Shown here piece after piece: positions 1-46,051 of a stretch of 46,051 nucleotides of DNA. Each line of letters begins with the position of its first letter. Position 1 is the stretch's first letter. A program made the translations under genes and the position numbers. This stretch comes from Patescibacteria group bacterium. Lineage in GTDB: Bacteria > Patescibacteriota > Patescibacteriia > 2-12-FULL-60-25. The notes under the pieces are model-generated. The model was given only the letters and a program-made list of their open reading frames with translations, made no database searches and was not told the origin of the DNA. The stretch spans positions 1 through 46,051 of the forward strand of contig JAGOTP010000009.1 in the NCBI GenBank assembly GCA_018061755.1. Reading direction: 5' to 3'.

Positions 1-2
1 AC

Positions 3-959
3 TTGTTGTTTCCGATCAAGATTGTCTCTGAACAAACGCGTTTGGCATTGACGACCGATAAAAAAGAAAAATTCCGTTTGAAAGGTGAATTCGTCAATCG
101 TCGCGTTGAAGAGATCAAGAAGATCGCCAGTACCGATGTTGAAAAGAAACCAGAGCGTTTGAAAGAGGCCACCGAAATTCTGCGTCGTGATTTGGACACA
201 GTGAAAAATCAACTTACGGATGTCTCGGGTGACAACCCGTCTGAACGTGTCGAAGTTGCCAAGATCGTTGATAAAACAAGTAGTGAAGTGGTGGCTGGTT
301 TGAAGATTGCAAAAGCATCTCTTCCTTCTGAAATTCGCCCTCAGGTAGCAGAAGTTGAGGCCGCAGCCGTGAACACATCGGTCAAAGCAGTAAATGCGAT
401 TCTCAGTGCTCAGACCGATGAAGAATCCAAAAAATTGGTGACAAAAGAAGAGTTGATCCAATCGATTAGTCAGAAGGTGGAAGGTGTGTCTGAGCACATC
501 ACGACAGCTACACAGCAGCTAGCTGATGCTGGTTTATTGTCTGCTAGTACCACAACGGCGCTTGCCTCGTCTGCAACTTCCTCTGTTTCGTTGTCTGCGA
601 ATAAGCAAAAGGATCTTACGGCAGCCACGATAAGTGCTTCCACTTCTTCAGTGGCAGACCTTATCAGCGCGCATGCTTCTTTGGCGGAAGCTCGTGAACT
701 TTTGTCTCAAGATCGCCTGAGCGAAGTGGGGGACAAGCTGATTGAGGCATCGAAGTCAGCTTCTAGTGCCGAACGAACAGCTGATACCTTGGTTCAGTCA
801 TCCACTCAAAACACATCGACGACCGCTCCGCTTGTTCCGGTAACCAATACTTCCACCTCTACTCCGGCTGCCAGTCCGACCAGCTCAACTCCACTACCTA
901 CCACTTCAACCGGCACACCCCCCATCAACACTTCCACTTCTCCAACCCAGAAAAAATAA
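3..959 (+). CDS. DUF5667-type protein, 5'-truncated
   Basis: The reading frame is already open at the left edge, so this is the C-terminal 318 residues of a longer protein and the true start lies outside the window. The first ~45 residues (LLFPIK, TRLALT, a charged stretch, then RRVEEIKK) match the pattern I recall for the DUF5667 family, exported helical proteins of unknown function common in Patescibacteria and Actinobacteria. Residues ~40-255 are predominantly helical and heptad-like with many Lys, Glu and Ala, consistent with an extended coiled coil. Residues ~262-318 are a low-complexity Thr/Ser/Pro tail ending in QKK, as in surface-exposed linkers. The gene stops with TAA and is followed by a hairpin-rich intergenic region ahead of the S-layer-type gene, so an envelope role is plausible. 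The family call is from memory and moderately sure; the function is unknown. Confidence 0.65.
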   Translation: MLFPIKIVSEQTRLALTTDKKEKFRLKGEFVNRRVEEIKKIASTDVEKKPERLKEATEILRRDLDTVKNQLTDVSGDNPSERVEVAKIVDKTSSEVVAGLKIAKASLPSEIRPQVAEVEAAAVNTSVKAVNAILSAQTDEESKKLVTKEELIQSISQKVEGVSEHITTATQQLADAGLLSASTTTALASSATSSVSLSANKQKDLTAATISASTSSVADLISAHASLAEARELLSQDRLSEVGDKLIEASKSASSAERTADTLVQSSTQNTSTTAPLVPVTNTSTSTPAASPTSSTPLPTTSTGTPPINTSTSPTQKK

Positions 960-1211
960 AACACCGATTCTCGCGCATGGGATCTGAAGCCAGATCCCCA
1001 TCCGCTTCGCTCGAGTCTCGAAAGAGGCAGATCGAAGCGGGTGCAGGGCTCAACCCTCAACCCGGCCTGTCACCTTTCATCCATACGCGTGGTTCATAAA
1101 GGTCGATCTCTGACGTCCGTCAGAGGCTCCACGCCCCTTACTCAGATATTTCTTTTACCGGTTCTTTCTTTATCCAAAGAAAATCCGGTCTCTCGAAGAC
1201 CTACAGGTCAT
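960..1211 (+). promoter_or_regulatory. hairpin-rich intergenic region / probable structured 5' leader of the S-layer-type gene
   Basis: No convincing gene lies here; a start at 1041 would add 57 residues before a clean signal peptide. Several inverted repeats are visible: an 8-bp perfect stem 979-986/991-998 with loop AAGC; an 8-bp stem 1002-1009/1033-1040; a stem 1038-1042/1060-1064 containing AGGG/CCCT at 1045-1057, which overlaps and so competes with the previous one; an 8-bp near-palindrome 1108-1115/1118-1125; a weaker ACCGG/CCGGT pairing across ~1157-1190; and a GACC/GGTC hairpin at 1198-1209 that covers the only purine-rich stretch before the start codon at 1212. The first hairpin has no T-tract, so it is not a typical intrinsic terminator. 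I found no convincing -35/-10 pair. A structured leader for a highly expressed mRNA is the simplest reading. Confidence 0.45.
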
Positions 1212-4200
1212 ATGAGTCTTGCAAAAAGAATCCTCTCGAGCTTCGTCTCGTTGACGACGGTTCTCTCGACGGTTGGTACTGGTATGCTTGCGTTGCCAAA
1301 CGGCGCGTCTGCTGCCACGCTCGCCTCGGGTGACCTCATCAAAGCATCCGGTCCAACGGTGTATTACTACGCCTCGGATGCACGTCGCTATGTGTTCCCA
1401 AATGAAACCACGTTCTTTTCGTGGTTCCCAGACTTCTCGTCCGTTAAGACCATTACGGATGCAGAATTGGCTGCTATTTCACTCGGTGGAAACCTGACAA
1501 TCCGTCCAGGTACCAAGTTGGTTAAGATCACGACAGACCCTAAGGTCTACGCGGTCGCTCCAGGCGGTTTGCTTCGCTGGGTTGAATCTGAATCAATTGC
1601 TACTTCGCTTTACGGCTCAGCTTGGGCCCGCCGCGTTGTTGACGTTGCAGATTCCTACTTCACGAACTACGCTACTGGTCCTTCTCTCTCCACGGCTGTT
1701 CACCCAGACGGTACGCTCATCTCGTACGCTGGTGACTCAGCTCGTTACGTTGTCATGGGTGGCATGAAGCGCAAGTTCAACCCAGACTCAGCTTTTGCTG
1801 CGAACTGGTACAACGCTGCGAACGTGATCCAAACAACGATCATGTATCCAAACGGCAGTGACGTGACTGGCCGCGAGGCTATGATGGCTGACGCGATTTA
1901 TCGCACCGGCGTCGTAACCCCAGTTGCTGGTAACCTCATGGTTGCTTTGGCTTCTGACACACCAGCTCGTGCCACGTTGCCTCAGGGCAGCTCCGGCAGC
2001 CAGCTCGCGAAGTTCAACTTCACGGCCGGTTCCGCTAACGTTCGCGTCACGGGTCTCCGCGTTCACCGCGTAGGCGTTGGTGCTACGTCTGATTTCTTGA
2101 ACGTCTACTTGTACGACACGAACGGCACGCGTCTCACGACCGGCCGCACGATTAACTCTGTTACCCAGACGGTTGATTTCAACGGTCTTAACTGGACAGT
2201 TCCAGCGGGTCAGACTTGGTCGCTCGTCGTTGTTGGTGACGTCAAGGGTTCCATCACTTCTGGTGGTGAACACACCTTCGAACTTATGGACGCCGCTTCC
2301 GTCATTGTCGCCGCCTCTACGACGGCTACGATCGGTGGCTCGTTCCCAGTTCGTGGAAACTCCTTTGTGATCGGTACCACGAGCGCTGCTCGCTTGGACG
2401 TTCAGAAGGGTACTCAGCCATCCAACCCAAACGTTGGTGCGCTCCAGGCCGAAATTTCCAACTTCAAGCTCACGGCTAACACGAACGATGTCCGCATCCG
2501 CCGTGTAACCTTGTACCAAGGTGGAAACACGCCAAATACGGATCTCCGCAACTTCAAGTTGTACCAAGGCTCGACGCTTGTCGCCGAAGCCGCTGGTGTG
2601 AGCTCCAACAACCAAATTGTTCTTAACTTCACGGGTGAAGGCTACGACATTCCAAACGGAGTGACGCGCGTTTTCTCCTTGAAGGCTGATGTTAGCGGAC
2701 GTTCCACTAACACGATCAAGACCTACCTCGAATACTCATCAGACATCATGGCCATCGACCGTGTCTACGGATCCGGTGTGCTCGTCTGTAACGGTACTTC
2801 GACGAGTGGTTGTACCTCAAGCAATGGTTCATTCGACGGATCCGGTTCCAACCACATCACGCTTACCACCCAAGGTGGTCAGTTGACGGTTGCCTACAAC
2901 GGTCCTGGTACATCGAACGTTGCCAAGGGTCAGAACAACGTTGTGTTCATGCGCTTCGCTTTGAGCTCCCAGAGCTCGAACCTCGAAGTTCGTAACCTTC
3001 GTTTGGCTGTTGGTTCGACGAACGGTGGTCTCGTAGCTACGGGTACGTCCAGCTACACGGATTACATCCGCAACGTCCGCGTGCGTGACATGTCGAACGG
3101 TCAGGTTCTCCAGGGCCCAACGTCCGCCTCCGGTGGTACATTGGATCAGGCGAGCTCCCCAACGACGTCCACGTTCCTCTTCAACAACTCCATCTACTTG
3201 AACGCTGGTCAGACGCGTAACTTCGAAGTTCTTGTTGACTTGTACAACACGGACAACACCGATTTCATCGGTAAGAAGTACCGCGCTAGTTTGAACGCGT
3301 TCCAGTCAGGTGACGTTCGCGTCATTGACACGAACGAACAGGTTGCTTTGACGGACATCGTGCCAAACGCAGTCATTCCAGGTAATGAAATGACGGTGCA
3401 GGCCGGAAGTCTCACGGTTGCTCTCTCGGGTAGCCCAGCTTCCAGCAGCGTTGTGAAGCGCCAGGCAGATATCCCATCTCTTGGTGTGAACTTCACAGCT
3501 GGTGGTCAGAGTGACGCCTTGGTTACTGCTCTTACCTTGCTTGGTACGGGTGATATCTCAGGCACGTGGGGCGTGACGAACTTCGTCAACGTTATCTCGG
3601 CTTGTTCGCTCTACAACGGTACGACCCAACTTGGTCAGTCCCGTGTTCCAGATTCGAACGGTGTCATGAGCTTCACCAACCTTAACTGGACGGTTGCTCG
3701 TGGTACGACAGGTATGCTCTCGGTTAAGTGTACGGCTGACTCAGTCATTACGGATAGCAGCGACCGCTTCGCGGTTGGTATTTCTTCCGTGTCGGCTCAA
3801 GATCAGGACTCCAACACGGTTACCGTGACGGCTACTCCTGCTAGCAACAACGTAAGCGGTTCCAACACGCCTTCCACTGTCATCATGACGGTTCAGAGTG
3901 CTGGTACGGTTTCGTTGAACGCTGACAACATGCCACAGTCGACCATCTTGGTCGCTGGTAAGGCTGGTATCCCTAACGATACCTGGCATCGTCTCGCTCA
4001 GTACCGTGTTACGGCGCAGTACGAAGACATGTCGATCGACCGCGTGATGGCAACATCCTCTGGTCTTGGTCTCATGTATCGCGAAGTCGGTGTGGCGGTG
4101 AACGGTGCGGTGCGTGGAACGGCAAGCTTCTCGGGCGGCGCAAGCACGTCCAAGGATATCTTCCTGACCAGCCCAATCGTTGTGCCTAAGGATGGTAGCG

Positions 4201-5129
4201 TTGTTATCCAACTCATGGCGAAGTTGAACCCAATTGTGGCCAGCTCCTCCGTGTTGACGGGTGCAAATGCTGCTCGTTCCGGTCAGATCGTTCGTCTCGG
4301 TATCGCTTCGAACAACGTCACTGATCTAGAGTATGACTCCAGCTACGCAACGAAATTCAACGTTCGCGTAACGGGTCAGGCTTCTGGTGAACGTGTCTAC
4401 ATCGCGACCACGACGGCTACGATCTTGAACCAGGGTCTCTTCGGAAACTCCTTCGTTGTTCGTGCCACCAAGCCAACGGTTAGCCGTGTGGCCTTGACCT
4501 CGACCAACTTGGTTCCAGGTAGCTCCGCTGAGTTGTATCGCTTCAATGTACAGGCTGATTCCATGGGTCCTGTGGCTGTGAAGAAAGTGACGTTCCGCGT
4601 CGCTGCCAACACTTCCACGAGCCAGGTCAGCACGTTCTCTCTCACGAACTTCAAGGTTTTGAAGGGAACGCTCCAGATGAATACGAACGACTACAACGTC
4701 GTGAACGCATACACTGGTGTCTCGTTGAAGAATGCAACATTGCAGGCTCCTACGACGACTTACGTTGTGGTCTCCTTCACGGATCCACAGGTAATCGACG
4801 CTAACACGAGCCAGCAGTTCGCTTTGAAGGCTGACGTGAACAACTCGGTGTCTGGTGACATCGTGAGCACGGCCTTCGCTACTCAATCCGACAGCGCGGT
4901 CTACACGGGCTACCTCACGGTTGCCACGACCACGTTGGCTGGTACGGGTGTCAACCTCACGGGTCCAAACTTGGCCGAGAGTGTTGATGGCACTGGTATT
5001 GCTGCTGGTACCTTCGTCTGGTCGGATGTTTCCGACTCAGCTGGTGGTACGGCTACTTCCGGTGACTGGACGGACGACTTGTTCTTGCAGGACCTCACCG
5101 ACTCTCAGTCAGTGAGCCGCAACAGCTAG
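1212..5129 (+). CDS. putative S-layer / major secreted cell-surface protein
   Basis: A secreted protein of 1305 residues. The ATG at 1212 is preferred because it begins a textbook signal peptide: Lys5-Arg6, a hydrophobic core, and an ASA cleavage site after about residue 34. The mature N-terminus has a tyrosine-rich unit (VYYYASDARRYVFPN, then TFFSWF, residues ~48-72) with a shorter echo later (SARYVVMGG), a combination I recall from CPR S-layer-type proteins. The middle ~1000 residues are Ser/Thr/Gly/Asn/Val-rich beta-type sequence with few cysteines, suggesting tandem Ig-like domains. Near residue 1267 comes FVWSDVSDSA and then TSGDWT, a C-terminal signature I associate with the same group. 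Codon choice is strongly biased (Asn mostly AAC, Phe mostly TTC, Gly mostly GGT), unlike the flanking genes, which fits very high expression. A strong terminator follows. It is monocistronic and sits directly before the glycan locus, so it is a natural acceptor for glycosylation. S-layer identity is inferred. Confidence 0.75.
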   Translation: MSLAKRILSSFVSLTTVLSTVGTGMLALPNGASAATLASGDLIKASGPTVYYYASDARRYVFPNETTFFSWFPDFSSVKTITDAELAAISLGGNLTIRPGTKLVKITTDPKVYAVAPGGLLRWVESESIATSLYGSAWARRVVDVADSYFTNYATGPSLSTAVHPDGTLISYAGDSARYVVMGGMKRKFNPDSAFAANWYNAANVIQTTIMYPNGSDVTGREAMMADAIYRTGVVTPVAGNLMVALASDTPARATLPQGSSGSQLAKFNFTAGSANVRVTGLRVHRVGVGATSDFLNVYLYDTNGTRLTTGRTINSVTQTVDFNGLNWTVPAGQTWSLVVVGDVKGSITSGGEHTFELMDAASVIVAASTTATIGGSFPVRGNSFVIGTTSAARLDVQKGTQPSNPNVGALQAEISNFKLTANTNDVRIRRVTLYQGGNTPNTDLRNFKLYQGSTLVAEAAGVSSNNQIVLNFTGEGYDIPNGVTRVFSLKADVSGRSTNTIKTYLEYSSDIMAIDRVYGSGVLVCNGTSTSGCTSSNGSFDGSGSNHITLTTQGGQLTVAYNGPGTSNVAKGQNNVVFMRFALSSQSSNLEVRNLRLAVGSTNGGLVATGTSSYTDYIRNVRVRDMSNGQVLQGPTSASGGTLDQASSPTTSTFLFNNSIYLNAGQTRNFEVLVDLYNTDNTDFIGKKYRASLNAFQSGDVRVIDTNEQVALTDIVPNAVIPGNEMTVQAGSLTVALSGSPASSSVVKRQADIPSLGVNFTAGGQSDALVTALTLLGTGDISGTWGVTNFVNVISACSLYNGTTQLGQSRVPDSNGVMSFTNLNWTVARGTTGMLSVKCTADSVITDSSDRFAVGISSVSAQDQDSNTVTVTATPASNNVSGSNTPSTVIMTVQSAGTVSLNADNMPQSTILVAGKAGIPNDTWHRLAQYRVTAQYEDMSIDRVMATSSGLGLMYREVGVAVNGAVRGTASFSGGASTSKDIFLTSPIVVPKDGSVVIQLMAKLNPIVASSSVLTGANAARSGQIVRLGIASNNVTDLEYDSSYATKFNVRVTGQASGERVYIATTTATILNQGLFGNSFVVRATKPTVSRVALTSTNLVPGSSAELYRFNVQADSMGPVAVKKVTFRVAANTSTSQVSTFSLTNFKVLKGTLQMNTNDYNVVNAYTGVSLKNATLQAPTTTYVVVSFTDPQVIDANTSQQFALKADVNNSVSGDIVSTAFATQSDSAVYTGYLTVATTTLAGTGVNLTGPNLAESVDGTGIAAGTFVWSDVSDSAGGTATSGDWTDDLFLQDLTDSQSVSRNS

Positions 5130-5148
5130 TTCGTCTCTTTCCGCAAGG

Positions 5149-5185
5149 AAAACACAAACTCCCCTTCGGGGGAGTTTGTGTTTTT
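5149..5185 (+). terminator. strong Rho-independent terminator of the S-layer-type gene
   Basis: A 16-bp perfect stem (5149-5164 with 5169-5184) closed by a TTCG tetraloop, with CCCC/GGGG at the tip and the T-run TTTTT forming the 3' side of the base. It begins 19 nt after the stop codon, which makes assignment to the upstream gene secure. The complementary A-run means it could also act on the minus strand. Confidence 0.95.
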
Positions 5186-5241
5186 CCGATCGGGGCTGGG
5201 TTGTCGGACGCCCGTCTCCTGTGTTACCGTTTGCCCTAACT

Positions 5242-7557
5242 ATGAACAGAAAAACGATCGTTTTTTGGCTGCGAGCCGTCGCCTTGCTCGGTGTTTACGG
5301 AGGATTGCTCATGCCGCTCGTCTTTATTCCGGTCGTGATCTTTCCTTTCGTCTTCTCGAAACTGATTTTCTTGCAGATTTTGATTGGTCTGACCTTTCCG
5401 GCTTACGTTATTTTGGCTTGGATGGAGCCAAGTGTTCGACCTCATAAACACGCCTTGTTGGGTGCGATAGGGTTTTACTTACTCGCTATCGGTTTTTCTT
5501 CGCTGTTTGGTGTTGATCCAGCTCGTTCTTGGTGGGGGAACCAGGAACGTATGAACGGGCTGTTTACCTTGCTGCACTTTTTTGCGTGGTTACTCATGGC
5601 GACGGGTTTGGTCAAGACTTGGTCTCAGTGGCGCCGCTTGTTGAACTTTGAATTGGCCCTTTCGGTCATCATGGCCTGCGTCAGCATGCTGCAGATCCCA
5701 TTCCCGCAGCTTCTTCTCTTCCCGGTTGGGCCACGTATTGGAGGATTGCTTGACAATCCTATTTACATGGCGGCTTATCAGATGTTCAACCTGTTCTTTG
5801 CGCTCTGGTTGCTGACGAAATCACCTTCCAAAACTACAAAAGGTATCTACGCCTGTGTCATGCTGTTTCAGCTGATTGCTTTCTTCTTGACGCAGTCACG
5901 TGGTGCTTTGGTCGGATTGGCGGCGGGTCTTATAACGGTTGGAATCGTGGTTGGATTGACCGTCAAAGATCGGGGTATCAAACGAAAAGTGGTTGCAAGC
6001 GTAGCGACGGTCTTTGTGGCCTATGGAATTCTGTTTGCCTTCCGTAATACGGAAACTATCAAGAACTCTCCGTTTGCCCGCGTAACATCTGGTTTGACGG
6101 TGATTTCTGAACCACGTTTGATCGCTTGGCGCATCGCTTGGGAAGGGTTCAAAGAGCGTCCACTCGTCGGATGGGGATTCGATAGTTTCCACATCCTGTT
6201 TAACTTGAAGTATAATCCAGCTTCGTTGCGCTATAGTCAGTACGAAACCTGGTTTGATCGTTCGCACAACACCATTATGGATGTGCTGGCGATGACGGGC
6301 TTAGTCGGCTTGGTTGGATTCACACTGGTCTATGTGGCGCTCTTCTGGTCGCTCCATCGTGCGTACCGAGAGCAGCGTTTGGATTCGATTTCGTTTGCCT
6401 TTTTGACCGGGTTGCCAGTGGCCTATTTCGTCCAAAATATCTTCGTGTTCGATCATCCGGCAGCCTTCACCATGAGTTACCTCTTGTTTGCCTTGGTGAT
6501 CGGCGTTTCTTCACATGGATTCCATGTGCCCGGTATGGAGCCAAAAGAGACCGCGCCAGTGGTCCATGGCCAGCCAAAAACCTTTCCTACGATTTCGTTC
6601 GTTGTCTTGCAGTTACTTGCGTTGGCCGTGGTTTGGCGCTACTCGGTGCTGCCGTTCCAGGCTTCACAGCTTATGATTCAGGCGAACGGGATATTCCAGT
6701 TCCGACCAATTCGTTATGAGGTGGCTTTGGAATTGCTTAAGCAGGCGCATGCGATCCCAACGCCTTATCTTGATGAGCAGGCCTATTTGATCTCGAAGAA
6801 TTTGACCGAGTTAGCGCAGGATTCAGGTCTGCGTACTTCACCGAAGCGTGATGAGTTGATTGGGCTCGCTAAGAGCATTATCCAACAGGAATTGGCGCGT
6901 CATCCTCGTTCAACCAACATGCTGTTTTTGACGGCCCGCTTTTATCAGGAAATTTCTGTTCTGAATCCAGCGGATGTGCAGGTCGCGGCTGATCTGTATG
7001 ATCGTGCGGTCAAGACAAGTCCTCGTCGTCAACAACTCTTCTTTGCTCTAGCAGACTTCAACTATCGTCAGAACAAACCAGATGAGGCCTTGAAATATGA
7101 GCGTATGGCCATGGAGCAAGATCCAGAGCTTGGTCAGGGACATTTGGCCTATGGTATCTCTTTGCTCTTCCGCAAGCGTGATGAAGTGAACGGACCGAAA
7201 GAAATCCTTTTGTCTCAGACGACGGCTTTCCCCTATAACATTGGCGTTCGTGAGTTTCCAGCGGTGGCTGAGGCGGCCTTTCTTGTGAAGGATAAGTCAG
7301 CTTTGCAGCTCTTGATCGAGCGCTATTCTGCTCTTGGAACGACCAACACGGAAACTCGATTGTATGGAGATTTTGCTAAGCGTTTGGTTGCGAATGGGTA
7401 CACAGATCTGGAACAACTTCTCTATCGTTCTCTGCCGGTCGAAATTGTAAGTCAGGTTCGTCAGTATGTAGCCAGTCCGGTCGTGGGAGCGGATGGAATT
7501 GAGGCTGAGACGATTCCGGTTGAGGCGACGGGGAGTGTCGCGACTGCAGCTCGTTAA
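5242..7557 (+). CDS. O-antigen ligase/polymerase-family membrane protein with C-terminal TPR region
   Basis: A 771-residue polytopic protein. The start at ATG 5242 gives a charged MNRK end followed at once by the first membrane segment; an upstream frame extension to 5176 runs into the terminator and is rejected. Residues ~10-430 contain about a dozen hydrophobic segments. The Wzy_C-type core is visible: SRGALVGLAAG near residue 217, a large extracytoplasmic loop with RPLVGWGFDSF near 305, and SHNTIMDVLAMTG near 341. Residues ~475-771 are soluble and helical with at least one clear TPR (LYDRAVKTSPRR, then PDEALKYERMAMEQDP, ~580-640). The family joins or polymerises undecaprenyl-linked glycans, or transfers glycans to proteins. 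With no LPS genes around and an S-layer gene just upstream, protein O-glycosylation or cell-wall attachment is as likely as polymerisation. Promoter evidence is weak (TTGTCG at 5201, 17-nt spacer, poor -10). Confidence 0.8.
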   Translation: MNRKTIVFWLRAVALLGVYGGLLMPLVFIPVVIFPFVFSKLIFLQILIGLTFPAYVILAWMEPSVRPHKHALLGAIGFYLLAIGFSSLFGVDPARSWWGNQERMNGLFTLLHFFAWLLMATGLVKTWSQWRRLLNFELALSVIMACVSMLQIPFPQLLLFPVGPRIGGLLDNPIYMAAYQMFNLFFALWLLTKSPSKTTKGIYACVMLFQLIAFFLTQSRGALVGLAAGLITVGIVVGLTVKDRGIKRKVVASVATVFVAYGILFAFRNTETIKNSPFARVTSGLTVISEPRLIAWRIAWEGFKERPLVGWGFDSFHILFNLKYNPASLRYSQYETWFDRSHNTIMDVLAMTGLVGLVGFTLVYVALFWSLHRAYREQRLDSISFAFLTGLPVAYFVQNIFVFDHPAAFTMSYLLFALVIGVSSHGFHVPGMEPKETAPVVHGQPKTFPTISFVVLQLLALAVVWRYSVLPFQASQLMIQANGIFQFRPIRYEVALELLKQAHAIPTPYLDEQAYLISKNLTELAQDSGLRTSPKRDELIGLAKSIIQQELARHPRSTNMLFLTARFYQEISVLNPADVQVAADLYDRAVKTSPRRQQLFFALADFNYRQNKPDEALKYERMAMEQDPELGQGHLAYGISLLFRKRDEVNGPKEILLSQTTAFPYNIGVREFPAVAEAAFLVKDKSALQLLIERYSALGTTNTETRLYGDFAKRLVANGYTDLEQLLYRSLPVEIVSQVRQYVASPVVGADGIEAETIPVEATGSVATAAR

Positions 7558-7588
7558 TCGTAGATGCTAGCTTCATCTCACTCTCTTT

Positions 7589-8335
7589 ATGGAACAAGTG
7601 GCTAAGTCTGGAAACCATGCACTGTACGAAACGGACGATGTCGTAAACAAATATGCGACAGTCAGCGCCCGCGTGCGTTTCTTGAATAACGCCGAACATG
7701 ATTTTGTCAGCCGCTATCAAGTCACATCGAAGCGTGTCTTGGTTTTGGGGAGTGGTGCGGGACGTGTGCCGGCCAACCTGTTCTTGTTGAACAATGATAT
7801 TACAGCGGTTGAATACTCTGAGAAATTGCATACGTATGCCCTGAAGCAATTTGGGGAACGTTTGCACGGTCTGCAGTTTTTTCATGGCAACGCGGAGCAT
7901 CTAGAGTTCCTCGAAGACGCGAGCTTTGACGTGGTATTTTTTCCGATGAATGGATTGGATTATAATGTTCCCATCGAAACGCGTGAAGCGGTGCTGAAAG
8001 AAATCTCGAAGAAACTGAAACCGGATGGGATTTTGGCTTTTACTTCGCACAACACGCAGGGATATTTGTCCTATAAGGCGCCCAAAAAGCGCTTTCCGCT
8101 GCTCAAAAAAGACTTCATCATCGAAGAGGAAAACGTAGTTGGTGGAGGAGTGATTTTTAAGGGGAAACCGTCGTTTGTGATACGCCAAGCGGAGCGAGCG
8201 GCTGGGGTAAAGTATATTGGTTTTACGGCCGATGCGCGTAATTGGTTTGAACGAAAGGCGGCTCGTCGTTTGAAGTTGGCTCAGTTTGTTTTTCCGTATT
8301 TGTTGTACGTGTTTCGAAAGGCAAAAGCCGTCTAA
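7589..8335 (+). CDS. class I SAM-dependent methyltransferase
   Basis: A 248-residue soluble protein starting at ATG 7589, 31 nt after the ligase-type gene and probably cotranscribed with it. The Rossmann motif I is VLVLGSGAGRVPANL near residue 50; an acidic residue at the end of the next strand (AVEYS) should contact the ribose of S-adenosylmethionine; the post-II region is SFDVVFFPMNGLDY near 110, followed by LKPDGILAFTSHN. The motif-I Asp/Glu of the usual VLDLG is replaced by VLVLG, a mild deviation. The C-terminal ~80 residues are basic and may bind the acceptor. Context makes a sugar or glycolipid methylation the best guess, but the substrate cannot be read from the sequence. Confidence 0.8.
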   Translation: MEQVAKSGNHALYETDDVVNKYATVSARVRFLNNAEHDFVSRYQVTSKRVLVLGSGAGRVPANLFLLNNDITAVEYSEKLHTYALKQFGERLHGLQFFHGNAEHLEFLEDASFDVVFFPMNGLDYNVPIETREAVLKEISKKLKPDGILAFTSHNTQGYLSYKAPKKRFPLLKKDFIIEEENVVGGGVIFKGKPSFVIRQAERAAGVKYIGFTADARNWFERKAARRLKLAQFVFPYLLYVFRKAKAV

Positions 8336-8337
8336 GC

Positions 8338-8355
8338 AAAAAAAGCTCAGGAGCT
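8338..8355 (-). terminator. short terminator overlapping the stop of the minus-strand glycosyltransferase gene
   Basis: On the minus strand AGCT-CCTG-AGCT (8355-8344) is followed by a run of seven T (8344-8338). The hairpin overlaps the TGA stop codon at 8347-8349 of the gene it would terminate. The stem is only 4-5 bp, so efficiency is uncertain; the long T-run is the better half of the evidence. Confidence 0.4.
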
Positions 8356-9504
8356 AGATTGACTATTTAAAGTGATGGCTTGTTGTGCGGCCAGCGTTTT
8401 TTCTAAGGGGAAGCGTTGTTCAACGATTAAGCGATTGGCCTGACCAATATCAACCAGAGGTCCTTTATGCTGGATAGCTTCGCTCATAGCCTTTTGTAGG
8501 GCCTTTGCAGTATCTGCAGGAATGATCCAGGATCCGCTGCCTTCAAGCATCCAGGCGTGCGCTCCGACATCGGTCACAATGCAGGGCAGGCGGGCTGCCA
8601 TAGCTTCGAGGAGCGAGAAGGGCATGCCTTCTTTGGTCGAAGGGAGGACAAAGACATCGAAGGCAGAAAGAAAACGATGAGCTTCCTCGCGACTGCCAAG
8701 AAGGTGCACCTGAGTCTCAAGACCACGCTCTCGAATCGCGCGCTCAATATCAGATCGTTCTGGTCCCTCGCCAATGAGAACCAGGCTCGCAGAGGGGGTT
8801 GCCTGCAGGAAGCTAGCAGCCTGACGAACGTAGGTCGGCAGATGTTTCGGACTGTGAAAATTAGCGACGGTCCCAAACACAAAACGCTCTTGAGACAGGC
8901 CAAGCATTTCGCGGGCTTCAGCGCGACTCAGACGTGCTCGATCTAGGTGTGGCAGATCGATTCCATTGGGAACAACGGTGATGTTTTCACGTGGTCGAAT
9001 TTGTTGTTCTTCAGCGGCCTGTTTGTCTCGTGGCGAGAGGCAGATGATAGCGTCTTTCAATGGGGCGGTGAGACGCTCAGCGACGGCATAAAATTGCTTC
9101 TTCCAAGGAGCAATCGATTCAAGAAATGCCCAACCACCGATGCAATACACGACTCGAGGGACGCGGGCCAAGCGGGCCGCCAAACTTCCAATCACGCCCA
9201 TTTTGCTGCTATTGAGATGAACAACCGTCGGTTTGAGATCATGAAATAACTTAGCGAGTGCGAAGATAGCTGGAAGATCAAGCCAAGGCTTAATCTCGCG
9301 CTGCATGAAAGGAGCTTGAAGACAGGGGATACCAGCCTCCGCTGCTTTCTCGAAGAGTAGACTTCCGTTCCCGGCAATGATGGTGACCTTGAAACCCTTC
9401 TTTTTTAGCCAAACAGCATACTCGTACACAAAGCTGGTCGCACCGCCTGGGACAGCTTGTGTGATGGCGAGTACGATATGAGGAGAAGAGTGGGTGTTTG
9501 ACAT
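8347..9504 (-). CDS. GT4-family glycosyltransferase
   Basis: A GT-B fold transferase of 385 residues and the only minus-strand gene inside the plus arm of the locus. The N-terminal domain opens with LAITQAVPGGATSFVYEYA, the usual glycine-containing acceptor-side loop. The C-terminal domain has the linker VVPNGID, FVFGTVANFHSPKHL and LIGEGPERSDIE, then the EX7E nucleotide-sugar motif KEGMPFSLLEAM near residue 290 and the conserved IVTDVGA turn. It should transfer a sugar from an NDP-sugar with retention of configuration in the cytoplasm. It is expressed from its own consensus promoter (9543-9571) that lies over the start of the divergent methyltransferase gene. The opposite orientation suggests separate regulation or a later insertion into the locus. 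Confidence 0.88.
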   Translation of the reverse strand: MSNTHSSPHIVLAITQAVPGGATSFVYEYAVWLKKKGFKVTIIAGNGSLLFEKAAEAGIPCLQAPFMQREIKPWLDLPAIFALAKLFHDLKPTVVHLNSSKMGVIGSLAARLARVPRVVYCIGGWAFLESIAPWKKQFYAVAERLTAPLKDAIICLSPRDKQAAEEQQIRPRENITVVPNGIDLPHLDRARLSRAEAREMLGLSQERFVFGTVANFHSPKHLPTYVRQAASFLQATPSASLVLIGEGPERSDIERAIRERGLETQVHLLGSREEAHRFLSAFDVFVLPSTKEGMPFSLLEAMAARLPCIVTDVGAHAWMLEGSGSWIIPADTAKALQKAMSEAIQHKGPLVDIGQANRLIVEQRFPLEKTLAAQQAITLNSQSSS

Positions 9505-9542
9505 AGGGGATGGGACTGACTCGCCAAGCTGGTATCCTTTGG

Positions 9543-9571
9543 TTTATAGTAGGCCGGTATGAAACCGTCAA
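9543..9571 (-). promoter_or_regulatory. sigma-70-type promoter for the minus-strand glycosyltransferase
   Basis: Read on the minus strand: TTGACG (-35, 9571-9566), a 17-nt spacer, TATAAA (-10, 9548-9543). This is close to consensus at both boxes with ideal spacing. The predicted start near 9536 gives a ~32-nt leader. The -35 lies inside the first codons of the divergent methyltransferase gene. Confidence 0.7.
9545..9550 (+). promoter_or_regulatory. -10 box of the divergent methyltransferase gene, overlapping the opposing -10
   Basis: TATAGT ends 8 nt before ATG 9559, so transcription would begin at or next to the start codon. No good -35 lies 16-18 nt upstream. The box shares four bases with the minus-strand TATAAA, so the two promoters cannot both be occupied at once. 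Confidence 0.4.
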
Positions 9572-10293
9572 AAGTCTATTTTGAGCGAAAAATGACCGAA
9601 AAGGTCCAAGAGCGGCTCCGCCAAGGGCAAACCGTTCGTTTGCTTGAGCTTGGCTGTGGAGGGGCGAAAGTCGCTGCTCAAATCTTAGCCTCTTGTCCGG
9701 GAATTGAATATATCGGGATCGAGCCAAACCCTGTTTCGTATGCTTCTGCCAAAAAGCATTTGGAGAAGTTCCGGAACGCCACGGTCTTGAATGGCTTGGG
9801 TTATGGAGCGGTTGCTCATGAAGGTCTCAGCAAGCCTTTCGATGTCGTGTTTTCGTTGAGCGTTCTTGAACACGTCAAAGATTTACCAGCCTTTTTAGCC
9901 TATGCAGCTAAAGCTGCTCGACCGGGAGCGGATGTTGCTCATCTGTATGATTTGGGGCATGCGCTCTATCCATCGAATCTGAAAGAGCGTATTCAGGTAG
10001 CGCTGTGTAATTCGCCCCTCCGTCGTTTTATACCGGAATCCAAAATCGCTTGTTATCTGGCCACGGAAGACGTCCAGCGCTTGCTTGAATCTTTGCAGTG
10101 TCACGTGAATGAAGTGACATTTCATAATATGCGTTCTTTAGTGAAACTATCGGATGCAACGCAGCATGATCCGAAGGTTTTGGACCAGGTGTTGGCGTTT
10201 GAAGAGACGATGTACGGTCAGGTGCCCGATCTGAAGCTCCGGGAGAAGCTGTTTCCCGCTGTATGTTTTTGGACGACCAAGCAGTCGGCTTAA
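9559..10293 (+). CDS. class I SAM-dependent methyltransferase
   Basis: A 244-residue protein. Motif I is LLELGCGGAKVA at residues ~28-39, with IGIEPN supplying the acidic SAM-ribose residue and VVFSLSVLEHV near 95 as motif post-II. A Tyr/His/Arg-rich segment (DLGHALYPSNLKERIQ) near 135 and a helical C-terminal end probably build the acceptor pocket. It is followed after 3 nt by a glycosyltransferase gene and is therefore translationally coupled to it. No Shine-Dalgarno site precedes the ATG, in line with the -10 box only 8 nt away. The likely role is modification of a glycan or glycolipid; the exact target is unknown. Confidence 0.8.
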   Translation: MKPSKVYFERKMTEKVQERLRQGQTVRLLELGCGGAKVAAQILASCPGIEYIGIEPNPVSYASAKKHLEKFRNATVLNGLGYGAVAHEGLSKPFDVVFSLSVLEHVKDLPAFLAYAAKAARPGADVAHLYDLGHALYPSNLKERIQVALCNSPLRRFIPESKIACYLATEDVQRLLESLQCHVNEVTFHNMRSLVKLSDATQHDPKVLDQVLAFEETMYGQVPDLKLREKLFPAVCFWTTKQSA

Positions 10294-10296
10294 ATT

Positions 10297-11421
10297 ATGC
10301 GTCTTTTGCTCGTGACGGGCATCTATCCTCCAGACATCGGGGGGCCTGCCACGGTGACTCCTCTCTTGGCGGCTGCGAGCTATGCGCGTGGATGGGAGAC
10401 GGAGGTCATTACTTATGGAGATGAAACCACTGATCGCAGTGGTCCTTGGAAGGTGACCGTTGTTTCGCGTCGTGCATCCCTGCCCGTTCGTTATGCTCGG
10501 ATGTTCGTTCAGGCGTGGCGACAGGCACGACGAGCAGACCTAGTGTTTCTTCAAGGATCATTTGCAGAAGGCTTGCCTGGGATGATCGGGGCCAAGCTGG
10601 CTGGGTGTCCGGCGGTTCTCCGCCTGCCTGGTGGCTATGCTTGGGAGCATTGGCAATTGGCGAGTGGAGCGCTCATCTCTTTGGAGGAGTATCTAGCGTC
10701 CACCAAAACGCGACCGTGGAAAATTTCTCTCATGAACGCTTTGGAGGGGTGGGTTGTTCGTTCGGCGAAGCGTGTGTTTGTGCCAAGTCGTTACATTTGT
10801 TCGCTGCTTGCTGCCTGGAAGGTTGAGTCGACGCGTTTGAAGGTCATTTATAATCTGCCAGTGTCGCTGCCGGTTTTACTTTCCTCAGAACAGGCGCGGC
10901 AAGAGCTTAATATTGCTCAGGGTAAACGCATTTTGTTGACCTTGGCTCGCGGGATTCAAACCAAGCGAGTCGATTTTTTGATCGGGTTATTACCCGCGTT
11001 AACCGATACGTACCTTGTTTGTTTGGGCGAGGGCGAACGGTATGCTGCGTGGCGTGAAGAAGCGATTCGATTAGGTGTCTCCGACCGATTCATCACCCCC
11101 GGTCGTGTTGATCGACTCCAGGCCTATCATTATGCCAAGGCGGCGGATGCCTTTGTGCTGGCATCGCATACAGAGAATTATCCGTTTGCCGCCATCGAAA
11201 TGGCACTGGCCGGATTGCCCTGTTTTTTGAGTGATCGAGGAGGAAACAAAGAAGCGGGGGAAAATTTCCCTGATCGGATCACGATTCTGCCGTATGAAGA
11301 TCAAACAGCCTGGATCAAGCGTTTACAAGGAGAATTTCCGCGTCTAGAGGCACTCTCTCAGCTTCCAGGGAAGTCGATGGTCGATGAATATCTGGATGAG
11401 ATCGAGTCACTGATGACCTAA
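10297..11421 (+). CDS. GT4-family glycosyltransferase
   Basis: A 374-residue GT-B enzyme. It begins LLVTGIYPPDIGGPATVTPLL, a common GT4 acceptor-domain start in which the GGP loop closes over the active site. The donor domain contains ILLTLARGIQTKRVD, VCLGEGERYAAW and the EX7E motif TENYPFAAIEMA near residue 292, followed by LPCFLSDRGG. All expected catalytic elements are present. It starts 3 nt after the methyltransferase gene and stops 8 nt before another transferase gene, inside a tight run of coding sequence. Sugar donor and acceptor cannot be predicted. Confidence 0.88.
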   Translation: MRLLLVTGIYPPDIGGPATVTPLLAAASYARGWETEVITYGDETTDRSGPWKVTVVSRRASLPVRYARMFVQAWRQARRADLVFLQGSFAEGLPGMIGAKLAGCPAVLRLPGGYAWEHWQLASGALISLEEYLASTKTRPWKISLMNALEGWVVRSAKRVFVPSRYICSLLAAWKVESTRLKVIYNLPVSLPVLLSSEQARQELNIAQGKRILLTLARGIQTKRVDFLIGLLPALTDTYLVCLGEGERYAAWREEAIRLGVSDRFITPGRVDRLQAYHYAKAADAFVLASHTENYPFAAIEMALAGLPCFLSDRGGNKEAGENFPDRITILPYEDQTAWIKRLQGEFPRLEALSQLPGKSMVDEYLDEIESLMT

Positions 11422-11429
11422 ATCTAGGT

Positions 11430-12461
11430 ATGCATATTTTATTTATTGGCAGAGACCGACAGGGCTTGAATCCAGCATCCGATTTGGCGGCGCGTTGGCG
11501 TGGATTGGTGGCTTCAGGTGTTCGTTTAACCATTCTTTTATTATGCGAGCAGGCGACGAGTTGGGAGGAGCCGGGGATCCGCGTGATCGGAAGTGGCGGA
11601 TCGACGTTTCTTGGGCGTTGGTTGAACGCGTATCGCCAAGGACGAGATCTCACGGGGATCGATCTCATTAGCGCACAAGATCCGGCGGAGCTTGCGCTGT
11701 TGGGCTATTTTTTAGGAAAGCAATCGAAGGTGCTAGTGGAGATGCAGGATCATGGTGGTTGGTTTGATGGCTCACGTTGGATTGAGGAGCCATTGTGGCC
11801 TTTGCGCAAGGCTTGTGCAGACTGGCTTTTGACACGGGTACAATCTATTCGTACGGTGAATCCCCAGAGTTTTGAACGATTGAGGGAGCGATTTGGCAAG
11901 CGGGTGTATTTTTTGCCAATTGCTTGCGCTGAGCGATTTTTTACTGCTCAGCCTAAACCGACTGCAGGCAAGATTGTTTGCGTCGCACGGTTTGTTCCAG
12001 TAAAGCGTCATATACTCTTGTTACAGGCCTTCGCTGTCCTCGCTCAAACCAATCCGAACGCGAAGCTAACGTTGGTTGGATCCGGACCACTCGAAACAAA
12101 ATTACGCCAATTGGCACGAGATCTCCGGATTGATCGCAAAGTCGAGTTTGTGCAGACTACGAATCCACTGCCTCATTTGGAGTCGGCTGAGCGTTTTGTG
12201 CTCCTGTCTTCGCATGAAGGTTGGGGAGTGGCAGCGGTTGAGGCGGCGGCTGTTGGGGTTCCGGTTCTGATGACAAGTACTGGTTGTGCCCCTTGGCTCG
12301 AGGAAAAGGGATTGGCTCGTCAAATCAAGGATCTGAGCCCTTCAAAGATCGCCGCTCAACTGAAAGAGCCATGGGGAAATTTACCTTCGTCTGATTCCAT
12401 TCCGCATATGTCGGACGTTCAGCGCGAGCAGATTATCGCTTGGAAACGTCTCCATACCTAA
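11430..12461 (+). CDS. GT4-family glycosyltransferase
   Basis: A 343-residue protein. The N-terminal domain starts HILFIGRDRQGLNPASDLAARW and is shorter than usual. The donor domain is complete: IVCVARFVPVKRHILLLQA, LTLVGSGPLETKLRQLA, then HEGWGVAAVEAAAVGVPVL with the EX7E pair near residue 263 and a following STGCAPW. It lies between two other transferases (8 nt and 3 nt spacing), so it should add one residue of the repeating unit made by this locus. Confidence 0.87.
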   Translation: MHILFIGRDRQGLNPASDLAARWRGLVASGVRLTILLLCEQATSWEEPGIRVIGSGGSTFLGRWLNAYRQGRDLTGIDLISAQDPAELALLGYFLGKQSKVLVEMQDHGGWFDGSRWIEEPLWPLRKACADWLLTRVQSIRTVNPQSFERLRERFGKRVYFLPIACAERFFTAQPKPTAGKIVCVARFVPVKRHILLLQAFAVLAQTNPNAKLTLVGSGPLETKLRQLARDLRIDRKVEFVQTTNPLPHLESAERFVLLSSHEGWGVAAVEAAAVGVPVLMTSTGCAPWLEEKGLARQIKDLSPSKIAAQLKEPWGNLPSSDSIPHMSDVQREQIIAWKRLHT

Positions 12462-12464
12462 GTT

Positions 12465-13493
12465 ATGCGCTTGCTCATCTGTATTCAGGCGGTTGATTTA
12501 GACGACCCATTGATGGGCTTTTTTCATCGTTGGTTGGAAGAGGCAGCCAAGCAATTCCCTCTGATTACCGTTTTGGCGTTACGGGTGGGACGTTACGATC
12601 TTCCGGCTAACGTTCGGATCATTCCATTGCGTCCAGCTAGTTCCCATTCGCGTTTTGCTGTCATTCAGACGTTGATCAAACAAGCTTGGATCCGACGACA
12701 CGATTACGACGCGGTTTTTGTACGTGGTGATCCACAATATATTATTCTTGCAACTTGGTTGTGGCGTCTCTTGGGTAAACGTATCGTGTTTTGGTATGCG
12801 CACTGGAAGGTGCGGGCTTCAGCTGTCTGGGCTTCTCGCTTAGCAAATATCACGGTGACTTCCGTCAAGACCGCTTTTGACCATCCAAGCGTCAAAGCAA
12901 TTCCCATTGGACAGAACGTCGATCATCGGCGATTTGTGCTCCGTACGGCTCCAACTGCTTCTCCAGTTCGTTGTTTGGCTTTTGGGAGTGTCCGACCAAT
13001 TAAGCGTATTGATCTGGCGATCAAGGCGTTCTTAGAGGCTGATGGTGAGAACCTGGGGTCAACGCTTGCTATTGTCGGTCCTCGCACCGACAAGACTTAT
13101 GAAGAGACACTTAAAGCGTTGGCGCAAGGACACCCATCCATCCAGTGGGGCGAGGCGGTAGCCTATGATCAAGTTCCAGCTCTGTTGGCTGACTACGACC
13201 TGACGATCAACGCTTGTCCAGGAAGTCTCGATAAAGTCATCATAGAAGCGATGATGTCGGGTCAGATCGTCATTGCTTCGACCGACGGTATCTTGGGTTG
13301 GTTGCCGGAGCGATTGCATTGGTTGTACGCTCCGCAACTAGATGATCTAGTGAGAGCAGTTCGTCGGGCATTGGCGCTTACGCCCCAAGAACGTTTTGTG
13401 TTAGGCAATGAATTGCGGGCCTTGGCGATCGAACAGCATTCGCTTGAGGGTCAAGTACGAAAGCTTGTTATATTGCTTGAGAAGAAAGTCTGA
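12465..13493 (+). CDS. GT4-like glycosyltransferase with altered EX7E motif
   Basis: A 342-residue GT-B protein. The segments CLAFGSVRPIKRIDLAIKAFLEA and LAIVGPRTDKTYEETLKALA are the standard donor-domain strands. At the place of the EX7E motif the sequence reads CPGSLDKVIIEAMMSG: the second Glu is kept but the first is replaced by Gly-Ser. This loss of one of the two acidic residues is seen in divergent GT4 subfamilies and may alter donor handling. It starts 3 nt after the previous transferase and ends with TGA at 13493. A 42-nt gap with a promoter separates it from the next gene, so it probably closes the first transcription unit. Confidence 0.78.
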   Translation: MRLLICIQAVDLDDPLMGFFHRWLEEAAKQFPLITVLALRVGRYDLPANVRIIPLRPASSHSRFAVIQTLIKQAWIRRHDYDAVFVRGDPQYIILATWLWRLLGKRIVFWYAHWKVRASAVWASRLANITVTSVKTAFDHPSVKAIPIGQNVDHRRFVLRTAPTASPVRCLAFGSVRPIKRIDLAIKAFLEADGENLGSTLAIVGPRTDKTYEETLKALAQGHPSIQWGEAVAYDQVPALLADYDLTINACPGSLDKVIIEAMMSGQIVIASTDGILGWLPERLHWLYAPQLDDLVRAVRRALALTPQERFVLGNELRALAIEQHSLEGQVRKLVILLEKKV

Positions 13494-13499
13494 TCTTTC

Positions 13500-13528
13500 T
13501 TGTATTTTTAGCCAAGTTTTACTACACT
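13500..13528 (+). promoter_or_regulatory. promoter of a leaderless glycosyltransferase mRNA
   Basis: TTGTAT (13500-13505), a 17-nt spacer and TACACT (13523-13528) form a good sigma-70-type promoter. Only 7 nt separate the -10 box from ATG 13536, so the transcript should start at or within a base of the start codon. No Shine-Dalgarno site is present in the gap. Confidence 0.65.
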
Positions 13529-13535
13529 TTCAGCC

Positions 13536-14660
13536 ATGAATCGTGATCAGAAACTGGCTGGAAAGCGCATCCTGTTTCTTATCAATTCGCTGGGTGGCGG
13601 GGGAGCGGAACGGGTGTTTATTCGCGAATTGAATGCGCTACAGGCGGAAGGTGTGGATGTTCGTCTGGCGACGCTCTATCCCGTATCTAAGGGTCGAACA
13701 CACAGACAGCTGCTGGAATTACCAGCGGACAAGCAGAGATGTTTTGAGTTTCGAGGATTATTGGATCTACGAGCAGTGAAAGCGTTGAAGTGCTTTGTGC
13801 AAACGGAGGGAATTGATCTGATTTACTCTACGTTGGATGAGGCTAATACAGTCAATCGAGCGTTAGCGCTGCTTCTGCCAAGTGTCTCTTGTATCGTTCG
13901 TGAGGCGAATACAGCGGAGCATAAAACCAACAAATTCAAGCTGTGGGATCGTCTGACGAATCATTGCTTGAAGCAGATCGTTACGGTTTCAGAAGAAGTT
14001 CGGCAGTCGATTCTAAAATATGCACCAACGGTTGATCCAAAAATTACTGTCTTACCCAATGGAGTTGAGTTGGGGCGTCCGTCTGCCCATTCAACACATT
14101 CTAAGTTGGTGCTGCTTACCGTTGGTCGTTGTACGCCGCAGAAGGACCAGCAATTGATTTTACAGGCGCTACGTATTTTAAACGAGCGTCGCGGAGAGCT
14201 GGATTATGTGTTCCATTTCATCGGTGACGGCCCGCTACGCACTGAGTTGGAGGCAATGACTCATGCACTCGACTTGGCTGATCGAGTGATATTCCATGGT
14301 CACGTCCCAGCCGAGCAAATGTTAGCCTATTACGAGGCAAGTGATATTTTCCTGCTCAGCTCACGCTGGGAGGGCTGCCCGAATGTTCTTTTGGAGGCCC
14401 TGAGCCATGGCTTGGCCAGTCTTTCGACCAATGTAGGAGGCGTACCAGATATCGTTAGGCATGATATAGATGGACTGTTAGTTGAAGCGGGCCAGGCTCA
14501 GGCTTTTGCAGATCAACTTGAACGATTGCTTACGGATGGAGCCTTGCGTACACGATTAGGTCTGGCTGCTCGTAAGCGTATCGAAGACCAGTTCTCCATG
14601 GAGCAACATATGACACGTCTTACTCATCTCTTCGCTCATACCCTGTCCTCCTCTTTATGA
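13536..14660 (+). CDS. GT4-family glycosyltransferase
   Basis: A 374-residue enzyme with the hallmark N-terminal loop INSLGGGGAERVFIRELN found in many capsule and O-antigen transferases. The donor domain has VLPNGVE, LLTVGRCTPQKDQQLILQAL, FHFIGDGPLRTELEAM, VIFHGHV and the EX7E motif WEGCPNVLLEALSHG near residue 277, then STNVGGVPDIV. Every expected element is present. It has its own promoter with almost no leader, and its TGA stop overlaps the ATG of the downstream methyltransferase by 4 nt, so those two genes are translationally coupled. Confidence 0.92.
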   Translation: MNRDQKLAGKRILFLINSLGGGGAERVFIRELNALQAEGVDVRLATLYPVSKGRTHRQLLELPADKQRCFEFRGLLDLRAVKALKCFVQTEGIDLIYSTLDEANTVNRALALLLPSVSCIVREANTAEHKTNKFKLWDRLTNHCLKQIVTVSEEVRQSILKYAPTVDPKITVLPNGVELGRPSAHSTHSKLVLLTVGRCTPQKDQQLILQALRILNERRGELDYVFHFIGDGPLRTELEAMTHALDLADRVIFHGHVPAEQMLAYYEASDIFLLSSRWEGCPNVLLEALSHGLASLSTNVGGVPDIVRHDIDGLLVEAGQAQAFADQLERLLTDGALRTRLGLAARKRIEDQFSMEQHMTRLTHLFAHTLSSSL

Positions 14661-15319
14661 CCCTCAATTCTCTCTTGAAACGCAATCGTCGCATTACTCA
14701 ATTCTTGCTGAAGAAATCTATTCAGCTGCACAACTATAGTTACCACAAGATTTCTGAGTATGCTTCGGCCTTGGAGAAAGATCTGCATCCCAAGCACGCC
14801 ATCATGGATTATCATCGTTTTTTTGTTGAGCGCGTGACTTCGTCTGATCGTGTCTTGGACTTGGGTTGCGGTAATGGGTACCTCGCTTACGATGTTGCTG
14901 AGAAGGCTAAACAAGTCGTGGGTATTGATATTCGCCCAAAAAACATCGAGAAAGCCAAAGCGCGTTTTCAAAGACCTAACCTGTCTTTTGTTGTTGGCGA
15001 CGCAACGATAGAATCTTTTCCTGAGCGTTTCGATGCCATTGTCTTATCGAATGTCCTAGAACATATTGAAAAGCGGGTAGAATTCCTGAAAAAACTCAAA
15101 GGAATCAGCTCCAAGATCATCTTCCGTGTGCCCATGATCAATCGTGATTGGACGGCAATGTATAAGAAGCTCCATGGCTTTGAGTATCGCTTGGATGATA
15201 CACATTTTATCGAATATACCCTGGAAACATTGTTGGCTGAATTAGCTGAGGCTGGTTGGAAATTGGATTATTATCAAATCAATTGGGGCGAAATCTGGGG
15301 CGAAATGGTCGCAATCTAG
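14657..15319 (+). CDS. class I SAM-dependent methyltransferase
   Basis: A 220-residue protein whose start overlaps the upstream stop (ATGA at 14657-14660). A ~45-residue basic helical N-terminus precedes the methyltransferase core: VLDLGCGNGYLAYDVA at ~66-81 (motif I), VVGIDIRP (acidic SAM-ribose residue), FVVGDATIESFP (motif II), IVLSNVLEHIEK near 130 (motif III). The C-terminus carries a Tyr/Trp-rich segment. The motif order is that of the Methyltransf_11/25 group acting on small molecules or lipid-linked sugars. Coupled to a glycosyltransferase, it probably methylates the growing chain. Confidence 0.85.
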   Translation: MTLNSLLKRNRRITQFLLKKSIQLHNYSYHKISEYASALEKDLHPKHAIMDYHRFFVERVTSSDRVLDLGCGNGYLAYDVAEKAKQVVGIDIRPKNIEKAKARFQRPNLSFVVGDATIESFPERFDAIVLSNVLEHIEKRVEFLKKLKGISSKIIFRVPMINRDWTAMYKKLHGFEYRLDDTHFIEYTLETLLAELAEAGWKLDYYQINWGEIWGEMVAI

Positions 15320-15327
15320 CGACTCGT

Positions 15328-16431
15328 ATGAAGTTCCTCTTCCTAACGCCACGTCTACACAATAACTATTACGAGTTCATCAAGACGCTCCTCGCGCATG
15401 ATGAACGGGTTCAGGTTGGGGTTCTGTATGCTCTACCAACAGAACGTTATGAATTGGTTCAGCCGATGGTCTTGGGATATTCCCGTGTCTTTCGCTGGAT
15501 GAAGAGTTGGTTTCAGCCTCGCTCAACCTCGCTCTTAAAAGATCGCTTCGAATTACGTTATGGCTTTCCGCCACTTATCGCGCTTTGGAAATTGTTGCGG
15601 ACCAGTCAGGCAGACGTCGTCGTGATAAAAAATATCGATAGCGCCTTTTCGTTGTTTGCTCTGTGCTTTTCACGTCTTCTCGGAAAGAAAATCATCGTTG
15701 ATCTACAGATCGATAAATACCGTCCACAACGCAAGAGTGGTTCGGTTGCGATGGTGAAAACGCTGTTTGGCGCCAAAGTGGTGACGCCTCTATTGGGTGA
15801 TCCGCGTTATCCGAATGATAATGACAACTTGTATTATATTCCATTTACACATGAGCCTGATGCTCAGCCTGTAAAAAGGGACGGGCGTGAAGGCACGATC
15901 CGAATTCTCTGTGTTGCAAAATTTCAAAAACGCAAAAATCAGCTGTTGTTGTTGCGAGCGTTACAAAGTATCTCTCCAGATATCGAATATGAACTGCATT
16001 TGGTTGGCCAACAAGGGGATCCGACTTACCTTGAGGAAGTAAAACGCTTCATTCAGAAAAATACTTTGGAAAAGCGTGTTTCTTGCTTACTTGATCTGCC
16101 TTGGGAAGCGATGAGAGAAGAGTATCATTGGGCGGATCTATATATTCTCCCAAGTGCCAAGGAACCAGCTGCCATATCGATCCTGGAAGCGATGAGTTTT
16201 GGGCTGCCAGTCATCTGTTCTGATCAAAATGGTACCAAATGCTATGTTGAGGAAGGGAAAAATGGATCAGTCTTTCGATCCGGTGACCTCCAATCACTTT
16301 CAATGATTCTCAATGTTTTGTTGCGTGATCGAAACCAGTTGCGCGTGATGGGTGAGCGAAGCACAGAACTAGTGAAAGAAAGGCATTCACCAGAAAAAGC
16401 CTATCAAGCTTTCTTGAAGTTGGTTTCCTAG
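15328..16431 (+). CDS. GT4-family glycosyltransferase
   Basis: A 367-residue protein. I chose ATG 15328, 8 nt after the upstream stop, because it begins MKFLFLTPRL, the first beta-strand of the GT-B fold; the frame open from 15256 only overlaps the previous gene. The donor domain contains ILCVAKFQKRKNQLLLLRAL, LHLVGQQGDPTYLEEV and the EX7E motif KEPAAISILEAMSFG near residue 277, then VICSDQNGTKCYVEEGKNG. The middle of the N-terminal domain is Arg/Leu-rich and may contact the membrane. It is the last gene of the plus arm and converges with the minus arm with only 3 nt between stops. Confidence 0.88.
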   Translation: MKFLFLTPRLHNNYYEFIKTLLAHDERVQVGVLYALPTERYELVQPMVLGYSRVFRWMKSWFQPRSTSLLKDRFELRYGFPPLIALWKLLRTSQADVVVIKNIDSAFSLFALCFSRLLGKKIIVDLQIDKYRPQRKSGSVAMVKTLFGAKVVTPLLGDPRYPNDNDNLYYIPFTHEPDAQPVKRDGREGTIRILCVAKFQKRKNQLLLLRALQSISPDIEYELHLVGQQGDPTYLEEVKRFIQKNTLEKRVSCLLDLPWEAMREEYHWADLYILPSAKEPAAISILEAMSFGLPVICSDQNGTKCYVEEGKNGSVFRSGDLQSLSMILNVLLRDRNQLRVMGERSTELVKERHSPEKAYQAFLKLVS

Positions 16432-16434
16432 ACC

Positions 16435-17379
16435 TTACTTTGAAACAGGGGATAAGGGGTGTTTTAGGTAGGACTGAATAATCAATGCGTAAAAAGAAGC
16501 ATTGCCCGTATCTTTGTCTTGTAGATCTTTAAGTAAAGCTCGTTTTCCTGCCTCTTCATAGGCTGCTAATTCGCTCTTTCGTCGGTCAGGAGTTTTGAGG
16601 AAAATCCCTGAAAACAGGAACTTTTTATGCATTTCTATGCTGGCCTGTCCGCCTAAGCTATAAACATCGAACGTGGTGTGTGCTTGGTCGAATGGCCGCA
16701 GGAGCGTCGCGATCGTCTTGGGTGTGTACTGACGAATCCCATGAAACGGATATAAGTGCATGGTTTTTGCGGCCGGAAAGAGATGGACTTGAATCGTTGG
16801 CTGTTTACGCGCCTCAATGAATTCGTTTAATTGCTCGAAAAACGTCACATCTTCTGGGATATGTTCCAGAGCTGATTGACTGATAATGAAGTTGGTTTCT
16901 TCCGAAAAGAAGGGGCGAATATCTTTTCCTTGAAAGCGATGGAAACGATAAAAGCCTGGACGTTCCGTTTGCAGGGTCTTCCAATTGGCGAGTTCTTCGA
17001 CGTCAATTCCAGTGTAGGAGGCTAGGCGTTGACCGGAGTGTTGATCAAGAAACGGGCCGTAATTTCCATTTCCACAACCGATATCAAAGCTGTGAATCTG
17101 ACCGTTCAAGTGTTCGTGAATTTCTTGCCAAGGCAAGTCCATCCAAAAGAGATTGCACAGTTTGCGTGAGGGCGAATCATGAGGCTTCAAAGCGGGGAAA
17201 AGGTGATTCGGTGAGGATAATGTGAAAGGTTGAACGTGGAATGGTTGTTTGATCCAGGGTTTAGGGCAGTGATTGTTCAGCGTATTCAACCCTAAGTACA
17301 AGAGCTTGGCGGGATGTGACAAGCCCCGATAGGGATCAAGCGTATGGCCTGATGAAGATTGTTTGGTAAAGATCGGCAT
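16435..17379 (-). CDS. SAM-dependent methyltransferase with ~95-residue N-terminal extension
   Basis: A 314-residue protein. The first ~95 residues carry no motif I recognise and are rich in Pro, His and aromatic residues. Then comes a class I core: FDIGCGNGNYGPF at ~98-110, YTGIDVEELANW for the SAM ribose, FIISQSALEHIPED near 165. The C-terminal third is alpha/beta with a basic end. It is the last gene of the long minus-strand unit and starts 12 nt after a glycosyltransferase. No terminator separates it from the convergent gene. The extension may be an acceptor-binding domain. Confidence 0.75.
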   Translation of the reverse strand: MPIFTKQSSSGHTLDPYRGLSHPAKLLYLGLNTLNNHCPKPWIKQPFHVQPFTLSSPNHLFPALKPHDSPSRKLCNLFWMDLPWQEIHEHLNGQIHSFDIGCGNGNYGPFLDQHSGQRLASYTGIDVEELANWKTLQTERPGFYRFHRFQGKDIRPFFSEETNFIISQSALEHIPEDVTFFEQLNEFIEARKQPTIQVHLFPAAKTMHLYPFHGIRQYTPKTIATLLRPFDQAHTTFDVYSLGGQASIEMHKKFLFSGIFLKTPDRRKSELAAYEEAGKRALLKDLQDKDTGNASFYALIIQSYLKHPLSPVSK

Positions 17380-17391
17380 AGCAAGTTTGTT

Positions 17392-18576
17392 CTACAATCG
17401 TTTGGCAGCTTCGAGTGAGGAAACGAGTGCCCGTGTCATGTCTTGCTCAAATTGACCTTGGGTGTACTGCAAGGAGTTGATGTAGGCGTGAGCCATACGG
17501 GTGGCAAGTTCTGCTTTGGACAAGCTCGCAGCCTCACGAATTTGTTTGATGAGCGCCTCTTGATCGTAAGGGTCGTCAATTAGGAATCCGAATGTTTCTG
17601 TGTCGATACCCGTTTCCCGTGTAACGATCGGAATAAGGCCACGGCGCAAACAAGTGGTGACAGACGTTGCGATGCCCTCTGAGCAAGAGGGGAGCAGAAT
17701 GAAGGCGCAATCAGCTGTGAGTTTCTGAAAGGCTTCTCCACCTACCTGCACAAAGCCGAAACGTTCGATATTTGGGTGTTTACCGGTACGTAATTGATAG
17801 ACTTGTTCAAATTCATCTTCGTCTGGTCCACAAATGAAGAGCTTGCAGTCTGGGAGTTTGGCGAAGGCTTCAACTACCAAATCGAGACCTTTGACGATAT
17901 TGCCGTTGCCACCGAAATACAAGAAATGTTTAGGGTTACGCGAAGCGATATCCTCGATCGACATCGAAAGAGCGGGTGACGAGGACGGGCGAATACGATG
18001 AATCGGTTTTTTATATTGATCGTAGGTTGCGCTGGTATAGTCATTGCCAATCGAGAAGATGACGTCTGTAACTTTCATCGATTCCTGGATTTTGACCTGT
18101 TCAATCGTACGGCGTGGCGAAATATGAGAGACCTCTGGGTGACGCTTGAAGAACTCTTTGTAGCGATTAAGCGTCCATTCGTTACTGATATCAGGATCCG
18201 GTCCGGCTGCGTAAAAGATTTTTAGCGCTTGTGGCACTTTCTCGGCGATGCGCGCAAAGTAACGTCCAGAATCTCCCGCGCCGATTCCAAAGAAGAGATC
18301 GTAGCTAGGGTAAGGAAGCGTTTCGAGTTGTTGCGGTGTAACGGTACGATCAATGATATCTACAGCGAAACCTAGTTGATTCAAGCATTGTGCAATGCAA
18401 ATAATTTCCCAATTGTTGGTGTGTACGTAGCGATTAGCTAATGTGCGATCATAAAAAACGTCTGTCTTGTAATACAGCAAGGCTTTTTTCTTGGGAGTTG
18501 TGCGGCAACCTTTGGTGTAATTGTAGACGATGACCTGTTTACGAGGTCGGAAGAGCTTCTTAAGGTATCGCAACAT
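17392..18576 (-). CDS. glycosyltransferase-like protein lacking the second EX7E glutamate
   Basis: A 394-residue GT-B type protein. The N-terminus is basic (YLKKLFRPRKQ), then KALLYYKTDVFYD and a Rossmann-like half. The C-terminal half shows FLYFGGNGNIVKGLDLVVEAFAKL, LFICGPDE and FILLPSCSEGIATSVTTCLRRG. In a normal GT4 enzyme the last segment would read E-x7-E; here the first Glu (SEG) is kept and the position eight residues later is Thr. Either the enzyme uses different chemistry, or it is a non-catalytic partner. Spacing to both neighbours is 7-12 nt, so it belongs to the minus-strand transcription unit. Confidence 0.7.
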   Translation of the reverse strand: MLRYLKKLFRPRKQVIVYNYTKGCRTTPKKKALLYYKTDVFYDRTLANRYVHTNNWEIICIAQCLNQLGFAVDIIDRTVTPQQLETLPYPSYDLFFGIGAGDSGRYFARIAEKVPQALKIFYAAGPDPDISNEWTLNRYKEFFKRHPEVSHISPRRTIEQVKIQESMKVTDVIFSIGNDYTSATYDQYKKPIHRIRPSSSPALSMSIEDIASRNPKHFLYFGGNGNIVKGLDLVVEAFAKLPDCKLFICGPDEDEFEQVYQLRTGKHPNIERFGFVQVGGEAFQKLTADCAFILLPSCSEGIATSVTTCLRRGLIPIVTRETGIDTETFGFLIDDPYDQEALIKQIREAASLSKAELATRMAHAYINSLQYTQGQFEQDMTRALVSSLEAAKRL

Positions 18577-18583
18577 AGGGAAT

Positions 18584-19267
18584 TTATGTACCGAAGAGAA
18601 TAGCCCGCGCCTCAGGTCCTTTCAGAAAGAGCAATTCAAGCGAAGTGATGTAGGGCATGAATGGTTCATGTAACTGACGATAGGTCGGATGAACGAATTC
18701 GTGAAAACGTACTTGCATGTTACTTGCTTCAAACGGCTCGAGTCGCAAATAATCTCGTCCAGAAGGGCCAGAGAGATAGAGGTCGGGCTTGAGCATTTTA
18801 CAGACGCTATAAACGACCTGCTCATCAGCTGGTTGTTCATAATTCAGCTCTGACGAGCGTACAATCCGTTTTGGTTGAATATTGTAGGCTTGCAGCAGAA
18901 AAAGAAGAATATCACAATTAAGATCAGCGATAAGTGTATACGGCTTTTCGATGATCTCTTTGATCGTTGGGTAATAGGCCTTGAAGAAGGGCGCTTTGCT
19001 GTAGGCTTGCTCAAGCGATCGGAGGTGCTTTTCTTTCCAAGGAGTAGTGGCGATTTCAATATCCTTGATCTCCGTTTGGAGGGGTTGTTTTTTCACTGGA
19101 ACCGTCAACCATTGTGCGCCTTGGGCCGTACGGATTTTATTCCGATTCTGGAAGTAGTTCTTTTCAAATTGAACTGTATCCAAAATAACAAAAACATCCG
19201 CCGCCGCAATCTTATGCAACAAGCCAAGCCAAACAAGATGTTCGGGTTGGTGAATGGTGACGATCAT
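18584..19267 (-). CDS. WbqC-family protein
   Basis: A 227-residue protein with the family's strongly conserved opening: IHQPEHLVWLGLLHKIAAADVFVILDTVQF, then NYFQNRNKIRTAQGAQWLTVPV (my segmentation; residues 5-60). Further on LYLSGPSGRDYL and a PYITSLELLF end also fit the WbqC (PF08889) pattern. Members occur in polysaccharide and flagellin-glycan clusters; their chemistry is poorly known, and an amide-forming or acyl-transferring role on amino sugars has been suggested. Here the gene is directly next to a PIG-L deacetylase (6 nt), which would create the free amine such an enzyme could use. The length is normal for the family. No membrane segment or signal peptide. Confidence 0.88.
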   Translation of the reverse strand: MIVTIHQPEHLVWLGLLHKIAAADVFVILDTVQFEKNYFQNRNKIRTAQGAQWLTVPVKKQPLQTEIKDIEIATTPWKEKHLRSLEQAYSKAPFFKAYYPTIKEIIEKPYTLIADLNCDILLFLLQAYNIQPKRIVRSSELNYEQPADEQVVYSVCKMLKPDLYLSGPSGRDYLRLEPFEASNMQVRFHEFVHPTYRQLHEPFMPYITSLELLFLKGPEARAILFGT

Positions 19268-19273
19268 ATGTTG

Positions 19274-19924
19274 TTAGAATCGACTAAAGTCCCAATTGAA
19301 GCGCACGACTTCAAAAGACTCCGCGTATTTATGACCTGATTCGTAGCCACGTAGACGCGCACGTCCGACTACAGCTTCTACCCAGTTTTCGCCGTATTTC
19401 GCGAGTTGGCTCTTATGTTCTCTGAGGGCGTTGATTTTTTTGTCGATAACCGAGCTGATATCGAAATACATTTGCGGATGAAACGGCATATACGAGCGGC
19501 CAGATGGTGGAAATGGTTCGTACATGAGCAAGTTATTCTGATAGCGTGCCGCAGAAATCGTCGATTGTGAGGTATTTTTGTGATCCTGATGTGTATCAAA
19601 GGCCCAGTGGGTCATCGTTACGTCCGGCTGAAACGCATCGATCACACGATTGATCGCTTGAACGGTATCACCATTGTAGGGTACGAACTTGATAGGGAAG
19701 TCCAAGATCTCGACATCCGTCACGCCGAGAGCGTGTGCGCCGGCCAGGGCTTCTACATCCGCTTCGCCTTTGCTACGCATCGTGCTTCCGTCATAGTTTG
19801 TGTAGGCAGAATCAGTCAGTACCAGGATCTTTACTTCATGGCCTAGCTCAACCGCTTTGGCGAGAGTTCCTCCGCAGGCAAGTTCTAGGTCATCTGCGTG
19901 GGCGCCAATCGCAAGAATTTTCAT
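19274..19924 (-). CDS. PIG-L family N-deacetylase
   Basis: A 216-residue zinc-dependent deacetylase. The metal-binding motif HADDLE sits at residues ~8-13 (IGAHADDLELACGGTLAKA), and the third ligand region is HWAFDTHQDHKNT near residue 108. VKILVLTDS and the GVTDVEILDFP strand are typical. Family members remove the acetyl group from N-acetylglucosamine-type sugars in GPI anchors, mycothiol, bacillithiol and glycans. Inside a glycan locus, with a WbqC gene 6 nt downstream, removal of an N-acetyl group from a surface sugar followed by re-acylation is the most economical model. Confidence 0.9.
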   Translation of the reverse strand: MKILAIGAHADDLELACGGTLAKAVELGHEVKILVLTDSAYTNYDGSTMRSKGEADVEALAGAHALGVTDVEILDFPIKFVPYNGDTVQAINRVIDAFQPDVTMTHWAFDTHQDHKNTSQSTISAARYQNNLLMYEPFPPSGRSYMPFHPQMYFDISSVIDKKINALREHKSQLAKYGENWVEAVVGRARLRGYESGHKYAESFEVVRFNWDFSRF

Positions 19925-19938
19925 AAGCAGGTCTAACG

Positions 19939-20883
19939 TTAGGCGGATGGTTTATCTTTGGCGAAGAAGGTCTCCCAGTAGCCAATCTCACGCCAAGGAT
20001 GGGCCAAAAAGGCTTCGGTGGAGTCAACCGATGGACTGGCGGCACCACGGAAGAAAGCTTTTTTGACGCGATAGCCGTAGGTTCCAACCAGGCGCACCAA
20101 GGATTCAGCTGATTGATCAAAGCTCTTCAAGAGTTCTGAATGCAACTCGATGTACATGCCATAGGGTGCATCTGGGGCAGACAAAATACGCTTCATACCC
20201 GCTAGAATTGCCCATTCGTAACCTTCTACATCCATCCGGAAGTAGTCGAATTTCTCGTGCAGGACATCATCAAGCGCCACCGTTTTCACTTCAATCGCTT
20301 TGTAATCACATAAACGATCATCGCGCTTAGCGAAGCTACTCAGGTTACCTTTCGAGGCCGTATAGAACAAGTTGGTACCGGATTCAGCGCCTACGGCATA
20401 AGGGTAGCATTCACTGCGTTCTTCCAAATGATTCAACATTAAGTTGATCTTGAGCGCATGGAAATTCTCTGGGTTTGGTTCGTAGGCAATAATTTTTCCT
20501 GTTTCTCCAATGATTTTTGATTCGAGCAAGGTGTAATAGCCAATATTGGCGCCGATCTCAACGATCGTCATTCCAGGCTTCAATTCTTGGCGAATGAAAT
20601 TGGTGCTGTTGGCTTCGTGAACGCCGGTCAAATAGAGCTCAGTCGAAATGCCTTGATCATTTAAGTTCAAAAGCATTGGACTGCCTTGTACCATGCGGAT
20701 GGCCTGTCCGTTGGGTAATCGCTGTTTAACTCGTTTGATATAAATGCTCTCAGCCCCTTTCTTGAGAATGTAGGGGAGCTTCTTCAAGCGACGAGCAGCG
20801 TGGCGAGCGCTTTTGCTAAGTGCGCCGACAGCCCCATATTTTTGATAACCTTGTTTAAACTGTTCAAGAGCGGTTTGTTTCAT
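19939..20883 (-). CDS. FkbM-family methyltransferase
   Basis: A 314-residue protein. An N-terminal ~60 residues rich in Lys/Arg precede the FkbM core: TIVEIGANIGYYTLLESKIIG at 107-127 (SAM motif I), IIAYEPNPENFHALKINL (acidic SAM contact plus the family's NP motif) and DYFRMDVEGYEWAILAGM near 205. The family O-methylates hydroxyls of sugars and polyketides. The start codon overlaps the TGA of the upstream glycosyltransferase (ATGA at 20880-20883), so the two are translationally coupled. It probably caps or decorates the glycan. Confidence 0.9.
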   Translation of the reverse strand: MKQTALEQFKQGYQKYGAVGALSKSARHAARRLKKLPYILKKGAESIYIKRVKQRLPNGQAIRMVQGSPMLLNLNDQGISTELYLTGVHEANSTNFIRQELKPGMTIVEIGANIGYYTLLESKIIGETGKIIAYEPNPENFHALKINLMLNHLEERSECYPYAVGAESGTNLFYTASKGNLSSFAKRDDRLCDYKAIEVKTVALDDVLHEKFDYFRMDVEGYEWAILAGMKRILSAPDAPYGMYIELHSELLKSFDQSAESLVRLVGTYGYRVKKAFFRGAASPSVDSTEAFLAHPWREIGYWETFFAKDKPSA

Positions 20884-21914
20884 AGGGTGGAGGAAAGTCG
20901 TGTGAGGAAGGTTAGGAGTGTATCAGCGTTGGCTTCGATCGAGTAGTGGGATGAGATGTAATTGCGTAAGTTGTCGGCGTAGGTTTGTCTGAGCTCCGGC
21001 GACTGAATCAGTGTTTCAATGCCGCGTTCCCAGCCCTTTGTACCGTTCACGACGCCTCCGTTCAAGCCGTCCTGCAAAAAGTGAGCACTAGATGGGGTGA
21101 AGTCGCTTAGAATCGGTATGCCCAGCTGGCTAAAGACGTAGAGGCGGCCCGGATTGGTGGAGTACTTGTAGCGATGGACATAATCATGTGTGCGACAGGC
21201 GTAGACGCATGGTCTTAGTGCGTGACGTAAGCGTGATAGCCAGCTGCTGGTCGAGCGTGTTTGATGAACCAGGTTTGGCACGAGTCCGATGTCACATTCT
21301 TTCAGGGCTTCGACGACCCCCTCTTCAGACCATTGCACGTGTCGCACTGTGATATGTCGTTCTAGCTCTGTTTTCCAACGTTTCAACTTCTCAACATTGT
21401 AGACCGCGATCAGTTCAATCTCATGTCGCTTTGAGAGATTGATCAACGCTTGTGTAATGGAGGGTTCGAAATTGTGCAGATGAAGTTTGTTTCCATGATA
21501 GCCCAGCACGATTTTTTCTTTCTTGGTATGTGTTCTATGAAGCTCTGGTGTCTCGGGGAACATGTAATAAATCACGATATTTGGATTGTATTGCAAGAAA
21601 AATTCTCGTTGCTCGATTGAACTGACGAGTAAAAAATCAGCCGCTCTGACAGATCCTAGACCGGAAGCATTCCCGATCTTGGGATCCATGATGCCCACCT
21701 TGGCGCGTGGGTTTTGTTGTTTGGCTTTTAGTACTTGCGAGTCTGGACCCATGAAAAAAACGAAGTCGTACTTCGTGTAGTCCGACCAATCATTGATGGT
21801 CACGTCGTAACCCTTCTTTTTTAGGGCGTTCGGTAAACCTTGCATGCAAACGCGCCCACCGGCTGTGTGGAGCGCTTCTGAAGCAAAGAGGAAGCGTTTG
21901 TCACGTAAGTCCAT
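20880..21914 (-). CDS. glycosyltransferase (GT-B type)
   Basis: A 344-residue protein. It starts LFASEALHTAGGRVCMQGLPNAL, a glycine-containing acceptor loop, then YDFVFFMGPD and KVGIMDPKIGN. The C-terminal half has KIVLGYHGNKLHLHNFEPSI, IGLVPN and VYVFSQLGIPILSDFTPSSAHFLQDG, matching the donor-domain end of diverse GT-B transferases, but without a classical EX7E pair. A Ser/Arg/His-rich insertion (~215-245) sits before the last strand. It lies directly downstream of the ABC exporter genes and overlaps the FkbM gene. Confidence 0.7.
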   Translation of the reverse strand: MDLRDKRFLFASEALHTAGGRVCMQGLPNALKKKGYDVTINDWSDYTKYDFVFFMGPDSQVLKAKQQNPRAKVGIMDPKIGNASGLGSVRAADFLLVSSIEQREFFLQYNPNIVIYYMFPETPELHRTHTKKEKIVLGYHGNKLHLHNFEPSITQALINLSKRHEIELIAVYNVEKLKRWKTELERHITVRHVQWSEEGVVEALKECDIGLVPNLVHQTRSTSSWLSRLRHALRPCVYACRTHDYVHRYKYSTNPGRLYVFSQLGIPILSDFTPSSAHFLQDGLNGGVVNGTKGWERGIETLIQSPELRQTYADNLRNYISSHYSIEANADTLLTFLTRLSSTL

Positions 21915-21927
21915 AGTCAGTCAGGTA

Positions 21928-23211
21928 TCAAGTCTCTAGCGGTTTCACGGTGCAAGAAACCGGAATATAGAATGGTCCGCCACGTGGACGAGTCACAAGG
22001 GCGTCTGTTCCACCATTTGTCGAAAAGGACAGCCGTAGTTTATCGAGTCCGTGATAGTGGCCCTTGTCTAGTCGTTTATCGAGCAAATAGATCCAGAGTC
22101 GCAATTCCGTGCAATTGAAAACTCGTTCAGGAAAGGAAAAGGTTGTGGAATAGTGACCGTTTGCATGGAATCCATCGATACCCGGTTCGTCGGTATCAAA
22201 GACATTCAAGAGTAGCTGCCCACTTGTTCCGTCGTAGAGAGCGATGCCTACGGCGCACTGTACGCCATCTTTAGGGGCGTTGATCGTATAATCAACTTTG
22301 ATTTGGAAAGGTTCTTCAATGGACAGTGTTGTTGAAGGATTGCCGCGTTTGTCTGTTATTTCAAACTTGTTGATATGCGCTGAATCGTGGATTTTTTCGT
22401 GCGGTAACGTCATGGCGGCATCTGTCTGAATATAGCTATTCAAGTAGCGCTTGATCGCTTCCTCGGGTGTTCCATCATACTCGACCTTGCCTTGCGATAA
22501 CAAAATACAACGATTGCAGATGCTCTGAATCGCACCCATGTTGTGACTGACGAAGAGAATCGTGCGGCCTTCTTTTTGTGTCACCTCTTCCATTTTGCCG
22601 AGACATTTCTTTTGGAATTCAGCGTCTCCTACAGCCAAGACTTCGTCGATGATCAAGACTTCTGGTTCGACGTGAGCTGCGACCGAGAAGGCAAGACGCA
22701 CATACATGCCGCTCGAATAATATTTTACAGGCGTGTCCAAGAAGCGTTCTATCCCAGCAAACTCGACGATCTCGGCAAACTTCCGTTCGATTTCCTTGCG
22801 CGTCATGCCTAGAATCGCTCCGTTCAAATAGATATTTTCGCGCCCTGTGAGTTCTGGATGAAAACCTGTTCCAACTTCAAGCAAACTGCCGACACGTCCA
22901 CGGATGCGAATTTCGCCGGTGGTGGGTGGAGTGATTTGCGACAGGATTTTAAGCAGGGTGGATTTGCCAGCTCCATTGTGGCCGATGATCCCTACGACAT
23001 CACCTTTGTGAACTTCAAATGAGACGTCCTGCAAAGCCCAGAAATCCTCCTTTTTCTTGCCTCCAGCCGCGTTTTTAGCCTTCTCTTTCAAAAAGCGAAA
23101 TGGATGGCGTACGATTGTGCCTAAAATATCACGCAAAGCAATATAATTTCCGCGGAATTGCGCCAGCTGAAACTTTTTGGAGATCTGTTTTACCTGGATG
23201 ATCGGAGGCAT
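21928..23211 (-). CDS. wzt: ABC transporter ATP-binding protein, polysaccharide export (Wzt type) with C-terminal carbohydrate-binding domain
   Basis: A 427-residue ATPase. Walker A is GHNGAGKST at 77-85, the signature region is YYSSGMYVRLAFS near 165-177 (SSGMY instead of LSGGQ, usual for this subfamily), Walker B is VLIIDEVLAVGD and the H-loop is VSHNMG. About 20 residues (RHPFRFLKEKAKNAAGG) are inserted between the first two strands, as commonly seen in teichoic-acid/O-antigen exporters. Residues ~265-427 form a beta-rich module like Wzt_C, which in known systems recognises a terminal modification of the glycan before export. It pairs with the permease gene 3 nt upstream. The methyltransferases in the locus are candidates for making that recognised cap. 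Confidence 0.93.
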   Translation of the reverse strand: MPPIIQVKQISKKFQLAQFRGNYIALRDILGTIVRHPFRFLKEKAKNAAGGKKKEDFWALQDVSFEVHKGDVVGIIGHNGAGKSTLLKILSQITPPTTGEIRIRGRVGSLLEVGTGFHPELTGRENIYLNGAILGMTRKEIERKFAEIVEFAGIERFLDTPVKYYSSGMYVRLAFSVAAHVEPEVLIIDEVLAVGDAEFQKKCLGKMEEVTQKEGRTILFVSHNMGAIQSICNRCILLSQGKVEYDGTPEEAIKRYLNSYIQTDAAMTLPHEKIHDSAHINKFEITDKRGNPSTTLSIEEPFQIKVDYTINAPKDGVQCAVGIALYDGTSGQLLLNVFDTDEPGIDGFHANGHYSTTFSFPERVFNCTELRLWIYLLDKRLDKGHYHGLDKLRLSFSTNGGTDALVTRPRGGPFYIPVSCTVKPLET

Positions 23212-23214
23212 ATG

Positions 23215-24036
23215 TTAAATCAGATCCGCGAAATACCGTTCGGTTTTTTTGAAGTACAAGAAACCGATGATGAGAAACAAGAAGGCGCTCATGCCAGAGA
23301 GTCCAAGTAACATCCAGTTGATGGGGGCATTGCCGAGGAGACTGGCATGGGCTGCTTTGATGATGCCCGTCATGGGATTGAGCGCCAATAACCAAGAGTA
23401 TTTTCCTGCGATACTGGCAGGATAAATGACGGGCGTGACGAACAAGAGCATTTGAATAAAGAATGGTAATGCGTAGCGAACATCGCGATATTTCACGTTG
23501 AAAGCAGCCAAAAACAAACCGCCACCAGCCGAGATCATGAAGGTTAGCAGGAGGAGGAGTGGCAGCATGAATAACCCCTCCAGTCTTGGTACAAACTGAT
23601 AATAGGCCATGAGACCGATCAGAATGAGTGACGCGCAGAAGAAGTCTACAAAACGCGTAATCACGGCCGAAAGAGGTAGGATCAGGCGCGGAAAGTAGAC
23701 TTTTGTCAGAATCGACTGGTTCGAGATCAGGGAGTTGCTGGTTTCGCTAAGGGCATTCGAGAAAAACTGCCAAATCAGCAAGCCGACATAGACGAAGACG
23801 GGGTAGGGAATATTGTCGGAAGGGATTCCCGCAAATTTTCCAAAAAAGAGACTAAAAACCACCATTGTGATAAAGGGCTGAAAAATGGCCCAACCAATGC
23901 CGATAACCGTTTGTTTATAACGTACTTTAAGGTCACGCCAGCTGAAGAAAAACAGCAATTCACGATACGTCCAGAGTTCGCGAAAAATATCCAAGGTAAA
24001 GGTTTTTCGAGGACGTATGATCGTTTCAGCCAGCAT
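23215..24036 (-). CDS. wzm: ABC transporter permease, polysaccharide export (Wzm type)
   Basis: A polytopic ABC-2 type permease of 273 residues. The frame has ATG codons at 24045 and 24036; I prefer 24036 because the -10 box ends at 24049 and a transcript would begin inside or after the first ATG. The N-terminal interface helix is RELLFFFSWRDLKVRYKQTVIG, followed by six hydrophobic segments (for example IFQPFITMVVFSLFFG and LLIWQFFSNALSETS), ending in FLYFKKTERYFADLI. It forms the membrane channel with the adjacent Wzt-type ATPase and moves an undecaprenyl-linked glycan across the cytoplasmic membrane. It is the first gene of the eight-gene minus-strand unit. Confidence 0.92.
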   Translation of the reverse strand: MLAETIIRPRKTFTLDIFRELWTYRELLFFFSWRDLKVRYKQTVIGIGWAIFQPFITMVVFSLFFGKFAGIPSDNIPYPVFVYVGLLIWQFFSNALSETSNSLISNQSILTKVYFPRLILPLSAVITRFVDFFCASLILIGLMAYYQFVPRLEGLFMLPLLLLLTFMISAGGGLFLAAFNVKYRDVRYALPFFIQMLLFVTPVIYPASIAGKYSWLLALNPMTGIIKAAHASLLGNAPINWMLLGLSGMSAFLFLIIGFLYFKKTERYFADLI

Positions 24037-24048
24037 AGGAGCCATCAG

Positions 24049-24077
24049 AGGATAGCGCTTTCGTGGGGGAACTTCAA
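24049..24077 (-). promoter_or_regulatory. promoter of the wzm-led minus-strand unit
   Basis: On the minus strand TTGAAG (-35, 24077-24072), a 17-nt spacer and TATCCT (-10, 24054-24049). The -10 box is 12 nt from ATG 24036, giving a leader of about 5 nt. This placement decides the start codon of the permease gene. Confidence 0.6.
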
Positions 24078-24133
24078 GCTAATCTAGCAGGCAAAGCTCG
24101 GCTGAATCAGGCCATTTTTAGCCCCAGCTTGGC

Positions 24134-24162
24134 TTGACGTTTCGGCTCAAACAGCCTACCCT
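24134..24162 (+). promoter_or_regulatory. probable infB promoter
   Basis: TTGACG (24134-24139), a 17-nt spacer and TACCCT (24157-24162), giving a leader of about 25 nt before ATG 24194. A second -10-like box, TAAAAT (24182-24187), lies 6 nt before the ATG but lacks a good -35. The -10 of the main candidate is only 3/6 to consensus. Confidence 0.4.
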
Positions 24163-24193
24163 ACGCCTATTAATTTTTGCCTAAAATAAGCCC

Positions 24194-26200
24194 ATGAACG
24201 TCTCTGAACTTGCTCGTCGCCTCCGTGTTACGCCTCACGAATTGCTCACTAAATTACCTGAGCTGGGCTTCGATATCGGAACGCGCGCGATTAAGGTAGA
24301 TGACCGTGTGGCTGAACAAATTATCCAGAAATGGATGGAAAGCGTTCGTCGCGAGCGTCTACGCAACCAGATTTTGGCCCAACAGGCGACTCCGGTGGCT
24401 GATAATCGCCAGAAAACAGAGGTCTTGTTGCCGTCTGTGCTGGCTGTGCGTGATTTTGCCGGTTTGTTGCGTTTGCCGGTTACGAAGGTTATCCAGCAGC
24501 TCATGAAGGCCGGTATTTTGGCCTCGCAGAATGAACGAATCGACTATACGACAGCGGCCATCATCGCTGAAGAGCTGGGATTTAGAGCAGTTCAGGCGAG
24601 TGAAAAACAAGAAGAGTGGAAAGAAGCGCTCGAAGAAAAAGACATTATTAAGGAACGTTTGCAGAGCGCGACGGAAGGTTTGGTCGCTCGTCCGCCGGTC
24701 GTTGTCATCATGGGTCACGTTGACCATGGAAAAACCCGTACGCTCGACGCCATCCGCAAAACCAACGTTATGGAAAGCGAGTCGGGTGGTATCACGCAGC
24801 ATATCGGTGCCTACCAGGTGGAAAAAAACGGCCGCAAGATCACGTTTATCGATACGCCTGGTCACGAGGCTTTCACGGTCATGCGTTCACGTGGTGCGAA
24901 AGTAGCTGACATTGCTGTTTTGGTTGTTGCTGCTGATGACGGAGTTCAGCCACAAACGAAAGAAGCGGCTGACATCATGCGGGCCGCCAAGTTGCCGTTC
25001 TTGGTTGCGTTGAACAAAATCGATAAGCCAGATGCTGATCCAAACCGTGTCTTGGGTCAATTGGCCGAGATTGGAGTCACGGTTGAAGAATGGGGTGGGA
25101 ATATTCCGATGGCCAAGATATCGGCTAAAACGGGGGAGGGAATCGATGCGCTACTCGACACCATTTTGCTTGTAGCAGATATTGCGCCAGAACGAATCAT
25201 GGCTCGTCCAACTGCACATGCGGCTGGCAGTGTCATCGAAGCGCACGTTAACAAAGGCGAAGGCCCCGTTGCGACCATCATCATTCAAGATGGCACGTTA
25301 CGTATCAACGACTGTCTTGGTATCGGGGGTGCGGCCTACGGTCGTGTTCGTGCTATGCGCGACTGGAATGGTGTGCAGGTTAAAGAGGCTTTGCCAGGCA
25401 TGCCGGTCAAAATTTTGGGCTTCAAAGTTCCACCAGTAGTTGGTGATGTGATCGAAGTTCCAGAAAATCCTCGTGATTTGGAGCAGAAAAAGACTCGACC
25501 AACACGTCAGGTAGCGGACGCTTTCACAGCGACGAAAGCCATGCCAAAACAGGGTGAAGAAGGCCAAAAGAAAATCATGTTGAATGTGATTTTGAAAACA
25601 GACGTACTTGGATCGTTGGAAGCCTTGCTCGGCATGATCGAAAAGATCTCGCACGATTTGGTCGGTGTTGAAGTGATTCAGAAGGGATTGGGAAATGTCA
25701 CAGACGTTGACGTTGAGCGTGCGGCTAACTCAAAACCCTCGGTTGTCTACGGATTCAACGTTCTGACACCAACCGGTATCGATGTCACGGCTCGTGAAAA
25801 AGGCGTTGATGTGAAGAGCTATAAGATCATCTACGAATTGTTCGATGATATCTTGGTTCGTTTGAACGCGCTGTTGCCTCAGGAAACGATTGTAATTCCA
25901 TTGGGTCAGGCAGAGGTTGCAGGGATTTTCCGCACAGAGCCTGGACGTATGGTGCTTGGTGCTAAGGTCAAAGAAGGCAAGCTCCAGTCCGGCTGCAAGG
26001 TTCGTGTCTGGCGTGGCCAGGATCCAATCGGAGAAGGCGTTCTCGAATCGTTGCAATCCGGCAAATCGCCGGTCAAAGAAGTGGGGGCTGGTCAGGAATG
26101 TGGTCTGGCTTTCAAGGGAAAAACGAAGCTCGAAATGGGAGACCGTTTCGAAGCATATCTTGAAGAATCCAAGGCGCGTAAAGTCGAGTTCACGCGCTAA
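24194..26200 (+). CDS. infB: translation initiation factor IF-2
   Basis: A 668-residue GTPase that delivers initiator tRNA to the 30S subunit and promotes subunit joining. Two IF2_N-type helical units occupy the start (NVSELARRLRVTPHELL at 2-18 and VRDFAGLLRLPVTKVIQQL near 85). The G domain has G1 GHVDHGKT at ~174-181, G2 GGITQHIGAY, G3 DTPGHE, G4 NKID and G5 SAK near 311. Domains II, III (IKTDVLGSLEALLGMIEKI-like region near 470) and IV follow, ending in a beta barrel. The protein is short because the long charged linker of E. coli IF-2 is missing, usual for reduced genomes. Odd point: the residue after GKT is Arg (GKTRTLD) where most IF-2 have Thr or Ser. No Shine-Dalgarno site is seen. Confidence 0.98.
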   Translation: MNVSELARRLRVTPHELLTKLPELGFDIGTRAIKVDDRVAEQIIQKWMESVRRERLRNQILAQQATPVADNRQKTEVLLPSVLAVRDFAGLLRLPVTKVIQQLMKAGILASQNERIDYTTAAIIAEELGFRAVQASEKQEEWKEALEEKDIIKERLQSATEGLVARPPVVVIMGHVDHGKTRTLDAIRKTNVMESESGGITQHIGAYQVEKNGRKITFIDTPGHEAFTVMRSRGAKVADIAVLVVAADDGVQPQTKEAADIMRAAKLPFLVALNKIDKPDADPNRVLGQLAEIGVTVEEWGGNIPMAKISAKTGEGIDALLDTILLVADIAPERIMARPTAHAAGSVIEAHVNKGEGPVATIIIQDGTLRINDCLGIGGAAYGRVRAMRDWNGVQVKEALPGMPVKILGFKVPPVVGDVIEVPENPRDLEQKKTRPTRQVADAFTATKAMPKQGEEGQKKIMLNVILKTDVLGSLEALLGMIEKISHDLVGVEVIQKGLGNVTDVDVERAANSKPSVVYGFNVLTPTGIDVTAREKGVDVKSYKIIYELFDDILVRLNALLPQETIVIPLGQAEVAGIFRTEPGRMVLGAKVKEGKLQSGCKVRVWRGQDPIGEGVLESLQSGKSPVKEVGAGQECGLAFKGKTKLEMGDRFEAYLEESKARKVEFTR

Positions 26201-26219
26201 TTGTGTGGGGAAGGATAGA

Positions 26220-26246
26220 AAAAAACAGGCTATTTGCCTGTTTTTT
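26220..26246. terminator. bidirectional terminator between infB and the small minus-strand gene
   Basis: AAAAAACAGGC (26220-26230), loop TATTT, GCCTGTTTTTT (26236-26246): an 11-bp stem with A and T runs at the base, so it can stop transcription in both directions. On the minus strand it overlaps the last five codons and the stop codon of the 100-residue gene. Confidence 0.85.
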
Positions 26247-26532
26247 CCGCTCTCAACTTTTCTGCATATTCCATAACTTGTTTGGCGGCATTTGTTGCTT
26301 CGAGCGAAGGGAGATTATGCCCGTCAGCAAGGGCATGTTCCCTGTAGGCGGTTTTTAATCGTTCCAGTTCCCCATGTTCTTCCGGTGTGACTTCTACGCC
26401 TGTAAGGATTTCGTTTGCAGCCCTATTTAGACTATCTGAATAGGCTTGGCCGTATCGCTCGTCTTCTCTCCGCATAATTTCATCACTGATCTTTCTCGCT
26501 TGGTCTAGAGGGATATGGTCTGGAATGCGCAT
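26230..26532 (-). CDS. small hypothetical helical protein
   Basis: A 100-residue protein I do not recognise. It is highly charged and helical throughout (for example DQARKISDEIMRREDERYG and AAKQVMEYAEKLRAEKTGK), with no signal peptide, no membrane segment, no cysteine and no metal-binding pattern. It sits between infB and thioredoxin on the opposite strand. Support for being real: its own promoter-like boxes 10 nt from the ATG, consistent coding composition and a terminator at its end. The stop codon lies inside the terminator stem shared with infB. A small regulatory or scaffolding protein is possible; no function is proposed. Confidence 0.6.
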   Translation of the reverse strand: MRIPDHIPLDQARKISDEIMRREDERYGQAYSDSLNRAANEILTGVEVTPEEHGELERLKTAYREHALADGHNLPSLEATNAAKQVMEYAEKLRAEKTGK

Positions 26533-26542
26533 ATTAGCTGGT

Positions 26543-26571
26543 AGTATTTCAGACGTGTCATTTAGTGTCTA
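26543..26571 (-). promoter_or_regulatory. promoter of the small helical-protein gene
   Basis: On the minus strand TAGACA (-35, 26571-26566), a 17-nt spacer and AATACT (-10, 26548-26543), ending 10 nt before the ATG at 26532. Matches are 5/6 and 4/6. It runs back-to-back with the thioredoxin promoter. Confidence 0.45.
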
Positions 26572-26589
26572 GTTAAAAAAAATAAGCTC

Positions 26590-26618
26590 TTGTTTCTCTT
26601 ATGACCCCAGCCTATGAT
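26590..26618 (+). promoter_or_regulatory. thioredoxin promoter
   Basis: TTGTTT (26590-26595), a 17-nt spacer and TATGAT (26613-26618). The -10 box is 9 nt before ATG 26628, so the mRNA would have a 2-3 nt leader. It also argues against the in-frame ATG at 26601, which lies inside the spacer. Confidence 0.6.
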
Positions 26619-26627
26619 GATTGGACT

Positions 26628-26954
26628 ATGGCACATACTTTTACTGACGCGAATTTTGAGGAGGAAGTCTTGAAATCGAGCGTTCCTGTTTTGGTAGATT
26701 TTTGGGCAGAATGGTGTGGTCCATGTCGTGCCATGGCTCCTGTGATTGAAGAGGCGGCCGGGGAAATTTCAGAAACGACCTTGAAAATCGGGAAGGTGAA
26801 CGTTGATCAACACCCACAGACGCCTGAAAAATATGGCATTGCTTCGATCCCGACCTTCATCCTTTTTAAGGATGGTCAAGTGGCAGAACAGTTCTTGGGT
26901 GTGATGCCAAAAGCAGCCTTGCTTGAGCGTCTTTCCAAGTATTTGGCGAGTTAA
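26628..26954 (+). CDS. trxA: thioredoxin
   Basis: A 108-residue cytoplasmic disulfide reductase. The active site is WCGPC with Cys30 and Cys33 (numbering from ATG 26628), preceded by VLVDFWAEW; the cis-Pro loop is SIPTFILFKDG, and the C-terminal helix is ALLERLSKYL. The start at 26628 gives the normal family length and begins MAHTFTDANFEEEV; an in-frame ATG nine codons earlier lies inside the promoter spacer. The gene is followed after 6 nt by thioredoxin reductase, so reductant and reductase are made together. Confidence 0.95.
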   Translation: MAHTFTDANFEEEVLKSSVPVLVDFWAEWCGPCRAMAPVIEEAAGEISETTLKIGKVNVDQHPQTPEKYGIASIPTFILFKDGQVAEQFLGVMPKAALLERLSKYLAS

Positions 26955-26960
26955 GTGTCT

Positions 26961-27890
26961 ATGGATTGGTATAACGTAGCCATTATCGGCTCTGGTCCGG
27001 CTGGTTGGACGGCGGCAATTTATGCGGCTCGTGCTAACTTGTCGCCGATTTTGTTTGAAGGGATCGAACCAGGCGGTCAGCTCATGACGACCACGGAAGT
27101 CGAGAATTTTCCCGGTTTTCCAAAAGGCATTATGGGCCCTGATTTAATGGCGGCCATGAAAGAGCAGGCGGTACGCTTTGCGACGGAAGTCGTGTCTCAA
27201 TTTGTTGAGAAACTGACTTCAATCGAAGGCGGTTTCGAACTAGAAGCTGGTGGAAAAACCTACAAAGCTCGTACCGTTATTCTCTCGACGGGTGCGACGG
27301 CAAGACGCATTGGTTTGGAATCGGAGCGCGCCTTATACGGCAAGGGTGTATCTGCCTGCGCCACGTGCGATGGCTTCTTCTTCAAAGGTAAGCAAGTAAT
27401 GGTGGTAGGAGGTGGTGATAGCGCGATGGAAGAGGCGAACTTCCTCACTCGTTTTGCCACATCTGTCACGATCGTTCATCGTCGCGACAGTTTCCGTGCC
27501 TCGAAGATCATGCAGGATCGTGCGCTGAAGAATCCGAAGATTTCGGTACTTTGGAATAGCGAGGTCATTGAAATCAAAGATGTCGCTCTGGGTAAGGTGA
27601 CGGCTGTCGTGTTACGCGATACGGTAACAGGAGAAACGCGTGAACAAGCGATCGATGGGGTGTTTGCGGCGATTGGACATGAACCAAATAGCTCTTTGAT
27701 TAAGGGTCTGATCGATGCAGATGAAAAAGGCTATATCAGAACGGTGATTGGAACGTCGCTCACGAATGTTCCTGGATTGTTTGTGGCAGGGGATGTGCAG
27801 GATTCGCGATACAGGCAAGCGATTACGGCGGCTGGGTCGGGGTGTATGGCGGCACTTGATGCAGAGAAATATTTGCAGGATTTGGAATAA
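26961..27890 (+). CDS. trxB: thioredoxin reductase
   Basis: A 309-residue FAD/NADPH flavoprotein that reduces thioredoxin. FAD site GSGPAGWTAAIYAARA at ~10-25, redox pair CATC at 133-136 followed by DG, NADPH site VGGGDSAMEEA near 149-159 and HRRDSFRASKIM, and the C-terminal FAD contact VPGLFVAGDVQDSRYRQAITAAGSG. All landmarks of the low-molecular-weight bacterial enzyme are in the expected order. I prefer ATG 26961; a GTG directly after the trxA stop (26955) would add two residues. It is cotranscribed with trxA; no terminator lies between them. Confidence 0.95.
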   Translation: MDWYNVAIIGSGPAGWTAAIYAARANLSPILFEGIEPGGQLMTTTEVENFPGFPKGIMGPDLMAAMKEQAVRFATEVVSQFVEKLTSIEGGFELEAGGKTYKARTVILSTGATARRIGLESERALYGKGVSACATCDGFFFKGKQVMVVGGGDSAMEEANFLTRFATSVTIVHRRDSFRASKIMQDRALKNPKISVLWNSEVIEIKDVALGKVTAVVLRDTVTGETREQAIDGVFAAIGHEPNSSLIKGLIDADEKGYIRTVIGTSLTNVPGLFVAGDVQDSRYRQAITAAGSGCMAALDAEKYLQDLE

Positions 27891-27894
27891 CTTC

Positions 27895-28027
27895 GATAGC
27901 ACCAGCCCTTCGCTTGCGAGACAACTCGCGTTGAGGATTGTCGCTCCTCCTTTGTCTATTCGTGTTCCGCTCATTACAGCTCAAACACGTCTCGCGGCGT
28001 TCAGGGCTGATGCTATCTTCGTTTTTT
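27895..28027. other. structured intergenic element between trxB and gdhA
   Basis: A 15-position closing stem (27895-27909 with 28003-28017) has a single non-Watson-Crick pair. Inside it are three smaller hairpins: GCGAG-ACAA-CTCGC at 27916-27929, GAGG/CCTC at 27933-27949, and CGTGTT/AACACG at 27961-27989 with GCT/AGC nested. On the plus strand the closing stem is followed after 4 nt by six T (28022-28027), so it could work as a terminator for trxB or as a regulated leader of the dehydrogenase gene, whose ATG is 32 nt further on. The odd pair is C-A on plus but G-U on minus, which favours the minus strand; the T-run favours plus. I leave the strand open. Confidence 0.45.
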
Positions 28028-28059
28028 AAATTCTTTAAAAACTTAATGGATAAGGAAAT

Positions 28060-29271
28060 ATGTCTGTTCTTCAGAATGCCATGAAACAGCTGGATCGGGC
28101 GGCAGCTCTCTTGCCTCAGTACGTAGCTACAGTTGAGCGCTTGCGTCATCCTGACCGCATTGTTCAGGTGACGATTCCGCTTAAACAGGGCGATACGACG
28201 AAATACTTCTCGGGCTATCGTGTACAGTGGAATAATCAGCGAGGGCCATATAAGGGAGGAATTCGTTTTCATCCGCAGGTGGATTTGGATGAAGTCCAAG
28301 CGTTGTCTTTTTGGATGACAATGAAATGTGCGGTGCTTGATTTGCCGTATGGCGGCGGCAAAGGAGGCGTATCAGTTGATCCGAAGGCTTTGACACAAGA
28401 AGAACGAGAAGAAGTCATGCGTGGCTTCGTTCGCCGTATGGCAGAGGTGGTGGGGCCTGAGCAGGATGTTCCGGCACCGGATGTAAATACTAATTCGCGT
28501 TTGATGGATGTCTTTGCTGAAGAATATGGCAAGATCGTTGGAAAGGTTTCGCCAGCGGTCGTAACAGGTAAGAGTCTTGAGCACGGTGGCTCAGCTGGGC
28601 GTGCAGAGGCGACAGCGAGAGGAGCCTTTGCGACCTGGAAGGCCTATCAGGACCTCTTACCTGCAGATCATGTCTGGTGCGTCGTGGTGCAAGGTTTCGG
28701 CAACGCTGGTCAGCATATTGCTCGTTTGTTCCATGAGGCTGGTCACAAGGTTATTGCTGTCTCTGACTCCCAGGGCGCGATCTTGAATGAGCAGGGGTTG
28801 GATATTTTGGCGCTTGAGACCTTCAAGAAAACATCGGGCAGTGTTGTCGGTTTCCCAGGATCGACCACCATGTCTCAAGAAGACTTGCTGACGACCAAGT
28901 GTGATGTCCTGGCTCCTTCTGCCTTGGAGAATCAAATTACGGGTGAGATTGGTCAACGTGTTCGTGCTAAGCTGATCCTTGAATTAGCCAATGGTCCGAC
29001 AACTCCAGAAGGGGATGAAGCGTTGCAGAAGAATGGTGTCACGGTCGCGCCGGATATTCTTGCTAATGCCGGTGGTGTTACGGTTTCCTATTTTGAGTGG
29101 TATCAAAATATGCACAATGAAACCTGGTCGGAGGCCGATGTCTACGCCAAGATGAATAAGAAGATGGAAGAAAATGCGCTGGCAGTACGCGAGCGTGCCA
29201 AGCGTTTCGCTTGCCCTGATCGTGTGGCTGCTTTCGCGCTTGCCATCGAGCGTTTAGTAGAAAAGAACTAG
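28060..29271 (+). CDS. gdhA: Glu/Leu/Phe/Val-type dehydrogenase, probably glutamate dehydrogenase
   Basis: A 403-residue NAD(P)-dependent enzyme interconverting glutamate with 2-oxoglutarate and ammonia. The N-terminal dimerisation part contains YKGGIRFHPQVDLDEVQALSFWMT-type sequence, and the catalytic loop LPYGGGKGG places the active-site lysine at residue 101, with Lys89 in the neighbouring MKCA segment. PAPDVNTN supplies the catalytic Asp region. The nucleotide-binding half has VVVQGFGNAGQHIARLFHEAG and ends with ANAGGVTVSYFEWYQN. Length is normal. It is one of the few genes here with a Shine-Dalgarno-like site (AAGGA, about 5 nt before the ATG). The specificity call (Glu rather than Leu/Val) rests on overall resemblance. 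Confidence 0.92.
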   Translation: MSVLQNAMKQLDRAAALLPQYVATVERLRHPDRIVQVTIPLKQGDTTKYFSGYRVQWNNQRGPYKGGIRFHPQVDLDEVQALSFWMTMKCAVLDLPYGGGKGGVSVDPKALTQEEREEVMRGFVRRMAEVVGPEQDVPAPDVNTNSRLMDVFAEEYGKIVGKVSPAVVTGKSLEHGGSAGRAEATARGAFATWKAYQDLLPADHVWCVVVQGFGNAGQHIARLFHEAGHKVIAVSDSQGAILNEQGLDILALETFKKTSGSVVGFPGSTTMSQEDLLTTKCDVLAPSALENQITGEIGQRVRAKLILELANGPTTPEGDEALQKNGVTVAPDILANAGGVTVSYFEWYQNMHNETWSEADVYAKMNKKMEENALAVRERAKRFACPDRVAAFALAIERLVEKN

Positions 29272-29292
29272 AAGATCTGTCTGTCAGAATAA

Positions 29293-29325
29293 AAACAAAC
29301 GCCCTCTGAAAGGGGGCGTTTGTTT
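29293..29325. terminator. bidirectional terminator shared by gdhA and the minus-strand RNA
   Basis: A 12-bp stem AAACAAACGCCC (29293-29304) with GGGCGTTTGTTT (29314-29325). On the plus strand it lies 22 nt after the gdhA stop. On the minus strand it is followed by further T residues (TTTTTATT), giving the better T-tract. Confidence 0.88.
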
Positions 29326-29517
29326 CAGCTTACAAAATTCCCCACAGGAACGTAGCGTGGAAGCTAGTGGTTCCTATGGGGAGGGATTCACACCAGAACT
29401 CAAGCAATCCGCACCCAAGAAATCTTGCAATAGGATGGTCCGAGCCGGAGCCCACACGCACCTAAAAATAAGATTCCATGCTTGTCGTGGATGCGGATTG
29501 CTAAAGATCTCGTGTAA
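29293..29517 (-). ncRNA. candidate structured small RNA of unknown family
   Basis: About 225 nt with promoter, three structured parts and a terminator, and no open reading frame. From 5' to 3' on the minus strand: a ~15-nt lead; a long rod made of a 14-pair stem (29502-29489 with 29416-29403), an 8-pair stem (29477-29470 with 29426-29419) and an apical TCCG/CGGA hairpin; a second hairpin of 12 pairs (29381-29370 with 29351-29340) containing TAGC/GCTA; then the terminator. Three positions that would be C-A or A-C mismatches on the plus strand (29414/29491, 29420/29476, 29345/29376) become G-U wobbles on the minus strand, all favouring a minus-strand RNA. A rod with internal bulges recalls 6S RNA, but the separate second hairpin does not fit that plan, and no tmRNA, SRP or RNase P core motif was seen. 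Confidence 0.68.
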
Positions 29518-29534
29518 CAACAAATACTACACGA
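29510..29534. promoter_or_regulatory. inverted repeat over the -10 box of the minus-strand RNA promoter
   Basis: TCGTGTA (29510-29516) and TACACGA (29528-29534) are perfect 7-bp half-sites around an 11-nt centre. The dyad covers the -10 box and the predicted start, the classic place for a repressor operator. Alternatively it is a 5'-end hairpin of a transcript starting further upstream, or, on plus, a hairpin seven bases ahead of a T-run. Confidence 0.4.
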
Positions 29535-29552
29535 ATACCCCTTTTTTGTCAA
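29524..29552 (-). promoter_or_regulatory. consensus promoter of the candidate small RNA
   Basis: On the minus strand TTGACA (-35, 29552-29547) matches consensus exactly; the 17-nt spacer is ideal; TAGTAT (-10, 29529-29524) matches 4/6 with all the most conserved bases except one. It is among the best sigma-70-type promoters in the window, and no protein gene lies downstream on that strand before the terminator. Confidence 0.8.
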
Positions 29553-29558
29553 GGCTAC

Positions 29559-29578
29559 GGCCTTTTTAAGGCCTTTTT
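29559..29578 (+). terminator. plus-directed terminator at the 3' end of the VanW gene
   Basis: GGCCTT (29559-29564), loop TTT, AAGGCC (29568-29573), then TTTTT (29574-29578). The orientation protects the VanW gene from antisense reading from the gdhA side. On the minus strand it lacks a T-tract, so it would not end VanW transcription. Confidence 0.6.
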
Positions 29579-29585
29579 GAGCAAT

Positions 29586-31433
29586 TTAGTTCAGATTGTT
29601 GATCCCTGTCTGGTCAATAGCTGCCGCAGCAGGGTCGACGGTCGGTGTAAGGGCGGCAACTCCAACCAGACAAACGGCCTGCCAAGGGCGATAGACGCTC
29701 GTAAAGGTCACTTTCTTCGTTTCTCCATTGCCATAGGTCACGGTGTAGTCGACTTTGGCTGTCGCACCGGCATGGGCGGTTTCGGTGCACTTGGTCTGTC
29801 CGACGGGGAGATCGGTGGTTTCAATCAGTTTCTTTGGGGGTGGGGCAGTGATGTTTGTGACCACGGATTTGCCGATCACGGCCTCTCGACCGTCTTCTGT
29901 CCCCCAGACGGAGAAGACTACAATATCGCCTTGGAGTTCTGTTGTGATCAGGATCGCGTAGGGTGTGTCGTTCTTGAATTTGAAATCAGGAGATGGATCG
30001 TAGATGGTGGCATCAGTACCGGCTGGTTCATAGTAGCGAACACGGTAGCTATGGTTGCGGCGCTCTGTGATGAGGAGACCGGTATTCATGGCCGCACGGA
30101 AGGCGGTTGTGCCGATTTGGCACAAGCCTCCACCGAATTCAGGTAACGTTCGATTGCCTTTAATGACGAGTTCGGGGAGCCAGCCATGCTCACCGTCAAT
30201 GGGGCCTAACGTTTTGATCATCGAAAATTCTTCTCCAGACAGAACAATGGTGCCGTGTACTCGTTCAGCGCCTAGTTTAATATTTTTGCGACGATTAGTA
30301 GGGGATCCGCTGAAATCAGAGGTTCCGCGTCCGATCAGCTCACGAATTCCAAGGCGTTCAGCAGCTTCGCCACGAATGACAGGCGCTTGTGTTTCCACGA
30401 CGAGAGATGTGCTGGTGGCTTGGTTTAGCCAAGCCGTCTCGATATTTCGGAGTGTCTGAGCAGTATTAGGGCCGAGGCCTTCTTTCGGTGCGACAAAGGT
30501 TTTGAGCCTGCCCTGTTCGTCTAATTCCAATTCTCCATCTTGAGCAGCACGAGCACTTGCGCCTAGCCAGTTGCGGAAGGTTCGTTCAGCTAAGCTTGGA
30601 TCAAGACGAATCTGTGCTTGATGAGGGGCAGTTGAAGTCACAGTGATCCAAGTCGCTACTGTGCTAGTCGTGAGAGGCCAGCTTTTATTGATGGTTGAGG
30701 TCGCGACGAGCGTCAGCGTTGGTCTAAGAAGCCAGGCCTCTGCTTGGCTACGAGCTGGTTCTAGATCTTGCTTGGTGAGGTTCGGTTCACTTTCTTCAAG
30801 TGCAAGCTCAATCGTGGCGGTAGTTCTGCGATTAAGAGCACGTTCAATCCGGGTAGCTGATTCATTCCAGTCGAGTGATACGCCTGTTTCTTCGGGAACA
30901 ATGGTGAGAGCCAAAGGGTTGTTTTGGATCGAGAGGCTGGCATCGGCGGGAGCACGTAAAACACTGACTAGCTGGGGTTCTAGGGCTTGGCGTAAGCGTT
31001 CAGGATCAACGTCAACGGAGAGGGAGACTTCGGCTTTGGACCAGAGCGACAAACGCAAACGATCCCAGGCATTTTGAACGGGATTATTTGAACGGCCTAT
31101 CAAAAAGGCTTTCTCGACCAAGGTAGAAGATGGTTCGACGAAAGATCCGGTTGGCCCGTCGGCTTCTAAGGTATAGGTTTGATCTTTGATCTGGACTTTG
31201 ATGCTGCGGATTTGATCTTGTCCCAAGGCTTGACGGAGTGTCTCGGCAGCTTGCTCTTTTGAAAGGCCGCTTAGAGAGATGCCAGCGACTGAAACATGAG
31301 GAAGGATTTTGCCTTCGGAGACTTTGGCGATGTGGGTGCTCCAGGCTAGGGAACCGATCAAAACGGCACAAATCAAAGCGATGATAAGCGAGACGATCAG
31401 GAATGTTGAACGGTTATTGGGGGAAGATGTCAT
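29586..31433 (-). CDS. VanW-family protein with peptidoglycan-binding-like domains
   Basis: A 615-residue envelope protein with one N-terminal membrane anchor (STFLIVSLIIALICAVLIGS, ~9-28) and the rest outside the cell. Residues ~45-350 contain beta-alpha units of the PG_binding_4 type (GISLSGLSKEQAAETLRQAL and a second copy around FRNWLGASA). The VanW core spans ~366-500: GTSDFSGSPTNRRKNIKLGA, GEEFSMIKTLGPID, GGGLCQIGTTAFRAAM and ERRNHSYRVRYYEPAGTDA. A C-terminal G5-like beta region (~545-590) and a short hydrophobic tail follow. Members are linked to cell-wall binding and glycopeptide resistance clusters, but the enzymatic role is unresolved. Its start overlaps the stop of the 74-residue gene (ATGA), so the two are coupled. 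Confidence 0.92.
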   Translation of the reverse strand: MTSSPNNRSTFLIVSLIIALICAVLIGSLAWSTHIAKVSEGKILPHVSVAGISLSGLSKEQAAETLRQALGQDQIRSIKVQIKDQTYTLEADGPTGSFVEPSSTLVEKAFLIGRSNNPVQNAWDRLRLSLWSKAEVSLSVDVDPERLRQALEPQLVSVLRAPADASLSIQNNPLALTIVPEETGVSLDWNESATRIERALNRRTTATIELALEESEPNLTKQDLEPARSQAEAWLLRPTLTLVATSTINKSWPLTTSTVATWITVTSTAPHQAQIRLDPSLAERTFRNWLGASARAAQDGELELDEQGRLKTFVAPKEGLGPNTAQTLRNIETAWLNQATSTSLVVETQAPVIRGEAAERLGIRELIGRGTSDFSGSPTNRRKNIKLGAERVHGTIVLSGEEFSMIKTLGPIDGEHGWLPELVIKGNRTLPEFGGGLCQIGTTAFRAAMNTGLLITERRNHSYRVRYYEPAGTDATIYDPSPDFKFKNDTPYAILITTELQGDIVVFSVWGTEDGREAVIGKSVVTNITAPPPKKLIETTDLPVGQTKCTETAHAGATAKVDYTVTYGNGETKKVTFTSVYRPWQAVCLVGVAALTPTVDPAAAAIDQTGINNLN

Positions 31434-31654
31434 GAATTTGGGGAAAGGAGTTCATTCAAAATACTTTTTGCGAGGAGGCTGTCGTCGACGCGTCCGCCTT
31501 CTGGAACGGCTCCCATCAGCCGAACGGTACCATCGACACTTGGTGTGCCGTGGATACAGCTCAAAGGCAGGCTGAGAGACTGTCCATCAGGAGTGCGTAG
31601 ACGGATCAGCTGATCTTCGACGGCAAGAACGGTGCAGACGAGTAATTGTTTCAT
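31430..31654 (-). CDS. small hypothetical protein coupled to the VanW gene
   Basis: A 74-residue protein with the shape of a small beta barrel followed by a helix: VCTVLAVEDQLIRLRTPDGQSLSLPLSCI, then a Gly/Val loop and LLAKSILNELLSPNS. The first half resembles short nucleotide- or cofactor-free SH3/OB-like proteins that accompany wall-associated genes (DUF3006-like in outline), but I cannot name the family. It overlaps the VanW start by 4 nt and starts 17 nt after the Hsp20 stop, so a three-gene unit Hsp20 - this gene - VanW is likely. No signal peptide; two cysteines (Cys7 and Cys33). Confidence 0.7.
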   Translation of the reverse strand: MKQLLVCTVLAVEDQLIRLRTPDGQSLSLPLSCIHGTPSVDGTVRLMGAVPEGGRVDDSLLAKSILNELLSPNS

Positions 31655-31671
31655 ACACGCAGACGAGCCTA

Positions 31672-32085
31672 CTACGAAGGGCTGAATTCATCCATGGGGC
31701 GGATTTCCAAGCGTCTATGGTGCATACGAATGGGCAGACGGAGGGTTAGGACTCCCTGGTGCAGGCTGGCTTCGGCTCGTTCAGGGTAGACATCAAGTGG
31801 CAAGACGATAGAGCGGCTGAAGGGCCCCCAATAACATTCTTGATGAAACCAGTCTTCATCGTGGATGGTGAAGGGGGAGCGGCGTGTGCCACGGATCGTC
31901 AATAAGTCTCCATCGATTGAGACGTCCAAGTCTTCTGGTTCAACACCAGCCAAAGTCGAGCGGATCAAAAGCAGTTCGCCTTGGCGGAAGATATCGACGC
32001 CGAGTTCACCCTCTTGCTCGCTCAGCTCTCGCCATTGATCGACGGTTGGTTCCTTGGGAGGAGAAAAAAAGGAGGCGAGCGCCAT
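31672..32085 (-). CDS. Hsp20 / alpha-crystallin family small heat-shock protein
   Basis: A 137-residue ATP-independent chaperone. I start it at ATG 32085 (MALASFFSPP) because an extended -10 box ends 8 nt before; the frame remains open to 32124. The alpha-crystallin domain runs from ~40 to 130: LGVDIFRQGELLLIRSTLAGV, then EDLDVSIDGDLLTIRGTR, FHQECYWGPFSRSIVLP and GVLTLRLPIRM. The L-x-L/I-x-I type C-terminal anchor is replaced by RRLEIRP, which may still dock. It binds unfolding proteins in the cytoplasm. Placement ahead of two envelope genes may couple wall maintenance to stress. Confidence 0.92.
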   Translation of the reverse strand: MALASFFSPPKEPTVDQWRELSEQEGELGVDIFRQGELLLIRSTLAGVEPEDLDVSIDGDLLTIRGTRRSPFTIHDEDWFHQECYWGPFSRSIVLPLDVYPERAEASLHQGVLTLRLPIRMHHRRLEIRPMDEFSPS

Positions 32086-32093
32086 ACGTCGGA

Positions 32094-32099
32094 AGCATA
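32094..32099 (-). promoter_or_regulatory. extended -10 box of the Hsp20 gene
   Basis: On the minus strand TGGTATGCT reads as an extended -10 (TGnTATGCT); the hexamer occupies 32099-32094 and ends 8 nt before ATG 32085. The -35 region is poor, as is common with extended -10 promoters. Confidence 0.45.
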
Positions 32100-32155
32100 C
32101 CATGAGCCTGACTCGCTCATCCACATTCTTAGGCGTTTCTTGTCTCGGATGAACC

Positions 32156-32164
32156 TGCTATACT
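32156..32164 (+). promoter_or_regulatory. extended -10 promoter of the DxDxDG protein and giant-protein genes
   Basis: TGCTATACT is a consensus extended -10 (TG at 32156-32157, TATACT at 32159-32164), 20 nt before ATG 32185. A weak -35 (TTTCTT) lies 17 nt upstream. It is probably the promoter for both downstream genes, which are 6 nt apart. Confidence 0.55.
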
Positions 32165-32184
32165 ACTTGCGACCTTGTCTTGCT

Positions 32185-32949
32185 ATGGCGAACCTTTTGC
32201 GTGACCGTTGGAATCAATTAAAAAAGGAGCAGAAGATTGCGATTGTTTCACTCAGTGTATGCTGTGTCTTTTTGTTATTCGGTGGAATCTCGCAACTGAG
32301 TTCGTACGTGCATCGTCCGTTTCTGGTTTCGCGTCAGAATTTAGCGCGTTCCATTCAAATTCGTACACAAACCTTTCAAGATGAAACAAAAGCCATGCAG
32401 GAGCTGAAGCTTAAGGATACCGATCGTGATGGGATCTCTGATTATGATGAGCAATACGTCTATCGCACATCGGCTTATCTAGGTGACAGTGATTCAGACG
32501 GATTGTCTGATGCAGAAGAGGTGGCAAAAGGTGAGGATCCAAATTGTCCACAAGGCAAGAACTGTCTTGATGTTCAGACGTCTATTCCACGAGCGAATAC
32601 CTCGACTCTGGCGGTCGAAGGTGTGACGCGCATCCCAACCGAACGACCGGTAGCCCAAGCTCCACAAAGCGGAGTCGATGATTTTTTGGCTAACCCACCC
32701 AAGCCTGAAAGTATGAATGCGGCTGAAACACGCGCCTATCTCCGTTCGCATCGGATGGTATCTGAAGAGGAGATCGCGACTTTACCGGATGCGTCTGTAC
32801 TTCAGGCTTACCAGCTATCGTATCAGGAGGCTTTGCGTATTCAGGCGGCTCGTGCCGCTGTGGCTGGTAGTTCGCCGCCCGCCACGTCTTCTGCTTCGAC
32901 GCTAACGGCTCCTTCTTCTCCCGCTCCCTCTCCTCAACCAACCCCCTAG
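32185..32949 (+). CDS. membrane-anchored protein with DxDxDG calcium-binding-type repeats
   Basis: A 254-residue protein. ATG 32185 is chosen because it gives a short basic cytoplasmic end followed by one membrane segment (IAIVSLSVCCVFLLFGGI, ~18-35); the longer frame from 31981 overlaps the Hsp20 gene. Outside the membrane are two thrombospondin-type-3-like loops, DTDRDGISDYDE (~78) and DSDSDGLSDAEE (~103), then GEDPNCPQGKNC with a likely disulfide. The last ~30 residues are Ser/Pro/Thr-rich. Such repeats bind calcium and stiffen surface proteins; S-layer assembly is often calcium-dependent, so a link with the S-layer-type protein or with the giant protein 6 nt downstream is plausible. The function is not known. 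Confidence 0.8.
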   Translation: MANLLRDRWNQLKKEQKIAIVSLSVCCVFLLFGGISQLSSYVHRPFLVSRQNLARSIQIRTQTFQDETKAMQELKLKDTDRDGISDYDEQYVYRTSAYLGDSDSDGLSDAEEVAKGEDPNCPQGKNCLDVQTSIPRANTSTLAVEGVTRIPTERPVAQAPQSGVDDFLANPPKPESMNAAETRAYLRSHRMVSEEEIATLPDASVLQAYQLSYQEALRIQAARAAVAGSSPPATSSASTLTAPSSPAPSPQPTP

Positions 32950-32955
32950 CGCTCT

Positions 32956-35900
32956 ATGGACTCTACGCGTTCTTTCCGTCGCATCGCCTTTATCCTCGTC
33001 ACTGCTGTGACGGGGTTAGCGCTTTGTTTGGGGCCGATTGAGCCAGCTCTGGCTCAGGCAACGAAGGAAATGCCAATTCCTTTCAATGTGCCATCGCCCA
33101 TGGCGGTTACCATTTCGGCCAACTTGCCAGAGGCAGCTAATCAAACCTACAAAAACATCTATACAGAATTGACACGCGCGGGTGTGATCGCCCTCACAAA
33201 TGCCACACAGCTGTTTTTGGGACAGATGGCCTACGATGCGGCAGAATATATTGCGACGGGTGGCAAAGGACAGGGCAAGCTCTTTTTTGATGGCAAGTTC
33301 GGGGAATATCTGACGAACGTGGGAAGTGACGCAGCGGGAGAATTCATGGCAAGTTTGAGTGATTCAAGCTTCTTCCGTGGCGTTGGGTTCAATCTGTGTC
33401 AGCCTAGAGATCCAGCCACTCTCTTGCGTTTGCAGGTGTCTTTGGGTGATTTGGGGAGTCAGCTCTTTCCTTCTTCATCTGATCTAAACTTGCCGAGCGC
33501 GGGTGGCTTGGCTTCGAGTTTGGGCTTCACACCGAATCAATACAATCGTCCACGACCACGTTGTGAATTCCAATCGGTTTTGGATAACTACGACACCTTG
33601 TTCCGTACCATGAGCGATGGGGACGTGATTCGTAACTTGGAACGGAGCTTTGATCCAGCGCTCAGTCAATTAGGAACGATTACGAGCGTATATAACCGCT
33701 TTCTGACGGATGTTCAGCGTCAGGTGAACGACGCTGCTTCTCAGCGTGAGGAGGGGAATGGTTTCCGCCCAGTTGAAGGATTGATCTCGGGCAACATCCG
33801 TACACCAGCTTCTGTTGTTGCAGAAGCTACAAACGAACAGATCGTCCGCAAGCCAGGAGCGGATCAGACGGCCATCGTTTCAAGCATGTTATCGAATGCT
33901 TGGGAGGCGGGTCCCATTCAGCTCGCAATTTATACCGGTTCGATTTTCGTGAATACGTTGGCCTCGAAGTTCATGCAGCGTATTTTTGAGAAGGGTTTAG
34001 GTGGTTCGTTTACACCTTCGCTTTCACTCGACTTGTCTGGCCCAGATTCGGTGGCTGTCTATGGAAAAACCGATGCGCGCAATGCCAATATCGATTTGAA
34101 AAATCCACCACCACAACAAGTAGCAGACTACGATGTTGTGTCTCAGATGCAGACTTGTTTGCCAGCTCAGCGTGGAACCTGGAATTGTGTCATGGATCAA
34201 TCGTTGGTTCAGGCGGTTCGTTCGAAGACACAAGAGGGGGGCGTTACGGTGCGTGAAGCCTTGGAACGCAACATGTTGCATGGCGATTGGCGTTTGATTC
34301 CAACCGTCCGCACACGGGAAAACCAAGACGACCAGTGTTATACCTACGCTTACTGTGCGGGCAACCTGCAAAAGATGCGTCTCATGCGTATCTTGCCGGT
34401 TGGTTTTGAACTGGCTGCGAATAGTGTAAATAACGTTCGACGTTGTGATACGCCAGAAGGTTGTGTGACGCTGTCGGAAGTAGTGAAAAATTTTGCTGCT
34501 TGTAATGACAATGGACAGCTCGATGACGCCCACCCTTGGTGTCACTTGATTGATCCGAACTGGGTTGTCACCTCTTTCCCTCAGCAATGTAGTTTGACGG
34601 GCTTCAGCGATACGTTGGTCTCGAGCAAGCTGCCGATTCGCAAAGAGGAATGTCAGGATGTGAAGACTTGTTTATCTCGCAACGATCGTGGCGAGTGTGT
34701 CGGAGGCTATGGTTATTGTATGGCGGAGCGTTCAGTCTACCGCTTCTCGGCCGATGTCTGTCCGGCCTACGCAGCCAGTTGTCGTATCTATACGAATAGC
34801 GCCGGAACGAAAGTTGGCTACTTGCGCAATACGATTGATCGCGCGGCTTGTGATGCCTCAAACGCAGGTTGTCTTTGGTACTCTACGCGTCGTGCCACAA
34901 GCACGTCTGAAACAGATGATTGGACGGCGAGCACTTCGACGGGTGAGCGCATGTACTTCAAGGCTGCGACGGCGGGTCAAGGGGTGGCCACCAAAGGTCT
35001 TGAGACCTGTCCAGCTTCTGAGGAGGGTTGTACGCGTTTGTATAATTTCACGCCGGGTAAAGCGGCTTTGAACTTGATGATCAACGGTTCATTTGAATCG
35101 GAAGATACAACGACTTCGACGGATGCGTTAGCCTGGCGCACGCCGGGTCTTGCGGCCCTGTCCGCGCCTTATTTTGAGGAGATGCGTAATGCTCGTTTGA
35201 CGGATTGGACGTCTGAAACGGCTTTCGTTGGTGGAAAATCAATTAAGTTACAGGGAACGGCAGGAATCGTGCCGCAGTCTGTCTGGCAGTCGGTTGAGAT
35301 CGTACCGGGACGTGTCTATAGCTTCTCGACGTACGCTCGTTCGATGGCTGGATCTGCTTCATTGAACGTAGGTGTTATCCCTTATCGTAATTCAGATGGT
35401 TCTGGGTCTGAGACGGAAATCGAGTTGCGTACGCGTTATCATTCCTCGCTTGAGTTGTCGACCTATAATATGGCCGACCGTACGTATAATGCTTATAACA
35501 AAGCCTATACGTCTGAGCTTACGACCGATTGGGCACGTCATGAATTCTCGTTTGTGGCTCCAACTTCGTCTCGCTATGCCTATATCACCTTAGGTGGCGT
35601 CAACGTCTTAGTTGATGGCATTCAACTAGAGGAAGGGGAGTACGCCACGCCGTTCGTTGAGACCTTTAGCTCTGGTTTGCCGACAGTCTTTATGAAGGTC
35701 GCACCGGATGAATTGCAGTGTTCACGTCCGGTGACCGACAGAAGTCGTTCTGCTTTGTGTGGGAACTTTGCTCAGACATGTAGTCAATTGGAGGCGGGTT
35801 GTCAGGGCTACCAGGATCAAGAAGGTGGTCAGCAGATCCCAGCTATTCTGTCTGAAAATGACCTGTGTCCAGCCATGTGTGTTGGATACGCTGAATATCG

Positions 35901-38900
35901 TAAAGCGCCGTCTTCGTTCGACTTGGTCAAGGATATTGATCCACGCTTCAGCGATCCAGAGGAGGCAACTTCCACCTATTTCATCCCTGGGACGGCTGGT
36001 CAGTGTACACAGCAAGATGTTGGTTGTGAGGAATTCACCTTGTTGGATGATAACGGTGCGTCTGATGGCGCCACGGCGGCCTACAGCTATTTGCGTGCCT
36101 GTGAAAAACCAGGAACTGACTCCGAAACCTACTTTACGTGGGAAGGGGCGGATACGGTTGGTTATCAGCTGCGAACCTGGAGCTTGAAGCGTGATACCGG
36201 TCCTTTCGACCTCGGTCCACGTATTTTGACGAAGATTCAAGCGGATCAAATCAGCTTCAAGGAACCAGATACCTGTAACGAAGGCAGTTGGAGAACGGCA
36301 GCTGATCCGGATTGTCGTCAATTCTACGATGCTCGTGGCCGTATCTTCTATCGCTATTTCTCACAGACGATTCTTTCAGCGAATGAATGTACGAATGTCC
36401 GTTTGACGCGCAGCAGTCGCAATGATTGTGAACGTACCGGTGGTCGTTACAATGAACGTGGTGAATGTACCTACGGTGCTTATCTGCCAGAAAGTCGCTC
36501 GTGTAACGCGAGAGCCACCAGCTGTCGTATGTATATGGGAGCGAGTGCTGGAAACACGCAAGCCACCTTCCGTCAGTCGTTCCGTGAAGACTTTGCTCCG
36601 TTCGGTCGTCGTGGTTTGACCACTTCGACGGAAGCGCTGTTGGTGGGCGATGTGTCTGTCAAAGTGGGAGATCCGGGTGTGTCTGGTGAGCCAGAACGAC
36701 CTCTGGGTTATGCGCAAACACGTGCTCTCTTCGATTCGAGTGAAACGGCTCTATATCGCGCGACATTCTGGGCTAAAGCGCCAGCTACAAGTACGAGCAT
36801 CACAGTTCGCACCACGCGTGAAGATGGAGGCGGCGAAGCCGTGATCGGTACGGTCCGTCTTACTCCAGAGTGGCAGCGTTATACAGTCGGTCTGTTCGAA
36901 GGCGCTCCAAACGCTTCTAGTACCTATATTGTCTTTACCGCTCCGCTCTTGCGCAGCGCTGGCTTCGGCTTCTACTTTGACGAAGTGTCTGTGACTCGTG
37001 TGCAGGATGTGGTCTATGTTCGAAACAATACGTGGACGACCCCAGCTCAGTGTGATCAGGGATTAGATGGAGCGGATGAACCACAAGCCATGTTAAACTG
37101 TAAGGCTTACACCAATCGTGTCGGTCAGACGGTTAACGCGCGTCGCTTCACTCGTTTGTGTCGTGAGACGGCTATTGGTTGTAGTGCCTTCGTGGATACA
37201 CGCAACACGGATGAAACGTATGCTCGTCGCTTTGTTCAGCGGAACCCGATCGACCCAACTCGTCATGTACCATCGGTCGTAGTTCGTCCAGCTGATCGCT
37301 ACATCTACTTGATTGATGATCCAGCTAAGCGTTGCAACAGTCAGAACATGAGCTGTCGCGCCTTTGGAAAACCGAAATTGGCCCCAGACCGTCAGCGTTT
37401 GGATGTCGAACGTCCGTATGAAACGGTTTACTACAAAGATGATATTACGCGTTACGACAGCGCTTTGTGTAAGCCATCGGAAGCCTTCTGTGCGGAATTC
37501 AAGTTCGGGACGGTCAAGGAATATTTCCGCGATCCAGCCACCAGCGTTTGTGAATATCGTCAACCAGTTACAACAGAAGCTTCAGCTGGAGTACCGAGTG
37601 AGACCTTGCTAGGAGGTTGGTACGTAAAGGGTTCAGACGCGACACCTTGTTATCCAAGTATTTTGGAAAACGGTCGTACCTATGGTATCGCTCGTTCTGG
37701 TGATCAGACCTATAAGGGGTACGTCGGTGCCTGTGAAGAAGCGGCGGGTGAATGTATCGAGCTGCGTGATATCAACGACACGAGTGATCCAGCTCAACGC
37801 GCAGGCAAGTCCTATTTCTACATTAAGAATGACCGTCTGGATGTCTCGACCTGTAATGGTCAGGTAGACCTTGGTCGTGGTTGTGTACTCTTCCGCGACA
37901 TGAGTAGTGGTGCGCTAACCTACAACGCTCGTGCCAGTTATGAGCAGTACAAGACACAGGGCTACAAACCGGTCACACCAGTCGATTGTCGAAATAATCC
38001 GGAAAATCCGGCCTGTGTTCAAGGTGGGCGTTGTCGTGGGACGCGTGCAACGGTGACACGTCGTATCAGCGGTGATCCAGGCACGGCCTATAACAATGAT
38101 CAAGACGCTATTCTTCAAGTTCGTGGTACAGCAGTACCTTGGACAGGGGATGGAATCTGTCGCACGGATGACGACTGTCGTGTGGTGCCGAACGTCACGA
38201 ACCCTACGGTAATTACCTACAACGTAAACAATGGTGGTGCCTTGGAGCGTCGTACGACTTCTACTGCAGTTGTAGTCACGGAAGCTAACTGTCAGGCTCC
38301 GCCACCAGATCAAGCCAACGATGCCAACCTTTTGTTGAAGGTTTCGGTTGATCGTGAATGTTCGCAGTGGTTAGGTTGTCGCAGTTCTGAAACGGTGCTC
38401 GATCCTTCGACGAACAAGTACAAGGAAATTTGTAGTGTGCCAGCTCTGTGTGACAAGGGATCAGGTGTTGCGAACGATCAATTCTGTGCCAGTTATGTTG
38501 ATCGTCGTTCGACTTCGACAGAGCCTATTCTGGCTCAGGGCCAGGTGCTGACTGCTTCCTTGTATGCCGGTCGTGGTCTGGGATTAGGCCAGCGTGATTA
38601 CTCTGGTTACGCTATTCCGGACTCGTTCCAAGTCATGGACTTACAGAACGTGCGGGTGGCAGTCGAGGGTGCTAAGAATATTCCAGATGCTGCCTTCCGT
38701 TTGTCGCAGGAATATCGTTTGACGGCGGCGATTCCGATGCCTCCATTGCGTCGTATCACGGTCGGCGGAGTCACTCGTTATCAGCACACGCTTCGTCCAG
38801 GGCTGAATCAGGCCAAGATTTTGAACGAATACCAATGGTCGGATGCCTCTTCTGATGGTTTGGCTATCTCGAATCCAACGCTTGCCTTGTGTAAGCATGT

Positions 38901-41900
38901 TTCCTCTGGTCGTATCGGTTACTATATTCCGAGTCAGGCGGCTGATGACCGTCGATCGGCAAATTGTTATTTACCGGTCAACACGTCTTCTGAGTTGTTC
39001 AACTTCGATAAAGTTTCTCAGACATTCTCAGCGAGTGTCGATGCGGCTAACGCAGCCTTATTGACACGTGCTTATCCTCCCGCTGAATGTCGCGCTCAAC
39101 CAGAACAGGATGCTCCATATCCAGCTTCCTTCACAACGGATTGGGACATGACGAAGAATCCACCAAAACCATTGCGCCGCTTGGCTGGCTTCGCATCCGC
39201 CAACACCTGTGAATTTGGCGAAGACTGCAGCTGTACCTATAAGCGTGTCGAATACGAAAGTTCGCCAGCGGTGAAGTTCTACAATCAATACTCACAATCC
39301 AGTCCGCCTGGTGTGTGTGTTGGTGGTCCTCGCGATGGTCAGTCGTGTGTGCCGAGTAAGATCTTCAATGCAGGAACGAATGTTACAACGGCTCCAGCGG
39401 ATCCAGATGGTGGACAGACGGATGAGGCGACCAGTAATTCTGGTGCTCGTGCCAACGCGGTGAATGATGCTAGTTCCGAGCAGTTGTGTGGTCCGCCGGA
39501 GCTTGGTGGGCGCTGTATGCCGTTCAAGGCCGTCACTATCATTCGTGGGACGTTCGGCAGCTGTTTGGAGCGTGACTTGAGTCGTACGATCGGCCAAAAT
39601 AAAGATCTGACACCTTGTCTGACCTGGAATCCGACCCTGCTTCTAAACGGCGACAAAGATCCATATCACTACGAGCAATCGGCTGGCTACATGCCTCCAC
39701 AAAACTCCGGTCAGTACTACTGTCTCTCCAATGCTCGTAAACCAAAAACTGTTCCTTTGAACTCCAATTTCTTCTTCAAGACCCCGGGCGAAGGCGGGAC
39801 ATACTCTGGCAGAATCACCAAGCTGGGTTACTTTGATGGCCTCACGTCCGATGGAGATCTGGCGGAAGGGAATGATCTTGGTGCCCGTATCGATGGCGGC
39901 GAACCGGCTGGCTCAAATGTGTCATATGAATGTGAGCTGACGGATGATGACCAGGACGTGGGAGGATTCTCTGCTGATTTTTCGGCCTTACGTTTGATCA
40001 ATACTGGCCGAGGAGCTCGTCAGTACTGGGAAACATTCTTCCGTATTAGTCCGGCTGCCTTTGCTAAGGCATACCATGGCCGTGACGCAACGACGGAAAA
40101 TGACATCATGCTTTCCATTTCGGATCGAAGTATTGGATATATTGGTCTAAGTCCCATTAGCTCGCCGAACTCAACGGCTCGTTTGGCCTGTGCTTATAAC
40201 CAAGATTGGGTAGACGGTATCAGTACGCCTGATTATACGGACATCAATGCAGTTCATGGTCAGGACTCGCAATGGCAGCAAAAGTTCAATGCGGATTTCA
40301 AGGGCGTCTTAACCCGCTCGTCTGAAGATCTCATTATCGATCCGGCCTCAGCGTCTGGTGCTTCAAACGTCTTGCGTGATCCTTGTATTGAGACGACCGC
40401 CGCCTACCGTGGTCAGACTTGCTACTTCAAGACCTGGGAAACCGGCTACCGCACGGTGGAAGGGGATGATAAGACGAAATTCGTTGGCTTGTCGGCTGGG
40501 AATCGGGAAGATGGCTCGATTAGTCTGACGGGCTCACGCCGAACTTTCGAAACACTTCGTATTTCTACCTACAACGCCAAATGTGACCAGACAAAGCCGT
40601 ACTTCTCAGTGCGTGCCGTGTTCCAGTCGAAGATAAATACGGGTGATCGCGCTCCATTACCACGCAGTGAATTCGGGACGATTGCTACTCAGTGGACCAT
40701 GGCTGGTTTCTGGGTCACGGCCTGCGGCGGAGCTTCTACGGACGAGCATTACATCTACATGCGGCCTCGCGTAGAATACAGCGATGTCTGTCGTGAATTG
40801 GCGGAAGTTGTGAGCCGTGACTCGAAGCAAGATGCTGCCTTTACGGATCGAGTCTGGAAAGATGGAAACTTCACAATTCCAGTCTTGGGTATCAGCTACA
40901 ATGCTCGTTACTCGCCGTTCTCGAGCGCCTTGAATACGCGTAATCCTGGCGTTGATCCGCTCTTCCAGACGGGTCAGGAAGTAGTCGGCTACTCTCGCTT
41001 GAATCCTCCAACGTTCCTTGCAAGCGGCTACCGCACCTACTACTCCAACGACCCTGCGCCAAAGGATAAGTGGGCTCATCTCACGAACATCTTCGCGCGT
41101 GTTTATAACATCTATAAATACCACGAATCACAGGTAGCAAACGGTCAAACAGCTTGTCTTGCGGGTCCAAACAAGGGGCAGAAGTGTACACCATCGGGTG
41201 ATGGTACATCTCCCGACTGTAGTTCTAATGGTCGTTGTGATGCTAGTCGTCTGGCCGCTTCTGGTGTGACTGAATTTACGGCTGAACGTTGTAATGCCTT
41301 ATCTGGTATCAATGCTGGTCTCACCTGTTTGCCGGGTGAGCGGCGCGAAGATTGTCATATCGCCCCGATGCAGCTCACTGGAAGCGGTGTAGATTTGCGT
41401 ACTCTTCCTTGTCTAACGCAGCCAGGCTGGAGAAGAGAAGGTGATCTTTGGATCAATGGAAGTGCGCCGGGGGTTGCCCAATCGGCAGCTGCTACAGCGG
41501 GAGCCTTCCGCTGTCCAAACACTCCTGCCTCCCTACGTCGAGATGTTATAGGAAACGCCTGGGGTGGCCTCGCTTGGACGGCTGGTGTTCGTGGTCATCT
41601 GTGCAGTGCTCCAACGGATCAGGGAGAAATCGTAGAAGGCAGTGAGGAATGCCCAGAGCGTATTGTGAATGGATTAGAAATTGCGCCAGCTTCCGGTGCC
41701 CCTATCACAGCTCAGGGTGATCGAAGAATGCAAGTTCAATGTGTGCCTAGAACGGCAGGAGTCGCCATTACGCGAACGGCGCCTGGTCGTTGTCGTGTCG
41801 TGGTTCCACCTTATAGTATCAACGTCCCTGGTAAGCCTGCCTTTGAGATGGCTGGTTTCTCAACCAACCCAGATTCTGAAGGGTATGCCTACGGTGAATG

Positions 41901-44118
41901 TACGACGACTGAAGATTGCTCTTTCACGATGGATAACTACTATTTGTCGAATGCGCCAACCATGTTCGACACTCGTATGTTTGCCAGTAGTCGCTCGCTG
42001 CAGATGTCTTCTACAGCAGATACGCGACGTGGGAGCTTCACGGCGGGGGGCTGTGGTACTTGGCCTCAGAGCATCTGTCGTGGACTCGCTTCGGGTGGAA
42101 TGTGGATTGTGAATACGGGAAACCCTCGTTTGGAGAACGCGAGTGCGGTTTACGAAGCGCCATCCTATACAACGGCAGGACGTGGCGTAAACCTTGGGAG
42201 AGATTTCCGTCAGATTGAATATACGTTCCGTTATCCGGGAGCTGTTCAGGCGACGGGTTATCAGGGAATGATCCTAGTCGGTGCGTGTATCCAAGCGGAT
42301 AATCCTCGCAGCGGTGCCAGTACGTCTCGTGGTCTGTGTACGGGTGGTACGCGTGACGGCCGCGTCTGTGGAACTGATTCCGACTGTGTAGCGGTTGATT
42401 CGGTAGCCGATCGACCATTGAGTCGCTGTGGTCCGGTGTCTACTCGTGCCAGTGATAACGCTCCTTGGGAGCCGGTTTCTGAATGTAGAATAAATGACAC
42501 AAGTTTGCAGCCCGCTGGTTCGCCAGGTGTGAACTTGAACAATGACAACAACATCTGTACGCATGAACAGGGGTATGTGCCGCGTATCGATCTTTGTCCA
42601 AATCCGAATGATCAATACTGTGGCTTGATCGCTTACAACGTCCGTCGTCCGCTTGATTCAGTTGCTACAGCGGCTCCAGCCCGCTTGCCGACGGATGTGA
42701 CACTGGGTCTTCATAAGCTGCCCTACTTGCTCGGTGAAGGCGACGTGGATGCACCAGATACCTATAGCGCTACCTACCTCCCACGTCCTCCGATGGTCGC
42801 CGCTCCAGACATTCGAAACTGTCCTTCTCCTGGTAAGTGTCAGGTTCAGGGTCTGAATAAGATGTCGCTTGACGGTTCGTCTGAGGGAATCGTGAGTGTT
42901 CCAAGTAGCCAAGCTAAGAGCGTCCTGCGTTTCTACGCCTGGGCCGCTCACAACCAGATGCCGCTTCGTTCGATCAATCTTGATTGGGGTGATGGACAAG
43001 TACAGGCCATCAACGACGGAAAACTCAAGAACCACAAACCTTACTGTGCGGTTCGCAAAGAGTGTGTGACGATCAGTCGTAGCGCTGGTGTATCTCGTGA
43101 CAAGGTCGATTCAAATGGGCTGACTTGTAACACAGACAACGACTGTCCGACGGGTGGTGGTAGCTGTCAGGCGATCGGTACCTGCCGAGACAATACGGGC
43201 ATTCTGTGTACGAACGATTCACAGTGTCGCAGTTCATCTTCCAGTAAAGACGTCTGTCAGATCCGTAATTTCTTCGGAAATAGTGCAGAAGCCTGTGAAG
43301 AAAACTACTTCGAGTTTACTCACCTCTATACCTGTAACGGTCCGGGTAGCTTGCCACTCTGTCGTCGTCCAGCGTTGACGGGTCGCACGACTGGTGGTCA
43401 AGAAGTGGTTCCAGCCAGTGTCGAATTGACTGGTGGTTGTCACTACGGTCGCTACGAAGCCGACATGATGAACGGTCGACAAACGACGGATCGTGCCACC
43501 TGCGATGCCTCGGCTGGTGTCAGTCCGCTGGTCGCCTGTATCCGCTCAGTCAACCAGCGTCTCGGTTTGACCGGCACGGCTGCTCTGGCTGAAACGACGG
43601 AGGCTGCCACTGCCAATGGAATCTCATGTGTGACACGTATTCCTGAGACTGGAACGAACGCCAACCACTGTGAACGCGATCCAAACCGCATCTGTAACCT
43701 CGCTGATGTAAACAGCTGTGCTCCAGGCGATCGCTGTCTGCCAAACTTGGCTCCAACCGGTGGTTGCTGGGATGATCAAGTCCAAGTCTGTCGCTTCACT
43801 CCTCGTGTCATGGTCCAAGACAACTGGGGTTGGTGTACGGGAGAATGTCGAACGACGAGAGACAGTGGGGGAGCGGCAGCTGATGATCGTAACCCTTCCG
43901 CTGGAGGACCGATTGCGCTGCATCCGTACGGTGGGTGTTATGCCGCGACGCCGGTGGGTGCTGAGAAGACGATCATTGATAACGCTGCAAACTTCAATGA
44001 TAGAGTTCCTTTCCGAAATGAGTGCAGAACAAGTCTTCCAACATCGGGCGCTGGTAATCAGGAGCTAAGACCTTGGATTGTTTATCCGGGCAGCATCAAT
44101 CTTCGAAGTAGTCGCTAA
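32956..44118 (+). CDS. giant secreted cysteine-rich protein (3720 residues)
   Basis: The largest gene here, about 24% of the window and roughly 400 kDa. A signal peptide (RIAFILVTAVTGLALCLG, cleavage near ALA at ~33) precedes a helical N-terminal region (~35-340) with a LFLGQMAYDAAEYIATGGKG segment and a Cys pair, a type I recall from other CPR giant proteins. I count roughly 137 cysteines, mostly TGT codons. From ~480 to ~1600 a C-x5-GC-like motif recurs (near 684, 941, 1017, 1402). Two jelly-roll segments resembling CBM4_9 modules lie at ~705-885 and ~1208-1340. The C-terminal half has a CxGGxxxGxxC motif (near 2121, 2734, 3127) and many CxxDxDC knots. A PKD-like NLDWGDG at ~3342 and its FTHLY end at ~3454 are separated by a Cys-rich insertion. 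No C-terminal membrane anchor is visible. Adhesion to a host or matrix is inferred only. Confidence 0.85.
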   Translation: MDSTRSFRRIAFILVTAVTGLALCLGPIEPALAQATKEMPIPFNVPSPMAVTISANLPEAANQTYKNIYTELTRAGVIALTNATQLFLGQMAYDAAEYIATGGKGQGKLFFDGKFGEYLTNVGSDAAGEFMASLSDSSFFRGVGFNLCQPRDPATLLRLQVSLGDLGSQLFPSSSDLNLPSAGGLASSLGFTPNQYNRPRPRCEFQSVLDNYDTLFRTMSDGDVIRNLERSFDPALSQLGTITSVYNRFLTDVQRQVNDAASQREEGNGFRPVEGLISGNIRTPASVVAEATNEQIVRKPGADQTAIVSSMLSNAWEAGPIQLAIYTGSIFVNTLASKFMQRIFEKGLGGSFTPSLSLDLSGPDSVAVYGKTDARNANIDLKNPPPQQVADYDVVSQMQTCLPAQRGTWNCVMDQSLVQAVRSKTQEGGVTVREALERNMLHGDWRLIPTVRTRENQDDQCYTYAYCAGNLQKMRLMRILPVGFELAANSVNNVRRCDTPEGCVTLSEVVKNFAACNDNGQLDDAHPWCHLIDPNWVVTSFPQQCSLTGFSDTLVSSKLPIRKEECQDVKTCLSRNDRGECVGGYGYCMAERSVYRFSADVCPAYAASCRIYTNSAGTKVGYLRNTIDRAACDASNAGCLWYSTRRATSTSETDDWTASTSTGERMYFKAATAGQGVATKGLETCPASEEGCTRLYNFTPGKAALNLMINGSFESEDTTTSTDALAWRTPGLAALSAPYFEEMRNARLTDWTSETAFVGGKSIKLQGTAGIVPQSVWQSVEIVPGRVYSFSTYARSMAGSASLNVGVIPYRNSDGSGSETEIELRTRYHSSLELSTYNMADRTYNAYNKAYTSELTTDWARHEFSFVAPTSSRYAYITLGGVNVLVDGIQLEEGEYATPFVETFSSGLPTVFMKVAPDELQCSRPVTDRSRSALCGNFAQTCSQLEAGCQGYQDQEGGQQIPAILSENDLCPAMCVGYAEYRKAPSSFDLVKDIDPRFSDPEEATSTYFIPGTAGQCTQQDVGCEEFTLLDDNGASDGATAAYSYLRACEKPGTDSETYFTWEGADTVGYQLRTWSLKRDTGPFDLGPRILTKIQADQISFKEPDTCNEGSWRTAADPDCRQFYDARGRIFYRYFSQTILSANECTNVRLTRSSRNDCERTGGRYNERGECTYGAYLPESRSCNARATSCRMYMGASAGNTQATFRQSFREDFAPFGRRGLTTSTEALLVGDVSVKVGDPGVSGEPERPLGYAQTRALFDSSETALYRATFWAKAPATSTSITVRTTREDGGGEAVIGTVRLTPEWQRYTVGLFEGAPNASSTYIVFTAPLLRSAGFGFYFDEVSVTRVQDVVYVRNNTWTTPAQCDQGLDGADEPQAMLNCKAYTNRVGQTVNARRFTRLCRETAIGCSAFVDTRNTDETYARRFVQRNPIDPTRHVPSVVVRPADRYIYLIDDPAKRCNSQNMSCRAFGKPKLAPDRQRLDVERPYETVYYKDDITRYDSALCKPSEAFCAEFKFGTVKEYFRDPATSVCEYRQPVTTEASAGVPSETLLGGWYVKGSDATPCYPSILENGRTYGIARSGDQTYKGYVGACEEAAGECIELRDINDTSDPAQRAGKSYFYIKNDRLDVSTCNGQVDLGRGCVLFRDMSSGALTYNARASYEQYKTQGYKPVTPVDCRNNPENPACVQGGRCRGTRATVTRRISGDPGTAYNNDQDAILQVRGTAVPWTGDGICRTDDDCRVVPNVTNPTVITYNVNNGGALERRTTSTAVVVTEANCQAPPPDQANDANLLLKVSVDRECSQWLGCRSSETVLDPSTNKYKEICSVPALCDKGSGVANDQFCASYVDRRSTSTEPILAQGQVLTASLYAGRGLGLGQRDYSGYAIPDSFQVMDLQNVRVAVEGAKNIPDAAFRLSQEYRLTAAIPMPPLRRITVGGVTRYQHTLRPGLNQAKILNEYQWSDASSDGLAISNPTLALCKHVSSGRIGYYIPSQAADDRRSANCYLPVNTSSELFNFDKVSQTFSASVDAANAALLTRAYPPAECRAQPEQDAPYPASFTTDWDMTKNPPKPLRRLAGFASANTCEFGEDCSCTYKRVEYESSPAVKFYNQYSQSSPPGVCVGGPRDGQSCVPSKIFNAGTNVTTAPADPDGGQTDEATSNSGARANAVNDASSEQLCGPPELGGRCMPFKAVTIIRGTFGSCLERDLSRTIGQNKDLTPCLTWNPTLLLNGDKDPYHYEQSAGYMPPQNSGQYYCLSNARKPKTVPLNSNFFFKTPGEGGTYSGRITKLGYFDGLTSDGDLAEGNDLGARIDGGEPAGSNVSYECELTDDDQDVGGFSADFSALRLINTGRGARQYWETFFRISPAAFAKAYHGRDATTENDIMLSISDRSIGYIGLSPISSPNSTARLACAYNQDWVDGISTPDYTDINAVHGQDSQWQQKFNADFKGVLTRSSEDLIIDPASASGASNVLRDPCIETTAAYRGQTCYFKTWETGYRTVEGDDKTKFVGLSAGNREDGSISLTGSRRTFETLRISTYNAKCDQTKPYFSVRAVFQSKINTGDRAPLPRSEFGTIATQWTMAGFWVTACGGASTDEHYIYMRPRVEYSDVCRELAEVVSRDSKQDAAFTDRVWKDGNFTIPVLGISYNARYSPFSSALNTRNPGVDPLFQTGQEVVGYSRLNPPTFLASGYRTYYSNDPAPKDKWAHLTNIFARVYNIYKYHESQVANGQTACLAGPNKGQKCTPSGDGTSPDCSSNGRCDASRLAASGVTEFTAERCNALSGINAGLTCLPGERREDCHIAPMQLTGSGVDLRTLPCLTQPGWRREGDLWINGSAPGVAQSAAATAGAFRCPNTPASLRRDVIGNAWGGLAWTAGVRGHLCSAPTDQGEIVEGSEECPERIVNGLEIAPASGAPITAQGDRRMQVQCVPRTAGVAITRTAPGRCRVVVPPYSINVPGKPAFEMAGFSTNPDSEGYAYGECTTTEDCSFTMDNYYLSNAPTMFDTRMFASSRSLQMSSTADTRRGSFTAGGCGTWPQSICRGLASGGMWIVNTGNPRLENASAVYEAPSYTTAGRGVNLGRDFRQIEYTFRYPGAVQATGYQGMILVGACIQADNPRSGASTSRGLCTGGTRDGRVCGTDSDCVAVDSVADRPLSRCGPVSTRASDNAPWEPVSECRINDTSLQPAGSPGVNLNNDNNICTHEQGYVPRIDLCPNPNDQYCGLIAYNVRRPLDSVATAAPARLPTDVTLGLHKLPYLLGEGDVDAPDTYSATYLPRPPMVAAPDIRNCPSPGKCQVQGLNKMSLDGSSEGIVSVPSSQAKSVLRFYAWAAHNQMPLRSINLDWGDGQVQAINDGKLKNHKPYCAVRKECVTISRSAGVSRDKVDSNGLTCNTDNDCPTGGGSCQAIGTCRDNTGILCTNDSQCRSSSSSKDVCQIRNFFGNSAEACEENYFEFTHLYTCNGPGSLPLCRRPALTGRTTGGQEVVPASVELTGGCHYGRYEADMMNGRQTTDRATCDASAGVSPLVACIRSVNQRLGLTGTAALAETTEAATANGISCVTRIPETGTNANHCERDPNRICNLADVNSCAPGDRCLPNLAPTGGCWDDQVQVCRFTPRVMVQDNWGWCTGECRTTRDSGGAAADDRNPSAGGPIALHPYGGCYAATPVGAEKTIIDNAANFNDRVPFRNECRTSLPTSGAGNQELRPWIVYPGSINLRSSR

Positions 44119-44125
44119 TTCAAAT

Positions 44126-44167
44126 AATCAAAAAGTGAGCCATTATACGGTGGCTCACTTTTTGATT
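44126..44167. terminator. strong bidirectional terminator after the giant gene
   Basis: A perfect 17-bp stem (44126-44142 with 44151-44167) and an 8-nt loop, with AAAAA and TTTTT inside the base on either side. It begins 8 nt after the giant gene's stop codon. It may also limit readthrough from the lipoprotein gene. Confidence 0.93.
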
Positions 44168-44191
44168 TTAAAAAGCATATAAATAGCAAAA

Positions 44192-44222
44192 GACCTCCGC
44201 CGCGTGAATCGCGTCAGAGGTC
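44192..44222 (-). terminator. terminator of the GC-rich lipoprotein gene
   Basis: On the minus strand GACCTC (44222-44217) pairs with GAGGTC (44197-44192), with CGCG/CGCG nested inside, followed by TTTTG. The GC-rich hairpin differs in style from the AT-based terminators of the neighbours and marks the left edge of the GC-rich island. Confidence 0.65.
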
Positions 44223-44246
44223 CCTCGCCGTTCTTGGTGTCGAAGA

Positions 44247-44876
44247 TCACCGCGTGCAGATGCGGAGGACGCCGGTCGTCCTGTTCATGGGCATACCACC
44301 CTGCATTTGCAGCATGTCGGCGCACGAGCTGCACGTGCTGCCGGTCATGGTGTAGCGGAGGATCATCCTCGACCCGTCGCTCATAGGCTGCGACGCACAC
44401 TCGTTGCTGTGGCACTCGGTCCACACTCCCGGAAAGCCGAGCTCGGTGAGCGTGGCGCGTGTGCCGCGCTCACCGCAGATCGGCCTGACCGTGAAGGTCA
44501 TGAGCTGCTGCTCCGTGTTCTCGATGAACGTGACCGTCTGCGCCTGAGCCAGCATCGCCTGGCACATGAAGGCCGGGTCCGGGTTGCAGATGGACGCATC
44601 GTCAGCCACGCTCGCGTCCTCCGCCGCGTCCGTCCCCGCGTCGATCACGACGGGGTTGTCGGTCGGGGTGTCGGTGCTGGGGGGCACGTCCTTCGCGATG
44701 GCCGCGTCGGGCGTGGGGGTCGAGTCGGGCTGGGAGCCGTCCGCGGGGTCGCGGCGGTCGTCCGTCACCGACGTGCTGGAGTCTTCTCGAGGGCCAACTA
44801 CGTTGGAGCCCTCGATCCCGCACGCGGCCATGAGGGCCACGGCGAGGGCGATCAGAATCATTCGCAGCAGCTGCAT
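44247..44876 (-). CDS. putative lipoprotein in a GC-rich, foreign-looking island
   Basis: A 209-residue exported protein. The start at ATG 44876 is fixed by a full AGGAGG Shine-Dalgarno site 7 nt upstream, the best in the window. The signal peptide MQLLRMILIALAVALMAAC ends in a lipobox-like LMAAC, so Cys19 would be lipid-modified. Residues ~35-100 are an Asp/Pro/Ala/Thr-rich linker (for example PTPDAAIAKDVPPSTD, then DAGTDAAEDASVADDAS), a style typical of Myxococcota and related Deltaproteobacteria. The C-terminal ~105 residues hold eight cysteines, including CSSCADML. GC content is clearly higher than the rest of the window, with G/C-ending codons, whereas neighbouring genes use many A/T-ending codons. 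Overlapping plus-strand frames are by-products of the high GC. Recent transfer, or an assembly join, are the two explanations. Confidence 0.75.
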   Translation of the reverse strand: MQLLRMILIALAVALMAACGIEGSNVVGPREDSSTSVTDDRRDPADGSQPDSTPTPDAAIAKDVPPSTDTPTDNPVVIDAGTDAAEDASVADDASICNPDPAFMCQAMLAQAQTVTFIENTEQQLMTFTVRPICGERGTRATLTELGFPGVWTECHSNECASQPMSDGSRMILRYTMTGSTCSSCADMLQMQGGMPMNRTTGVLRICTR

Positions 44877-45168
44877 GTTGCAGCCTCCTCTTGGTGTGGC
44901 GCCCTTGGGGCGCACGGGTTGGAGACGAGCACGACGGTTGGCGGAATGCCTTGGTCGTACGAGAGATCTGAGCTGGGTTAAGCGGTTAAAGGCTTACCAG
45001 TTTAGACAAGAAAGGCGTTATAGTAGAGTCGAATTGTCCTTAAAGGTGCATACGAGGGCGCTGAGAAGCACTCCGTCGTCATGCTGAAAGGTACCATGGG
45101 ACCGATTATCTAAGCAAATAGGGGCGTTTTTGTCAAAAATCTAGAGCCTGAACCCAAGTAGAACTGCT
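44877..45168. other. intergenic region upstream of the lipoprotein gene and of nusA
   Basis: The first ~100 bases remain GC-rich and contain the Shine-Dalgarno site of the lipoprotein gene plus GGGCGCC-type inverted repeats. From about 44980 the composition returns to that of the host. On the minus strand a perfect TTGACA (45136-45131) is followed by GATAAT at a 20-nt spacing, a possible but poorly spaced promoter for the lipoprotein gene. A 31-codon frame on the minus strand (45097-45002) has no ribosome-binding site and no recognisable features. I see no RNA gene here. Confidence 0.5.
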
Positions 45169-45197
45169 TTGACATTTTTTCTCCAAATCCGCATACT
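45169..45197 (+). promoter_or_regulatory. consensus promoter upstream of nusA
   Basis: TTGACA (45169-45174), a 17-nt spacer and CATACT (45192-45197): perfect -35 and 4/6 -10. The predicted start near 45204 gives an ~85-nt leader. A second -10-like TACAAT at 45258-45263 lies closer to the gene but has no good -35. Confidence 0.7.
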
Positions 45198-45205
45198 AGG
45201 CCCTG

Positions 45206-45242
45206 AGTTGACTCGTTCCGGTGGGAGCGGGTCACTTTTTTT
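45206..45242 (+). terminator. terminator-like hairpin in the nusA leader (possible attenuator)
   Basis: A 13-pair stem with one bulged T (45206-45219 with 45224-45236), loop GGTG, followed by seven T (45236-45242). Two G-U pairs (45216/45227 and 45213/45230) would be A-C mismatches on the other strand, which supports the plus direction. CCCTGA (45201-45206) can pair with TCAGGG (45242-45247) just outside, enclosing the T-run. It sits between the consensus promoter and the nusA start, so unregulated termination here would silence nusA from that promoter. Confidence 0.65.
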
Positions 45243-45288
45243 CAGGGCTTAACTACCTACAATTTAACTTGTCTACAACCCAAACCTT

Positions 45289-46051
45289 ATGGCCAGTCCT
45301 ATTTCCCAAGCCATGCGTCAGATCGCGGATGAAAAGAATATTCCGTATGAGTCGGTTCTCGAGACCGTCGCAACGGCTCTGTCCGCCGCTTATCGCAAAG
45401 ATTTTGGCAATAAAAATCAGAATATCCAGGTCGAATTTGATCCGGAGAAATATGACGGCATGACGGGCGGGATCCGTGTCTTCGATGTGAAGCTTGTCAC
45501 GGAAGACATGAAATTGGAGGACGGGTATTTTGAACGCTTTGAAGCCGCCCATGCTCCAAAAAAGAAAGAACGCGATGAACGCGGTCGCGAACGTGCGCCT
45601 GAACCAGAGCCAACGCCGGTTGCGGCTGACGGTACAAGCGATGAGTTCAAGTTCAACCCAAAAACCATGGTCATGTTGTCGGACGCTCGCGATATCAAAT
45701 CCGATGCACGTGTCGGCGAAGAATTGCGCGTTGAGTTGACGGTGCCAGCCGCTTTCGGCCGCATGGCTGCTCAAACCGCCAAGCAAGTCATCTTACAGAA
45801 ATTACGCGAAGCCGAGCGCGGCGTGATTTTCAATGACTTCAAGGGTCGTGAAGGTGAATTGATGAACGTGATCGTTCAGCGCCGTGAAGGCCGTATGGTC
45901 TTGATTGATCTTGGTCGTGCGACAGGTGTGTTGTTGCCAGAAGATCAGATCGAAACCGAACGCTATTTCCCAGGTACGCGTATCAAGGCATTGTTGCGTG
46001 AAGTCAGTATGTCGACCCGTGGTCCAGAAATTCGTTTGACGCGTGCCGCGC
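45289..46051 (+). CDS. nusA: transcription termination/antitermination factor NusA, 3'-truncated by the window
   Basis: The first 254 codons, running off the right edge without a stop. The protein starts MASPISQAMRQIADEKNIP, then ESVLETVATALSAAYRKDFG, the N-terminal RNA-polymerase-binding domain. It continues with AAFGRMAAQTAKQVILQKLREAER, the linker helix before the S1 domain, and ELMNVIVQRREGRMVLIDLGRATGVLLPEDQI, the S1 fold, reaching GTRIKALLREV and STRGPEIRLTRA at the S1/KH boundary. A ~35-residue charged and Pro-rich insertion (PKKKERDERGRERAPEPEP, residues ~89-107, and the following stretch) enlarges the N-terminal domain compared with E. coli. NusA binds RNA polymerase and modulates pausing and termination. 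No Shine-Dalgarno site is visible. The leader contains a terminator-like hairpin. Confidence 0.95.
   Translation, partial: MASPISQAMRQIADEKNIPYESVLETVATALSAAYRKDFGNKNQNIQVEFDPEKYDGMTGGIRVFDVKLVTEDMKLEDGYFERFEAAHAPKKKERDERGRERAPEPEPTPVAADGTSDEFKFNPKTMVMLSDARDIKSDARVGEELRVELTVPAAFGRMAAQTAKQVILQKLREAERGVIFNDFKGREGELMNVIVQRREGRMVLIDLGRATGVLLPEDQIETERYFPGTRIKALLREVSMSTRGPEIRLTRAA

Follow-up and report, generated by a model that had tools for sequence, protein, structure and literature searches.

Few noncoding RNAs are kept in single copy by almost a whole bacterial class, the familiar ones being RNase P RNA, tmRNA, SRP RNA, and 6S RNA. Loss of the SRP has been reported in the Parcubacteria, and YidC has been discussed as a substitute for it (Nelson and Stegen 2015, PMC4508563). 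Here, we describe another such RNA, encoded in a large class of tiny, uncultured, genome-reduced Patescibacteria, ABY1 (below, the class), and missing from Rfam. It lies in a 46,051-nucleotide stretch of contig JAGOTP010000009.1 (assembly GCA_018061755.1, Patescibacteria group bacterium), all of which is referred to as the window. Gene signals, strand, structure, and distribution establish it as a genuine gene for a structured RNA, with a transcription unit of its own and present in almost all ABY1 genomes sampled; its expression is inferred.

The RNA gene and its strand

The first-pass annotation of the window had proposed an unassigned structured RNA gene on the minus strand, and our analysis supports that proposal. 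The claimed promoter (TTGACA, a 17-nt spacer, and TAGTAT) held, matching the consensus at 10 of 12 positions, as did the noncoding sequence of about 225 nt leading to a terminator, which is predicted from sequence, and the fold of the window's RNA into a rod, a second hairpin, and a terminator hairpin (Table 1). The second hairpin exists here but is not conserved; because 28 relatives in the same family run from the rod into other sequence or a terminator, we regard it as peculiar to this genome. An operator-like dyad, also claimed, is present but not supported as a functional element: a comparable dyad arises in 5% of shuffles, it was absent from all 23 relatives tested, and its right arm simply makes up the 5' side of the rod's outer stem.

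Table 1. Coordinates of the RNA gene, its parts, and its neighbors within the window.
Feature	Position	Strand	Basis or remark
Promoter TTGACA-17-TAGTAT	29552-29524	minus	10/12 consensus positions
-35 box TTGACA	29547-29552	minus	sequence
-10 box TAGTAT, 17-nt spacer	29524-29529	minus	sequence
Dyad TCGTGTA-11-TACACGA	29534-29510		not supported as functional
Predicted RNA, start to terminator tail	~29517 to ~29290	minus	sequence; about 225 nt
Rod-shaped RNA core, ~130 nt, conserved and covarying	29389-29517	minus	folding, covariation
Model match over the rod	29386-29521	minus	
Internal-loop module, 5' strand CA[CGACAAGCAU]GG, near-invariant	29476-29489	minus	
10-nt bulge CGACAAGCAU inside module 5' strand	29487-29478	minus	
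Module 3' strand UC[U]UG, opposite the 10-nt bulge	29416-29420	minus	
Apical stem-loop, site of conserved UGG...CUCG element	29434-29462	minus	
Second hairpin	29340-29383	minus	folding
Intrinsic terminator hairpin and T tail	29291-29325	minus	near-perfect palindrome
vanW-family gene, PG_binding_4 and VanW domains	29586-31433	minus	conserved syntenic neighbor
Glu/Leu/Phe/Val dehydrogenase gene (gdhA-like)	28060-29271	plus	convergent with the RNA

The RNA is placed between an upstream vanW gene on the same strand and a convergent gdhA-like gene, and the terminator palindrome likely also ends gdhA transcription arriving from the other side. BLAST finds a single copy in the RNA's own genome, the second match being the terminator palindrome pairing with itself. 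No tRNA or tmRNA was found within the window. Elsewhere in the window are two very long open reading frames without a Pfam match (32956-44118, plus strand, 3720 aa; 1041-5129, plus strand, 1362 aa).

That the minus strand is the transcribed one had been argued from G-U pairs, and this claim held, in the absence of RNA-seq data, on the evidence of folding, of G-U asymmetry across the class, and of a conserved promoter. The minus-strand fold reaches -108.9 kcal/mol (z = -9.4, with no shuffle equally good) versus -88.2 kcal/mol (z = -6.3) for the plus strand, so the strand call stands. Stem cells across the class hold 326 G-U versus 55 A-C combinations, which fixes the minus strand as that of the RNA. 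Of 51 class loci, 45 have an exact TTGACA ahead of the RNA and 47 have a promoter scoring at least 9/12, with 11.4 expected from shuffles. Since the next downstream gene is antisense to the RNA in 41 of 51 class loci, the RNA is not a riboswitch; a riboswitch or cis-acting leader is likewise excluded by the RNA's own terminator and, in the window, by the convergent gdhA.

Structure and conserved core

Covariation shows that the structure of this RNA is under selection, and the check among homologues suggested at the first pass returned very strong covariation. In the class alignment, 93.1% of cells are paired and two-sided changes occur in 40 of 44 pairs (59 sequences); the covariation score is 0.761, versus 0.213 for shuffled alignments, with 0/500 reaching the observed value, and 0.11-0.18 when the structure is slid. 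Fitting this alignment to a family model biases it toward that model's structure. A structure-free alignment of the family, made with MAFFT, already contains compensatory change in 20 of the 44 pairs.

The most conserved part of the RNA is an internal loop in which CA[CGACAAGCAU]GG stands opposite UC[U]UG, with a near-invariant core of 14 nt. Variation is 0.12-0.25 bits at the four pairs next to the bulge, versus a median of 2.0 for the other pairs, and one of the four, a G-U pair, is retained in 58 of 59 sequences. The apical UGG...CUCG element is also conserved, with an apical consensus of about UGGC-UUCG-GCUCG. A 14-letter core that hardly changes suggests an important housekeeping role, although this is an inference. 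Because paired letters are frozen along with unpaired ones, a docking site for a protein or a tertiary contact would fit better than a bare antisense seed. A small-protein gene finds no support, as no reading frame is conserved from the module's invariant AUG; frames starting there stop after 3-31 codons or leave the core, and they differ among members.

Our best explanation is that this structured RNA gene of ABY1 yields a trans-acting housekeeping RNA whose near-invariant internal-loop module would dock a conserved protein or complex. More tentatively, it may be a highly expressed, 6S-like rod that binds RNA polymerase holoenzyme through its internal opening and modulates the enzyme's activity. 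Taken as a whole, this explanation is slightly more apt to fail than to hold, there being no expression or binding data; expression, action in trans, protein docking, and the identity of the partner are all inferred rather than shown.

A possible alternative is that the RNA acts in trans as an antisense RNA, with the 10-nt bulge CGACAAGCAU as the seed for a conserved target RNA. In its favor, the bulge is single-stranded within a covariation-supported structure and near-invariant across the class. Additionally, in the class member G205, a 13-nt perfect complement occurs in an apparent rsmH coding region (G205:C1 605706; loci L299-L350), a match of which ~0.03 are expected by chance and which is found in one genome only. 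Against this alternative, the flanking pairs and the facing strand are equally frozen and would not be needed for a seed, complementarity to vanW mRNA is at chance level, and sister-class forms of the RNA lack the seed. Ribosomal RNA fares no better as a target: pairing of the bulge with 16S rRNA (TGCATGGTTGTCG, G205 243199; one mismatch) was rejected, being equalled by 6% of shuffled seeds, and complementarity to 23S rRNA is equalled by most of them.

Genomic neighborhood

The sequence retrieved around the RNA contains a vanW gene at 45 of 54 loci from the class, at 29 of 30 from the family, and at 3 from sister classes, in some cases with another gene between vanW and the RNA. The two genes are convergent in most of the class and on the same strand in the window's family. 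This linkage, together with the presence of a single vanW in G205, speaks for a further alternative, namely that the RNA is a dedicated regulator of its neighbor vanW and thereby serves a cell-envelope function. We consider this unlikely. The orientation differs between the class majority and the window's family, which leaves no room for a shared mechanism in cis or by antisense pairing; complementarity to vanW does not exceed chance; and the linkage may be vertical synteny, given that Hsp20-, ClpP-, and RuvB-like neighbors recur too.

In recurrent flanks of ~3 kb (L062-L116), the RNA is faced by an Hsp20-like gene and vanW and is flanked on its opposite side by a ClpP- or RuvB-like gene. Neighbor names were read from translations, and Pfam was run on the window's vanW only.

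Distribution, diverged relatives, and a phage copy

Within its own family, a plain DNA search located the RNA in 38 of 41 genomes, and in other families of the class it turned up 9 more. With a model built from 29 family members (R1), it was found in 239 of the 286 class genomes sampled, usually in one copy each. A second model (R2), for which roughly one sequence was taken per family (59 in all), recovered it in 31 of 33 class genomes within an even sample of the phylum, and one of the two class genomes missed, G002, carries the RNA in partly masked form. A scan of named genomes for the 14-mer pattern returned Uhr-, Magasanik-, Falkow-, Kerfeld-, Komeili-, Jackson-, and Buchananbacteria, lineages that we take to be members of class ABY1. 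Chance matches to the pattern in ~8 unrelated bacteria and archaea fail the model; these candidates (in Novosphingobium, Nitrosovibrio, Eisenbacteria, Thorarchaeota, and others) were accordingly rejected and act as a negative control. One contig labeled 'Lysobacteraceae' passes the model, has 30% GC across the RNA, and is likely misbinned.

Some members of the class depart from the usual form. Buchananbacteria carry two diverged RNA copies in tandem, ~220 nt apart (L084:2784-3137, L181:393-758, L130, L135), and these recall the two 6S RNAs that some Firmicutes have. In the class member f21 (L271:2979-3187), additional hairpins give the rod a branched insertion past the conserved module.

The sister-class families f132, f147, and f175 retain the rod and replace the bulge, with CCG in f132, CCUC in f147, and a small hairpin in f175. 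A later model, R3, scores these relatives at 1e-7 to 1e-19. As these sequences themselves went into building R3, independent support comes from the earlier R2 match and from synteny, the RNA again facing vanW in f132 and in one f147 genome. Weak model matches in f124, f140, and f143 (E 0.003-0.02) were not counted: the f140 sequence, with its promoter and matching stem, is possibly a true relative, the f124 match is uncertain, and inspection of the f143 match revealed no comparable rod.

The RNA is also found in a phage. Two IMG/VR contigs (L231:4190-4324 and L232:1-123) represent one phage lineage, in which the flanking genes encode Erf, a RecE-type exonuclease, ParB, and PAPS reductase. The phage copy keeps the module and the apical G..CUCG, and its stems differ. 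Such a copy hints at competition for a valuable host component, which counts toward another possible explanation: a protein- or ribosome-docking housekeeping RNA of some other kind (in hibernation, as an RNP scaffold, or as a decoy), neither 6S nor SRP. The evidence from structure and distribution supports this rival as it does our best explanation. Against it, there is no positive evidence for any particular partner.

Comparison with known RNAs

A check against Rfam had been suggested at the outset. Our scan of Rfam 15 found no family at the gathering threshold and only chance-level matches below it. No paper on this RNA was found in the open-access literature searched, a search that did not cover most subscription papers or preprints. 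The RNA is a new family, belonging to none of the known families tested.

The first-pass annotation had seen no landmark of tmRNA, SRP RNA, RNase P RNA, or tRNA, and this held, with tmRNA and RNase P RNA encoded separately in a relative and the SRP model unmatched. In that relative, G205, tmRNA (121 bits) and class A RNase P RNA (187 bits) are genes of their own, ruling out both identities; their detection means that Rfam models work in this class. This RNA resembles tmRNA and RNase P RNA in being a class-wide, single-copy structured RNA, and no other features are shared. With antisense small RNAs it has in common its own promoter and terminator and an exposed, conserved single-stranded stretch; it differs from them in its frozen flanking pairs, in the lack of a found target, and in a conservation that is class-wide rather than genus-wide.

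The SRP RNA model (RF00169) matched none of 57 class genomes, and with relaxed filters 36 genomes gave one chance-level match (E 2.4). The Ffh M domain (PF02978) was absent in 28 of 28 class genomes, with controls positive in 14 of 14, and no convincing SRP GTPase was seen among 13 class genomes. Where this RNA occurs, neither canonical SRP RNA nor Ffh is present. These missing components favor the view that the RNA is the partner of an unknown protein-targeting particle replacing the SRP, and a near-universal, single-copy rod would suit a particle scaffold. Even so, this seems unlikely, as the loss of Ffh is phylum-wide whereas detection of the RNA is largely confined to ABY1 plus a few further families, the SRP domain IV signature is absent, and no partner protein is known. 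Compared directly with bacterial SRP RNA (4.5S/6S, RF00169), the RNA shares the rod, the single copy, and the housekeeping distribution; it differs in having no GNRA/AGCA domain IV motif in its apical consensus and no Ffh as a partner.

Across the phylum, PF02978 is missing from 379 of 380 genomes (controls 14/14), the sole match coming from a 190-contig assembly. These counts broaden the loss already published for Parcubacteria.

Our preferred reading, a docking RNA that is tentatively 6S-like, takes 6S as its working hypothesis because of elimination and anatomy. Like 6S RNA, this RNA comes from a single gene with a sigma-70-type promoter, forms a long rod with closing and terminal stems, has its conserved letters at one internal opening, and is inferred to act in trans. 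The 6S model (RF00013) has no match in the window, none in the RNA's own genome at E<=10, and none over the cut-off in 115 class genomes; given that it recovers only 5 of 14 controls under the same filters, this absence is weak evidence. The bubble of 6S RNA is single-stranded on both sides, whereas the opening here is one-sided, with 10 nt facing 1 nt. The loop lacks the A/T richness of a melted -10 region, the invariant letters are unrelated, the core is shorter (~130 nt), and sister-class forms swap the bulge for 3-4 nt (CCG, CCUC). With two defining 6S features having failed, the model match and the two-sided bubble, we do not file the RNA as 6S, and the first-pass remark that a 6S-like RNA was conceivable survives only as a functional analogy.

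The RNA bears on how Patescibacteria manage to transcribe genes or target proteins when the standard machinery is missing, and the covariance model and 14-nt signature make it directly testable in existing metatranscriptomes. If it is truly 6S-like, its function would vary a known theme and the novelty would lie in the RNA family, the case then showing how widely 6S RNA can diverge; otherwise, it would be a new RNA machine. A bolder reading, which we are inclined to doubt, sees an ABY1-wide housekeeping RNA with a new protein partner and mechanism, in an SRP-less phylum and with a functional core also borne by a phage. That reading would set this RNA level with 6S, SRP RNA, and tmRNA in its distribution across ABY1.

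What the first reader, a model, noticed from the sequence alone, without database searches (positions are those of the whole stretch)
32956..44118. 3720-residue secreted cysteine-rich protein occupying a quarter of the window
A small-genome organism spends over 11 kb on one exported protein with ~137 cysteines, two carbohydrate-binding-like modules, several kinds of recurrent cysteine motif and a PKD-like domain. So many disulfides imply a dedicated extracytoplasmic folding system that is not encoded here. The size and modularity suggest contact with a host cell or matrix.
Basis: partly seen in the sequence, partly recalled or inferred. Interest (0 to 1): 0.75.

Follow-up and report, generated by a model that had tools for sequence, protein, structure and literature searches.

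The report
Giant exported protein of secretion locus
A dwarf bacterium makes one enormous cysteine-rich exported protein whose front end is a shared part of a type IV secretion gene cluster, so it is probably the part of that machine that reaches out to a host cell.

Summary
The ORF is real: 3720 aa, 137 Cys, one open frame, export signal, no other membrane segment. It is not a lone oddity. A profile of residues 390-1200 matches 106 of 115 near-complete genomes of its class (Uhrbacteria/Komeilibacteria relatives; 'ABY1' is my label) and gives only weak lectin-like matches elsewhere in the phylum. A small membrane protein with a calcium-loop repeat (c0) sits directly upstream (median gap 6 nt). 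In 58 class genomes a VirB6-like gene lies downstream; where read in detail it leads into PrgI, TrsD-like and VirB4 genes, the known Patescibacteria type IV secretion system (T4SS). In this organism's family the c0-giant pair has moved away. Decisively, the giant's N-terminal domain is homologous to the 280-540 aa secreted protein that holds the same slot before VirB6 in five out-of-class loci; six further independent matches all sit upstream of VirB6. So the giant is a T4SS-locus secreted protein carrying a class-specific ~3,300-residue disulfide-rich, lectin-bearing extension with a hypervariable patch. Best reading: host-contact adhesin of the T4SS (function inferred). The genome encodes VKOR and DsbA-like proteins. 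Both structure models failed (pLDDT 30-34).

The parts
32149..32949 (+). c0: partner protein, one N-terminal membrane segment, TSP3-type DxDxDG calcium-loop pair, DPNCPxGxxC motif; start inferred (ORF opens at 31981)
   Evidence: Pfam TSP3_bac 1e-05, 25.7 bits over cut-off 25; alignment A2; directly upstream of the giant in 41 of 44 loci
32956..44118 (+). giant secreted cysteine-rich protein, 3720 aa, 137 Cys
32956..33057 (+). probable export signal (residues 1-34)
   Evidence: single hydrophobic segment by hydropathy, in the aligned giants that keep their N-terminus; no dedicated predictor run
33061..34125 (+). T4SS-locus core domain (residues 36-390), two near-invariant Cys (148, 203)
   Evidence: homologous to the secreted protein upstream of VirB6 outside the class
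34696..37755 (+). region of C-x6-C modules (residues 581-1600), 12 of the 13 C-x6-C motifs
35068..35670 (+). CBM4/9-like module 1 (residues 705-905), faster evolving
36565..37005 (+). CBM4/9-like module 2 (residues 1204-1350)
41356..42555 (+). hypervariable segment (residues 2801-3200), missing over most of its length in L037 and L038
   Evidence: relative identity 0.37-0.58 of the protein's mean over nine related pairs
42676..43155 (+). conserved C-terminal block (residues 3241-3400) with DWGD at 3343-3346
   Evidence: no family match
43819..43836 (+). conserved DxWGxC motif (residues 3622-3627)
44126..44167 (.). 17-pair hairpin with T-rich flanks, probable terminator after the giant
   Evidence: pattern match only

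Best explanation
The giant is the class-specific form of a secreted protein that belongs to the Patescibacteria type IV secretion locus. c0 and the giant are made from one operon. The giant is exported through the Sec route (inferred), its cysteines are paired by a VKOR/DsbA-type system (inferred; genes present), and its ~360-residue N-terminal domain does the job that the short protein does in other classes, docking at the VirB6/VirB4 machine, perhaps through c0 (inferred). The remaining ~3,300 residues form a disulfide-stiffened arm with sugar-binding-like modules and a hypervariable patch that grips the envelope of the host cell, as surface adhesins and TraN-type stabilisers do in conjugation (inferred). 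Shown: conservation, operon, linkage to the T4SS genes, shared N-terminal domain, lectin-like module at family level, variable patch. Not shown: location on the cell, binding, any contact with the T4SS.
For: Class-wide: profile of residues 390-1200 in 106 of 115 near-complete class genomes; in the phylum sample 24 same-class genomes match strongly, while 13 of 261 others have only weak matches. c0-giant gap: median 6 nt in 41 of 44 loci where c0 was found; c0 upstream, same strand, within 5 kb of the giant match in 90 of 98 genomes with both places listed. A VirB6-like gene lies downstream, same strand, within 20 kb in 58 genomes, 58 of the 59 that I paired by eye on one contig. That gene leads into PrgI (7.2e-07, over cut-off), a TrsD-like protein and VirB4 (1e-108, over cut-off) in L098; VirB4 in 56 of 57 relatives. 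N-terminal domain: its profile picks exactly five of 181 ORFs from 12 out-of-class VirB6 loci, and all five are the signal-bearing protein in the slot before VirB6 (4.9e-10 to 8.7e-06; best score of 663 shuffled or reversed controls 6.3 bits against 18.5-32.5). The reverse profile picks 7 of 449 in-class ORFs, all giants (8.6e-12 to 8e-04). A phylum search adds six out-of-class genomes not used to build the profile (G122, G134, G173, G202, G230, G254), all with the match upstream of VirB6 on the same strand within 6.5 kb. Both genes missing together in 4 of 115 against 0.8 expected (p 0.003). Lectin-like module. Variable patch.
Against: In the window's own family the c0-giant pair is NOT beside the T4SS genes (pair on G000:C5, T4SS on G000:C9). 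In 42 of the 100 class genomes with both genes no linkage was seen: 41 on different contigs, one (G359) on one contig but 520 kb apart on opposite strands. Shared absence may reflect missing contigs. The domain homology is remote; 8 of 13 out-of-class candidate proteins did not match, and only 11 of 176 out-of-class genomes match the joint profile, five of them used to build it. No structure: both models pLDDT 30-34. VKOR was found in only 37 of 57 relatives. Sugar binding is not shown for any copy.
Confidence: 0.6

Rival explanations
1. T4SS-locus structural element rather than adhesin: the giant forms an extracellular sheath or conduit that carries the secretion channel through the wall and surface layer.
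For: One strong match in most genomes; N-terminal domain shared with a short protein next to VirB6; rigid, conserved disulfide scaffold.
Against: CBM4/9-like modules and a hypervariable segment are more typical of surface recognition; two relatives lack most of the hypervariable part.
Confidence: 0.2
2. General surface or matrix protein (cell-coat, self-aggregation) that is only neighbour to the T4SS genes.
For: In the window's own family the pair is away from the T4SS cluster; c0 has a TSP3 repeat and matches part of the Myxococcus cohesion protein MtsD (1.2e-05, far below the 800-bit cut-off); large Cys-rich exported proteins are reported from Peribacteria (PMC4736985, passages).
Against: Same-slot homology of the N-terminal domain outside the class and the 58-genome linkage are hard to explain by mere neighbourhood.
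Confidence: 0.15
3. Secreted enzyme with carbohydrate-binding modules that degrades host polymers.
For: CBM4/9 modules usually accompany glycoside hydrolases (recalled; PDB names).
Against: No catalytic domain in Pfam, NCBIfam or PDB searches of the protein or of four regional profiles.
Confidence: 0.04

Closest known systems
Patescibacteria T4SS (MPF-FATA derived; PMC12102498)
   Same: The giant's locus outside the window's family carries its VirB6-like, PrgI, TrsD-like and VirB4 genes; the paper reports comF near T4SS genes in ABY1 (passage), and ComF-like proteins follow VirB4 in L093 and L098 (my reading of the sequence).
   Different: The paper reports no adhesin such as PrgB in its dataset (passage) and in what I read describes neither the c0 family nor the secreted slot before VirB6.
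TraN, mating-pair stabiliser of F-type plasmids (PMC9246713, passages)
   Same: Exported, disulfide-rich conserved core (22 Cys) with a variable tip that sets recipient specificity; part of a T4SS gene set.
   Different: TraN is an outer-membrane protein of diderms; no TraN-family match here at E up to 1; the giant is several times longer.
PrgB and other cell-wall adhesins of Gram-positive conjugation (PMC12857230, passages)
   Same: Surface adhesin encoded with an MPF-FATA type T4SS.
   Different: PrgB has an LPxTG anchor and a polymer adhesin domain; the giant has neither by hydropathy and Pfam.
Large cysteine-rich extracellular proteins of Peribacteria (PMC4736985, passages)
   Same: Large, exported, Cys-rich proteins in a Patescibacteria genome, proposed there to act in attachment; strain variation lies in large proteins.
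   Different: There a set of about twenty proteins with 7.2 percent Cys including a 14-gene cluster; here mostly one protein per genome tied to T4SS genes. Homology was not tested directly; the phylum sample gave no strong match outside the class.

Membership tests
Patescibacteria T4SS locus (MPF-FATA type) | VirB4 ATPase in the genome and cluster | tested here: met
   NF045971 in 56 of 57 relatives, 45 over cut-off; own genome 2.1e-94 but at a contig end and below the cut-off; L098 copy over cut-off
Patescibacteria T4SS locus (MPF-FATA type) | PrgI/VirB3 and VirB6 genes | tested here: met
   PrgI over cut-off in L098 and in the own genome L092. VirB6: polytopic, TrbL/VirB6 match only 0.0064, below cut-off; assigned by topology and gene order
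Patescibacteria T4SS locus (MPF-FATA type) | the giant lies in the T4SS cluster | tested here: inconclusive
   yes in 58 class genomes, no in the window's own family
Secreted protein slot before VirB6 (family proposed here) | homologous N-terminal domain and same position | tested here: met
PrgB-type adhesin | polymer adhesin (GbpC-like) domain | tested here: not met
   only CBM_4_9 matched at E up to 1
PrgB-type adhesin | C-terminal sorting signal with membrane segment | tested here: not met
   no hydrophobic C-terminal segment
TraN | match to the TraN family | tested here: not met
   none at E up to 1 for the protein and for 27 members of A3
CBM4/9 lectin-like module | match to CBM_4_9 or its solved structures | tested here: met
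   15 of 25 members of A6 and PDB 4xup, 1gui, 2zey by profile; the window's own copy alone is below cut-off
CBM4/9 lectin-like module | sugar binding | not testable with these tools
   needs protein
PKD domain | PKD family match | tested here: not met
   no PKD match in 23 members of A7; no PDB match; the DWGD motif alone is present

The most novel reading that the evidence does not exclude
A whole class of Patescibacteria has fused its T4SS-locus secreted protein to a 2,000-4,000-residue disulfide-laced arm, so that one polypeptide is at once a component of the secretion machine and its host-recognition tip. This would be the adhesin that the published T4SS survey did not find, with host range written in a hypervariable patch.
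Probability: 0.35. Interest if true: 0.85.

Novelty: new variant of a known kind. Interest (0 to 1): 0.74.

Why it matters
How Patescibacteria recognise and hold their hosts is largely open. The T4SS is essential for epibiotic growth in Saccharibacteria (abstract of PMC12102498; passages of PMC12857230), but the published survey reports no adhesin of the PrgB kind. This gives a concrete, class-wide candidate, a phylum-level family for the gene slot before VirB6, and an address for host specificity (residues 2801-3200). It also explains why genomes of about 1 Mb spend about 1 percent of their DNA on one gene.

Tried and rejected
Structure prediction: only the window and L001-L004 were eligible for the structure tool, so both alignments had five rows; models of residues 36-1200 and 2540-3720 came out at mean pLDDT 33.5 and 30.4. 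No fold search was run on them because matches would mean nothing; the claims about folds rest on sequence profiles only.

Catalytic, PKD, TraN and PrgB readings: no family support. PDB by sequence: none for the whole protein, none for the VirB6-like profile, one weak hit (0.14) for the N-terminal domain, two designed proteins for c0.

Other big ORFs with weak matches outside the class (L104-L109) were inspected: they carry 7-20 Cys and match only the lectin-like stretch, so they are not counted as orthologues. A 26,141-aa frame in G382 is an artefact of 72 kb of N. Viral contigs: no relative. Rows dropped: L064, L066, L074 (short or cut giants) from the 41-row alignment; L070 and L072 from A6, 4 of 27 from A7, and others from A8 and A9 for length; two of 106 genomes whose giant place was not printed. 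In G338, G403, G417 and G364 a secondary match was used for pairing with VirB6.

The co-absence test is weak because linked genes drop out together in incomplete genomes. Literature: searches gave no description of this protein in the held open-access library; subscription papers and preprints were not searched.

Full report
The frame 32956-44118 is a single 3720-residue protein with 137 Cys. It carries one N-terminal hydrophobic segment and no other by hydropathy. Cys is four times as frequent as in neighbouring ORFs and is by far the most conserved residue in 41 aligned relatives. A C-x6-C module recurs 13 times, 12 of them between residues 581 and 1600, against about 4 expected.

It belongs to the core gene set of its class. 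Its first 998 residues match 53 of 57 relatives. A profile of residues 390-1200 (A3) matches 106 of 115 class genomes of at least 90 percent completeness. In a phylum sample of 285 genomes, 24 same-class genomes match strongly; no same-class genome appears among the unmatched rows shown, but 228 unmatched genomes are not listed. Thirteen of the 261 others match weakly, mostly at the lectin-like stretch. Named relatives are Uhrbacteria and Komeilibacteria. Of 44 loci fetched, the 41 aligned giants run from 2530 to 4620 aa.

It is one half of a two-gene unit. A ~250-residue protein with one membrane segment, a TSP3-type calcium-loop pair and a DPNCPxGxxC motif (c0) lies directly upstream in 41 of 44 loci with a median gap of 6 nt, and within 5 kb upstream of the giant match in 90 of 98 class genomes with both places listed. 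In the window c0 ends at 32949 and the giant starts at 32956; a 17-pair hairpin follows the giant.

It is tied to the type IV secretion system. Outside the window's own family the next gene, or one a few genes on, encodes a polytopic VirB6-like protein (A1; TrbL/VirB6 0.0064), followed in L098 by PrgI, a TrsD-like protein and VirB4. A VirB6-like match lies downstream on the same strand within 20 kb in 58 genomes, out of 100 class genomes with both genes; in 41 the two lie on different contigs, and in G359 on one contig but 520 kb apart. The VirB6-like gene itself is phylum-wide (156 of 192 genomes). In the window's own family the pair has moved to between VanW/Hsp20 genes and nusA (nusA and other unmarked names are my reading of the sequence), while VirB6, PrgI, the TrsD-like gene and VirB4 stay together on another contig.

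The N-terminal domain gives the mechanism. In 12 VirB6 loci from outside the class the order rsmA-like gene, c0-like protein, signal-bearing secreted protein of 280 to about 1100 aa, VirB6 recurs (c0 profile matches in 8 of 12). The profile of the giant's residues 36-400 (A9) picks five of these loci's 181 ORFs, all in that slot. The reverse profile picks 7 of 449 in-class ORFs, all giants. The joint profile (A11) finds 11 of 176 out-of-class genomes; five were used to build it, and the other six all have the match upstream of the VirB6 match on the same strand. Eight of 13 slot proteins did not match, so the family is either very divergent or not universal. The A3 region shows no match in these short proteins: the ~3,300-residue arm is class-specific.

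The arm looks like a recognition structure. It holds CBM4/9-like modules. In nine pairs of related giants identity falls to 0.37-0.58 of the protein's mean at residues 2801-3200, and also falls at module 1 (0.73-0.76) and at 1701-1800 (0.65), while residues 3301-3400 stay at 1.38. A conserved disulfide core with a variable tip is how TraN stabilises mating pairs (PMC9246713, passages); Gram-positive conjugation uses surface adhesins instead of pili (PMC12857230, passages); and the survey of the Patescibacteria T4SS reports no PrgB-like adhesin (PMC12102498: abstract, section 13 and passages). By function it most likely works like these; by sequence it belongs to neither family.

Folding. VKOR was seen in 37 of 57 relatives, so other oxidants must serve some.

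Limits. No usable structure, no expression or location data, MAG-based genomes, hydropathy in place of dedicated predictors. T4SS-locus membership of the N-terminal domain is, I think, about 85 percent secure; the adhesin function about 60 percent.

Noticed in passing
L130:2800-8560 (G000:C9): A GC-rich (mostly 61-77 percent, two 500-base stretches 51 and 57) island of about 5.7 kb with secreted-looking ORFs lies between the TrsD-like gene and VirB4 of the window genome's own T4SS cluster; the window itself is 46-55 percent GC. Foreign insert or assembly chimera.
   Followed up: partly
window 44247-44915 (-): Lipoprotein-like ORF with several Cys and a D/A/T-rich linker right after the giant, facing it; no family above cut-off. 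Similar short lipoprotein-like ORFs occur beside other giants (L047, L099) and in L131:2932-3414.
   Followed up: partly
G341:C2 (645679+ and 692873-): Two matches of identical score and length for the giant, c0 and the VirB6-like gene in inverted orientation about 45 kb apart: duplication or assembly artefact.
   Followed up: no
G382:C8: A 26,141-aa 'open frame' over 72 kb of N; a warning for frame-length tables.
   Followed up: yes
window 1041-5129 and 3-959: A 1362-aa secreted-looking protein without any Pfam match and a DUF5667 protein at the window's start.
   Followed up: no
L142 (G095:C7), upstream of VirB6: In one out-of-class genome the slot before VirB6 holds a protein of at least 1121 aa with 19 Cys and two C-terminal membrane segments, cut by the contig end: an independent enlargement of the slot.
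   Followed up: no
L104-L109: Non-class Patescibacteria have their own ~2,800-3,500 aa ORFs with lectin-like stretches but few Cys, several without an N-terminal export signal.
   Followed up: partly

Follow-up and report, generated by a model that had tools for sequence, protein, structure and literature searches.

The window analyzed here, a stretch of 46,051 nucleotides that corresponds to contig C5 of a Patescibacteria genome (1.15 Mb in 37 contigs, 93% complete, 0.49% contamination), carries near its right end a GC-rich block with a single lipoprotein gene, and the question that this locus raises is whether the gene was acquired from another organism, was inherited, or was joined to its surroundings during assembly. 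An earlier note had described positions 44190 to 44980 as deviant in base composition and codon use, and both observations were confirmed. The GC content of the block is 0.664 (0.676 for the coding sequence) compared with a genome mean of 0.509, its tetranucleotide distance lies at the 99.0th percentile of 5,611 genome windows, and the GC3 value of the gene is 0.89 compared with a median of 0.51 for 565 open reading frames (ORFs) of at least 250 amino acids. GC content was 0.28 immediately to the left (44119–44189), 0.60, 0.68, and 0.62 in successive segments up to 44980, and 0.48 (44981–45107) and 0.43 (45108–45288) to the right. The block ranks only 20th highest among the 600-bp GC peaks of the genome. 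It is odd inside the window but ordinary for the genome.

The block encodes one complete lipoprotein, designated P0001, with the lipobox MAAC and with a linker of the composition described previously (Table 1). The protein has the n-region, hydrophobic core, and lipobox of a bacterial signal peptidase II substrate (MQLLRMILIALAVALMAAC, with Cys19 as the predicted lipidation site), and the signal peptidase II gene LspA is encoded in the genome. With MAAC and a GC3 of 0.89, P0001 is unlike the native lipoproteins of the lineage, which have GAGC and a GC3 near 0.5. The terminator was found to be a G+C-rich hairpin. Two other claims stood in part: the GC-rich block is real, but the unit runs past its right edge to a promoter at about 45136; and AGGAGG is present but ties as the best Shine-Dalgarno sequence of the window, 2 of the 28 window genes having this motif by the starts chosen. 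Judging from its anatomy, the likeliest function of P0001 would be to display a disulfide-bonded head on a flexible linker at the cell surface, where it would touch other cells. An AlphaFold model of P0001 alone had a pLDDT of 41.6.

Table 1. Features of the lipoprotein locus and its flanks (positions in the window).
Feature	Position	Strand	Basis or detail
CDS of 209-amino acid lipoprotein P0001	44247–44876 (stop codon 44247–44249)	-	ORF; GC3 0.89
Predicted signal peptide and lipobox LMAAC, residues 1–19, with Cys19 as predicted lipidation site	44820–44876	-	Sequence
Asp/Pro/Ala/Thr-rich linker, residues 20–96	44589–44819	-	Sequence, linker-style comparison
Head domain, residues 97–209, eight cysteines	44250–44588	-	Sequence; no Pfam or NCBIfam match
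Shine-Dalgarno sequence AGGAGG	44884–44889	-	Sequence
Terminator hairpin of lipoprotein gene	44188–44222	-	-23.7 kcal/mol, G+C-rich, four T
Putative promoter of lipoprotein gene	45108–45136	-	TTGACA (45131–45136), N17 ending in TGC, -10 TTAGAT (45108–45113), AATCG, GTC
5' leader of about 230 nt (231 nt folded)	44877–45107	-	Folding; z = -3.43
Giant 3720-amino acid gene, left border of slot	32956–44118	+	COOH-terminus conserved beside slot in relatives
17-bp inverted repeat, terminator of giant gene	44126–44167		Sequence
nusA promoter, divergent from lipoprotein promoter	45169–45197	+	TTGACA-N17-CATACT; sequence
nusA, runs off contig, right border of slot	45289–46051	+	Name from look of protein and conserved place

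Searches for relatives of P0001 covered protein families, mobile elements, and genomes. No match was obtained in a Pfam profile search or among NCBIfam families at an E value of ≤0.001, including the MXAN_6577-like family NF041328, and tblastn against plasmid and phage collections gave no relative. Among 96 related genomes, P0001 matched itself as well as eight other sequences at E values of 1e-3 or worse. A scan of GTDB contigs with exact 8-residue seeds, which detects close relatives only, yielded 51 seed stretches and no confirmed match, and viral contigs yielded six stretches, again with none confirmed. In 380 genomes of the class, three matches in addition to its own were found at E values of 1e-3 to 7e-3, two of them with internal stops and none convincing; close orthologues at the same locus, the sign of an old resident gene, were thus not encountered in these other Patescibacteria.

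We next consider how the block compares with the rest of the genome, for which 1,148,051 of 1,152,061 bases were analyzed. With an island defined by a GC content of at least 0.62 and an island ORF by a GC3 of at least 0.74, the genome contains 112 GC-rich islands, amounting to 89 kb or 7.8% of bases, and 79 island ORFs (such as L142:2864-3961 and L094:16410-17729), many of which encode secreted proteins or lipoproteins. The GC3 values of 1,074 ORFs have a mode at 0.50 to 0.55 and a long high tail. In four genomes of the family, the lipobox GAGC was present in 23 of 53 low-GC3 lipoproteins versus none of 34 high-GC3 lipoproteins (p = 1.9e-6), with 10 lipoproteins of GC3 0.66 to 0.72 left out of the count. 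Shine-Dalgarno sequences of five or six bases preceded 25 of 51 island ORFs with a GC3 of at least 0.8 versus 2 of 75 native genes (p = 3e-10), the native genes being those of a simple ORF caller and the score being inflated somewhat by the extra start codons of GC-rich ORFs; shuffling of the same 14-mers gave 4.0 and 1.8, respectively.

Transcription signals are described as a hallmark of genomic islands (PMC3309015). Many of the island ORFs were found to be preceded by an AT-rich promoter in which TTGACA is separated from TAtnnT by 17 nt, the last three of which are TGn, and in which GTY follows about five bases later. A strict form of this pattern (TTGACA-N13-15-TGnTAnnnT) was scored for a GC content of at least 0.60 at a distance of 150 to 550 nt. 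It occurs 23 times in the genome with enough flanking sequence, and such GC-rich DNA lay after 16 of these sites and before two; the base rate at the matching offset is 6% of windows. Addition of N4-6-GTY left 16 sites, 14 of which precede GC-rich DNA, and block-wise shuffles of the genome contained zero to three occurrences of the strict pattern. In a 400-kb sample of the related genome G018, GC-rich DNA followed 7 of 11 occurrences and preceded none, with the corresponding numbers for GC-rich DNA downstream being one of five in G002, two of four in G014, and none of two in G020. The out-of-family control, eight loci of about 12 kb with mixed GC content, was weak.

The leaders of island genes also have a common character. 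Relative to dinucleotide shuffles, they were more stable than native leaders (mean z of -2.34, n = 39, versus -0.89, n = 61; p = 9e-5) in a comparison that omitted island genes with a promoter score below 9.5, a GC3 below 0.75, or a leader shorter than 40 nt, as well as 14 of 75 native genes. The corresponding values for G018 were -3.82 (n = 10) and -1.39 (n = 13; p = 0.006), with G002 and G014 having too few leaders. The GC content of the leader is 0.47 over the 5' half and increases to 0.55 over the 3' half (n = 26), a pattern to be expected if a foreign Shine-Dalgarno sequence and ORF had been joined to a promoter and upper leader of native origin. Hairpin sequences vary from gene to gene. 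Some island leaders contain very long hairpins with G-U pairs and z values down to -7.1 (L151 upstream of 6284; L050 upstream of 15197 and 16795), a feature that suggests that these hairpins function as RNA.

For P0001, the leader folds at -70.8 kcal/mol, a value matched by 1 of 200 shuffles, and the shift in GC content at about 44980 falls within it. The unit shows TTGACA, TG, N5-GTC, a folded leader, AGGAGG, and a high GC3, all as in the island class, but its -10 element is weak, fails TAnnnT, and is absent among the 23 strict matches. Membership of the P0001 unit in the island promoter class is likely but not certain.

Single-gene units with hairpins, in which many unrelated ORFs share one arrangement, call to mind a mobile gene cassette, integron-like or of another kind, that carries a recombination site of its own. 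The hairpins of the present units, however, are located toward the 5' side, within the leader, and have different sequences, and the units are scattered rather than arrayed. The best match to the integron integrase TIGR02249 in the genome was below the curated cut-off, whereas the same search was positive in 14 of 14 control genomes. We consider a cassette of this type to be very improbable. A search for target-site duplications found only short repeats of the kind that arise by chance.

The block lies between a giant gene and an ORF that we take to be nusA from the look of its protein and its conserved place. Within the family, the slot between these two genes keeps its position but varies in what it contains. 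Both of its borders are present in 22 family genomes including the present one (G000), with a slot length that ranges from 106 to 124 nt in G035, G019, and G020, where it is empty, up to 11 kb in G012. GC-rich lipoproteins with a lipobox occupy 7 of the 22 bounded slots (G000, G012, G027, G002, G018, G015, and G028), and the slot of G001, in which the gap is open, also contains one. Of 33 family genomes, 15 have a minus-strand TTGACA no more than 260 nt upstream of nusA, compared with 2.0 expected from shuffles, which indicates that this place has long had two divergent promoters and a minus-strand gene that changes.

These observations bear on the possibility that P0001 belongs to an old resident locus, inherited vertically under strong diversifying selection, in which GC-rich coding would be native to genes of this class and divergence would have made the head unrecognizable. 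Lipoprotein genes occupy a similar position beside the giant gene in several genera, and the P0001 gene has a promoter and leader of native type. Moreover, G018 and G027, members of one genus (L058 and L055), share a promoter stretch of about 30 identical bases and a signal-plus-linker of 74 amino acids (E = 1e-13) but have unrelated heads, and such retention of promoter, signal, and linker without the head also fits an inherited, fast-evolving gene. On the other hand, the similarity of P0001 to the other slot lipoproteins is confined to the low-complexity linker, with E values of 0.02 or worse, three of the slots are empty, and the lipobox class, Shine-Dalgarno usage, and GC3 are all unlike those of native genes. 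Vertical inheritance therefore appears unlikely, although it deserves serious weight.

Other features of the slot and its borders were also apparent. In other relatives, the slot contains a fast-evolving minus-strand gene for a protein of about 245 amino acids that recurs among genera (L063:10891-11622 and L068:11296-12033). This protein begins like FPVV.SPAMQQ, and of three such proteins tested, one showed weak similarity to an AAA lid, the only Pfam hint obtained. The giant protein is Cys-rich and has no Pfam family above the cut-off. Upstream of nusA (45209–45234), a T-rich run is preceded by a hairpin whose core is (G)ACTCGTTC(T/C)GG...GAACGGGT, and its stem motifs, as a loose set, are present in 30 of 33 family genomes. 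An Rfam search of the window at an E value of ≤1 gave chance matches only, none of which fit this hairpin, which is possibly an autoregulatory leader of nusA.

The earlier note had offered a chimeric contig as the sober alternative, and the sharp GC edges, together with the appearance of a short-read assembly, are what a chimera or contamination of the bin would share with the present locus. The end of C5 (45925–46051) is identical to the first 127 bases of C21 (L052:1-127), so that nusA continues on C21. This overlap of exactly 127 bases looks like the result of de Bruijn assembly with that word length, in which case a chimera could have formed only if such a word were shared at each of the two edges. 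Against a chimera, a native-type promoter and leader, probably of the genome-wide class, span the GC edge, the slot pattern recurs in relatives whose genomes were assembled separately, 105 of the 112 islands are situated more than 1 kb away from either contig end, and contamination is low. Misassembly is not supported by these data and is extremely doubtful.

With regard to the source of the gene, the proposed Myxococcota type of the linker was consistent with a comparison of linker style, based on small numbers, in which 200 kb of a Sandaracinus plasmid contained 19 ORFs with a lipobox, 3 of them for lipoproteins with an Asp/Pro linker, and four other high-GC replicons (Gemmatirosa, Embleya, Burkholderia, and Xanthomonas; 300 kb) contained 16, none of them of this kind; no donor, however, was found. 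P0001 resembles the lipoproteins of Sandaracinus amylolyticus plasmid pSa001 in its lipobox, long Asp/Pro/Ala linker, and high GC3, and it differs from them in its head, which is without sequence homology. The Cys-rich MXAN_6577-like family NF041328, which P0001 itself does not match, was detected in 2 of 74 island proteins (74 of the 79 island ORFs were searched, with two that crossed a piece edge and three by choice left out), and in 12 of 41 genomes of the same family versus 3 of 55 others and none of 14 control genomes. An MXAN_6577-like island protein matched only two records, both of Sandaracinus, among 72,556 plasmids, and a GTDB scan with it confirmed nothing. Two other island-type proteins had no plasmid match. 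A kinase matched 654 records, with Sandaracinus giving the best E value among the 25 matches listed, a weak indication. An island M20 peptidase, by contrast, resembles proteobacterial and actinobacterial plasmid genes, the best being that of Xanthomonas (47%); this result lends no support to Myxococcota as the source of the peptidase gene, and a single donor phylum for all islands is thus not supported. A Myxococcota-like source is suggested by the Asp/Pro linker together with the MXAN_6577-like proteins, with such a donor being plausible but unproven.

A recent single transfer from a Myxococcota host or neighbor would account for the high GC3, for a Shine-Dalgarno sequence and terminator of the gene's own, and for the lack of a relative in the class. 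The occurrence of about 80 similar ORFs, a recurrent slot, and a promoter of resident type instead suggest many events and some domestication, and the donor was not found; this explanation seems improbable. Of the recent acquisition suggested earlier, transfer as such is likely, but a single recent event is unproven, given the ~80 such ORFs and the slot lipoproteins of sister genera. Horizontal transfer of up to 13% of genome length has been described for 125 aquifer Patescibacteria genomes (PMC12455944), with the transfers there being mostly from Patescibacteria to Patescibacteria; the accessible text of that study contains no GC-rich single-gene units with a common promoter, no fixed slot, and no occurrence of the string "Myxococc." Patescibacteria and Myxococcota have been reported together in activated sludge, with no mention of transfer between them in the available portions of PMC10469934 and PMC9530719. 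Literature searches, mainly of open-access papers, in which Patescibacteria or Uhrbacteria was combined with Myxococcota or lipoproteins revealed no report of such transfer.

The explanation that we favor, with some confidence, is that the GC-rich gene for P0001, an exported lipoprotein, was acquired laterally and then domesticated in a slot of fast turnover, with the giant Cys-rich gene on one side and nusA on the other. Lipobox type, Shine-Dalgarno usage, linker style, and the presence of MXAN_6577-like proteins in the genome argue for a foreign origin beyond base composition. A gene from a high-GC donor, probably Myxococcota-like, would have arrived with its own Shine-Dalgarno sequence and terminator. 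The anatomy of the unit, in which the foreign ORF is preceded by a promoter and leader of native type, is predicted to reflect insertion of this ORF behind a minus-strand promoter that was already resident. The genome also encodes ComEC and DprA, which together with signal peptidase II make DNA uptake and lipoprotein maturation possible. The product would be lipidated at Cys19 and displayed on the surface by its presumably disordered Asp/Pro linker, with the eight cysteines of the head probably held in disulfides. At contacts with other cells, it may have a binding or decoy role and be subject to frequent replacement.

Several findings count against such domesticated capture. The -10 element TTAGAT falls outside the strict set, and neither a donor nor a homologue of P0001 was found. 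Islands retain a high GC3 in all of the genera sampled, although amelioration would be expected for old transfers. In addition, the excess of perfect TTGACA was not significant in G018 (16 of 38 versus 4 of 17, p = 0.23) or, likewise, in G002 and G014.

We tentatively extend domesticated capture to the family as a whole, a proposal that is appreciably less probable than not. These ultra-small bacteria may run a standing capture program, in which single GC-rich genes, many of them for Myxococcota-style surface lipoproteins, enter intergenic slots behind a standard native promoter and a long folded leader, and so form a quickly renewed, coexpressed set that would be used on a Myxococcota-like host, prey, or predator. 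A promoter and leader common to the islands would reveal the means by which a streamlined genome renders GC-rich genes of foreign origin readable, and would provide a motif with which to find such genes in other genomes. Hosts are known for only a minority of Patescibacteria, and foreign surface genes that are spread over the genome and have a recognizable source would point to the partner organism.
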